From Gammaproteobacteria bacterium (GTDB lineage: Bacteria > Pseudomonadota > Gammaproteobacteria > Pseudomonadales > Pseudohongiellaceae), in the NCBI GenBank assembly GCA_030828385.1, contig JAURCS010000021.1, forward strand, positions 1 to 41,946: a DNA stretch of 41,946 nt. Reading direction: 5' to 3'. A program made the translations under genes and the position numbers. This document shows positions 1 to 41,946 of this stretch, piece by piece (the first letter of the stretch is position 1; each line of letters begins with the position of its first letter). The notes below the pieces were generated by a model that saw nothing but the letters and a program-made list of their open reading frames with translations, was not told the DNA's origin and searched no databases.

Positions 1-12
1 AAGACAGGTCAA

Positions 13-2031
13 ATGTTACAGCAAGCAAAGCATACCGGTGAAGCGGCCCGGCGAGTCCTCGCGAATGCGATCAGGGCACTGAGCATGGACGCCGTGCAGG
101 CGGCGAACTCTGGTCATCCGGGCGCTCCCATGGGCATGGCAGACATTGCAGAAGTGCTCTGGAATGATTTTCTCAGGCATAACCCCACCAATCCCAACTG
201 GATCAACCGTGACCGTTTTGTTTTATCCAATGGTCATGGCTCAATGCTGATCTATTCCCTCTTGCACCTTACTGGTTATGACCTGCCCATTGAGGAATTA
301 CAGAATTTCCGTCAGCTGCATTCGAAAACTCCGGGACATCCGGAATACGGTTACACCCCCGGCGTTGAGACGACTACCGGCCCGCTTGGTCAGGGTCTGG
401 CCAACGCCGTAGGTATGGCCATAGCCGAGCGTACCCTTGGCGCACAGTTTAACCGTGTTGGTTTCCCTCCAGTCATTGATCACAATACTTATGTGTTTGC
501 CGGTGATGGCTGTCTTATGGAAGGAGTTTCCCACGAAGTCTGTTCACTTGCCGGGACGATGGGGCTGGGAAAACTGATTGTCTTTTATGATGACAATGGT
601 ATTTCCATTGATGGTGATGTGCAGGAGTGGTTTGCCGATGACACCGAGCAGCGCTTTCAGTCTTATAACTGGCAAACCCTGACCATTGATGGCCACAATC
701 CTGATGAGATCAGTGCGGCCATTACTGCGGCTCTGGAAAATAAGGACCAGCCCACACTTATTATATGCAAAACACAGATTGGTTTTGGCTCTCCAAACAA
801 AGCAGGGACCGCAGCTACCCATGGCGCGCCCCTGGGTGAAGACGAAGTCCAGGCAACCAGGGATGCGCTGGGCTGGGAGCATCCACCTTTTGTTATTCCT
901 GATGAGATTTACCAGACCTGGGAAGCCCGAGAAAAGGGTTATGTCGTGGAAACCGCCTGGAAAGAACTGTTTACGCGTTTTGAGGAAGAGTATCCGGTAC
1001 ATGCCATGGAATTGATCCGTCGTATTCGTGGCGACCTGTTTGGTGATTTTGAGGAAATGGCTGATCAGTACATTGCCGAATGTAATGAAAAAGCGGAGTC
1101 GGTGGCTACGCGTAAATCTTCACAGACTGCCATTGGGGCATTTGGCACTATCCTGCCGGAGCTTATTGGTGGCTCGGCCGACCTCACTGGTTCCAATCTT
1201 ACGGCCTGGGATGGCAGTCTTGCCATAACACGCAACCCCAAAGGGAATTACATTTATTACGGGGTAAGGGAATTTGGCATGGCCGCCATTAATAATGGCA
1301 TCGCCTTGCATGGGGGCTTCATTCCCTATGGTGGTACCTTCCTGATTTTCATGGAATATGCCCGCAATGCAGTGCGTATGGCGGCATTGATGAAACAGCG
1401 TAGTATCTTTGTATTTACCCATGACTCCATTGGGCAGGGCGAAGATGGTCCTACGCATCAGGCCGTTGAGCAAATCTGCGCACTACGGGTAACACCTAAT
1501 ATGTCTGTATGGCGTCCGGCTGATACGGTAGAAACTGCCGTGGCCTGGAAAGCCGCATTATTGAAAAAGGAAGGGCCAACCTCGTTGGTGTTGACGCGTC
1601 AGGGTGTGCCGCATCTTGAACGTAGTGAGGAGCAAATTGGTGAAATCGCCAGGGGGGCATATATCCTGGCGGATTGCGCAGGGGAGCCTGAGGTCATCGT
1701 TATTGCTACTGGTTCTGAAGTCTCCATCAGCCTGGAGGCGGTGAAACAGCTTCAGGGTGAAGGCAAGGCAGTTCGCCTGGTCTCAATGCCTTCTACAGAT
1801 ATCTTTGATGCCCAGGATGATGCTTATCGCGAGGCCGTGTTACCAGCAGCGGTTCGCAAGAGGGTGGCGGTGGAAGCCGCGCATGTCGATTACTGGTACA
1901 AATACGTTGGCCTGGATGGCAAGGTAGTGGGAATGAGCAGCTTTGGTGAATCAGCTCCCGGCAAGGAAGTGATGGCCTATTTTGGTTTTACGGCAGAGAA
2001 TATTGCTGGCGAAATTAATAGCCTGCTTTAA
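13..2031 (+). CDS. tkt: Transketolase
   Basis: Thiamine-diphosphate enzyme of the non-oxidative pentose phosphate pathway. It moves two-carbon ketol units between sugar phosphates in the cytoplasm. The 672-residue length is normal for bacterial transketolases. Visible features are the N-terminal block [20 protein letters not shown], the catalytic-site GHGS, and the TPP/metal motif starting GDGC near residue 164 and ending in the DDNG segment. The pyrimidine domain includes the [18 protein letters not shown] region, followed by a C-terminal domain with ATGSEV. The ATG at 13 gives the expected N-terminus, and only 12 bases of upstream sequence are present, so the promoter is not seen. It heads a carbon-metabolism block with pgk and fba. 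Its stop codon overlaps the stop of the opposite-strand gene that follows. Identification is secure; tktA versus tktB cannot be separated. Confidence 0.97.
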
Positions 2032-2723
2032 TTTCCGCCTGTTTGCGTGGTATTGAGCCGCAGGGATGCAGTATCCCCTTCGGCTTTATAGCCGATTTTT
2101 TCCATAAACGTCATGACCATATCGGTCGGGTCATAAGGCATGATCGTGACCTCATCAAACACCTGCGCCAGTAACTGGATCTTGCGGTCATAATCAAAGA
2201 GCCAGGAATCATCTTCCAGATAACGGTAGGAATCCTTGTTGTCACTCAAGGCCAATCCCAATCCTTCCAGCTGTGCTTTAAAGGATTCCCGATAACTGTC
2301 GCGATCCCGCAGACAGCACACACAAATGATTTCATCCGAAAAACCTTCAAATAGTTGCCTTAACCTTTTGTACTCCTCCAGTGAGTTGAGCAGGTAGAGA
2401 CCTTCATTGGTCCATAAAATCTCTTCACAGCCTGATTCATTGGCCAACTGGTAATGCCGCCTGATGTCTGTGCGCAAAAGGTCCGGCAGGGTGCTGAAAA
2501 AGTCTTCTTCCACGGTTTCCTTGAGCATGATCTTGGCAGTAGAGTCACGTTCTTCATCCAGTGCATAAACATTGAGCAGGAAATGGGAGGGATTGCCATA
2601 GCCGAGCAAAACATCGGGCACGTATAGGCCTGAATCAGCCAGAGTCGAGCGGTGACTTTGCAGATAATGCTGGATAGAGGTGGTACCGGTCTTGTGCTGG
2701 CCGATATGGATGATTGTTTTCAA
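2028..2723 (-). CDS. Sulfotransferase-like P-loop protein
   Basis: The 231-residue protein opens with [18 protein letters not shown]. This is the 5'-phosphosulfate-binding P-loop pattern (GxxKTGTT) of the bacterial sulfotransferase-like family that uses PAPS as donor. The central [16 protein letters not shown] stretch resembles the second (3'-phosphate-binding) motif, with R and S in place. The acceptor is unknown; a surface glycan or small metabolite is possible but is inference. The start is a TTG at 2723 preceded by a GGGAAAG-type ribosome site, and no in-frame ATG lies near the N-terminus. The gene runs against the tkt-pgk-fba direction, and its stop overlaps the tkt stop. It is shorter than many family members but has no visible damage. 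Confidence 0.72.
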
Positions 2724-2948
2724 GCTCAGCTTTCCCAGGTTTGTGTGAATTTTCTTCTGTAATTTACCGATTAACTAATGCCGGAGTGCAGAAAATTGCT
2801 GAGCAATCGGGTATCATTCTTCAGCATATTAGCGCGGTAATTTTCGCTCCGGCAAAGCACCTTCACCAAGGTTATTGGAACTTTACTAAACTCTCGCAGA
2901 TCACTGAAAGAGAGTGCCGTAGTTCCTGATAATAGGGCAATAAACAGT

Positions 2949-4133
2949 ATGACGATTAGAAGTATTAATGATTACCCCCTGAAAAACCAGCGGGTATTAA
3001 TCCGCGAAGACCTGAATGTCCCCATTAAAAACGGAAAAGTAATCAATGATGCCAGGATCAATGCGGCCTTGCCTACAATCCGTTATGCCCTGCAAGAAGG
3101 TGCGGTGACTTTACTGATGTCTCATCTGGGGCGTCCGCAAGAAGGGGTCCCCATCAGTGCGCAGGCAGAATTCTCCATGGCGCCTGTTGCGCAGAGGCTG
3201 GGTGAATTGCTGGGTCAGACAGTAGCCATTATGCCTCCCGATTTTTCACAGGAAGATTCTCTGAAACTTGCGCCTGGTACCTGTGTTTTGCTGGAAAATG
3301 TGCGCACCAATGTCGGAGAAAAGGCAAATGAAGACAGTCTTGCCCGTTATTATGCCGGCTTATGTGATATTTTTGTGATGGATGCGTTTGGTACTGCCCA
3401 TCGTGCCCAGGCCAGTACCCATGGTGTTGCCAGGTTTGCCGAAAAAGCCTGTGCCGGGCCCCTGTTGAGGGGTGAGCTTGATGCCTTGGACAAGGCCTTG
3501 ACCAATCCTCAGCGTCCAATGCTGGCTATTGTTGGTGGGGCAAAGGTTTCCAGCAAGCTGGGAGTCTTGCAGGCGCTGGCAACAAAGGTAGACCAGCTGA
3601 TTGTCGGTGGTGGCATAGCGAATACCTTTTTGGCTGCAGCCGGCTTCCCGGTTGGAAAATCTCTGCTTGAAGAGGAGATGATAGCAACAGCCAGGATGTT
3701 GATGGCTGAGACCGACATTCCGTTACCCGTGGATGTGATGGTAGCGAAAGAATTTTCCGAACAGGCTGCTGCGACCTTGAAGGGGGTGGAGGATGTGGCT
3801 GACGATGACATGATCCTCGATATTGGTCCTGAAACCAGCAAACGCTTTAGTGAAATTATTGCCGGTATGAAAACCATACTCTGGAATGGCCCGATCGGGG
3901 TATTTGAGTTTGAGGCTTTTTCCCATGGTACTGAAGTCGTTTCCAGGGCCATAGCCGCTAACGCCGGGTTTTCTATTGCTGGAGGTGGAGAAACTATTAC
4001 GGCAATTGACAAATTTGGTATCAGCAGCGATATCTCATATATCTCAACCGGAGGAGGTGCTTTCCTGGAATTTGTTCAGGGGGAAGTATTGCCGGCAGTT
4101 GCAGTTTTGGAAGAACGCGGTAAAAATCAGTAA
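2949..4133 (+). CDS. pgk: Phosphoglycerate kinase
   Basis: Reversibly transfers phosphate from 1,3-bisphosphoglycerate to ADP in glycolysis and gluconeogenesis. The 394-residue length is typical. Visible motifs are [11 protein letters not shown] near the N-terminus (substrate loop), LLMSHLGRP, the hinge-region [26 protein letters not shown] and the nucleotide loop GGGET. Codon use and composition match its neighbours. It lies 66 bases upstream of fba on the same strand, the order seen in many gammaproteobacteria, and is probably co-transcribed with it. The 225-base gap before it must hold its promoter, because the gene immediately upstream is on the other strand; I could not pick a convincing -35/-10 pair there. 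Confidence 0.97.
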
Positions 4134-4199
4134 AAAGAATAAAGTTTAAAAAATAAAATATTTACAGTTAAAAAACTACATAGTTAAAAGGACAAGAGC

Positions 4200-5267
4200 A
4201 TGGCTTTAATGAGTTTAAGACAACTGCTGGATCATGCAGCTGAAAACAGTTATGGCGTTCCTGCGTTTAACGTTAATAATCTGGAACAGGTCAGAGCAAT
4301 TATGGAGGGAGCCAACGAAGTAAATAGTCCGGTCATCCTCCAGGCCTCTGCAGGTGCCCGTAAATATGCCGGCTCCAATTTTCTTAAACATATGATTCAG
4401 GGTGCTATCGAGGAATTTCCACATATCCCCATTGTCATGCACCAGGATCACGGAGTGTCCCCTGCGGTTTGCCAACGTTCTATTCAGCTGGGTTTTTCAT
4501 CTGTGATGATGGATGGTTCTCTGGGTGAAGACGGAAAAACACCAATGTCTTTCGAATACAATGTTGAAGTCACGCAGAAAGCGGTTGAAATGGCGCATGC
4601 CTGTGGCGTATCAGTTGAAGGTGAGCTTGGCTGTCTTGGTTCTCTGGAGTCAGGTATGGCCGGCGAAGAAGACGGTCATGGTGCAGAGGGCAAGCTTACC
4701 ATGGAGCAATTGCTGACAGACCCGGAAGAAGCAGCACAGTTCGTTGAAGCTACCCAGGTAGATGCGCTTGCGATTGCTGTAGGTACCAGTCACGGAGCCT
4801 ATAAATTCAGTCGCCCGCCCACCGGGGATATTCTGGCCATAGAAAGAATCAGGGAAATCCACAAGCGCATTCCCGGCACTCACCTGGTGATGCATGGTTC
4901 GTCATCTGTGCCCCAGGAATGGCTGGCTATTATCAATGAGTTTGGTGGAGAAATTCCTGAAACCTATGGTGTCCCTGTTGAAGAAATACAGGAAGGCATC
5001 AAGAATGGTGTCAGGAAAGTGAATATTGATACCGACTTGCGCCTTGCATCCACTGGTGCAGTTAGACGTTTTCTTGCCGAGAATAAATCAGAATTTGATC
5101 CGCGTAAATTTCTTACTCCGACTATCACTGCCATGAAAGAAATTGTGGTTTCACGATTGGAAGCCTTCGGAACTGCTGGTCAGATTTCCAATATGAAGAA
5201 AATATATAACCTTGAAGAGATGGCGGCCAAGTATGCTGTCGGCGACTACAAAGCCCATGTAATCTGA
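4200..5267 (+). CDS. fba: Class II fructose-bisphosphate aldolase
   Basis: Zinc-dependent aldolase that splits or forms fructose 1,6-bisphosphate in the cytoplasm. The 355-residue sequence is of the class IIA type with the start [20 protein letters not shown] and the [10 protein letters not shown] segment. The zinc/catalytic stretch HQDHG is at residues 81-85. [16 protein letters not shown] and the DHAP-phosphate loop [10 protein letters not shown] follow. The best match from memory is the Pseudomonas-type fda gene. An AAGGA ribosome site lies 8 or so bases before the ATG. The upstream 66 bases are very A/T-rich. It ends the tkt/pgk/fba block and is followed by a hairpin at 5282-5303. Confidence 0.97.
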
Positions 5268-5281
5268 GGCATTAAAGAATG

Positions 5282-5303
5282 CGGGCAGGTCATTTCCTGT
5301 CCG
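5282..5303 (+). terminator. Hairpin after fba, possible terminator
   Basis: CGGGCAGG (5282-5289) pairs with CCTGTCCG (5296-5303), with one G-U pair, over a 6-base loop. It begins 14 bases after the fba stop. There is no clear T-run behind it, so it may be a weak terminator or a 3'-end stabilising stem. Confidence 0.4.
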
Positions 5304-5476
5304 TAAATTCCGGATTCTAGCCACTGTTATTACCCGAATCATTAACTAATACTTATCTGTTCTGTGATCAGTTAGCTATACAAATTACAACAAGTCCCTG
5401 AACATAAGCCAAAGCCATCATAAGGTCAGGTCTTAGACAGGTCACTGCTCCTATAATAAAAAAACCGAGGTAAGTA

Positions 5477-6313
5477 TTGGAACCCAATCACGAAGACTCT
5501 GACCAGATAAATCAGTTCTATCAATGGATCAGGGGATACCTGGCGGATCTTTCCCGCTCTGCTGATGGTGAGTTGAGTCATGCCATTAATTTCGGCTACT
5601 GGGAGGCTGGCTGTAAAAACCTGTTCGATGCTGAAATGGCATTTTTTGAACTTATTCTGAGCATGTTGTCCCCTCTGGAGCAGGGCGATCATGGTGTTGA
5701 AATTGGCTGTGGTATAGGTGGTTATGCTGCACGCCTGCTGGAACGATGCCCCGTCCAGCTAACCTGCTACGACCTGCTTGAAGAGCATCTGCAGTTAACA
5801 CGTCAATTTGCCGAAACAAAAGCGGTGGCAGAAAGATTGCGCACTATTCAGGGTAATTCAATGGAAATGGATACCTTTTCAGATGATAGTCTAGACTTTA
5901 TCTACTGTGTTGAATCATCATTCCACTATGATGAAAAGCAGAAGTTCTTTAATGAAGTGCAGAGAGTGCTAAAGCCCGGCGCTACTTTTGTGTACGCGGA
6001 TATCAGTTGCGAGGATGTGTCAAAAATCACTTTCAAATCAGGGAATCATTTTTCTGCAAAAACAGAATTTGATGACTACCTGAAAAATGCCAATCTTGTG
6101 ATTGTAGAGCACAGGGATATTGGCGGGCAGGTATACCGTCCACTGCAGGAATATACAGAATATTTTAATGATGAGTTACTTGATGCTCCGGCAGGCTCAA
6201 ATAAGGCCAAGGTAGGTAAATACTGGGACCTGGTGCTCAATAACTATACCAAACTGTTTAATAAGGGCTTGATGGGTTACCAGGTTTATAAGGTTCAGAA
6301 GCCGGAAAAATAG
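5477..6313 (+). CDS. Class I SAM-dependent methyltransferase
   Basis: The 278-residue protein carries SAM-binding motif I as GVEIGCGIGGYAARLLE near residues 73-89. An acidic motif II region (CYDLLEEHL) and a post-II segment with DSLDFIYCVESSFHY and RVLKPGATFVYADIS follow. The fold resembles ubiquinone/sterol/sarcosine-type small-molecule methyltransferases (Methyltransf_11/25 group); the substrate is not evident. The start is TTG at 5477, supported by a GAGGTAAG ribosome site 4-9 bases upstream. No in-frame ATG lies near the N-terminus. The next gene begins 4 bases after its stop, so the two are very probably one transcript. The 209 bases upstream carry no other gene. Confidence 0.8.
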   Translation: MEPNHEDSDQINQFYQWIRGYLADLSRSADGELSHAINFGYWEAGCKNLFDAEMAFFELILSMLSPLEQGDHGVEIGCGIGGYAARLLERCPVQLTCYDLLEEHLQLTRQFAETKAVAERLRTIQGNSMEMDTFSDDSLDFIYCVESSFHYDEKQKFFNEVQRVLKPGATFVYADISCEDVSKITFKSGNHFSAKTEFDDYLKNANLVIVEHRDIGGQVYRPLQEYTEYFNDELLDAPAGSNKAKVGKYWDLVLNNYTKLFNKGLMGYQVYKVQKPEK

Positions 6314-6317
6314 TGAT

Positions 6318-7214
6318 ATGAGCGTCCTTGCTACATTGCGTTTCAAACTCATGTTTGCCTGGGCCTATCTCTTGCGCATCACCTTATCCTATTCTGCTGG
6401 TAATAATCTCGCGTCGAAAACCATTCCTCTGCTTCATCCGCGTCTTTCCCGACAAAAAAAAGCGTTCATTGCCGGTCTGATAAAAATATTTCCTGATAAT
6501 ACAACTGTGGAGCAAGCCTGGCAGCGCCATAAATCACTTGTTGGTTTGTCGCGCTTCCAGAGTAGTTTTTATGCGCAAAAAAATACTCGCTGGATCAAGC
6601 AATGTGAAGTAGAAATTCATGGTGCAGAATATGTGCGAGATTATTGTGCGCAGCAAAAAGGGGTTTTGGTAATGACCTACCACCACCACTTGAACATGCT
6701 GTTTTGTAATTTGCTGGGAAGACTTACTTTGCCTGTTACAACCATTGCCATGGATGCTCAGGATAGTCGGCAGTATCAAAAATTTGGTGGCAGAGTAAAT
6801 CGGGTATATGAACATGCTGAGAAGCATCTCAATGGTGGCGACATAATACTGGTAAAGCCCCAGCGCATGATGCGTTCCATTTTACGTGCTTTTGAGAAGA
6901 ACCATCTCGTCATTAGCGCCAATGATTTTCCGGAGGTCTTTGATGACAAAAATCGCAAAGAATTTTCCTTCCTGGGCACAAGTTTGTCGTGCCCCACCGG
7001 TACAGTAAAACTGGCCGTCAGAAAAAAAATTCCCATTGTCGCGGCTTATTTAAATTGGCTGGGAGGTTCCAGATTTGAATTGGTGATCAGGCCTGTTAGC
7101 GATGGAAGCGAAGAAATCAAGGTCAAGCAGGTCATGAGTCGCTACCTGTCAGTTCTGGAACTGGCTGTACAAAATCAACCCGGTATATGGGAAGGCTGGA
7201 AGTGGATTAAGTAA
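6318..7214 (+). CDS. LpxL/HtrB-like lipid acyltransferase family protein
   Basis: The 298-residue protein has an N-terminal hydrophobic segment (about 5-28). Its body resembles the lysophospholipid/lipid A acyltransferase superfamily: GVLVMTYHHHLNMLFCNLLG near 113-132, then MMRSILRAFEKNHLVISAND, then FLGTSLSCPTGTVKLAVRKK, which resembles the family segment holding the third motif. The usual HX4D/E catalytic motif is not intact. The three histidines at 122-124 are followed at the D/E positions by M, L and F. It may therefore use another acid, act on an unusual acceptor, or be non-catalytic. It sits 4 bases behind a methyltransferase gene, and the two probably act on one product. A membrane-associated, inner-leaflet location is expected for the family. 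Confidence 0.65.
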   Translation: MSVLATLRFKLMFAWAYLLRITLSYSAGNNLASKTIPLLHPRLSRQKKAFIAGLIKIFPDNTTVEQAWQRHKSLVGLSRFQSSFYAQKNTRWIKQCEVEIHGAEYVRDYCAQQKGVLVMTYHHHLNMLFCNLLGRLTLPVTTIAMDAQDSRQYQKFGGRVNRVYEHAEKHLNGGDIILVKPQRMMRSILRAFEKNHLVISANDFPEVFDDKNRKEFSFLGTSLSCPTGTVKLAVRKKIPIVAAYLNWLGGSRFELVIRPVSDGSEEIKVKQVMSRYLSVLELAVQNQPGIWEGWKWIK

Positions 7215-7219
7215 TTTAC

Positions 7220-7897
7220 TTATGTTTTTGCGCGTATGGTTTCTACGCCAGATTCTTTACCAAGTAAAAGAATATCTGCTGGACGCTGGGCGAACAAGCC
7301 ATTGGTTACCACGCCCACTATCTGGTTGAGATCTGCTTCCAGTTTTCTCGGATCTACAATAGACATGTTATAGACGTCGAGAATTATGTTCCCGTTATCA
7401 GTCACGCAGCCTTCACGATAGACCGGGTCGCCATCCAGTTTCACGATCTGTCGCGCAACGTAACTGCGTGCCATTGGAATGACTTCAACTGGAAGCGGGA
7501 AAGTGCCCAGTACCCCGACAAATTTGCTGGCGTCTGCAATACAGACGAACTCTTTTGCCGCTGCAGCAATTATTTTCTCGCGCGTCAGTGCAGCGCCACC
7601 ACCTTTGATCAGTTGCAGATATTCATTAGCCTCATCCGCACCATCAATATATACCGTCACCTCGTCCACCGCGTTCAATTCGAATACCGGGATGCCATGC
7701 GACTTCAGGCGTCGGGCGGTTTCTTCCGAGCTGGCCACAGTCGCCGTGATCTCGTGCTTTATCTTGGCGAGCTCTTCGATAAACAGGTTAGCCGTGGAGC
7801 CAGTACCAACGCCAATAACACTGCCCTCAAAGAGGTATTTCTGGATGTAATCAAATGCTGCAGCAGCAACGGCCTGTTTTAGTTCATCCTGGGTCAT
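7220..7897 (-). CDS. rpiA: Ribose-5-phosphate isomerase A
   Basis: Interconverts ribose 5-phosphate and ribulose 5-phosphate, feeding the transketolase encoded at the start of the window. Characteristic motifs are [16 protein letters not shown] near the N-terminus, DGADEAN in the middle, and [12 protein letters not shown] with the catalytic region. The longest frame begins at a TTG at 7909. I chose the ATG at 7897 because it yields the canonical [11 protein letters not shown]-terminus and has a TTGAG-type ribosome site, giving 225 residues. It converges with the acyltransferase-like gene, whose stop is only 5 bases away, so no terminator fits between them. Confidence 0.96.
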
Positions 7898-8106
7898 AGT
7901 ATTACTCAACGGTTATCGGCTTGGTCGTGCCTGGTGTATCAAGTCTAACCAAGGCACTGCCTGGTTGCGAGACGATATTGCTGCCTGCAGGTAAAAAAAG
8001 TAAATGTTGCATAATTATAATAAAAGCCATATGGTTCAGCTGTTTGCAGCATTTATTTCATAAAAATATTTAAATATAGGCTCTAACCCATTGTCTCGGA
8101 GATGTT

Positions 8107-8199
8107 ATGAAGAAGAGTCCTGATCTCATGATGGTCCTGGTTATCGTATTCAGTGCCGGTATTCTGATTAGTAGCGTTGCACAAAGCAGTTTGCTGTAG
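8107..8199 (+). CDS. Putative 30-residue single-pass membrane microprotein
   Basis: An ATG at 8107 opens 30 codons ending at TAG 8197-8199. The peptide starts MKKSPDLMMVLVIVFSAGIL and ends ISSVAQSSLL. It has a short basic N-terminus, then about 20 hydrophobic residues, then a short polar tail, which is the pattern of a small inner-membrane protein. A GGAG ribosome site at 8098-8101 stands 5 bases before the ATG. The gene lies alone between rpiA and fau, which point away from and towards it, so it must have its own promoter; a TATAAT-like string is at 8016-8021 without a good -35. Function unknown. The ribosome site and composition support it, but a frame this short could occur by chance. Confidence 0.6.
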   Translation: MKKSPDLMMVLVIVFSAGILISSVAQSSLL

Positions 8200-8235
8200 T
8201 TGTAGTCACCAACCAGGTTCGGCAAAACTGCATTA

Positions 8236-8856
8236 TCAAAGGCACTGGTACAGTTTCCGGCCTGTGATAATACCCTTCAAAGGCACATCCCAGCTGGCTG
8301 CCTGAAGATTTTCTACCCTCTGACATTCGTGCGCCAGGCCAATAAGTACGGGGCTTTCAGGCGATTTAATCGTTTCATTAGCTGGCATCATCTTGAAGGC
8401 AAAAGTGCGGTCATAATAACCTTTCCCCATACCCAGTCGGTTTCCCTGTTCATCAAACGCAACCAGTGGCATAAACACGGTCGAGAGTAATTCAGGCGCT
8501 ATCGTGGCTGCCTCGGGCCCAGGTTCATGTAATCCAAAACTATTTCGAATCAGTGGCCGCCCGGGCAGGTACTGTCTGAACTCAAGCGTCGTTGTTGCGT
8601 CTAGCATCACTGGCAAGTAGCAGTTTTTTCCCAGCTCCAACAGTGTTTCCAGCAAAATGCCGGTATCTACTTCGCCATCGGCAGACATATAAATGGCGAT
8701 ATCGTTGCCTAATGGGAAGAATGACTGCAGGAGGGCGGTTTCGGTAACAGTTTTAGCTGTGTTGTGCTGCTCATCGGCGCCTAGTTGCCGGCGTAATTCG
8801 CGTTTGCTGGCGCGCAGGGCTTTTTTATCAATTGAGCTGGCAGGTTCAGATTTCAA
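8236..8856 (-). CDS. fau: 5-formyltetrahydrofolate cyclo-ligase
   Basis: ATP-dependent enzyme (YgfA family) that converts 5-formyl-THF to 5,10-methenyl-THF. The 206-residue length fits. Visible are the N-terminal basic KRELRRQL segment, the FFPLGNDIAIYMSADGEVDT region and the diagnostic C-terminal GMGKGYYDR motif. The start is a TTG at 8856. An in-frame stop lies three codons upstream, no ATG follows for a long way, and the ribosome site is weak, so initiation here is unusual. It is directly downstream of the 6S RNA gene on the same strand, the arrangement known from E. coli ssrS-fau, so read-through from the 6S transcript is likely. Confidence 0.94.
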   Translation of the reverse strand: MKSEPASSIDKKALRASKRELRRQLGADEQHNTAKTVTETALLQSFFPLGNDIAIYMSADGEVDTGILLETLLELGKNCYLPVMLDATTTLEFRQYLPGRPLIRNSFGLHEPGPEAATIAPELLSTVFMPLVAFDEQGNRLGMGKGYYDRTFAFKMMPANETIKSPESPVLIGLAHECQRVENLQAASWDVPLKGIITGRKLYQCL

Positions 8857-8974
8857 TAGTATTTATGGCGTATAAAGTGGTAATAAGTACCAACTATTTT
8901 ATTCAGGGCAGAACCTGAAACAGGTCATATCAAAAATAAAACAATCAAGAAAATATTGAAAACAGAGTAAAAGA

Positions 8975-9151
8975 ATATTCCCCAAAATACCGCTGCCGAA
9001 CGAGTCCTGAACCCTATGGTTCAGGTGGTGGCCAGTCCGACGTATAAGGCTTTCCGTCTAGCGGACATGCACACAACGTCATTGGGCAAAGCCTCCGGGT
9101 AACACTTATCGGCTCAAGAACATATTCAGCTGGCCAATACCCCAGGGAGTG
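8975..9151 (-). ncRNA. ssrS: 6S RNA
   Basis: On the minus strand between zapA and fau, where ssrS lies in gammaproteobacteria. Landmarks shared with known 6S RNAs are GGCCAG then TGAGCCGATA near the 5' side and CCTGAACCATAGGGTTCAGG then CGGCAGCGG near the 3' side. The ends pair into a closing stem. Thirteen consecutive positions from 9148 to 9136 match 8979 to 8991, allowing G-U pairs. 6S RNA binds sigma-70 RNA polymerase and damps housekeeping promoters in stationary phase. The 5' end near 9151 is inferred from the upstream -10 box and the stem, and the 3' end is approximate. A 68-codon frame across it is not a gene. Confidence 0.88.
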
Positions 9152-9157
9152 AGGAGG

Positions 9158-9163
9158 ATTATA
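9158..9163 (-). promoter_or_regulatory. -10 box of the 6S RNA gene
   Basis: A perfect TATAAT on the minus strand, 7 bases before the inferred 6S 5' end. I see no convincing -35 at 16-18 bases upstream, so activation or an AT-rich contact may substitute. Confidence 0.55.
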
Positions 9164-9333
9164 TGACAAATTTATTCGAGAAGGGATGAATTTAGTCATC
9201 CATGGCAAAACAAATCGCAATCTTCTCTGGAGCGCGGGCGCAGGAAAGGGTAACAGGGCAATTGAGGGGGGAAGACTTTAAATCAAAGAAAACAGCAGGG
9301 CTGGTGTTGTCAGGATAAATCGACTAACTGAAT

Positions 9334-9648
9334 TTATATCTCAATTTGTCTGCTGGCCTGCAGTGCCACTTCTATTTTTCCCTGCAATGTCCTCACCCTG
9401 TCGAGAGAAGTACTCTCGGAATCAGAAGCCTGTTGGGATTTTTGCAGTAATTCATGGCAAATGTTAAGAGCTGCCATGATGGCGACCTTTTCAAAGGCCA
9501 GGGTTGAACCCCTGGATTTTACCCCTTCCATTTGTTTATCGAGGTATTTTGCGGACTTGCGCAGGCCTTCTTCTTCAGCAGGGGGGCAGCTGATCTGGTA
9601 ATCACGCCCCAGAATAGTAATAGTTACGGTATCGACTTCTTCTGCCAT
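9334..9648 (-). CDS. zapA: Cell division protein ZapA
   Basis: Cytoplasmic FtsZ-ring stabiliser. The 104-residue protein has the ZapA N-terminal domain (TVTITILGRDYQISCPPAEE, LRKSAKYLDKQM). It continues through FEKVAIMAALNICHELL into a C-terminal coiled coil with polar heptads (LQKSQQASDSESTSLDRVRT). Length and motif order are normal. It lies between the ZapB-like gene upstream and 6S RNA downstream, all on one strand, a conserved gammaproteobacterial arrangement. The ATG start at 9648 gives the standard MAEE-type N-terminus. Confidence 0.95.
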   Translation of the reverse strand: MAEEVDTVTITILGRDYQISCPPAEEEGLRKSAKYLDKQMEGVKSRGSTLAFEKVAIMAALNICHELLQKSQQASDSESTSLDRVRTLQGKIEVALQASRQIEI

Positions 9649-9715
9649 TGTTACTAATCTCTTTTACCTGTCATCTCTTCAGAGCTTCAGCTTTACAGCC
9701 TGCGTGAGAGTCTTA

Positions 9716-9922
9716 TTAAACTTGTTCGAGTGTCTTGAGTCGTTGCAAGACTTTTTCCAGACGCGTTCTGGCCAACTGGTTTTTTTCTACCAGAGAATTA
9801 CGTTCATTTTCCCAGTTATGCTTGTCATCCCTGAGTATTTGATTCTCTTTTTTCATGTCATTACAAAGTTGAATCAGTTCATCAACTTTGTCTTCTAAGG
9901 TATTGAAACTAGTATCAGTCAT
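9716..9922 (-). CDS. TIGR02449-family coiled-coil protein (ZapB-like)
   Basis: A 68-residue protein that is almost entirely one coiled coil: LEDKVDELIQLCNDMKKENQ, then hydrophobic heptads to the C-terminal RLKTLEQV. It matches the small family encoded just upstream of zapA in pseudomonads and relatives; a ZapB-like role at the division ring is inference from shape and neighbourhood. The longest frame begins with ATG at 9940, but the second ATG at 9922 has a TAAGA-type ribosome site and gives the family-like MTDTSF start, so I use it. It is 67 bases ahead of zapA and divergent from ygfB. Confidence 0.85.
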   Translation of the reverse strand: MTDTSFNTLEDKVDELIQLCNDMKKENQILRDDKHNWENERNSLVEKNQLARTRLEKVLQRLKTLEQV

Positions 9923-10098
9923 TGGTCTTAAATCATCCAAAAAAAGACGGCAAGTAACTATAAAGCCACCTTAGGGCAGGGTCAACTCATGATTTGTGGG
10001 CAAAATCCTGAGACTGCTGCAGATTTCTCAATTTGAGGGAATGTAATGCTATCATTGCCGCCATTATTTCCTTGTTCCAGTATTGCTTCGGAGAAAAA

Positions 10099-10674
10099 AT
10101 GGCAGCTGATTATGCTATGGCAGCAGAATTACTCGCCGCGCATCATATTTCTACACCAGTTGCTGAAATACATGGCGTTTTAAGCGGTCAGATGTGTGCA
10201 GATAGCCGTGCTTTTGATCTCGCTCTGAGTTTGAAGGTACTCGAAATCGAAGGGGAAGCAGACGAAGTGGTTACTAGCCTGTTGAAAATGCTGGCAGACG
10301 ATATTCTGGCTCAGCTACAGGCTGAAAATTATGCTTTCAGCCCACTGATTCCCGATGAAGACGAGGAGTTCAGGCAGCGTTTGATCGCACTCTCCCAGTG
10401 GTGTGACGGTTTTAATGCCGGATTTGCGGGGGCCTGGGTGCGCGATGATGCGGCGATGAGTGAAGTAACCCGGGAAGTCCTGAATGACTTCTCACGTATA
10501 GCCCTGGTAGATCAGGAAGATGAAGACGCCAGTGAAACTGAAAATGAAGTGAATTTCATGGAAATCGAAGAATACGTGAGGATGGCGGCGATTACTGTGT
10601 TTGTACAAAACACCGAGCAATATGCGGGTTCAGGTCCGCTTTCTGTGGAGATTCCAGGCGACAATATTCATTAG
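10099..10674 (+). CDS. ygfB: YgfB/YecA (UPF0149) family protein
   Basis: Helical cytoplasmic protein of unknown biochemical function, with a conserved place before pepP. The 191-residue sequence shows the UPF0149 pattern: MAAELLAAHHISTPVAEIHGVLSGQMCAD at the start, LSQWCDGFNAGFAGA in the middle and EEYVRMAAITVF near the end. A longer frame begins at TTG 10033. I chose ATG 10099 because GGAG (10090-10093) precedes it at good distance and the extra 22 residues are not family-like. It is divergent from the zapA group and is probably the first gene of the ygfB-pepP-ubiH operon. Confidence 0.9.
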   Translation: MAADYAMAAELLAAHHISTPVAEIHGVLSGQMCADSRAFDLALSLKVLEIEGEADEVVTSLLKMLADDILAQLQAENYAFSPLIPDEDEEFRQRLIALSQWCDGFNAGFAGAWVRDDAAMSEVTREVLNDFSRIALVDQEDEDASETENEVNFMEIEEYVRMAAITVFVQNTEQYAGSGPLSVEIPGDNIH

Positions 10675-10733
10675 GCTAACCCTTTTATAAGACTACCCAT
10701 AAATTTTTTAGTAGAGCGGACATAAGCTGACAA

Positions 10734-12059
10734 ATGGCACAACTTCAAATCAAAAACTCCGAGTATAAAAAAAGACGCAATGAACTGATGTCACAAATGG
10801 AGCCAAACTCCATAGCCATTCTTTCCTCCGCAGAAGAATTCCTGCGTAATGGTGACTCAACCTTTGCCTTTCGTCAGAATAGTGATTTGTACTATCTGAC
10901 CGGCTTTCGTGAAGCACAATGCTGCCTTGTCCTCATACCCGGGCGTTCACAGGGCGAGTGCCTGTTGTTCTGCCAGGAGAAAGATGCACATAAGGAAATG
11001 TGGAACGGGCGCCTGATGGGGCCAGAAAATGCAGCTGACACCCTTGGGGTCGATGATGCTTTTCCCATCTCGGACATTGACGATATTCTGCCGGGCCTGA
11101 TTGAGGGCAGAGAGCGCGTCTATTACGCCATGGGACGCGACGAACAGTTTGATCATCAGGTTATGGAGTGGGTCAAGGTTATTCGAAGCAAGGTTCGCAG
11201 TGGCGTGCATTCGCCTGGTGAATTTCTGGTACTGGATCATCTGTTGCATGAAATGCGTCTGATCAAGTCGCGAGCAGAACTTAAAGTTATGCGAGAGTCA
11301 GGACAGATTGCGGTCAGGGCGCATCAACGTGCCATGAAAAACTGCAAGCCAGGCATGTACGAATATGAACTGGAAGCCGAATACCTGTATGAATTTGCTC
11401 GCTCCGGGTGCAGGAATCCAGCCTATAACTCCATTGTTGCCAGTGGTGAAAATGCCTGCATTCTGCATTACACGGAAAATAACATGCAAATGAAACAAGG
11501 CGATCTGGTACTGATTGATGCGGGTTGCGAATATGAATATTACGCCTCCGATATCACCCGTACGTTCCCGGTTAATGGTCGCTTCAGCAAGGAACAAAAG
11601 GCGATTTATGAACTGGTGCTGAAGGCCCAGCTGGAAGCCATCAAGGTAGTAAAACCGGGGAATCACTGGGATGATCCCCACAAGGTGACAGTGAAAGTAA
11701 TTACCCAGGGACTGGTAAAGCTGGGTATTTTGAAAGGCAAGGTTGAGACTCTGATTAAAAAAGGGGCCTACAAGGATTTCTATATGCATCGGGCCGGCCA
11801 CTGGTTGGGCATGGATGTTCATGATGTAGGCGACTACAAAATTGATGGCAAATGGCGGCTGCTGGAACCAGGCATGGTTATGACGATCGAGCCCGGGATT
11901 TATATTGCCTCAGGCAACAAGAAAGTCGACAAGAAATGGTGGGGGATCGGTGTTCGCATTGAGGATGATGTCGCAGTGACGGCAGACGGTTATGACGTAC
12001 TCACGGATGGCCTGCCAAAAACTGTAGAAGAAATTGAAGCGTTCATGGCGGCAGCCTGA
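10734..12059 (+). CDS. pepP: Xaa-Pro aminopeptidase P
   Basis: Mn-dependent cytoplasmic peptidase that removes the N-terminal residue before proline. It has the creatinase-like N-terminal domain (about 1-170, with FAFRQNSDLYYLTGF) and the pita-bread catalytic domain. The five metal ligands are all in place: D262, D273, H356 (in GHWLGMDVHDVG), E386 (in TIEPGIYI) and E410 (in VRIEDDV). The 441-residue length matches E. coli PepP. Its TGA overlaps the ubiH ATG by one base, indicating translational coupling in the operon. Confidence 0.97.
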   Translation: MAQLQIKNSEYKKRRNELMSQMEPNSIAILSSAEEFLRNGDSTFAFRQNSDLYYLTGFREAQCCLVLIPGRSQGECLLFCQEKDAHKEMWNGRLMGPENAADTLGVDDAFPISDIDDILPGLIEGRERVYYAMGRDEQFDHQVMEWVKVIRSKVRSGVHSPGEFLVLDHLLHEMRLIKSRAELKVMRESGQIAVRAHQRAMKNCKPGMYEYELEAEYLYEFARSGCRNPAYNSIVASGENACILHYTENNMQMKQGDLVLIDAGCEYEYYASDITRTFPVNGRFSKEQKAIYELVLKAQLEAIKVVKPGNHWDDPHKVTVKVITQGLVKLGILKGKVETLIKKGAYKDFYMHRAGHWLGMDVHDVGDYKIDGKWRLLEPGMVMTIEPGIYIASGNKKVDKKWWGIGVRIEDDVAVTADGYDVLTDGLPKTVEEIEAFMAAA

Positions 12060-13318
12060 TGGGACTATGTCGCTCCGAATCCTATGACCTGGTGATCGTC
12101 GGTGCCGGGATGGTAGGGGCAAGTCTTGCCTGTATTCTGGACCGGTCGCGTCAGCACGGCGCGTTATCTATTTTGCTGGTAGAGTCTACCGTCATCGATT
12201 TGGATGCTCCTGCAGCACAACCTTCTTTTGATGCCCGTAGCACAGTTCTTTCCTATGGCACCGTAGATTATTTGCGGGAACTGGGTCTGTGGGAAGAACT
12301 CAAATCCGATGCTGAAGCGATTCAAAAGATTCACGTATCTGACCAGGGAAAATTTGGTGCAGTGCGAATGGACAATGCTGAGTTGGGCGTCGATGCTCTC
12401 GGGTATGTTATAGAAAACAGATTGCTGGGCAAAATATTCAATAAGCGTCTGGCGGCTATTGGCAATCTTGAGATTTGCAGCGGTGTCAGTGTTTCAAACA
12501 TAAAGCCTGAACCCTCAGGGATGAAAGTAAGCCTTGAAGACGGGACGCAGCAGAGCAGTCTTACTACCGCCTTGGTGGTGATGGCAGAAGGCGGGCGCTC
12601 GGGACTCTGCGAAAAACTGGGAATTCATAGAACCCGTGAGTCATATCAGCAGGAAGCTATTATCGCCAATGTGGCTTTCACCCGTTGCCATGAGAATGTC
12701 GCCTATGAAAGATTCACCCCCAATGGGCCATTAGCATTGTTACCTTTACCTGATCATGACAATCAGCATCGTGCTGCCCTGGTATGGACCAGAAATACCG
12801 ATGACGTCAGTTGTACACTGGCTTTATCCGACAGTGATTTTCTTAGGCAGCTGAATGAAGAGTTCGGTAATAGATTGGGCCGCTTCACCCGGGTCGGCCA
12901 GCGCAACAGCTATCCATTAAGTCTTATTCAGGCCCAGGAACAGGTTCGCCCTGGCCTGGTGCTACTGGGAAATGTCGCTCATTCCCTGCATCCAGTCGCC
13001 GGACAGGGATTTAATCTGGCTTTCAGGGATACCGCGCATCTGGCGTCTATATTACTGGAAGCTATGGCCACGGATACAAGCTTGGGAGACGTTGCACTGC
13101 TGCATCGCTATCAGGATGAAACCCGATCAGACCAGCACATGACGGCAATGTTCAGCCATTATATGACCAGGTTATTTTCTTCGAAGAATATTGCGGCGGT
13201 ATGGATCCGCAAATTTGGTTTATTCAGTATCGATCTGGTGCTGCCTGTACGCAAGGCTTTTGCGCGGCGGGCTATGGGAATGGGAGAAGCAAAAGTGACT
13301 CTGGAAGCTGATGCCTGA
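12059..13318 (+). CDS. ubiH: UbiH-type FAD hydroxylase of ubiquinone synthesis
   Basis: Flavoprotein monooxygenase predicted to hydroxylate the ubiquinone precursor ring. It has the FAD fold GAGMVG at residues 15-20, the mid-protein DG-type segment with VVMAEGGRSGL, and the second flavin motif GNVAHSLHPVAGQGFNLAFRD, which has the G-N-x-A-H form seen in UbiH. The 419-residue length is close to the family norm. It starts at an ATG overlapping the pepP stop. In E. coli and pseudomonads a second hydroxylase gene (ubiI) usually follows; here it is absent and a small NTF2-like gene takes that place. Assignment as UbiH rather than UbiI rests on motif detail and the pepP neighbour. Confidence 0.9.
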   Translation: MGLCRSESYDLVIVGAGMVGASLACILDRSRQHGALSILLVESTVIDLDAPAAQPSFDARSTVLSYGTVDYLRELGLWEELKSDAEAIQKIHVSDQGKFGAVRMDNAELGVDALGYVIENRLLGKIFNKRLAAIGNLEICSGVSVSNIKPEPSGMKVSLEDGTQQSSLTTALVVMAEGGRSGLCEKLGIHRTRESYQQEAIIANVAFTRCHENVAYERFTPNGPLALLPLPDHDNQHRAALVWTRNTDDVSCTLALSDSDFLRQLNEEFGNRLGRFTRVGQRNSYPLSLIQAQEQVRPGLVLLGNVAHSLHPVAGQGFNLAFRDTAHLASILLEAMATDTSLGDVALLHRYQDETRSDQHMTAMFSHYMTRLFSSKNIAAVWIRKFGLFSIDLVLPVRKAFARRAMGMGEAKVTLEADA

Positions 13319-13335
13319 GGGCGTGGTAATTTTTT

Positions 13336-13713
13336 ATGGATATTCTGAATATTTCCGAGCATATAAGAATTCTTGAAGAGCTATTGTTACATCAGGATTT
13401 TTCCTTGAGCCCCGAATCTCTGGAAGCCATGTTGGCTGAAGATTTTCGTGAAGTGAGCCCGGATGGTGCCGAGATAAAAAGAGAAGCGGTGCTGCGGTGG
13501 TTACTAAACAAAAGCGCCGCTGCACGCTGGCAATTTTCAGATTTTAAAGTACACATACTGGCCCCGGGGCTGGCTCAGGCTACGTATCACGCCAGACAGA
13601 TCAACCCGGCAAAGAATTCCTCCAGAGGTGCGATTCACAGTTCTCTATGGCGACAGAACGAATCAGAGAAATGCTGGCAGTTACTGTTCCATCAGTCCAC
13701 TCGAGTGAGTTGA
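13336..13713 (+). CDS. NTF2-like (DUF4440/SnoaL-type) small protein
   Basis: A 125-residue protein with the DUF4440 pattern: a helical start (ISEHIRILEELLLHQ), SLEAMLAEDFREVSPDGAEIKR, then strand-rich FKVHILAPGLAQATYHA and SSLWRQNESEKCWQLLFHQST. NTF2-like folds form a cone-shaped pocket and are used as enzymes or ligand-binding modules, so no activity can be assigned. It begins 17 bases after ubiH on the same strand, and the ribosome site is poor, so it may depend on the upstream operon. Confidence 0.7.
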   Translation: MDILNISEHIRILEELLLHQDFSLSPESLEAMLAEDFREVSPDGAEIKREAVLRWLLNKSAAARWQFSDFKVHILAPGLAQATYHARQINPAKNSSRGAIHSSLWRQNESEKCWQLLFHQSTRVS

Positions 13714-13835
13714 TGTCATAATTTATTTGCAAGCAGGCTGAAATAAAAAATCATTCGTACCGCGATGAAGCAAGTTACAATGACTTGTTTCATTCATTTC
13801 CATTGGCAGTTTTTTAGTTTTATTCAGGATTACAT

Positions 13836-15269
13836 ATGTTTAAGCAGTTAGGATTAAATGAGCCGTTACTGAAGAGCCTGGATAAACTCCACCTGAATAC
13901 TCCTACGCCGGTTCAGGAAGTCATGATTCCGGCCCTGCTTGCCGGTAAGGATGTGCAGGCCAGCGCCATGACAGGCAGCGGTAAAAGTGCGGCATTCCTG
14001 CTGCCGCTACTGCATAAAATGATCGAAAATCCGGCGCCTGTGACGGCCACTCGATGTTTGATACTTAGTCCAACCAGGGAGCTTGCACTGCAACTGGATC
14101 GTCATTGCCGTGACCTGGCCAGTTTTACGTCCATCAGCTCTCTGACAATCCTGGGTGGAGAAAGCTTCAAGGAACAAAAAGCCAAGATAAGAAAGAATCC
14201 TGAAGTTATTATCGGTACTCCAGGGAGAATTCTGGAGCATGTGCAGAAAAACTCTCTTGAACTTGGCGACCTGGAATTTCTGGTACTGGACGAGGCCGAC
14301 CGTACTCTGGATATGGGCCTGAGAGATGCCGTCATGGAGATTGTCGGGCATTGCAAGACGGACAGACAGACCATCCTTTTATCGGCCACCCTGAAACATC
14401 TGGGCCTGGGGAAAATTTCCAGTGAAATACAAAATAATCCTGAACGCATAGCTATTGGCAGCCATCGCACCGCACATGCCTATATCAATCAGGAAATCAT
14501 CCTTGCTGATGATCCATCCCATAAACGCCTGTTATGCAGCTGGCTGCTGGGCAATGAGAGTTTCAAGAAATGTGTCATCTTTACCAATACCCGTCTGAGT
14601 GCTGAAGAGCTGGCGTCATTCCTGATGAAGCAGGGGCACAGGGCTTCTTGCCTGCATGGTGAAATGCAGCAGGATGAGAGAAAGCGGGTAATGAGCCTGT
14701 TCCGTGACGGTAAGGTTGGAATATTGGTAGCCACTGATCTTGCCGCTCGTGGTCTGGATATTCCGACCATTGATCTGGTCATCAATTATGCCATGCCACG
14801 CTCCGGTGATGAGTACGTTCACCGCATTGGCAGAACCGGCAGGGCAGGGGCAACCGGACTGGCCGTTTCCCTGATTGCGCCCCAGGAATGGAATCTGATG
14901 GAGAGCATCGAGCGATATCTGAATCTTGATTTCAAGCACCGAAAAGTTGAAGCATTTCCGGCAAAGTTTTCTGGCCCCTCGAAGAAAAAGAAAACAGCTA
15001 AAAATTCGAAGTCCAAAGCCGGAGATAAAGACAAGCCGAAAATAAAACAGCGCCATCGTGATCGCAAAAATATCGGCAAAAGACGTCAGCCCTCAATAGC
15101 AAAACTTAAAGAGCCATCAGCGGCAGGGAATAAAGAGCCATCAGCGGCAGGGAATAAAGAGCCATCAGCGGCAGGGAATAAATCGCCATCTGCGGGGACA
15201 GAAAAAAAACCCGCAGTAGCAGAAAAAGCCAGACATGATGGCTTTGCGCCGCTAAAAAGAAAAAAATAA
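13836..15269 (+). CDS. DEAD-box RNA helicase, SrmB-like
   Basis: ATP-dependent RNA helicase with the complete motif series: Q-motif TPTPVQ, motif I MTGSGKS, PTRELALQ, GG, TPGRILEH, DEAD at the DEADRTLDMG segment, SAT, then VIFTNTR, ATDLAARGLDIP and HRIGRTGRAG. After the helicase core (to about residue 370) comes a lysine-rich low-complexity tail. Inside it, KQRHRDRKNIGKRR closely resembles the C-terminal KKRHRDTKNIGKRR of E. coli SrmB, so a role in 50S ribosome assembly is likely. Motif I has S after K where T is usual. The tail also contains a 24-base tandem repeat. A 122-base leader and a CAGGA ribosome site precede the ATG. Confidence 0.88.
   Translation: MFKQLGLNEPLLKSLDKLHLNTPTPVQEVMIPALLAGKDVQASAMTGSGKSAAFLLPLLHKMIENPAPVTATRCLILSPTRELALQLDRHCRDLASFTSISSLTILGGESFKEQKAKIRKNPEVIIGTPGRILEHVQKNSLELGDLEFLVLDEADRTLDMGLRDAVMEIVGHCKTDRQTILLSATLKHLGLGKISSEIQNNPERIAIGSHRTAHAYINQEIILADDPSHKRLLCSWLLGNESFKKCVIFTNTRLSAEELASFLMKQGHRASCLHGEMQQDERKRVMSLFRDGKVGILVATDLAARGLDIPTIDLVINYAMPRSGDEYVHRIGRTGRAGATGLAVSLIAPQEWNLMESIERYLNLDFKHRKVEAFPAKFSGPSKKKKTAKNSKSKAGDKDKPKIKQRHRDRKNIGKRRQPSIAKLKEPSAAGNKEPSAAGNKEPSAAGNKSPSAGTEKKPAVAEKARHDGFAPLKRKK
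15108..15179 (+). repeat. Three exact 24-base tandem repeats within the helicase tail
   Basis: Unit AAAGAGCCATCAGCGGCAGG plus GAAT occurs three times without a mismatch (15108-15131, 15132-15155, 15156-15179), encoding KEPSAAGN each time. A degenerate fourth copy (KSPSAGT) starts at 15180. Because the unit is in frame, copy-number change would lengthen or shorten the tail without breaking the protein. Confidence 0.95.
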
Positions 15270-15337
15270 CCGCGAAAAAGTAGAAAGGGCAGCTTCAGAA
15301 AAACCGGGGTTTGCCCGGCCGTGTCGAGTCGCGACTA

Positions 15338-16078
15338 CTACCAGCTAATATTGGCTGCCAGCATGGTGGAATACTGTTGTATTGATTCATCCTTTTCCCC
15401 GATGACAACCAGATTGCCCCCGGAGGTTGGTGTGATAACGCCTTCGAAGCGCTCATCAGAAATGGCAACTTGTCCGGCTATTGGCTCGTTAGGGATTACC
15501 ATGACAGTAATCTGTCCTACATTGCCCTTCATCACGATATGGACTCCTTTCACTCCATTCTGGAAATCTACCCAACAATCTTCGCTGACATCAATTTCGA
15601 TATTGTCCATGTCAGGGGATTGAAGAAAGGCCATGCCGTCTCGATTACTGCTCATTACATTATTGACGTAACTCATGGAAACCGGGGTGTGATCTTCCAG
15701 AAAACTTAACTCACTGTAGAGATGGCGCATGACAACCTCTTCCAAGGAATTGGCTCTTCCCGGCAGCATCATCGCAATGACGCCTACGGCAACCACCAGT
15801 CCAGCGGCGTATTGAAAATTACGACGCCAGAAAGAATCATTGGCGGACACGGCCTGGGTATCCGGATGCAGAGTGCCTTCAGGAATATTCAGTAATGTTT
15901 TTTTCAGGTGTTCAGGGGCAGAAATCGCAGTAAGTCCGGACTCCAGTCTTTTATCGAGAACCTTAAGGCTTTCCACTAACTCCTGCCGGGCAGGGTTTTC
16001 AGAAACTGCCAAAAGAAATTCCGCTGAGTCATCATGAGGATTGGCATGAGCTCTCTCAAGAAAAAGTTGATCATCCAT
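15338..16078 (-). CDS. DUF3379-type membrane protein, probable anti-sigma factor
   Basis: The 246-residue protein has an acidic soluble N-terminus with FLERAHANPHDDSAEFLLA, then one membrane segment near residues 88-105 (FQYAAGLVVAVGVIAMMLPG), then a periplasmic C-terminal domain with strands such as VKGVHIVMKGNVGQITVMVI. Gene order (ECF sigma first, this next on the same strand) and topology fit an anti-sigma factor. I recall DUF3379 proteins paired with sigma factors in Shewanella and Vibrio relatives; that family call is from memory. A GGAAAAG ribosome site precedes the ATG. The 274-base gap from the sigma gene holds no other convincing gene. Confidence 0.65.
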   Translation of the reverse strand: MDDQLFLERAHANPHDDSAEFLLAVSENPARQELVESLKVLDKRLESGLTAISAPEHLKKTLLNIPEGTLHPDTQAVSANDSFWRRNFQYAAGLVVAVGVIAMMLPGRANSLEEVVMRHLYSELSFLEDHTPVSMSYVNNVMSSNRDGMAFLQSPDMDNIEIDVSEDCWVDFQNGVKGVHIVMKGNVGQITVMVIPNEPIAGQVAISDERFEGVITPTSGGNLVVIGEKDESIQQYSTMLAANISW

Positions 16079-16352
16079 CTTTTCCGCACCCTTAAAAATA
16101 TAATTTGTTTAGTGATTTATTGTTTTTATCAAATTGGTTCAGTGATGCTTTACATCAAAAAGCCGCTTCGTTTTGTTGTTGTGCACATCGGTACTATTAC
16201 TTTCGCTACGCTTTGATCATCAGGGCTATACAGACCTGAGCCTGGCTCAATTCATTTCGGTCCAGATCGATATTTCCTGATTTTTTTCTTCATCTGTTGT
16301 CTTTGTAAAAATGCTCGTTAACCCCTGTTGTCAGAGAAGGGGGGGTAAGTCG

Positions 16353-16928
16353 TTAACCCGGCTCGTTGCTCTCCAGCTTCTCTTTAAGTTTGTTTCTCGC
16401 CCGAAACAAGCGTGTCATTACGGTGTTGTTGTTCAAATCCAGCATTTTAGCGATTTCATCGCCACTGAAACCGCCGATCACCTGCAATAACAAAGGATCC
16501 CGGTATTCCGGCTCCAGATCTTCCATGGCCTTGTGGACCATTTCCCGCTCCAGAATCTGGTCAGGTTCCAGCTTGCCGCTATCAGGGAGAGAATAATCAT
16601 CGATGTCATCCGCTTCGGGGCGATATTTTTCAAAGCGACGGGCATTTTCTCTTCTGAGAATTGTGAAAAGCCAGGCTTTTGCCGCCCCGGGCTTCTCCAG
16701 GTTGTCGAGGGCCCGCCAGGCTCTTAAAAAAGTTTCCTGGGCCAGATCTTCAGCAACCTGACGACTTTTACTGAGCCAGTAAGCGTAGCGGAAGATATCG
16801 TTGTAATATTCACCCACCAGGGTTTCGTATCGCAACTTCTTGCTTCCAGTACCGCCTATGACCGGTTCGTTGCTATTTCCTTTCGATGACATCTTTATAA
16901 GAATTCGGTAAAACTGAGGATTAACCAT
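16353..16928 (-). CDS. ECF-type RNA polymerase sigma factor
   Basis: The 191-residue protein has sigma region 2 (YYNDIFRYAYWLSKSRQVAE, with DLAQETFLRAW) and, after a charged linker, sigma region 4 (LEPEYRDPLLLQVIGGFSGD, EIAKMLDLNNNTVMTRLFRA). It lacks regions 1 and 3, so it is an alternative sigma factor of the ECF class. The start is uncertain: ATG 16928 opens the frame, and a second ATG at 16892 (MSSKGNSNEP) would remove 12 residues that are not family-like. Neither has a strong ribosome site. It is divergent from phoB and upstream of a probable membrane anti-sigma factor. No target promoters were identified. Confidence 0.9.
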   Translation of the reverse strand: MVNPQFYRILIKMSSKGNSNEPVIGGTGSKKLRYETLVGEYYNDIFRYAYWLSKSRQVAEDLAQETFLRAWRALDNLEKPGAAKAWLFTILRRENARRFEKYRPEADDIDDYSLPDSGKLEPDQILEREMVHKAMEDLEPEYRDPLLLQVIGGFSGDEIAKMLDLNNNTVMTRLFRARNKLKEKLESNEPG

Positions 16929-17120
16929 GGGTTAGAAGCCAGATATTATGGCTGAAGGCCGAATGAAGAAGCAAGGAAAGGGAGAATAGATGCCATTTCG
17001 CCCATTAATTATTTGTTAATTTAAATGGTATCCTTGAACTGTCTTAACGAGATCTTTATCCATTGATGCTACCCTTGCCTCACTTTTCACAATCAAATTA
17101 AGTCTAGATTTCCTGGTTTT

Positions 17121-17816
17121 ATGAGCAATAAGAAGATAGTAATTATTGAAGATGAGCCCGATATTCTCGAAGTGCTCAGCTATAACCTGAAACGGGAGGG
17201 CTTTGAGGTATTCACCGCAGTCAACGGTACCCTCGGGCTGTCTCTGGTTAACAAAGAAAATCCGGATCTTCTCCTGCTTGATCTGATGCTGCCGGGTATG
17301 GACGGTATAGAAATATGCAGTAATGTTAAAAGTAACCCGGCCAATCAAAATACCTTGATAATTATGGTGACAGCCAAAGGCGAAGAAAGTGATATCGTTC
17401 TTGGCCTGGGTGTGGGTGCAGATGATTACATTACCAAGCCTTTCAGTCCCAAAGAGTTGGTCGCCAGGGTAAAGGCGGTACTTCGTAGAGGCACTCTGGT
17501 AGAAAGCGCTCCGAGGCAGGATCAGGTTAAGGTCGGCAAGCTGGCCATCGATCCTGCCAAATATGAAGTTACCGTGGCAGGCAATGAAATCAGGCTGACT
17601 GCCACCGAGTTTCGTCTCCTGCACTATCTGGCTAGTAATCCAGGAAGGGTGTTCTCCCGGGAGCAGTTGTTAAGTCGCGCTATGGGTGATGATGTAGTTG
17701 TTGTCGATCGCAATATTGATGTTCATATACGTGGTATTCGCAAGAAAATGAATACCGAGCCGCCAATGATTGAGACCATCAGGGGGGTAGGCTATCGTCT
17801 CCGTGATTCTGTATGA
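17121..17816 (+). CDS. phoB: Phosphate regulon response regulator PhoB
   Basis: Receiver domain (1-120) with acidic pocket ED at 10-11, phosphoacceptor D54 in LLLLDLMLPGMDG, and the switch lysine in ITKPF. An OmpR-type winged helix follows (about 135-230), ending in DVHIRGIRKKMNTEPPMIET, and then a recognisable GVGYRL. The 231-residue length and this C-terminus fit PhoB well. Active PhoB binds Pho boxes at phosphate-starvation genes. It precedes phoR by 132 bases. A half-site-like CTGTCTT occurs at 17039-17045 upstream, but I could not find a full two-half Pho box, so autoregulation is only suspected. Confidence 0.95.
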   Translation: MSNKKIVIIEDEPDILEVLSYNLKREGFEVFTAVNGTLGLSLVNKENPDLLLLDLMLPGMDGIEICSNVKSNPANQNTLIIMVTAKGEESDIVLGLGVGADDYITKPFSPKELVARVKAVLRRGTLVESAPRQDQVKVGKLAIDPAKYEVTVAGNEIRLTATEFRLLHYLASNPGRVFSREQLLSRAMGDDVVVVDRNIDVHIRGIRKKMNTEPPMIETIRGVGYRLRDSV

Positions 17817-17948
17817 CAGGAAATCGACCTGATTCGCGTTTTCAAATTACCCCCGCCCGTTATTGCTTTATAATTCATTCGATTAATCAGCCAGCATGCC
17901 TGCATAGCAGATATCCATTGGCATAATTTTTAAAGGTCAATTAAGACA

Positions 17949-19739
17949 ATGCTCCTCAAGTCATTTTATTTCTGGCGTACCTATATCGGGTATGTGCTTG
18001 TGGCATTGATTGGTACATTCCTGTTTGCGATGTCCCTGGTAGGGCGATTTGAACAGCAGATCGAGGAAAAAGCAGACAATACCCTGCTCTTTAATGCGCA
18101 ACTGCTTAGCCAGGTATTAGTGCCGCCTTTGCAAAACCTGAATTACCCGCAGCTGAGACAAATGGCTGAATCAGTGGCGCAAAACGCTGGTCTGCGGATT
18201 ACCGTGATAGACAGCAATGGTGTCGTGCTGTCGGATAACTTTGAAAACCCCTTTGCCATGGATAACCATTTGAGAAGGCCGGAAATTCTCCTGGCTTCCT
18301 CTGCGGGCATTGGTCGAGCAAGTCGATATAGTTTTACCCTGGAAGAGCAGTTTCATTACCTTGCTGTGCCCATGCTTTTGCAAGATGAGATTATAGGGTT
18401 TGTTCGTACCGCCAGGGCTTCCTCAGCGGTGCAGGCAGAAATTAGTGAGGCAAATTCAGTCTTGCTGAGAAACGCAGCGATTGTCACTTTTTTTGTTTTA
18501 TTGCTGGCATTTTATTTGTCAGCACGACAGGCAATGACAGTGTTGGAGCTGACGTCGATGGCCGAAGATATATCCCGCGGTAATTTTGCCCGACGCATAC
18601 CGGTAGAGAATGCTCTGGGCTTGAAAAAACTGGCGCAAGCGATCAATAAGATGGCGCGCAGTTCGGCGCAAAGCGTGACTGAAATTACTGCCGATCGGAA
18701 TCGATTGGCGACAATCTTTACCTGTATGGTGGAAGGTGTAGTGGATGTTGATATGGACCAGAACATCCTGCATATCAATGAAGCTGCTGTGCGTATGCTG
18801 TCCATTAATGAGAAAAGCAGTCTCGGCAATCCGCTGTGGCAGGAAATTCGTAATCAGGAAATCATCAGCGCCCTTGATGAAGCTATCAAGACTTCATCTG
18901 TGATCAAGGCACAGACGCGCCTGGATCATGAGTTGGGACAGCGTGTAGTTGATATCTACGCCGCCTCACTCAGTGACGATCAGGGTGAGCCTATCGGTGC
19001 GGTTCTGGTGCTGCACGATATTACTGATCTTAAAAATCTGGAAAGGGTAAGAACTGATTTTGTTGCCAATGCATCCCATGAGTTAAAAACGCCGATTACC
19101 GCTATTCGTGGTCTGACCGAAACAATAATTGATGATGACCAGGTCGATAAAGAAACCATGGTGCATTTCCTCAAAAGAGTGCATGCCCAGAGTCTGCGTT
19201 TGTCTCAGCTGGTAGGGGATCTGATGACTATCTCCAGGCTGGAGAGCAGTTACAGTAGCGAGGACTTTACTAAAATTAATTTCGCTGATCTGGTGCGTCA
19301 GGCGGTGAGAGCAGCACAATCCACTGCAGAGCAAAAAGGCCACACCTTGGTCGCTGATTTACCCGAGAATGAAATGGAGCTTTATGGAGATCGCCAGAAT
19401 CTAAGCCAGTTGGTGGATAACCTGATCGATAATGCTATGAAGTACACTACTGAACCCGGAACTATTAATATTAGTTTAAAAGCACATGAGCAAACGGCGG
19501 TGCTTGAGGTCAAGGATTCCGGAATCGGCATAAGTCCGCAATATCAGAAGCGGGTGTTTGAGCGTTTCTACCGGGTGGATAAAGTACGCTCACAGAGTTT
19601 GGGAGGGACTGGTCTGGGCTTATCTATTGTAAAGAATATTGCGGAGAAGCATGGCGGCAAGGTGAGTGTAGAAAGCCAATTTGGTAGTGGCTCAACATTC
19701 ATAATCCAGCTGCCCATTGATAAACCGGCTGCTGAGTAA
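17949..19739 (+). CDS. phoR: Phosphate regulon sensor histidine kinase PhoR
   Basis: The 596-residue inner-membrane sensor has TM1 near residues 14-31, a periplasmic or extracytoplasmic loop of about 145 residues, and TM2 near 177-194. HAMP (AMTVLELTSMAEDISRGNFA), a PAS-like domain (about 250-355), HisKA with H377 in NASHELKTPI, and a HATPase with N-box NLIDNAMKYT, DSGIGIS and GGTGLGLSIV follow. It is longer than the E. coli PhoR, which lacks the large external domain, and resembles the architecture known from Gram-positive PhoR/ResE. It therefore might sense something directly outside the membrane as well as through PstB-PhoU. The gene order with phoB supports the name. Confidence 0.92.
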   Translation: MLLKSFYFWRTYIGYVLVALIGTFLFAMSLVGRFEQQIEEKADNTLLFNAQLLSQVLVPPLQNLNYPQLRQMAESVAQNAGLRITVIDSNGVVLSDNFENPFAMDNHLRRPEILLASSAGIGRASRYSFTLEEQFHYLAVPMLLQDEIIGFVRTARASSAVQAEISEANSVLLRNAAIVTFFVLLLAFYLSARQAMTVLELTSMAEDISRGNFARRIPVENALGLKKLAQAINKMARSSAQSVTEITADRNRLATIFTCMVEGVVDVDMDQNILHINEAAVRMLSINEKSSLGNPLWQEIRNQEIISALDEAIKTSSVIKAQTRLDHELGQRVVDIYAASLSDDQGEPIGAVLVLHDITDLKNLERVRTDFVANASHELKTPITAIRGLTETIIDDDQVDKETMVHFLKRVHAQSLRLSQLVGDLMTISRLESSYSSEDFTKINFADLVRQAVRAAQSTAEQKGHTLVADLPENEMELYGDRQNLSQLVDNLIDNAMKYTTEPGTINISLKAHEQTAVLEVKDSGIGISPQYQKRVFERFYRVDKVRSQSLGGTGLGLSIVKNIAEKHGGKVSVESQFGSGSTFIIQLPIDKPAAE

Positions 19740-19841
19740 ACCCGGGCTGGCAAATAACGATCAGAGCACAGGTTATAAGTATTTTGGTAGATTACTTATG
19801 GCTGAACTGGCAGTTGATTAGTAAGTGGTTTGAAAAATGAT

Positions 19842-19866
19842 TCGAGACGTCCCTGTCTCGATTTCT
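19842..19866. terminator. Hairpin between convergent phoR and porin genes
   Basis: TCGAGAC (19842-19848) pairs perfectly with GTCTCGA (19855-19861) around a 6-base loop, followed by TTTCT; on the other strand a run of T (from the A-run before it) follows after a short gap. It could end phoR and perhaps also the opposite porin transcript. Otherwise the 255-base gap holds nothing recognisable. Confidence 0.5.
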
Positions 19867-19994
19867 CATAGTGTGTTGAAGGAAAATGCTGTCAGCTATT
19901 TTTCGATTTTAAACAGTGCTGTTCTAAAAACCAAAACGTTCCCAAAACAGCTTATTAAGCAGCACATTCTTTCTTTCTAGCAGGAGGCGTTCTA

Positions 19995-21446
19995 TTAAAA
20001 AGAAACATCCCACTGCAAACGCAAGCGATTATCAGATTCATCCTGAGCAAAAAAAGTGTCATCAAGGGTCAGGCGGGAAAAGTCCATGGTTACCTTGTTG
20101 TTATGGCCATTGAAGAACCAGTTTGCACCAATAGTAAATTCCCTGCGCTCGTTTTCCAGTACCCGATTAACTGCATTGGGTTCATCGACAAAAGAGTAAC
20201 GCGCCGCCAATTCAAGTGGCGCCGGGAAGTTCGGGAAAATATTGCTAAAGAAATATCCAGCCTGAACATAGCCACCAGTCAGTTCGTGTGAACTGCCATC
20301 AGCGTTGTCTTTTATGGTTTTACGGTGATATTCCTGCTGTGCCGAGAAGCCACGATACTTATAGGCAAATTCCTGCACTACCTGATCTATATCGAATTGG
20401 CCAGGGATCGCATTAGCGGGTCTGTCAAAGCCATCAAGATTGCCACAGCCTGAAGATGACCAGCGCGTACAGCTACCTGTTGTGGTAAACCCTGCAATAG
20501 CGAGGCTGCCTGTTGGCCGTTCAGTATATTCAACATCGGTTTGGCGCCAAGAAAGATCGCGACCGAGGAAGTTCCATTGTAAACGCCCCATATACATCAT
20601 GTCGTTATCAGTATTATTTACCGAACGACCTTCACCATTAAATACACCGGCGTAATAACGTAAATCTGCTGGCGTATCCTCGAAAAGATGCCCGCGCAGC
20701 TGCACACCAATCTGCCTGTCCATGGTGAAAACACGGTTAGCGATTGAGCGCTCTACAAATTGCTGTCTACCTGAGGAATCCACACGTTCGCGGTTAAGAT
20801 CGACCTTCCACTGCCCCAGGCGAATGCCGCCCCAATCCCATTTTGCGATATCTATGCGCCAGTCAATCACGCGCGCACTTGAGGAGGCACTACTATCATC
20901 CACATCCCGTGATGGCTGAAGATCTACCTCAAAATAATAGCTGAGCCAGGGCTGGAAGCCGTGACCACCAATTTTCATACGCAGGCGACGGGCTTCGAAG
21001 TTGGACTGTTCTTCGGCATTGAAACTGCCAATTTGCCTGGGATCTGATCGGTAGGGTGTGGTAAATCGCGTTTGCGCCCGCCATTGCAGTTCAGTACGCC
21101 AGTTGCCATCACGTGTGGCCAGGCGAAAACCGCTGCCTGTCTGGCTTGCTGCGACAGGAAACTCTTCGTCAATCTGCCTGGCGATTTCAGTAGCAACTCG
21201 CTGTTCTATTACCTCTCCTACTGCTTCTTCTGCTGCTTTTTCCAAAACGACTACTGGCAAGACGTCCCCGCTTGAAAGGGAATCCTTTTCAAGTAATGCA
21301 TCATATTGTTCAGTTGTTATTGCACCATTTTGAAGCAATATATCCAGTAGCTCCTGATCCGCAGCATAAGCAGCGGTTGAGGCTTCTAGCAATGCCACAA
21401 GCAGCAGTGCCTGCTTCAACTTGAAAGGTGTATTTTTTAGGTTCAT
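19995..21446 (-). CDS. OprP/OprO-type phosphate-selective porin
   Basis: Outer-membrane channel predicted to admit phosphate or polyphosphate. With the ATG at 21446 (GGAG ribosome site) the protein is 483 residues. It opens with a Sec signal peptide (cleavage after AYA near residue 28) and a short helical coiled-coil lead (ELLDILLQNGAITTEQYDAL), typical of porin O/P proteins. A long beta-rich barrel follows with alternating aromatic strands. It ends in aromatic F (LRLQWDVSF), as expected for BAM recognition. A longer frame from 21494 adds 16 residues before the signal peptide and is unlikely. Location between phoR and pstS strongly suggests PhoB control. Confidence 0.88.
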   Translation of the reverse strand: MNLKNTPFKLKQALLLVALLEASTAAYAADQELLDILLQNGAITTEQYDALLEKDSLSSGDVLPVVVLEKAAEEAVGEVIEQRVATEIARQIDEEFPVAASQTGSGFRLATRDGNWRTELQWRAQTRFTTPYRSDPRQIGSFNAEEQSNFEARRLRMKIGGHGFQPWLSYYFEVDLQPSRDVDDSSASSSARVIDWRIDIAKWDWGGIRLGQWKVDLNRERVDSSGRQQFVERSIANRVFTMDRQIGVQLRGHLFEDTPADLRYYAGVFNGEGRSVNNTDNDMMYMGRLQWNFLGRDLSWRQTDVEYTERPTGSLAIAGFTTTGSCTRWSSSGCGNLDGFDRPANAIPGQFDIDQVVQEFAYKYRGFSAQQEYHRKTIKDNADGSSHELTGGYVQAGYFFSNIFPNFPAPLELAARYSFVDEPNAVNRVLENERREFTIGANWFFNGHNNKVTMDFSRLTLDDTFFAQDESDNRLRLQWDVSF

Positions 21447-21751
21447 TTGGAAGACTCCATGCCGTGGTGATGACCTGTTATTTAGTGGGGGCATTCTTCC
21501 AAAGGATTATTAAGAAATTATAAAGAGCAGGTTAAGTTTTAAAGTTGCAGTTAAATTAACATTAAGAAGTCATAAATATGCTTTCAGGCAGATTTTTTAA
21601 AACATGCCATTGTTAAAGACTTTGGGATATGGAGGCTTGATTGTTCTGCTAAATATTGGAAAGAACTCCAAATCTTTATGAAACCTTAACAGTGTGATGT
21701 GACAATGCCGGCCATTGTGATCGCAAATACCTTTTTTGGAGAACCGTTAGG
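21447..21751. promoter_or_regulatory. Divergent porin-pstS control region with candidate Pho half-sites
   Basis: This 305-base stretch separates the divergent porin and pstS genes and must hold both promoters. The Pho consensus is two CTGTCAT-like halves 11 bases apart. Partial matches are AAGTCAT then ATGCTTT (21567-21584), a weaker TTAA-rich element from 21545 (22 bases earlier), and on the minus strand TTGTCAC and CTGTTAA between 21686 and 21705, spaced 13 rather than 11. None is a clean box. No open frame of interest is present. PhoB control is expected from gene content rather than proven by these sites. Confidence 0.35.
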
Positions 21752-22717
21752 ATGAGATACCCGACTGCCTTACTGAAAAAATCTGTAAATCTACCGCTTG
21801 TATTAACCATTACCTTGCTGCTTGGTGCTTGTTCTCAGCAGGATGAGTCTCAGGAAAGTGGAGCAACGGGTGCCGCGGCACTCAGTGGTGTTGTCAGTCT
21901 GGATGGTTCCAGCACTGTTTACCCGATCAGTGAAGCGGTCGCCGAAGAATTCCTGGCGGTAGCGCCCCGGGTAAGGGTTACTGTAGGCGTTTCAGGGACT
22001 GGTGGCGGTTTCAAGAAATTCCTGGCGCAGGAGACCGACATCAATGATGCTTCCCGCTCCATCAAGGACTCTGAAATTGAACAGGCAACTGCCAATGGCA
22101 TTGACTATCTGGAAATTCCGGTTGCCTATGATGGTCTTTCCGTAGTGATTAACAGCAACAATGATTGGGTTGATTATTTGACGATGGAAGAACTGCAATT
22201 GATCTGGCAGCCAGGTAGCACAGTCGACAGCTGGGATGATATTCGCCCGGAATGGCCCAGTGAGCCTTTAAGGCTTTACGGCCCCGGCACAGATTCCGGT
22301 ACCTTTGATTATTTTACTGAAACCATCAACGGTGAATCAGGGGCCTCCAGACCTGACTATACTGCCAGTGAAGATGATAACGTTCTGGTACAGGGTATCA
22401 GCGGTGATGAATTTGCCCTGGGGTTTTTTGGTTTTGCCTACTACGTGGAAAACATGGATAAGTTGCAAGTGGTCCCTATAGATGGCGGTAATGGACCCAT
22501 TATTCCTACAGAAACCACTATTAACGATGGTACCTACAGCCCCCTGTCACGACCTATATTTATTTACCTCAATACAGCCAGCATGGCGCGTCCTGAAGTG
22601 AACGAATTTGTTAATTTCTACATTGATAATGCAGGTGTTCTTGCCAGCGAAGTGGGATATATCGCCTTGCCAGATGATCTGTATCAAGAGGCTAAAGACA
22701 AAATCTCGGCTTTATAG
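21752..22717 (+). CDS. pstS: Phosphate-binding lipoprotein PstS
   Basis: Periplasmic phosphate receptor of the Pst ABC importer. The signal ends in lipobox LGAC with C27 as the lipidated residue, so it is membrane-anchored rather than free as in E. coli. Phosphate-binding segments are visible: DGSSTVYPISEAVAEEF, GVSGTGGGFKKF, NDASRSIKDSE and GTDSGTFDYF. Length 321 fits. It leads pstCAB-phoU with 84 bases to pstC. The ribosome site is near TTAGG/GGAG just before the ATG. PstS lipoproteins of this type are common in marine gammaproteobacteria and pseudomonad relatives. Confidence 0.95.
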   Translation: MRYPTALLKKSVNLPLVLTITLLLGACSQQDESQESGATGAAALSGVVSLDGSSTVYPISEAVAEEFLAVAPRVRVTVGVSGTGGGFKKFLAQETDINDASRSIKDSEIEQATANGIDYLEIPVAYDGLSVVINSNNDWVDYLTMEELQLIWQPGSTVDSWDDIRPEWPSEPLRLYGPGTDSGTFDYFTETINGESGASRPDYTASEDDNVLVQGISGDEFALGFFGFAYYVENMDKLQVVPIDGGNGPIIPTETTINDGTYSPLSRPIFIYLNTASMARPEVNEFVNFYIDNAGVLASEVGYIALPDDLYQEAKDKISAL

Positions 22718-22801
22718 TTTCTTGTAGATCTTTTGTTAATGTTTGATGATGTATTGGTCTACAATGCGAATCCCATTAAGTGAGCCGGTGATAGATTAAC
22801 A

Positions 22802-23761
22802 ATGGCACAAGAACAATATCCTGATGCTGCTTTAGCCAGTCAACCAGCAGAGCCTCGAGCCGCCAGATCAATTAAAAAATCCGGTGTGCTTTGGGGGGAA
22901 TTTGCCATCAAGAGCTGGCTGGCTTCCTGTTCTTTCATTTCCATTGTCACTACCGCTGCGATTGTTATTTTGCTGCTTAGTGAAACCCTGAATTTCTTTG
23001 AAAGCGTATCTCCGCGTGAGTTTTTCTTCGGTACAACCTGGACTCCCCTGTTTGAGCCTTCATCGTTCGGCGTATTGCCTCTGGTGTGGGGCACGCTGAT
23101 AGTGACTATTGGCGCGGCTCTGATCGCTATTCCAACGGGGTTGGCCAGTGCTATATACCTCAGTGAATATGCTTCAGACCGTATGCGAAGCATCATCAAG
23201 CCGGTACTTGAATTACTGGCGGGTATTCCAACGGTTGTCTATGGTTATTTTGCCCTGACCTTTGTCACGCCGGTTTTGCGTAACGTGTTTCCTGATATAC
23301 AGGTGTTCAATGCCCTGAGTGCTGCAATTGTTGTTGGCATTATGGTCTTGCCCATGGTGGCTACCATGAGTGATAACGCCTTGCGGGCTGTTCCTGTCAG
23401 TCTGCGCCAGGGAGCTTACGCATTGGGGGCTACCTCCTATGAAGTAACGACTCGGGTAGTGGTTCCGGCAGGACTCTCAGGGGTTATGGCATCCTTCCTG
23501 CTTGCCATTTCGCGCGCTATCGGTGAAACCATGGCGGTTACCCTGGCTGCGGGACAGACGCCTAATATGTCCCTGACCATGTTTGAAAGTATTCAGACCA
23601 TGACATCCTATATCGTGCAGGTCAGCCTGGGTGATACGCCCAGTGGTGGCGTTGCCTATCAAACCTTGTTTGCGGTAGCCACGCTGTTGTTTGCCATTAC
23701 CCTGGTGATCAACATTATTTCCCAGATGATTCTGAATCGCTTCAGGGAAGTTTATGAATGA
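22802..23761 (+). CDS. pstC: Phosphate ABC transporter permease PstC
   Basis: Inner-membrane permease subunit with about six transmembrane segments: the first near 45-65, then a periplasmic region with [20 protein letters not shown], then further helices. The coupling motif region includes [19 protein letters not shown] and [16 protein letters not shown], characteristic of PstC. Length 319 is normal. It lies 12 bases ahead of pstA, indicating one operon. It partners with PstA, PstB and PstS to import phosphate using ATP. Confidence 0.95.
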
Positions 23762-23773
23762 GGTTAAGCAATC

Positions 23774-24652
23774 ATGCCTTTAACAACTGAGCAAGAAAGT
23801 CGGCATCTGGAAAAGCGACATCGTAAGGCCAGAATTTTTGCGATTTTCTGTGCCGCTATTACCTGGTCAAGTGTATTGCTGTTGGCGGTATTGTTGTATC
23901 AGGTTTCTATTGAGGGCTTCCGCTGGCTGGATTGGCAGTTTATTAGCAGTTTTCCTTCCCGTTTTCCGGAGCGGGCGGGAATCAAATCGGCCCTGGTAGG
24001 AACTATCTGGCTGATCTCGCTGGTGGCATTGATTTCCATTCCCGTCGGTGTTTCCACGGCCCTCTATCTGGAAGAGTTTGCCGGCAAAGGCAAGATTTCC
24101 AAAATAATTGAAGTGAATATTGCCAATCTGGCCGGGGTGCCGTCTATTGTTTACGGGATTCTTGGGCTGGCAATATTTGTGCGTTTTTTCGCGCTGGAGC
24201 GAAGCCTGATTTCCGGTGCCTTGACCATGAGTCTGTTGATTCTACCGGTAATTATTATTGCCAGTCGGGAGGCGATTAAAACCGTTCCCCAGGGTATTCG
24301 TAATGCGGCTTATTCGTTGGGGGCGACTAAATGGCAGACCACCTGGGCTCATGTATTGCCCGCGTCGTTTCCGGGGATTATGACGGGAGTTATTCTTGCT
24401 CTTTCGCGCTCCATCGGGGAAACTGCGCCCCTGATCATGATTGGCGCCATGACCTTTGTCGCCTTCCTGCCTGAAGGTCCCATGGATTCATTTACCGCGA
24501 TGCCTATTCAGATTTATAACTGGGTTTCACGTCCCCAGGAAGAATTCCATGAGCTGGCGGCGGCAGGTATTATTGTGTTACTGGCAGTGCTATTGGTAAT
24601 GAATGCAACAGCCATATTTATCAGGAATAGAACAGAACGGAGAATGAAGTAA
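23774..24652 (+). CDS. pstA: Phosphate ABC transporter permease PstA
   Basis: Second permease of the Pst system, 292 residues with about six membrane segments. The family stretch [17 protein letters not shown] is represented by [20 protein letters not shown]. The coupling loop with [20 protein letters not shown] and [16 protein letters not shown] is typical of PstA. A GAGGTTAAG ribosome site precedes the ATG. The stop TAA shares its last base with the pstB ATG, so translation of the two is coupled. Confidence 0.95.
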
Positions 24653-25452
24653 TGAGCCAGTTTCCAGACTCGACACTGGCAGAACAGAATTTGCAAATGA
24701 GCAAGAAATCCGTTCTGGAACTACGTAACGTAAATATATTTTATTCAGATAATCAGGCCGTCAATGATGTGTCTTTTAATATCAGGCGCAATAAAATTAC
24801 GGCAATAATCGGGCCTTCAGGTTGTGGTAAAAGTACTTTGCTGCGCTCATTAAACCGGATGAATGATTTTGTAGATGGCGCCAGGGTCGAAGGAGAACTG
24901 ATTTTTGGTAATGAAAATCTGTACGGTAAAGAAGTGGATGCAGTAGAAGTCAGACGCCGTATCGGAATGGTGTTTCAGAAACCAAATCCTTTCCCCAAGT
25001 CTATCTACAACAATATTTCCTGGGGACCACTGATAAATGGTTTCAATGGTTCTACAGATGAGCTAGTTGAGCGCTCCCTCAAACAGGCCGCGTTGTGGGA
25101 AGAGGTCAAGGATCGTCTGCATGAGTCCGCCCTTAATCTGTCTGGTGGGCAGCAGCAGCGTTTATGTATAGCCAGGGCGCTGGCCATGGAGCCGGAAGTA
25201 TTGCTGATGGATGAGCCCTGTTCAGCACTGGACCCCATATCGACAGCGCGTATTGAAGATTTGCTGTTCGAATTAAAATCCAGCTATACCATCGTCATTG
25301 TGACCCACAATATGCAGCAGGCTGCCAGGATTTCAGACTACACTGCCTTTATGGAAATGGGCGATTTGATAGAATTCAATGTCACTAAAAAAATATTTAC
25401 CCGGCCGGCGATGAAACGCACTGAAGAATATGTCACCGGTCGTTTTGGTTAA
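24652..25452 (+). CDS. pstB: Phosphate ABC transporter ATPase PstB
   Basis: Cytoplasmic ATPase that drives PstCA. Walker A is GPSGCGKST, the signature motif is [15 protein letters not shown], Walker B is [13 protein letters not shown], and the switch histidine is in [14 protein letters not shown]. The 266 residues fit. A second ATG 12 codons in (MSKKSVLEL) would give a more compact N-terminus; I keep the coupled ATG at 24652. It is 79 bases ahead of phoU. PstB also passes signal state to PhoR through PhoU. Confidence 0.97.
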
Positions 25453-25531
25453 ACTCTGGTTGGAACATTAGCCAAACCCCTGGTCAAAAAAATAGCTCAA
25501 GACTTTTTCGAATTTACTCTAAGAGAATTTC

Positions 25532-26188
25532 ATGTCATTACATTTACAGCGCGATCTTGAAAAGCTGAAGAAAGAAATCCTTAAACTGGGCACTATGGTT
25601 GAGTCGGCCATTAATAATGCCATCTTTGCGCTAAACAATCGTGAGATGTCCTACGTTGATGAGGTGCTCAGACTCGAAGACCATATTAATGAAATGGAAG
25701 TAAAGATAGAGGAAGACTGTCTCAAGATTCTTGCGTTGCATCAACCCGTCGCCGGTGACCTTAGATTTATCGTGGTCTCCCTGAAAGTAAATAATGACCT
25801 GGAACGGATGGGCGATTTCGCCAAAAATATTGCCAAACGCGCCAGGGAATTAATGCAGGAGGAGCCCATTTCGACCTTGCCTGAATTCGTTAATGAATTA
25901 CCCAACCTGGTTCGTACAATGGTTAGAAACTCTCTCGATGCACTAGTAAAACTTGATGTAGGTCTTGCCAGAGAGGTTATAGCCATGGATGATAAGGTAG
26001 ATGAAATTAATCGTGCCATGTACCAGGAGGTCACCAGGGTCGCTAAAGAAAACCCGTCGAAGACGGAAATAGCCATCAGTCTTCTTTCAACTTCGCGTTA
26101 CATGGAGCGTATCGGCGATTTGAGCACTAATATTGCTGAAGACGTTATCTTTATGGTTGAAGGCAGGGTAATCAGACACGACGATTAA
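25532..26188 (+). CDS. phoU: Phosphate signalling protein PhoU
   Basis: All-helical cytoplasmic regulator linking PstSCAB activity to PhoR. The 218-residue protein has the two tandem PhoU repeats: LGTMVESAINNAIFALNNRE with LRFIVVSLKVNNDLERMGDF in the first, and LDALVKLDVGLAREVIAMDD with ISLLSTSRYMERIGDLSTNI in the second. E/D-x-x-x-D metal-binding positions are retained in both (ERMGDF, ERIGDLS). It is slightly shorter than E. coli PhoU. Only 4 bases separate its stop from the next ATG, so the following imelysin gene may be in the pst transcript. Confidence 0.96.
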   Translation: MSLHLQRDLEKLKKEILKLGTMVESAINNAIFALNNREMSYVDEVLRLEDHINEMEVKIEEDCLKILALHQPVAGDLRFIVVSLKVNNDLERMGDFAKNIAKRARELMQEEPISTLPEFVNELPNLVRTMVRNSLDALVKLDVGLAREVIAMDDKVDEINRAMYQEVTRVAKENPSKTEIAISLLSTSRYMERIGDLSTNIAEDVIFMVEGRVIRHDD

Positions 26189-26192
26189 AGCC

Positions 26193-27473
26193 ATGCGATA
26201 TTTGATACCATTTTTTCTTGCTATAGGCCTGAGCGCCTGCAGTCCCCTAAACTCTGGTGACAGGAGTAGTGGGCAGGTTTTACCTGCTGCTATTCTCGAC
26301 ACCTATGTAGCTATTGCCAATGCTGCCTATGAAGATTCGCTTATTACTGCGCGTCAACTGGAACAGTCGGTAGATACTTTTCTGGCTTCGCCTTCAGCCC
26401 TGACTATGCAACAGGCACGCAATGCCTGGTTAGCTGCTCGAGTTCCGTATCAGCAAACTGAAGCCTTTCGTTTTGGTAACCGTGTTGTCGACGAATGGGA
26501 AGGACGAGTTAATTCGTGGCCCCTGGATGAAGGGCTGATTGATTATACGGCAGCTTCCTACGGTGAAGAATCCGACTTCAATTATTTCTATAGCGCCAAT
26601 GTGATTGCTAACGAGATTATTGACCTGGGTGGCATAACTGTTGATGCAGCCATGATTACTCCGCAATTACTGGCAGAAAACCTTCACCTGATTGACGGTG
26701 TAGAGGCGAATGTGGCGACCGGTTACCATGCCATTGAGTTTTTACTTTGGGGCCAGGATCTCAATGGCACCAGTCCCGGTGCGGGTAACCGTCAATGGAC
26801 TGATTACTCACTGCAAAACTGCAGTAATGGAAATTGTGATCGTCGTCGTGATTACCTGAAAGCAGCAACAGTATTGCTGGTAAATGATCTGGAAGAGATG
26901 GTTGGCAACTGGCAACCGGGCGGCGCTGCTTATATGGACTTAATGGGCAAGGGGGAGCAGGCTGGTTTGGCCACGATCCTCACCGGTATGGGTAGTCTGG
27001 CCTATGGTGAATTGGCAGGAGAGCGTATTCGGCTGGGATTGCTGCTAAATGATCCGGAAGAAGAGCATGACTGTTTTTCGGATAATACCCATCATTCACA
27101 CTACTATGATGCTCTTGGCATCAAAAATGTTTACCTTGGTGAATATCGGCGCGTCTCGGGTGAACTTGTTTCCGGGGCATCACTGGCAGATCTAATCTCG
27201 CAACAGGCGCCTGCAATCTCTGCCGAGATGATGGCGCGGCTGGAAGAAACCGAATCAGCTATGCAGAGAATGGTGGATGAAGGCGAGTCCGGCAATACTT
27301 TTGACGTACTGATCGGGCGTGATAATGCGCAGGGGGAAGAAATAATTACCCGCATAGTAGATGCGCTTATGGAAGAAACCCGAACCATTGAAAAAGTTAT
27401 CAATGAACTCGCCCTGGTGAATGTGAGTATTGAAGGGTCGGAAAGTCTTGATAATCCCTCGGCTGTTTTATAA
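26193..27473 (+). CDS. Imelysin (peptidase M75) lipoprotein, IrpA/IcmP-like
   Basis: The 426-residue protein begins with a lipoprotein signal ending LSAC (C16), so it is exported and lipid-anchored. The body is the helical imelysin fold. The GxHxxE motif is present as GYHAIE with H179 and E182, followed by FLLWGQDLNGT and the GNRQWTDYSLQNC region. Imelysins are known from iron- or haem-related loci, and the EfeO ferric-uptake protein shares the domain; peptidase activity is disputed for most. It starts 4 bases after phoU and overlaps the next gene by 26 bases, placing it at the head of a metal/haem cassette. Confidence 0.88.
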   Translation: MRYLIPFFLAIGLSACSPLNSGDRSSGQVLPAAILDTYVAIANAAYEDSLITARQLEQSVDTFLASPSALTMQQARNAWLAARVPYQQTEAFRFGNRVVDEWEGRVNSWPLDEGLIDYTAASYGEESDFNYFYSANVIANEIIDLGGITVDAAMITPQLLAENLHLIDGVEANVATGYHAIEFLLWGQDLNGTSPGAGNRQWTDYSLQNCSNGNCDRRRDYLKAATVLLVNDLEEMVGNWQPGGAAYMDLMGKGEQAGLATILTGMGSLAYGELAGERIRLGLLLNDPEEEHDCFSDNTHHSHYYDALGIKNVYLGEYRRVSGELVSGASLADLISQQAPAISAEMMARLEETESAMQRMVDEGESGNTFDVLIGRDNAQGEEIITRIVDALMEETRTIEKVINELALVNVSIEGSESLDNPSAVL

Positions 27474-28662
27474 AAATACTGGCAGCTTTCTTTTAGTGGC
27501 ATTGGCTGTAGTCTGCTTTCCCTTATTCGCGGCAGAGACATTCATGCCGTCACTTGATTTTATTACCGGCAAAGCCCTGTTTGAAAAAAACTGGGTACCT
27601 TCGTTTTCCTCCACCACCGCCAGCGATGGCCTCGGACCTTTTTATAATGCCCGTTCCTGTAACCAGTGCCATCCTGACGGGGGGCGTGGAAGCCGCGAGC
27701 AATCTCTTGTTTTACATGTTAATGATCCTGTTTATGGCCAGCAGCTGCAAAAATATGCCATGGCCGGCTTGCAGCGCGAAGCAGAAGTCAGCTTTGTGTT
27801 TGCTGATGTGAATAACGCTGGCAAGCCATCCGCCCCCACAATAGAAGTCAATAACCTTTCCCGCGGAGTCATGACTAATGCAGCGCTCTCTGCACGCATA
27901 GCGCCTTCGTTGCAGGGGCTGGGCTTGCTGGCGCGCATTCCTGATGATCTTATTCTCGCCATGGCTGACGCGGCGGACAGTAATGGCGATGGAGTTTCCG
28001 GTCGGGTGAACATGATTAGTGATAATGCCGGTGTTGGCAGCATTGGTCGTTTTGGCTGGAAAGCCGGGCAGGTGTCCTTACGTGATCAGTTGGCAAGAGC
28101 CTTGAGTCTTGATCTTGGTCTTGGCAATCCTGTTTTCCCCTCTGCCGCCGGCGATTGCACATCAGTGCAGGTAGACTGTTTAAACGCTCCCCATGGCAAC
28201 TCAAGTCATCATGATAATCTTGAAACCAATAATCAGGTACTGGATCTTTTGCTGAGCTATGTTTCGGGTTTGCCCGCACCATCAAAGACCAGCCAGGGAG
28301 CGTCGCAAGAGTCAGCCGGAGCAGCCCTTTTCCAGCAGAGCGGTTGTGCCGGCTGCCATGTACCCTCTCTGGAAAGCGGTGACTTCAGGCTTTCAGCTTA
28401 TACAGATCTGCTGTTACACGACATGGGGCCAGGACTGGCGGATAATCTTTCAGAAGGAAGTGCGCTTGGCAGTGAATGGCGAACGCCGCCATTATGGGGG
28501 CTGGGAAGCCTGCAAAGGCAACTTTTACATGATGGGCGCGCAACGACCATCGAGGAAGCCGTCTGGTGGCATGATGGCGAGGGCGCCGCTGCCAGGGATC
28601 ATTATGGAAATCTCTCACAACAGCAACGTAATGATTTAAACGCGTTTCTGAATGGTTTATAA
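27448..28662 (+). CDS. Di-heme oxidoreductase (DUF1111, DHOR family)
   Basis: Exported c-type di-heme protein. Heme motifs CNQCH (71-75) and CAGCH (300-304) are present, along with ITGKALFEKNWVP and DGLGPFYNARSCNQCH at the N-terminal heme, GLGLLARIPDD, and the C-terminal segment WRTPPLWGLG. These are features of the DUF1111 (DHOR) family related to MauG and cytochrome c peroxidases. The start is uncertain: TTG 27430 opens the frame, but TTG 27448 has a GGAAAG ribosome site and yields a clean signal peptide (FLLVALAVVCFPLFAAE). I use it, giving 404 residues. Its substrate is not known. Co-location with imelysins matches the known Pseudomonas icmP gene order from memory. Confidence 0.85.
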   Translation: MIIPRLFYKNTGSFLLVALAVVCFPLFAAETFMPSLDFITGKALFEKNWVPSFSSTTASDGLGPFYNARSCNQCHPDGGRGSREQSLVLHVNDPVYGQQLQKYAMAGLQREAEVSFVFADVNNAGKPSAPTIEVNNLSRGVMTNAALSARIAPSLQGLGLLARIPDDLILAMADAADSNGDGVSGRVNMISDNAGVGSIGRFGWKAGQVSLRDQLARALSLDLGLGNPVFPSAAGDCTSVQVDCLNAPHGNSSHHDNLETNNQVLDLLLSYVSGLPAPSKTSQGASQESAGAALFQQSGCAGCHVPSLESGDFRLSAYTDLLLHDMGPGLADNLSEGSALGSEWRTPPLWGLGSLQRQLLHDGRATTIEEAVWWHDGEGAAARDHYGNLSQQQRNDLNAFLNGL

Positions 28663-28663
28663 T
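28635..28663 (+). promoter_or_regulatory. Candidate sigma-70 promoter inside the imelysin cluster
   Basis: TTTAAA (28635-28640) and a perfect TATAAT (28658-28663) are separated by 17 bases, upstream of the second imelysin gene. The expected start near 28670 leaves a leader of about 24 bases. The -10 overlaps a Fur-box-like site. Confidence 0.5.
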
Positions 28664-28676
28664 GAGAACCGTTCTT
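28658..28676 (+). promoter_or_regulatory. Candidate Fur box
   Basis: TATAATGAGAACCGTTCTT matches the 19-base Fur consensus (GATAATGATAATCATTATC) at 13 of 19 positions by my count, including the AATGA and TT core features. It lies over the -10 and the likely start site of the promoter at 28635-28663, where bound Fur-Fe would block RNA polymerase. The site begins within the stop region of the upstream di-heme gene. Confidence 0.5.
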
Positions 28677-28693
28677 AATTAGAATTCCTTGTT

Positions 28694-29767
28694 ATGAAAA
28701 ACCTGCATTTTTGTACATGCCTGCTGGCAGCCTTGCTGGTCCCTTGCCTGGCAGTCGCCCAAACCACTGAAAACTGGACACAAGTAAATCTCTCCGTTAC
28801 TGATAACCATGTCATTCCAAGCTATATCAGTCTTGAAAATGCTGCTGCCGGGATGGCGACTGCGGCCCAATCCTTTTGCCGCTCTCCAGATGCGGCAGGG
28901 CTTGACGTCTTCAGGAATGGCTTTCATAACAGCATGGATGCCTGGCAACAAATACAGCATATCCAGTTTGGTCCTCTTACCTATTTCAACTGGAATTTCA
29001 GGATTCACTATTGGCCGGACGAGAAGGGCACCGGAGCCAGACAGCTGGATGATCTGATTGACTCCATGAACAGTGATTCCCTGGCTACAGATAACTTCGC
29101 CCGCGAAAGTGTCGGTGTTCAGGGTTTTCCGGCGCTGGAAAGACTTTTGTTTGATGATGAAAGCCTGCTTGCTTTCCGGGAAGATAACTATCGCTGCCAG
29201 GTAGCTCAGGCCATCGCACTGAATATCAGTGACATTGCCAGCGGTGTCAGTCAGCGCTGGCGTGATGAATTCAGAACCACTATCGAGAATGCCGATGAGC
29301 GGGGGTTTTTTGAAAGTGCCGAAGATGCCACGATTGATTTCCTGAAAGCACAGATAGAGTCTGTACGTAGAATTCAGCAACAGAAAGTGGAAGAGGTGAT
29401 CGGAGATTCCGCGGCTCGCGCCCGAATCCGACGCGCTGAGTCATGGCGCTCGAATCGCTCCCTGCGCAATCTCAGATTAAATGTTCTGGCACTGGAAAAT
29501 CTGTTCAGTGGCAACGAAGGACAGGCCGTTGCCCTTGGGGCTGTTTTGATGCCTGAAGACAGGACGCTCATCAGTGAGGCTTTCCTCACCCTGAAGATGA
29601 GGCTGGAAGCGGCGCCGGATTCAATTGAAGAAGCACTCGATGCTGATGACGGCTATGCCCGCTTACAACAGATAGCTGCCGGACTCGATGACCTGTTTGA
29701 GGCATTTGAAGCAGGGCTAAAAAACACTGATCTCTATCTGGGTTTCAATTCCCTGGATGGTGACTGA
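28694..29767 (+). CDS. Second imelysin-family exported protein
   Basis: The 357-residue protein has a Sec-type signal peptide ending near AVAQ (no lipobox cysteine at the cut). Helical body features match the imelysin family: AFCRSPDAAGL, AWQQIQHIQFGPL and a later VQGFPALERLLFDD. The GxHxxE motif of the first imelysin is here GFPALE (144-149), keeping the glutamate but not the histidine. That is expected for the second imelysin of such loci, and it suggests a non-equivalent metal or ligand site. It begins 31 bases after the di-heme gene and overlaps the frame of the DUF1513 gene if the longer start of that gene is used. Confidence 0.82.
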   Translation: MKNLHFCTCLLAALLVPCLAVAQTTENWTQVNLSVTDNHVIPSYISLENAAAGMATAAQSFCRSPDAAGLDVFRNGFHNSMDAWQQIQHIQFGPLTYFNWNFRIHYWPDEKGTGARQLDDLIDSMNSDSLATDNFARESVGVQGFPALERLLFDDESLLAFREDNYRCQVAQAIALNISDIASGVSQRWRDEFRTTIENADERGFFESAEDATIDFLKAQIESVRRIQQQKVEEVIGDSAARARIRRAESWRSNRSLRNLRLNVLALENLFSGNEGQAVALGAVLMPEDRTLISEAFLTLKMRLEAAPDSIEEALDADDGYARLQQIAAGLDDLFEAFEAGLKNTDLYLGFNSLDGD

Positions 29768-29783
29768 TCCAGCTGGCCTAGTG

Positions 29784-30929
29784 ATGAAATTAGATCGCAG
29801 ATATTTTCTTACCCTTGTCAGCGCCGCTATTGGTTCGCCGGTGCTGGCAGTTGGCGAAAATTCTTCAGACACTACTGCGCTTTTTCTGAGTGCGGCATCA
29901 GATAGTGATGATCAGCACTGGGTGATTGGTTTTGAGCTTGTCGATGGTAAAAGTGCCGAGAAATTCAGGCATCTGTTGCCGGCCAGGGCTCATCATATCG
30001 CTGTTCACGAAGCGCTCGGGGTGTTCGTTGTTATTGCCCGGCGACCCGGAAATTATTTATGGGTTGGCGATCTGCACAGTGGTGAGCCATTGGCAGAAAT
30101 TACGGTGCCTGTTGATCGTCATCTTTATGGCCATGGTGTGTTTTCAGAAGACGGCCGTCATTTTTATGCGCCTGAGAATGCCTGGCAGCTGATCAATGGT
30201 GACAGCGGCAGAGTCGTTGCCTGGCAGGTCAGTCGTGACAGTCAGGGTTTTTCCATGGTGCGCGCCGGGGATTTTCCCAGTTACGGTACCGGTCCCCATG
30301 AGTTATTGCTTAAACCAGATCAGAACACTCTGGTGGTGGCCAATGGCGGCATTCGCACCCATCCAGAACTCCCGCGGGAAAAACTCAATATCCCCTCCAT
30401 GGAGCCGTCACTGGTCTATATGGATGCAGTCACTGGCGAGTTGCAGGAGCAACATATGCTAGATGCTGAATACCATCAGGCAAGTATTCGGCATATTGAT
30501 CAGAATGCTTCCGGACAGGTAGTGATAGGTATGCAATACGAGGGTGAGCCTTTTGATAGTGCTCCTTTACTTGCCCTGCATGAACAGGGCAAGCCCCTGC
30601 AATTACTATGGGCACCAGAGCCACAACAGGGACAGATGAAACAATATATAGGTTCGGTACGTTATGATCGCAGTGGGCGATTTTTTGCCGCCAGCAGTCC
30701 GCGTGGCAACATGATCAGTTTCTGGGATGTTGCAACTGGGGAAATGAAAAAATCTCTGCGCTCCCGGGATGGTTGCGGTCTGTGTGCCATAGAACAGGGC
30801 TTTCTGTTTACTGCAGGCAGTGGGCGAATCACTCAATACGATTTGGTCAGGGATGAAATAGAAGCATTGAATACCGGGTCTGATGGCAAAGTGTTCTGGG
30901 ATAATCACCTGAGTATGATTGCGCGATGA
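29784..30929 (+). CDS. DUF1513 beta-propeller-like exported protein
   Basis: A 381-residue protein whose N-terminus MKLDRRYFLTLVSAAIGSPV is a twin-arginine signal, so it is probably exported folded by Tat. The body shows repeated strand patterns (FVVIARRPGNYLWVGDLHSG, TGPHELLLKPDQNTLVVANG, GRFFAASSPRGNMISFWDVA) like a seven-blade propeller, matching the DUF1513 family. The frame can open at ATG 29757, but I prefer ATG 29784 because it places the RR motif correctly; neither start has a strong ribosome site. The family accompanies imelysin and di-heme genes in many proteobacteria, and its function is unknown. The stop overlaps the next ATG in an ATGA. Confidence 0.82.
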   Translation: MKLDRRYFLTLVSAAIGSPVLAVGENSSDTTALFLSAASDSDDQHWVIGFELVDGKSAEKFRHLLPARAHHIAVHEALGVFVVIARRPGNYLWVGDLHSGEPLAEITVPVDRHLYGHGVFSEDGRHFYAPENAWQLINGDSGRVVAWQVSRDSQGFSMVRAGDFPSYGTGPHELLLKPDQNTLVVANGGIRTHPELPREKLNIPSMEPSLVYMDAVTGELQEQHMLDAEYHQASIRHIDQNASGQVVIGMQYEGEPFDSAPLLALHEQGKPLQLLWAPEPQQGQMKQYIGSVRYDRSGRFFAASSPRGNMISFWDVATGEMKKSLRSRDGCGLCAIEQGFLFTAGSGRITQYDLVRDEIEALNTGSDGKVFWDNHLSMIAR

Positions 30930-32089
30930 AAAATCCAATAACGTTAACTCTGTTTTTTTCGTTTTGCCTTTCTCTGCTGGCGTTGCCGGTTGTTGCCGAT
31001 GAAAAAGCAGATGATTACCAGACCAGGCTGGAAGACCTCGGACGCGCCCTGTTTTTTGATGTCAGCCTGTCCCGTGATCGCACTCAGGGCTGTGGCACCT
31101 GCCATGATCCTTCGCAGGCATTCATAGACTGGCGGGAAAACGGGGTTCGCCGGGCACTATCCATGGGCAATGACATGCATTCTCTGGGCGATCGTAATGC
31201 GCCGACACTATCCTATGCGGCCATGATTCCGGATTTTCATCGCAATAGCGAAGGCGATTATGTCGGCGGCCTGTTCTGGGATGGCAGGGAAGCCGATCTT
31301 GAAGGTCAGGCCGGTGGACCCTTTCTGAATCCTTTGGAAATGCAAATGACCGATAAGGCCGCTGTCGTAGCCCGTTTGCAGGAGCACACGCTGTTTCCCC
31401 GGGCGTTCAAAAGCCTGTTTGGGGAGGATGTGTTTGAAGATACTGACATGGCCTTTCGACGCATGACTGAAGCCATTGCGGCGTTTGAGCGGACCGATTT
31501 CTTTTCTCCTTTTGATTCAAAATATGATCGTTACCTGAAGGGGGAATATGAACCCACGGTTCAGGAAGAACTGGGGATGACGCTGTTTTTCTCCCAGCAG
31601 TTCAGTAACTGTAACCAGTGTCACCAGTTAAAAACTTTTGCTGAAAGTGAGGGCGAAACCTTCTCCAGTTACAAGTATTTCAACATTGGTACCCCGGTAA
31701 ACCGCGAAGCCAGACAAGTGAACGGACTGGGCATGGCGCATATTGATCGTGGCCTGCTGGAAAATCCCCATGTGGATGATCCGGCCCAGGCGGGAAAGTT
31801 CAAAACACCGACCCTTCGTAATGTGGCACTGACAGCGCCTTATATGCATAACGGGGTATTTCAGGATCTGAAAACAGTGGTGCAGTTTTACAACAAGTAC
31901 AATGTTCGCGGTAAAGCGGCGGATATCAACCCCACAACAGGGGAACCCTGGGGTGAAGCGGAAGTTTCAGAGAATATCGATCTGGAAAAACTGCAGTCTA
32001 CACCGGCGCTGGATGAGCGTCGTATTGATGCCCTGGTAGCCTTCATGAAAATGCTCACCGATAAACGCTACGAACACCTGGTGCAATAG
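30926..32089 (+). CDS. Di-heme cytochrome c peroxidase / MauG-family protein
   Basis: Exported enzyme with a signal peptide ending near VVAD. It carries heme motifs CGTCH (56-60) and CNQCH (229-233), and the CcpA/MauG stretches LGRALFFDVSLSRDR and FKTPTLRNVALTAPYMHNGV, then FQDLKTVVQFYN. The family reduces peroxide or performs oxidative maturation of partner proteins using two c hemes. Length 387 is normal. It is the last gene of the cluster, joined to DUF1513 by an ATGA overlap. Canonical peroxidase versus MauG-like chemistry cannot be told from these motifs alone. A haem-maturation pathway elsewhere in the genome is required. Confidence 0.9.
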   Translation: MKNPITLTLFFSFCLSLLALPVVADEKADDYQTRLEDLGRALFFDVSLSRDRTQGCGTCHDPSQAFIDWRENGVRRALSMGNDMHSLGDRNAPTLSYAAMIPDFHRNSEGDYVGGLFWDGREADLEGQAGGPFLNPLEMQMTDKAAVVARLQEHTLFPRAFKSLFGEDVFEDTDMAFRRMTEAIAAFERTDFFSPFDSKYDRYLKGEYEPTVQEELGMTLFFSQQFSNCNQCHQLKTFAESEGETFSSYKYFNIGTPVNREARQVNGLGMAHIDRGLLENPHVDDPAQAGKFKTPTLRNVALTAPYMHNGVFQDLKTVVQFYNKYNVRGKAADINPTTGEPWGEAEVSENIDLEKLQSTPALDERRIDALVAFMKMLTDKRYEHLVQ

Positions 32090-32132
32090 ACTCGCTGGAC
32101 CGGGTGTTCGGTTTGAATGGTTGAGCAGAGCC

Positions 32133-33041
32133 TTAGCTGGGGAGTTTATACAACGCAATTTTCAGACGTTTATCCGCATCAGTTTCCTCAAATTCCACAG
32201 CGGGTGGAATCCATTCAACAAACTCACTGCCCGGTAAATTTTCTGCCATGCAATCATGTAAAAAATCCTCTCCCAGGAAGGGGCTGTTCAGGGCAGCAAT
32301 AATGGTAGCTCCCGGATTACAGAGTTCAGGCATTCGTTTCACAACGCTTTTATAATTACGCTCTGCGTTAAAGCTGCCACGCTGATTGGTGGGCGGGTCG
32401 ATAATTACCAGGTCATAAGGGCCAAACTGTTTGATCCTTGCCCAGGACTTGAACAGGTTGTGAGGGATGCTCCTGATTGGCATGGGGCCCTGGCCATTTA
32501 GCATGTGGTTTTGCAGTCCCCACTCAATGCTTGGCTTGCTCATATCGACATTGGTGACACTCTTGCCGCCTCCTGTCAGCGCTGCCACTGACAGGGCGCA
32601 GGTATAGGCAAAAAGGTTCAGCACATTGCAGCCATCACTGTTTGCCTTGAGCCATTCGCGCAGTGGGCCGGTATCAAGAAAAAGGCCGGCATTTTGGCGT
32701 CGCCCCGGGTGTACTTCAAAGCGAAGTCCTTGCGCTTTCACAATAATCCTGTCGAGCTCTACACCGGAGAGCGTGTCTGCGGGGGACTGTTTCAGGTAGC
32801 GATGCTGCAGAACAATGGATTTAATCTGTTTTTTGCTATCGGCGGCGAGAATCAGCTGTTTCAATGCTTCTGCATTATCCACTGCCTGCCAGGCAGAAAT
32901 AAGCACAACAGGTTTGAACCAGTCGATACAAAGGTGTTCCAGCCCAGGATAGCAATGACCGCGGCCATGGAAAATCCGGCGCGCTTCATGCTGCTCTTCA
33001 GAAAAAAATGTCTGAAGTTTTTCATTGAGAGAAGTAAGCAT
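32133..33041 (-). CDS. Class I SAM-dependent methyltransferase, RlmI/RlmK-like
   Basis: The 302-residue protein carries the segment GRRQNAGLFLDTGPLREWL, then SAM motif I NVLNLFAYTCALSVAAL, then TNVDMSKPSIEWGLQNHMLN, and the catalytic-site DLVIIDPPTNQRG. These are hallmarks of the Methyltrans_SAM family that includes the 23S rRNA m5C methyltransferase RlmI and the C-terminal half of RlmKL. The PUA domain of RlmI is absent. The DPP motif is typical of N- or C5-base methylation. It runs convergent to the peroxidase gene and is followed downstream by nothing until that gene's end. The exact target is unknown. Confidence 0.82.
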   Translation of the reverse strand: MLTSLNEKLQTFFSEEQHEARRIFHGRGHCYPGLEHLCIDWFKPVVLISAWQAVDNAEALKQLILAADSKKQIKSIVLQHRYLKQSPADTLSGVELDRIIVKAQGLRFEVHPGRRQNAGLFLDTGPLREWLKANSDGCNVLNLFAYTCALSVAALTGGGKSVTNVDMSKPSIEWGLQNHMLNGQGPMPIRSIPHNLFKSWARIKQFGPYDLVIIDPPTNQRGSFNAERNYKSVVKRMPELCNPGATIIAALNSPFLGEDFLHDCMAENLPGSEFVEWIPPAVEFEETDADKRLKIALYKLPS

Positions 33042-33095
33042 TATGTTTTTTAAAGAAAAGCGTCAGTAAAACAGGAAGTGAAGTCCCATTTTGCA

Positions 33096-33755
33096 TTAAT
33101 CGCTTTTGTCTGCCTGGTAGTATTGCACACCGATCTTGATGCGATCACGGCCCTGGGATAGACGGTGCTGGTTGGTATCACGCAGGGAGTAAACACAGCC
33201 GCAATATTCCTGCTGATAAAACTCCTCGCGCTTGCTGATCTCTATCATGCGTTGGGAGCCGCCGCCTTTACGCCAGTTATATTCCCAGTAGGTCATGCCA
33301 GGATAGCGTGACGCTGCGCGCACCCCGCAATCGTTAATCTGGGTCATGTTTTTCCAGCGTGAAATACCCAGTGAACTTGAGATAACGGGAAACCCGTTTT
33401 CCTGGGCATAAAGTGCAGTACGCTCAAAACGCATGTCAAAACATTTGGTGCAGCGTTCGCCACGTTCCGGCTCCATTTCCAGTCCCTTGATACGCTCAAA
33501 CCAGTTGTCGGTATCGTAGTCAGCATCGATGAATTCAATATTATGCTTTTCCGCAAAACTGATATTTTCTTCCTTGCGCAGCTCGTATTCCCGTTTTGGA
33601 TGGATATTCGGGTTATAGAAAAAAATGCTGTAGTTGATGCCGGAGGCATGCAGGGCTTCCATGACTTCCCCGGAACATGGGGCACAGCAGGAGTGCAGCA
33701 GCAGTTTATCTGCGCCTTCGGGGAGTTCGAGCTTGGGTCTGTCGTTTGCATCCAT
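33096..33755 (-). CDS. queH: Epoxyqueuosine reductase QueH
   Basis: Converts epoxyqueuosine to queuosine in tRNA, the non-cobalamin alternative to QueG. The 219-residue protein has the CCAPC cluster at C23, C24 and C27, [18 protein letters not shown], and the second pair in [11 protein letters not shown], with a further CGC near EYCGCVYS. These cysteines bind the iron-sulfur cluster and the second metal in QueH. The start ATG at 33755 fits. The methyltransferase gene follows 54 bases downstream on the same strand, so both could share a transcript dealing with RNA modification. Confidence 0.93.
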
Positions 33756-33939
33756 GGTTCGGTCAGCTACGCAGTGTTGAATAATTATTTCCGGTTAATG
33801 AACAGCTTACGCTTGATTCCGGTGCGACACACTACCCAGATCAGCGCGTTGTGTAAAGTTTTCTTGTGACTGGAATCCCTTTAAAACATAATCCATCCCA
33901 ATGCTAAAGACCCTGTAAGCAATGGGTTCTTTTCAGCGC

Positions 33940-33962
33940 GGCATGATGAGGGGTATCATGCC
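33940..33962. promoter_or_regulatory. Perfect 8-base inverted repeat upstream of the DUF6152 gene
   Basis: GGCATGAT (33940-33947) and ATCATGCC (33955-33962) flank GAGGGGT. It lies 52 bases before the ATG at 34015, where a dimeric regulator's operator or a leader hairpin would be expected. No T-run follows, so it does not look like a terminator. The surrounding 259-base gap (33756-34014) has no other recognised feature. Confidence 0.5.
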
Positions 33963-34014
33963 TGGGTAAAATAAACAGTCAGGATGAAAACCTGATGGGG
34001 GAGGAAATAAAGAC

Positions 34015-34419
34015 ATGTTACTAAACAAAGCAAAATCGCTGGCTTTAATGGCCACAGCACTGGTTTTATTATTGGGCAATTCGCTGGCCTGGGCGCATCA
34101 TTCGTTCGCCGCTGCCTACAATATGGAAAATCCGATCGAAATAACCGGCAAAATTGTCAATGTTCGCCTGACCAACCCTCATTCCTACTTTTTCCTTGAT
34201 GTTGAAGGGGAAAATGGCGAAATGCAGCGCTGGTCATTCGAGGCCGGCACACCCAGCGGAATGATTCGTGGCGGCTATTCCCCCGAAGTCATCAAGGAAG
34301 GGGATATGGTGACTATAGGCGGTTTTCGCGCACGCGATGAATCCACCAATGGCATGCTGACAAAACTGGTAACCTCTGATGGTACCGAATACGGCATGTT
34401 TGGACCCAGGGAAAGGTAA
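34015..34419 (+). CDS. DUF6152 exported protein
   Basis: The 134-residue protein has a signal peptide with cleavage likely after AWA (AWAHHSFAAAY). Then comes one small beta-rich domain with ITGKIVNVRLTNPHSYFFLD, the invariant NPHS, RWSFEAGTPSGM and KEGDMVTIGGFRARD. This is the DUF6152 pattern, an OB-like exported domain, and HH is the likely mature N-terminus. Histidines at the N-terminus could bind metal, which is inference. The next gene follows after 32 bases on the same strand. A fused relative of both lies at 36227-37372. Function unknown. Confidence 0.75.
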   Translation: MLLNKAKSLALMATALVLLLGNSLAWAHHSFAAAYNMENPIEITGKIVNVRLTNPHSYFFLDVEGENGEMQRWSFEAGTPSGMIRGGYSPEVIKEGDMVTIGGFRARDESTNGMLTKLVTSDGTEYGMFGPRER

Positions 34420-34451
34420 GCCGGGAAAAGGGAATAAAAGAGGCAATAAGA

Positions 34452-35219
34452 ATGAAAATACTCAATCGTAATTTATTAGTCGGACTGGTCGCTCTGGCCT
34501 ATGTTTTTTCGGCAGCTGCCCAGGATAGCGGGGAAATTCCGCGTATGGCTGATGGCAAGCCCGATCTTAGTGGTGTCTGGTGGACCGGGGGCGATCTTGG
34601 CAGTGCTGGCTATGGCAGTACCACTGACAGAAGTGCCGGTTTGCAATACAACCTTTACACCGATCTTTACACCCCTGAAGCGGCGCAGCGTATGGCTACC
34701 CTGAGTGACAAGGATGATCCGACACTGCAGTGCAAACCCACCGCCTTTGGCACTCTCAGTGTACGCTTGTTTGATGTCGGTGCAGTAGGGCAGATCGTTG
34801 CGACGCCCGATATGATGATTTTTCTGCAGGAGACTTTCCATGGTTATCAGCTGATTCCCACCGACGGTCGCAAACATCGCTTTTTGCCGCCTTCCTACCG
34901 TGGTGATGCCGTGGGACATTGGGAAGGGGACACTTTCGTGGTCGAAACGGTTAATTTTACCGATGATACCTGGATGTTTGCCGAAGGCGGTGTGTCGTTT
35001 CATTCCGACCAGCTGCGTATTGTTGAACGCTATAACATGAGTGATGCCAACACCCTGCGTATTGACGCCACCATTTATGATCCAGGTGTACTTAGAGAGC
35101 CCTGGGTAGTACCAACCAAGACTCTGGTACTGGCACCCTTTGATCAGTTGTTACCGCTGATATGTTCCGGGGTAGAAACCCAGGAAAGAATGGATGGGGC
35201 TTCTGCAGCCGGGCAATAG
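34452..35219 (+). CDS. Exported protein of unknown function, DUF6152 partner
   Basis: The 255-residue protein has a signal peptide ending near SAAAQDS. The mature part opens with PRMADGKPDLSGVWWTGG, a marker of a large uncharacterised family common in Acidobacteria and marine proteobacteria. It continues with CKPTAFGT, FHGYQLIPTDGRKHRFLPPS, GHWEGDTFVVETVNF and DQLRIVERYNM. The GxWEGDTLVVET-type segment is the most constant and recurs in the fused gene at 36227-37372. No enzymatic motif is evident. Gene pairing and the fused relative indicate that it works with DUF6152. Confidence 0.65.
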   Translation: MKILNRNLLVGLVALAYVFSAAAQDSGEIPRMADGKPDLSGVWWTGGDLGSAGYGSTTDRSAGLQYNLYTDLYTPEAAQRMATLSDKDDPTLQCKPTAFGTLSVRLFDVGAVGQIVATPDMMIFLQETFHGYQLIPTDGRKHRFLPPSYRGDAVGHWEGDTFVVETVNFTDDTWMFAEGGVSFHSDQLRIVERYNMSDANTLRIDATIYDPGVLREPWVVPTKTLVLAPFDQLLPLICSGVETQERMDGASAAGQ

Positions 35220-35245
35220 AGCTTTTTGATTCAAACTTAACGATG

Positions 35246-35268
35246 GGTCCGGCGCCTGCCGCCGGACC
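35246..35268. terminator. Strong hairpin between convergent genes
   Basis: GGTCCGGCG (35246-35254) pairs perfectly with CGCCGGACC (35260-35268) over a 5-base loop. It sits midway between two convergent genes (stops at 35219 and 35283) and would suit a bidirectional terminator, although no clean T-run follows on either strand. Confidence 0.5.
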
Positions 35269-35282
35269 TGTCGTGCATTCAG

Positions 35283-36023
35283 TTACTGATACTTTCTTCT
35301 TTCCCAGACCTCTTTCTGGTAAATCCCGCCATCGGGTTTACGATATCTCTCGCTATTGGCCTGGTTCTTGGCTTCCATTTCTTCCAACGACAGTGACACA
35401 TCAATTTCTGCTTCCCAGTGCTCTCTTTTAAAAGGAATAATCTGGGCATAAGGGGTGCCGGCCGGAAGAATGCCGGTGATGCCCTTGAGAAAGAAAAACG
35501 GCATGGTGCCGGGCAAATGAACCTTGTCATTATCGACTATGCCGCTGGTGGTCAGGAAGGGCAGTTCAAAACGATTCATGGGCTGGGTATACAGCGCGCT
35601 GTAGCCTTCCGGTAATTCCACCGCCCAGTCGGCCCACCAGGCGAAATGTTTCTGATGATAGCCCTGGGGATGTGGAAACTGATTCAGCGGCATCCGCTCT
35701 ACGAGGAAGTTTGCATAACGCTCGTCCAGCACCCGGCCATGAATATTGCCTTCGGCATCTTCAAAAAATTCCAGATCGCAGGGAGTCTTGTAGGTATAGC
35801 CACTGCCCATAACATCAAACACCGCCGGACAGGCTTTCCAGGTTGGGATCTTGCCGCCGGTTTTGGGCATTTCCCAGTGTTTACCGGTTGCCGGGTCACG
35901 TGCGAAACGATCCGCATTGCGGTACCACTCAGGAATGGTTTTGAGTATGGGTTCCGGTTTGGAAATGCTCTCTTTGGTTAACCAGGGGCGGTTAGAAACA
36001 AACTTGATTTTCTTGGTATCCAC
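35283..36023 (-). CDS. Unrecognised 246-residue cytoplasmic protein
   Basis: I do not recognise this family with confidence; it faintly recalls DUF6065-type proteins. There is no signal peptide or membrane segment. The start is a GTG at 36023 with an AAGGAAA ribosome site about 8 bases before it. It is rich in aromatic residues and prolines, with segments IPEWYRNADRFA, ACPAVFDVMGSGYTYKTPCD, HFAWWADWAVELPEGYSA and LPGTMPFFFLKGITGILPAG. The C-terminus is charged and helical (EEMEAKNQANSERYRKPDGG). It lies between the split and fused DUF6152 genes but on the minus strand, and is probably its own unit. Dense W/Y/F content could indicate a ligand pocket; no catalytic set is evident. Confidence 0.6.
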   Translation of the reverse strand: MDTKKIKFVSNRPWLTKESISKPEPILKTIPEWYRNADRFARDPATGKHWEMPKTGGKIPTWKACPAVFDVMGSGYTYKTPCDLEFFEDAEGNIHGRVLDERYANFLVERMPLNQFPHPQGYHQKHFAWWADWAVELPEGYSALYTQPMNRFELPFLTTSGIVDNDKVHLPGTMPFFFLKGITGILPAGTPYAQIIPFKREHWEAEIDVSLSLEEMEAKNQANSERYRKPDGGIYQKEVWERRKYQ

Positions 36024-36167
36024 AATGGGTTTCCTTGAGGTCCTGATTCTTTGCGGTGAGTATCAAAGTCATTAATTTAAACGATTGGCGCAGGAAAAGG
36101 GACAGGAAATGCGTAAATAAATTTTTCCCTGTACTATTTTTGATCTGGAGTCTAAGTAGCAGGCAAT

Positions 36168-36198
36168 AAAAAAGGCCAGGGTTAGCCGGCCTTTTTTT
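36168..36198 (-). terminator. Rho-independent terminator after the fused DUF6152 gene
   Basis: AAAAAGGCC and GGCCTTTTT form a stem around AGGGTTAGCC, with T-runs on both strands. It lies 29 bases after the stop of the minus-strand gene at 36227. It would also stop transcription on the plus strand. Confidence 0.8.
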
Positions 36199-36226
36199 AT
36201 ACTGATCAAGAATCAGGGTAGTCTAT

Positions 36227-37372
36227 TTAATTCTGCTGGAACTCAGGGGTCATTTCCTTGCATTCCTGTGCCTGGAAAGGCACATCTGAAAGATACATTA
36301 CATCATAGCTTTCATAGGGCGCGGCCAGATAGACTGGATCAGTGACTGAATACTCGCGCTTGAGTGCCATTTTTTCTGTGTCCAGAGAGAAGCGCTCCAC
36401 GATATGCATCTGCTCACTGCTGCGTGTAGGTGGCGTCAGAACCCCTTCCGCGAAACCGATAGTATCAACCACCAGCGTGTCGCCTTCCCAGTTGCCAATG
36501 GAGTGACCGGCATAGCTGGGCTCAATGTTGGCTGGATGCTCGCTCATACCTATATGGATGCGGCGATTCAGGTTGTACAGGCCATAGGTGATATCAATAA
36601 CCTTTTCACCCTGCGCTGTAGTAGTTTGCCGGAACTGGTTTATTGGCCAGTCTGCTGTCCAGTCACGAATAAAGCTGGTGGGTTTGCAGTCGAACCAGGG
36701 ATTGTCGATGGGTGAGCGGCGGTCAAAGGCATCTGCCGCAGCCTGACCTCTTTCGGTATAGACCACCTGTGGTCTTGGCGGTTGCGTGGCGCGCACATCT
36801 TCAATGCTGATGCTACCTGCAGCAAAGGCGGGAGACATGCTCTTGGGAATCATGGAGCCGCGGCCACCACTGGGAGGTACCGTCAGTACCAACTGTTCCA
36901 CCGCCCAGTCACCGCTTATATTAAGCTGGCCATCAGCAAGGCGCAAAGGGCGATCAGAGGTATCCACAGGGGCAGTGGAGAGCAACTGATCATTGCGGTT
37001 CATGGTGATTTCATCATCGATGGTGAAGGTCTCGATATAGCAGGCTTCAGGATCATCACGGTGAGGATTGCCTTCGATTTTTACATGGGAGCCGACCTTG
37101 AACATATCGGTGGACCAGCCAGAGCGTCGGATCAGCGTACCGGCGCGCATTTCACAGCGCATATGCAGAACATTGCCGTCTGCTTCCACAACATCCAGTT
37201 CCATATAGGAATGCGGGTTGACCAGGTTCATCTTGGTGAGAGTGCCTTCCCATTCTTTTTTAATTTCCAGCTGGAACAGACCGAAACCATGGTGAGCCAG
37301 CACCGGGCTGGCCAGTCCTGCGATTAGTGCGCTGGCAGCAGCCGTACGAAGAATTCTTTGAGTGTTAAGCAT
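36227..37372 (-). CDS. DUF6152 domain fused to a GxWEGDT-type exported domain
   Basis: The 381-residue exported protein has a signal peptide (ASALIAGLASPVLA) then HHGF. N-terminal domain: EGTLTKMNLVNPHSYMELDV and RCEMRAGTLIRRSGW, matching the DUF6152 protein at 34015-34419. C-terminal domain: RLADGQLNISGDWAVE, WFDCKPTSFIRDW, IGNWEGDTLVVDTIGF and MHIVERFSL, matching the protein at 34452-35219. It is thus a single-chain version of that gene pair. It lies on the opposite strand with its own promoter region of 244 bases shared with recQ, and a terminator follows. Molecular function is unknown; an exported ligand-binding role is a guess. Confidence 0.75.
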   Translation of the reverse strand: MLNTQRILRTAAASALIAGLASPVLAHHGFGLFQLEIKKEWEGTLTKMNLVNPHSYMELDVVEADGNVLHMRCEMRAGTLIRRSGWSTDMFKVGSHVKIEGNPHRDDPEACYIETFTIDDEITMNRNDQLLSTAPVDTSDRPLRLADGQLNISGDWAVEQLVLTVPPSGGRGSMIPKSMSPAFAAGSISIEDVRATQPPRPQVVYTERGQAAADAFDRRSPIDNPWFDCKPTSFIRDWTADWPINQFRQTTTAQGEKVIDITYGLYNLNRRIHIGMSEHPANIEPSYAGHSIGNWEGDTLVVDTIGFAEGVLTPPTRSSEQMHIVERFSLDTEKMALKREYSVTDPVYLAAPYESYDVMYLSDVPFQAQECKEMTPEFQQN

Positions 37373-37616
37373 AGTAAATATCCTGGTTTTTCAATAACGG
37401 TGGCTAGTATAGTGTTTATGGGCTTTGTTGCCAGTAGCAAAAGGAAATTTTCGCAATATTTACATATTGCCGGTATTTGCTTTATGGCCCGGTTCCAGGT
37501 AAAAAATAATGATCTATGAAGCAGCTTCTCACAATTTAGTGCCAATAATCAGCTATCATTAGCCATGTCATAAAAGCAGTTCCTCTCAATGCACAAAATG
37601 CCTACAACGGAAGAAA

Positions 37617-39746
37617 GTGTCAGCAGAATTAGTGTCCAAGCCTAGCGCCCATCAAGTCCTGCAAACGGTCTTTGGTTACGAATCTTTTCGTAATCAGCAG
37701 GAAGCCGTGATTGAGCAGATCCTCGGTGGCGGCGATGCCCTGGTATTAATGCCCACCGGCGGTGGCAAATCCCTGTGCTTTCAGGTGCCTGCGTTGCTTA
37801 TGCCCGGCACTGCCATTGTCATATCCCCACTGATTGCACTGATGCAGGATCAGGTGATGGCACTGCGCCAGTTCGGTATTAAATCGGCTTTTATAAATTC
37901 CAGCTTGAGCACAGAAGAAGTGGCTCAGGTTGAAAGTGATCTAATCAATAGCGATCTGGATTTACTTTACGTAGCACCGGAACGCCTGATGATGCCGCGC
38001 ATGTTGTCTCTTTTGTCACAGACAAAAATTTCCCTGTTTGCCATTGATGAGGCCCATTGTGTCTCCCAGTGGGGCCATGACTTCAGGCCTGAATATATTC
38101 AGTTGTCTGTGCTGCATGAGCGTTTTCCTGCTGTTCCCCGCATTGCCTTGACGGCGACGGCAGATGAAACCACCCGCGCCGAGATTATCCAGCGCCTGGC
38201 ACTGGATCAGGCACAGGTTTTTAATGACGGCTTTGATCGTCCCAATATTCAATATCGCATCAACGAAAATCAGGGTAATGCGCGCGATCATTTATTACGT
38301 TTCATTCTGAATGAGCATGAAGGTGATACCGGCATTGTGTACTGCCTGTCCCGCAAGCGGGTGGATCAGATTGCCCAGTGGCTGGAAGCCAAGGGCTTGA
38401 AGGCGCTGCCTTACCATGCCGGGATGAGTAATGAATTACGCCAGCATCACCAGGAACGTTTCCTGCGCGAAGAAGGCGTGATCATTGTCGCAACCATTGC
38501 TTTTGGGATGGGCATTGATAAACCTGATGTGCGTTTTGTGGCACATCTGAATTTACCAAAAAGTATTGAAGGCTATTATCAGGAAACCGGTCGTGCTGGC
38601 CGCGATGGTTTGCCTGCCAATACCTGGATGTCCTATGGCCTGCAGGATGTAATCATGCTGAGGCAAATTCAGCAGGGCTCAGCCGGTTCAGAGAATTACA
38701 AACGTATCGAGGGCCATAAGCTGGATGCCATGCTGGGGCTGTGCGAAATCATTTCTTGCCGTCGCCAGGCCTTGTTGCGATATTTTGGTGATGAGATGGA
38801 AGAGCCCTGCGGTAATTGTGATAACTGTCTGAATCCACCTGAAACCTGGGACGCCACGCAGGCGGCACAAAAAGCAATCTCCTGTGTTCATCGTACCGGT
38901 CAGCGATTTGGTGTGAAATATCTGGTAGATGTTCTGCTGGGAAAAGATGATGAGCGCATTATGCAGTTTGATCATCACAAGGTGTCTACTTTTGGAATAG
39001 GTACTGAACTGGATGCCAAGGAGTGGAGTACCCTGTATCGGCAGCTTATCGCCAGCGGATACCTGAAAGTGGATTTTGAGCGGCATGGCAGTATTCGGCT
39101 TACCGAAGCAGCGCGCCCGATTCTAAAGGGTGAACAAAAACTGACCCTGCGCAAAATGCTTAAAAGTAACAAGTCGAAATTACGCAAATCCCGTTCATTT
39201 TCCGCCACCGCCAACAACGATCTCTGGGAGGCCTTGCGCGAGCATCGAATGACGCTTGCAGAAGAGCAGGGGGTGCCGGCTTATGTGATTTTTCATGACG
39301 CGACCCTGGCGGAAATGACCGAACGCCAGCCGCAGACTTTGGAGCAGTTAAGCAAGATTACCGGAGTTGGAGAGAGAAAACTGGAAGCCTATGGTGAAAG
39401 TTTCCTTGCAGTCATTCTCTCTCATTCGACTTCAGAAAAGCTGGTTGATAAGAGTGAGACGGTTGCAGAAACTATTGATTTTCTCGCTCAGAAATTAAGC
39501 CCGGAAGAAATAGCAGGCAGGCGTAATCTGACGCTTTCGACCATCTATAAACATCTTTCTCTGGGGATTGTAGCAGGAAAGGTAAGTCTTGCTGATGCCA
39601 TAAGACTTGAAGAAGATGAGATTAAGGTGATTCGGTTTGCCTTTGAGCAGAATGACGACGGCAAGCTCAAGTCTGTATATGAAGCGCTTGATGGCGAATA
39701 CGATTACGGCGTGTTGGGATGTGTGCGTGCATCGTTGGGAAATTAG
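37617..39746 (+). CDS. recQ: ATP-dependent DNA helicase RecQ
   Basis: 3'-5' DNA helicase for recombination repair and fork restart. Motifs: Walker A PTGGGKS with K51, DEAH in [37 protein letters not shown], and [10 protein letters not shown]. After the helicase core come the zinc-binding RQC ([20 protein letters not shown] then PCGNCDNC), the RQC winged helix, the HRDC domain (about 535-610), and an added C-terminal helix-turn-helix domain ([20 protein letters not shown]) to residue 709. E. coli RecQ is about 610 residues and lacks that last domain. The start is GTG 37617 with GGAAG in front. It is divergent from the fused DUF6152 gene. Confidence 0.95.
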
Positions 39747-39776
39747 TTTTTTAAAGAAAAGGCTATTTTAATAGAT

Positions 39777-39814
39777 AAAAAAAATCCGGAGCAGATAATT
39801 GTCTGCCCCGGATT
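39777..39814 (-). terminator. Minus-strand intrinsic terminator in the recQ-tcyP gap
   Basis: The stem pairs 39783-39795 with 39802-39814 (13 base pairs, one G-U) over a 6-base loop. The A-run at 39777-39784 on the plus strand gives a T-run after the hairpin on the minus strand. It would terminate a minus-strand transcript from the right, yet no intact minus-strand gene lies there. Confidence 0.7.
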
Positions 39815-39839
39815 ATCAAATGATTGAAATATCGAGTTT

Positions 39840-39944
39840 TTAGAAGTTAAAAGCGGCCCCTAAAGAAAAGAAAGCGCCTGAGTAAAACCGGCTAAAAAGT
39901 ATTGCCATCATTGCTTTTTCGGAACTGAGCCTGTTTTCCCGGGT
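39840..39944 (-). pseudogene. Possible remnant of an outer-membrane barrel C-terminus
   Basis: A minus-strand frame of 34 codons ends in GAFFSLGAAFNF and stop, with terminal F, aromatic F at -3 and hydrophobic residues at alternating positions before it, like a beta-barrel C-terminal signal. It lies 26 bases before the minus-strand terminator at 39777-39814. The preceding in-frame stop and lack of any longer frame suggest gene loss, but chance cannot be excluded at this length. The rest of the 322-base gap between recQ and the transporter (39747-40068) shows nothing recognisable. Confidence 0.25.
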
Positions 39945-40068
39945 TTAGTTATTGTTTCTTAAAGCATAAAATTTAGAATCCAGGTTAATCGGGGGCTTTT
40001 GAGTGATATTACTGCTGTTGTAGTGGTGTTGTCCCTTTATTGAGCCTTCCCCATAAAAGAGTCAACAC

Positions 40069-41424
40069 ATGTCCCCTTTCTTTATTCTCAACCTGATTAT
40101 TTTTACTGCGCTATTCTTTATGCTGGTTTGGCTGGGCAAGGGCGAATCCAGCCTTTCACGCCGGGTACTTATCGGTCTGTTGGCAGGTAGTCTGTTTGGA
40201 TTTTATTTGCAGCTGGTATTCGGTTTTGACACTGCGGTGGTGCAGGCTACGCTGGCATGGACCAATGTCATCGGTAACGTTTATGTCAATCTGTTACGTC
40301 TGATCATCATGCCGTTGGTACTCATCACGATGATTGCCGCGGTGCTCAAGGTGGAGGAAATTAAATCACTCGGCAGTATCGGCGGTACTGTGGTTGGTAT
40401 GTTGCTCATCACCACGATGATTGCCGCCTTACTGGGTGTTCTGATGGCGACTGTCTTTGGCCTTAATGCTGGCGACCTTAACATTGGTGTGCAGGAAATG
40501 GCTAAAGCAGAGGAGTTGGCATTACGTCAGGTTAGTGTGGCCGAGCTCACCATTCCACAATTAATTGTCAGTTTTGTGCCCAGTAATATTTTCCAGGATC
40601 TTAGTGGTGGTCGTGATGTTTCCATTATTGCCGTGGTAATTTTTGGCTTACTCTTTGGCATAGCAGCCTTGCTGGTGTCTGAAGAGAACCAGACCCATGG
40701 CGAACGCATCCGTAGTTTCGTTGATACCACCCAGGCTGTGGTAATGAGATTCGTCAAGCTGGTAATCAATCTGACGCCCTACGGTGTGCTGGCCCTGATG
40801 ACCCGGGTTATTGCAGGTTCCGATGGTAATTCGATTCTGACCTTGATCAGCTTTGTGATTGCCTCATACATCGCCATAGTCATTATGTTTGGTGTTCATG
40901 CCATCATCCTCGGTTTGATTGGTACCAACGTCCCCGGTTATTTCAGGAAAGTGTGGCCGGTGCTGACCTTTGCTTTTGCCACCCGCAGCTCTGCCGCGTC
41001 TATTCCCTTAAGTATTCGGGCGCAGATAGAAGAGTTAGAGATTCCCGCACCGATAGCCAATATTGCCGCATCTTTTGGTGCCACTATTGGCCAAAATGGC
41101 TGTGCCGGTATTTATCCTGCCATGCTGGCGGTGATGGTAGCGCCCACCATGGGCGTGGGAATTGATGCCGGGTTTATTGCCAGTTTGCTGCTGATCATTG
41201 CGATTGGTTCATTTGGTATTGCTGGAGTAGGGGGAGGGGCAACCAACGCGGCTCTCGTGGTCTTACCGGCGATGGGTTTTCCCGTTACCGTCGTTGCCTT
41301 GCTGATCTCAATCGAGCCGCTTATTGATATGGCGCGTACCGCGCTGAATGTGAATGGGTCAATCACAGCGGGCATGGTCACAAAACGTTTATTGAGGAAT
41401 AAGACACCCGCCGCAACGCAATAA
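40069..41424 (+). CDS. tcyP: TcyP-like L-cystine / cation:dicarboxylate symporter
   Basis: Sodium- or proton-coupled transporter of the DAACS family with about eight membrane helices and re-entrant loops. Much of the 451-residue sequence parallels E. coli TcyP (YdjN): NVIGNVYVNLLRLIIMPLVL, VKLVINLTPYGVLALMTRVI, RKVWPVLTFAFATRSSAAS, ASFGATIGQNGCAGIYPAML and EPLIDMARTALNV. The serine-rich TRSSAAS and the GAT/NG segments are the substrate and ion sites of the family. The likely substrate is cystine; that rests on overall similarity to TcyP as I recall it. AAGAG precedes the ATG. It stands alone and converges with the DUF2490 gene. Confidence 0.88.
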   Translation: MSPFFILNLIIFTALFFMLVWLGKGESSLSRRVLIGLLAGSLFGFYLQLVFGFDTAVVQATLAWTNVIGNVYVNLLRLIIMPLVLITMIAAVLKVEEIKSLGSIGGTVVGMLLITTMIAALLGVLMATVFGLNAGDLNIGVQEMAKAEELALRQVSVAELTIPQLIVSFVPSNIFQDLSGGRDVSIIAVVIFGLLFGIAALLVSEENQTHGERIRSFVDTTQAVVMRFVKLVINLTPYGVLALMTRVIAGSDGNSILTLISFVIASYIAIVIMFGVHAIILGLIGTNVPGYFRKVWPVLTFAFATRSSAASIPLSIRAQIEELEIPAPIANIAASFGATIGQNGCAGIYPAMLAVMVAPTMGVGIDAGFIASLLLIIAIGSFGIAGVGGGATNAALVVLPAMGFPVTVVALLISIEPLIDMARTALNVNGSITAGMVTKRLLRNKTPAATQ

Positions 41425-41475
41425 CTTGTGAATCAGACGCTATAAATGTCCATGAACATCGGCCTGTGCAAAAAT

Positions 41476-41946
41476 TTAAAAGCTGTGAATCAGGTTTAAC
41501 TGGTATTGTCCCTTGCCGAAGTTTTTGCTTTCCTGCCACATATAACCAAACTGCAAACGCAGATTATCCTGCACGCTATAGCCCAGTGCGGCATAGGCAC
41601 GATTTCTGTCAAAGTAATCCACTTCACGGTTATTGCCGATATCCCGGTTCAGATTAACAAAAAGCTCGTTGTATAAAGACAGATACAAGGCGCCCTGTTG
41701 CAGATTATCTTTATTGAATGGATAGTTCAGACCAAGAAAATATCGAAAGCGGCTACGAAAATCCTGACCATCTACCCAGCGCTGTTCAAGTCTGAAGCGG
41801 TGAGTGAACAGCCATTTATTGCCAAGTCGCTGGTTGCCAAGGGCCTCCTGGTAAATCCTGCTTTCCTCGCTCTTATCATTACTGGGGCCAAAAGCGCCTG
41901 AAGTGATGTGAGCATAGCCAAGAGTATATTTGAACGCGCTGCCTTG
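41476..41946 (-). CDS. DUF2490 outer-membrane beta-barrel protein, N-terminus outside window
   Basis: The frame stays open from the window edge to a stop at 41476, giving the last 156 residues. Segments RLGNKWLFTHRFRLEQRWVD, RSRFRYFLGLNYPF, ALYLSLYNELFVNL, DRNRAYAALGYSV and NLRLQFGYMWQESKNF alternate polar and hydrophobic residues as beta strands. The chain ends QYQLNLIHSF with terminal F, the mark of an outer-membrane barrel; the pattern matches DUF2490 proteins. The start, signal peptide and promoter lie outside. An internal TTG at 41688 is not a true start. The function of the family is unknown. Confidence 0.8.
   Translation of the reverse strand, partial: QGSAFKYTLGYAHITSGAFGPSNDKSEESRIYQEALGNQRLGNKWLFTHRFRLEQRWVDGQDFRSRFRYFLGLNYPFNKDNLQQGALYLSLYNELFVNLNRDIGNNREVDYFDRNRAYAALGYSVQDNLRLQFGYMWQESKNFGKGQYQLNLIHSF

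Follow-up and report, generated by a model that had tools for sequence, protein, structure and literature searches.

A five-gene, IcmP-type iron cassette directly follows phoU in the stretch of DNA analyzed here (41,946 nt, in the following referred to as the window). From its sequence and that of related genomes we consider it fairly probable that a Fur-type iron cassette was captured once by a PhoB-controlled operon and is now split, with imelysin-1 and the DUF1111/DHOR protein answering to phosphate and imelysin-2, the DUF1513 protein and the MauG-like enzyme answering to iron. The linkage is seen in one group of uncultured gammaproteobacteria, and its persistence in three genera suggests that a shortage of phosphate induces a portion of the iron-handling genes.

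An IcmP-type cassette joined to phoU

The five genes behind phoU are, in this order, imelysin-1, DUF1111/DHOR, imelysin-2, DUF1513 and a di-heme enzyme, all on the + strand. The features of the locus are:

21507-21525, - strand: Pho-box-like direct repeat in front of a divergently transcribed OprP-like porin gene (12 of 13 specified bases; three mismatches in another scan)
21674-21691, + strand: Pho-box-like direct repeat CTTTAT-N5-CTTAACA before pstS (13 of 13 specified bases)
21752-25452, + strand: pstS, pstC, pstA and pstB (PstS, PstC and PstB over the NCBIfam cut-offs; PstA named from position and sequence only)
25532-26188, + strand: phoU (PF01895; TIGR02135, 212.7 bits, cut-off 130.25)
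26189-26192, + strand: phoU/imelysin-1 junction, 4 bases
26193-27473, + strand: imelysin-1, IcmP type (PF09375, 282.9 bits)
27430-28662, + strand: DUF1111/DHOR di-heme protein (PF06537, 190.6 bits; two CxxCH)
28635-28663, + strand: candidate internal promoter TTTAAA-17-TATAAT before imelysin-2 (10 of 12, consensus match only)
28658-28676, + strand: Fur-like box overlapping the -10 of this promoter, before imelysin-2 (13 of 19)
28694-29767, + strand: imelysin-2 (PF09375, 147 bits)
29784-30929, + strand: DUF1513 protein (PF07433, 323.6 bits; ATG start)
30926-32089, + strand: MauG-like di-heme enzyme (PF03150; two CxxCH)

As the sequence-only reading of this DNA had noted, the imelysin-1 ATG (26193) lies 4 bases after the phoU stop codon (TAA ending at 26188) and the following genes overlap or are closely spaced. 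DHOR overlaps imelysin-1 by 44 bases and seems to start from a TTG inside it, the di-heme enzyme gene overlaps DUF1513 by 4 bases, and the remaining gaps are 31 bases (DHOR to imelysin-2) and 16 bases (imelysin-2 to DUF1513). The Pfam scores of the cassette genes are far over the cut-offs, and the gene after the cassette (32133-33041) lies on the opposite strand. The gap between phoU and imelysin-1 is 3-4 bases in all six phoU-bearing genomes of genus g1, the window included.

Imelysin-1 carries GYHAIE, a GxHxxE motif, and GYHxxE is present in all 23 aligned sequences; the protein scored 388.7 bits against the solved structure 7xrx, which is named insulin-cleaving metalloproteinase outer membrane protein. 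A lipobox-like LSAC was read by eye in imelysin-1, as was a twin-arginine-like signal in the DUF1513 protein. Imelysin-2 carries GFPALE, that is GxxxxE, as in the IPPA/PA4372 family, and the CxxCH motifs of DHOR are located at residues 77 and 306. With a GxHxxE imelysin, DUF1111, a GxxxxE imelysin and DUF1513 (to which we take PA4373 to correspond) in one strand order, the locus belongs to the IcmP-type cassettes.

The last gene had been described as a MauG/CcpA peroxidase, and only the first part of this name was retained. The enzyme scored 424 bits against MauG of Paracoccus denitrificans over nearly the full length, compared to 60.8-158.5 bits for the other chains listed; like MauG it has two CxxCH, and its Trp118 and Tyr322 stand at the places of MauG Trp93 and Tyr294. 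Trp93 of MauG is an inter-heme residue; although the window has W at this place, 9 of the 19 sequences aligned carry M, L, V or R there. Trp199 of MauG is not conserved, the cut-off of NCBIfam TTQ_mauG (TIGR03791) was not reached (93.6 versus 443.85 bits), and PF02975, the methylamine dehydrogenase light chain, had no match in the window's genome or in any control genome. Tyrosine at the Tyr294 place was found in 18 of the 19 aligned sequences, the 19th being cut there. This heme ligand is said, in the excerpt consulted of PMC7567364, to separate MauG from CCP, and judged by it the predicted enzyme is MauG-like rather than CcpA-like.

Distribution and origin of the linkage

A close imelysin-1 was found in 23 of 138 genomes of the window's family, spread over three genera. 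A search of relatives for the phoU-imelysin junction had been proposed, and it located phoU directly upstream of imelysin-1 in 21 of these 23 carriers; because it is kept so widely, the adjacency is more than chance. The two exceptions, G016 and G051, have the cassette but gave no PhoU match, from which we infer that the cassette does not need Pst; in one of them a 64-bp phoU remnant precedes imelysin-1. Outside the family PhoU stood beside the cassette at none of 126 examined loci of the order and at none of 70 named loci, in agreement with the earlier view that an IcmP-type iron cassette is not otherwise seen behind phoU. About five further matching places lie beyond these counts, and some of the stretches compared are short (L172, L186, L194, L245 and L248). 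The named loci L003-L012, all ten of them Pho-linked, probably come from genomes already present among the 23 carriers and were not added to that number. Our literature search returned nothing pairing imelysin with phoU. Among the matches found, imelysin was paired with MauG in Leptospira only.

The 23 family imelysin-1 proteins form one clade (SH-aLRT 100), and since the linked imelysins group in this way the cassette was likely captured behind phoU once. In seven genomes of the family a close PhoU (54-73% identity) occurs without a strong imelysin-1. For six of them (L124-L129) the sequence extends 5 kb or more past phoU and contains none of the cassette genes; for the seventh (L131) it extends only 0.35 kb. 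In three genomes (G002, G004 and G006), which sit on at least two tree branches, imelysin-1 alone lies behind phoU, and no second imelysin, DHOR or DUF1513 was found genome-wide. All nine g2/g7 loci whose sequence continues for 2 kb or more beyond MauG lack the window's downstream neighbours MeT and QueH, so the phoU-cassette linkage is not explained by a more extensive synteny.

Candidate phosphate and iron control sites

Of 19 loci, 18 have a Pho-box-like repeat before pstS when 11 or more of the 13 specified bases are required to match (shuffled fraction 0.003), although this count is partly circular as the motif was derived from these same loci. Its letters differ from those of the E. coli Pho box. 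Before phoB the repeat reached the threshold in one of eight cases, and before imelysin-1 in none of 21 loci. On the + strand, neither phoU nor its junction with imelysin-1 showed a terminator-like site; DHOR does contain one (28027-28047), and phoU contains a weak promoter-like site (25965-25993, 9 of 12). As the Pho-box-like repeat precedes pstS and not imelysin-1, and phoU and the junction show no terminator-like site, phosphate control of imelysin-1 and DHOR via read-through is plausible. The proposal that a position behind PhoU brings phosphate induction is thus plausible for these two genes, but is not supported for the whole cassette as one phosphate-induced unit, given the promoter match and the Fur-like box before imelysin-2.

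This promoter match is the best of 23 promoter-like sites in the 10.9 kb scanned, where shuffled sequences averaged 13.3 sites. The Fur-like box is not significant alone, the window holding 15 such + strand sites; it is kept at the same place in relatives, three g2 relatives reaching only 11-12 of 19 there. Near 26193, the start of imelysin-1, the window has no Fur box of at least 13/19, and none of at least 14/19 precedes imelysin-1 in any of 17 g1/g2 relatives. By contrast, all five g7 cases have a strong Fur box (at least 14/19) at the phoU/imelysin-1 junction, and this genus looks Fur-driven there. An independent promoter at that position was the objection that the sequence-only reading had raised against itself; it applies by half for g7. 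A Fur box of at least 14/19 was observed before imelysin-1 in 43 of 99 loci of the order (1.2% in shuffled sequences) and in 13 of 26 loci of a second set. The named loci outside the family, mostly alphaproteobacterial, had one in 1 of 69 cases, and that locus aside their Fur boxes were no better than shuffles; a Fur box before imelysin-1 is therefore common in the window's order but not universal for such cassettes.

Possible explanations and significance

We propose that the capture behind the PhoB-controlled pstSCAB-phoU took place in the ancestor of the three genera. The window's genus lacks the Fur box often found before imelysin-1 in the order, and imelysin-1 and DHOR would be the last genes transcribed with pst-phoU, reached by read-through. 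Imelysin-2, DUF1513 and MauG could also be transcribed from the internal promoter under the Fur-like box, so that a shortage of phosphate would raise imelysin-1 and its DHOR partner and a shortage of iron the rest. By analogy with the IcmP and Efe families, the cassette proteins most likely act beyond the inner membrane, where they would bind iron, change its redox state by oxidation or reduction, and hand it over; the benefit would be an iron supply that keeps pace under joint scarcity of iron and phosphate. Points against this reading are the weak promoter-like site within phoU, the terminator-like site within DHOR, the score of 13 of 19 for the window's Fur-like box (11-12 in three g2 relatives), the junction Fur box of g7, the two carriers without a PhoU match, the rarity of Fur boxes in the named loci, and the window's genome, in which PhoX and PhoD are absent and FTR1 gave no match.

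The cassette may also have landed behind phoU as a passive neighbour that was never disrupted and is driven by its own promoters, phosphate having no real effect. Such a history, possible but on the unlikely side, would agree with the junction Fur box of g7, the internal promoter match in the window and the persistence of the cassette in both carriers without a PhoU match; it does not fit well with the narrow g1 gap, where neither a Fur nor a Pho box precedes imelysin-1, with the otherwise lost downstream synteny, or with the retention of imelysin-1 alone behind phoU on at least two branches. This retention would be expected if imelysin-1 had been recruited into the phosphate-starvation response itself, as a surface lipoprotein made with Pst/PhoU and acting on phosphate-bound iron, with the other cassette half under Fur; imelysin-1 would then keep its place after phoU in genomes that have lost the remaining cassette genes. 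We regard this version as quite doubtful. A direct phosphate role, in which imelysin-1 is a Pst/PhoU accessory (e.g. a surface lipoprotein handling ferric phosphate) and iron binding serves phosphate capture, could draw on the same three genomes, but the unchanged GxHxxE site and the two genomes that keep the cassette without a PhoU match make it improbable.

The alkaline phosphatases PhoX and PhoD need iron, and a cassette that supplied them during phosphate shortage would account for Pho control. However, across the 138 genomes PhoD occurs in 4 of 23 carriers compared to 79 of 115 other family genomes, and PhoX in 3 of 23 carriers, one in two pieces (counted only at E < 1e-40, which leaves out many weaker partial family matches, some in carriers). 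This supply is contradicted for the 17 of 23 carriers that have neither enzyme, the window's genome included, and we consider it very improbable.

Iron and phosphorus can jointly limit growth in oceans and fresh water, and the locus would place a possible link between them within a single operon that three genera have retained. The mid-cassette Fur-like box, the g7 junction Fur box, the MauG-like tyrosine and the imelysin-1-only genomes are new compared to the sequence-only reading. Because natural variants exist (junction Fur box, mid-cassette Fur-like box, imelysin-1 alone, pst-phoU deleted), the coupling of the two nutrients is directly testable, and the locus may give a handle on imelysin function.

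Comparison with known systems

The IcmP locus, as described in the excerpt consulted of PMC3143127, contains two imelysins, PA4370 and PA4372 (the latter GxxxxE), and the EfeB/DUF1111-like PA4371, and its regulation by Fur is published. Two imelysins, the second with GxxxxE, and one DUF1111-like gene are thus common to both loci; that excerpt mentions neither a pst-phoU link nor a MauG-like gene, and in the window a Fur-like box lies before imelysin-2. The same excerpt describes EfeUOB/M with an M75 (imelysin) domain and a periplasmic heme peroxidase, resembling the window in combining an imelysin domain with a periplasmic heme enzyme. In contrast to EfeUOB, the window has two stand-alone imelysins and FTR1/EfeU permease had no match in its genome (4 of 14 control genomes match), and EfeB, a DyP-type peroxidase according to the part consulted of PMC3577903, is not a CxxCH di-heme protein. 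The coupling itself has a parallel in Synechocystis, where, according to the portion consulted of PMC11126600, PhoB controls iron uptake and the Pho box repeats have a TTAA core. The Pho-box-like repeat of the window has this core as well, and here too the phosphate regulator would act on iron uptake. In Synechocystis it does so at separate PhoB-bound promoters (the Fe-selective porin slr1908 and sodB), whereas in the window the link would lie in the position behind phoU.

Gene content of the window and the cassette proteins

We annotated the Pho region and the cassette behind it as follows.

17121-17816: phoB (named from sequence and position)
17949-19739: phoR (named from sequence and position)
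19995-21494, strand opposite to pst and phoU: OprP-like porin gene (named from sequence and position; its sole NCBIfam match is below cut-off)
21752-25452: pstS-pstC-pstA-pstB (PstS, PstC and PstB pass NCBIfam cut-offs; PstA named from sequence and position)
25532-26188: phoU (passes NCBIfam cut-off)
26193-27473: imelysin-1, starting 4 bases past the phoU stop
27430-28662: DUF1111/DHOR gene, after imelysin-1
28694-29767: imelysin-2, after DUF1111/DHOR
29784-30929: DUF1513 gene, after imelysin-2
30926-32089: gene for a di-heme CCP_MauG protein, end of the cassette

The gene past the MauG-like gene lies on the opposite strand, and no imelysin beyond imelysin-1 and imelysin-2 was found in the window's genome. 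A sigma-factor-like gene is located near phoB (16353-16928, minus strand); a 65% identical gene lies downstream of imelysin-1 in genome G006 (L123:11515-12129), from which we conclude that neighbours were shuffled around the Pho block. Farther along, 34015-34419 encodes a DUF6152 protein, which the start of 36227-37372 resembles by eye, and 34452-35219 encodes a secreted-looking protein that matched nothing in Pfam.

Imelysin-1 matches the solved IcmP-type protein 7xrx with 388.7 bits and its GYHxxE motif is kept in all 23 aligned sequences, and imelysin-2 carries the motif GxxxxE, shared with PA4372 of Pseudomonas (PMC3143127). DHOR has two CxxCH motifs in 20 of 20 aligned sequences; its length is 372-416 residues in the family (one of 473) and 436-478 in five proteins from outside, some being clipped by locus ends. 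In the last cassette enzyme Tyr322 aligns with MauG Tyr294, which is said to set MauG apart from CCP (PMC7567364). The enzyme matches P. denitrificans MauG with 424 bits, compared to 60.8-158.5 bits for the other chains listed. Judged by alignment it is MauG-like rather than an assigned MauG, because it fails the NCBIfam TTQ_mauG cut-off, the place of MauG Trp93 is variable in 9 of 19 aligned sequences and the residue corresponding to MauG Trp199 is not kept. Neptunomonas, Oleiphilus and three of 26 order loci likewise have a MauG-like gene next to imelysin-1, and 6 of 100 further order loci show a di-heme match upstream. The tyrosine ligand is present in MauG-like enzymes that accompany imelysin cassettes outside the family (L013, L014, L135, L136 and L138). 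As such genes adjoin imelysin cassettes outside the family too, the association of MauG with imelysin probably predates the one with Pho.

Conservation of the phoU-imelysin-1 junction

The sequence-only reading had proposed that the cassette is joined directly to phoU and that the junction be sought in related genomes. We searched imelysin-1 in 138 family genomes and obtained matches in 64, of which 23 were strong (60-100% identity; 7 in genus g1, 11 in g2 and 5 in g7) and the remaining 41 weak, all in g8. PhoU was found directly upstream of imelysin-1 in 21 of the 23 carriers, so that the junction is indeed present in relatives. The gap measures 3-4 bases in all six g1 genomes with phoU and 81-92 bases in all four such g7 genomes; in g2 the two genes overlap by 8 bases at one extreme and lie 232 bases apart at the other, some start codons being uncertain. 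DHOR (20 of 138 genomes) and DUF1513 (19 of 138) were observed exclusively among the 23 carriers. A close PhoU (54-73%) without a strong imelysin-1 match was seen in seven g8 genomes, and in six of them no cassette gene was found within at least 5 kb after phoU. Family PhoU proteins fall into two classes, one sharing 54% identity or more with that of the window, the other 40% or less. In two loci, L131 of G089 (pstS and pstC) and L117 of G003 (pstC), genes are split over several open frames, by decay or assembly error.

We further examined 80 named loci. The 10 closest are all Pho-linked (8 behind phoU, 1 behind phoR and 1 behind the porin gene). Every one of their records comes from a metagenome assembly, and the present analysis thus knows of no cultured member. 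The other 70 gave no PhoU match (0 of 70, several flanks being short); a few PstB, PhoB or PhoR labels among them score no higher than 109 bits, and the proteins so labelled resemble unrelated members of the ABC and two-component families. An order-wide search at 1e-30 matched 132 of 341 genomes, 4 of them family members, and neither PhoU, Pst nor porin was found upstream at any of 26 plus 100 order places outside the family. In an imelysin tree of 23 family sequences, 27 of the 70 outside named loci and 26 order loci, built by a quick method with SH-aLRT and no bootstrap, the 23 family imelysins form one clade (SH-aLRT 100). A single capture of a Fur-type cassette is the simplest account.

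Loci without phoU or with imelysin-1 alone

The two carriers without a PhoU match are G016 (locus L006) and G051 (L009 and L132); both have a Pit-type transporter. L006 reads phoB-phoR-imelysin-1, and between the latter two (L006:7931-7993) we observed a remnant of the phoU 3' end (last 64 bases, 80% identity, E 6e-12; 21 residues, 67%, at the protein level). It is thus the scar left when G016 lost pst-phoU by deletion and kept the cassette. In L009 a porin gene is followed by a Fur box (16/19) and then imelysin-1.

In G004 (L121), G002 (L122) and G006 (L123) imelysin-1 comes after phoU but is not followed by the remaining four genes of the cassette. Genome searches found no second imelysin, DHOR or DUF1513 in these three (completeness 100% for G004 and G006, 88% for G002), while absence of the MauG-like gene refers to the locus only. 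In the imelysin tree the partner of G002 is G003 and that of G006 is the cassette-bearing G010 (support 83), with G004 adjoining the latter pair; given these positions, the other genes were likely lost on at least two branches.

Regulatory sites and proposed mechanism

Of 19 loci, 18 carry the direct repeat CTTTAT-N5-CTTAACA ahead of pstS (0.3% in shuffles), a count that is partly circular as the motif was read off these same loci. The repeat also stands ahead of 8 of 9 porin genes (2.8% in shuffles) and 1 of 8 phoB genes, and was found neither before imelysin-1 (0 of 21) nor before imelysin-2 (0 of 16). On the plus strand no terminator-like site was found in phoU or at the junction and one lies inside DHOR (28027-28047); terminator-like sites are rarer than in shuffles (5 versus 10.9).

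Candidate Fur boxes were scored against a 19-base Fur consensus, mostly with a threshold of at least 14. Matches of at least 14 around the imelysin-1 start occur in 43 of 99 order loci, compared to 1.2% of shuffles, and in 13 of 26 of a separate order set. All five g7 carriers have a match of 15-16 there, only one of 69 named, mostly alphaproteobacterial loci reaches 14, and none of 17 g1/g2 relatives does. In g1/g2 a Fur-like box lies before imelysin-2 instead, scoring at least 14 within 75 bases in 7 of 12 relatives; L007 scores 13, L113 has 16 somewhat farther upstream, and L118, L119 and L120 reach only 11-12. The window's own box scores 13, which alone is unremarkable (15 plus-strand sites in the window score at least 13), and overlaps the best promoter match (10 of 12) in the 10.9 kb scanned. 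The grouping of g7 with g1 on the imelysin tree is compatible either with loss of the junction box in g1/g2 or with its regain in g7.

Alongside the observed gene order, conservation, patterns of loss and retention and sequence sites, we propose that transcription of pst-phoU would read through into imelysin-1 and DHOR, that imelysin-2, DUF1513 and MauG would be under Fur control, and that the cassette may have a role in iron. Supply of iron for PhoX or PhoD as a simple pay-off does not fit, since the window's genome has neither and PhoD is rarer in carriers: 4 of 23 have a match and 19 do not, compared to 79 of 115 other family genomes with one (Fisher p 8e-6, relatedness not corrected for).

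Comparison with known systems

The Pho box repeats of Synechocystis have a TTAA core, which the repeat described here shares (PMC11126600). No publication on imelysin together with phoU, and no earlier description of the fusion, the split control or the imelysin-1-only forms, was found in the literature searched. Since iron cassettes of comparable type (PMC3143127) and PhoB control of iron uptake (PMC11126600) are already published, the arrangement is new only as a variant of known systems.
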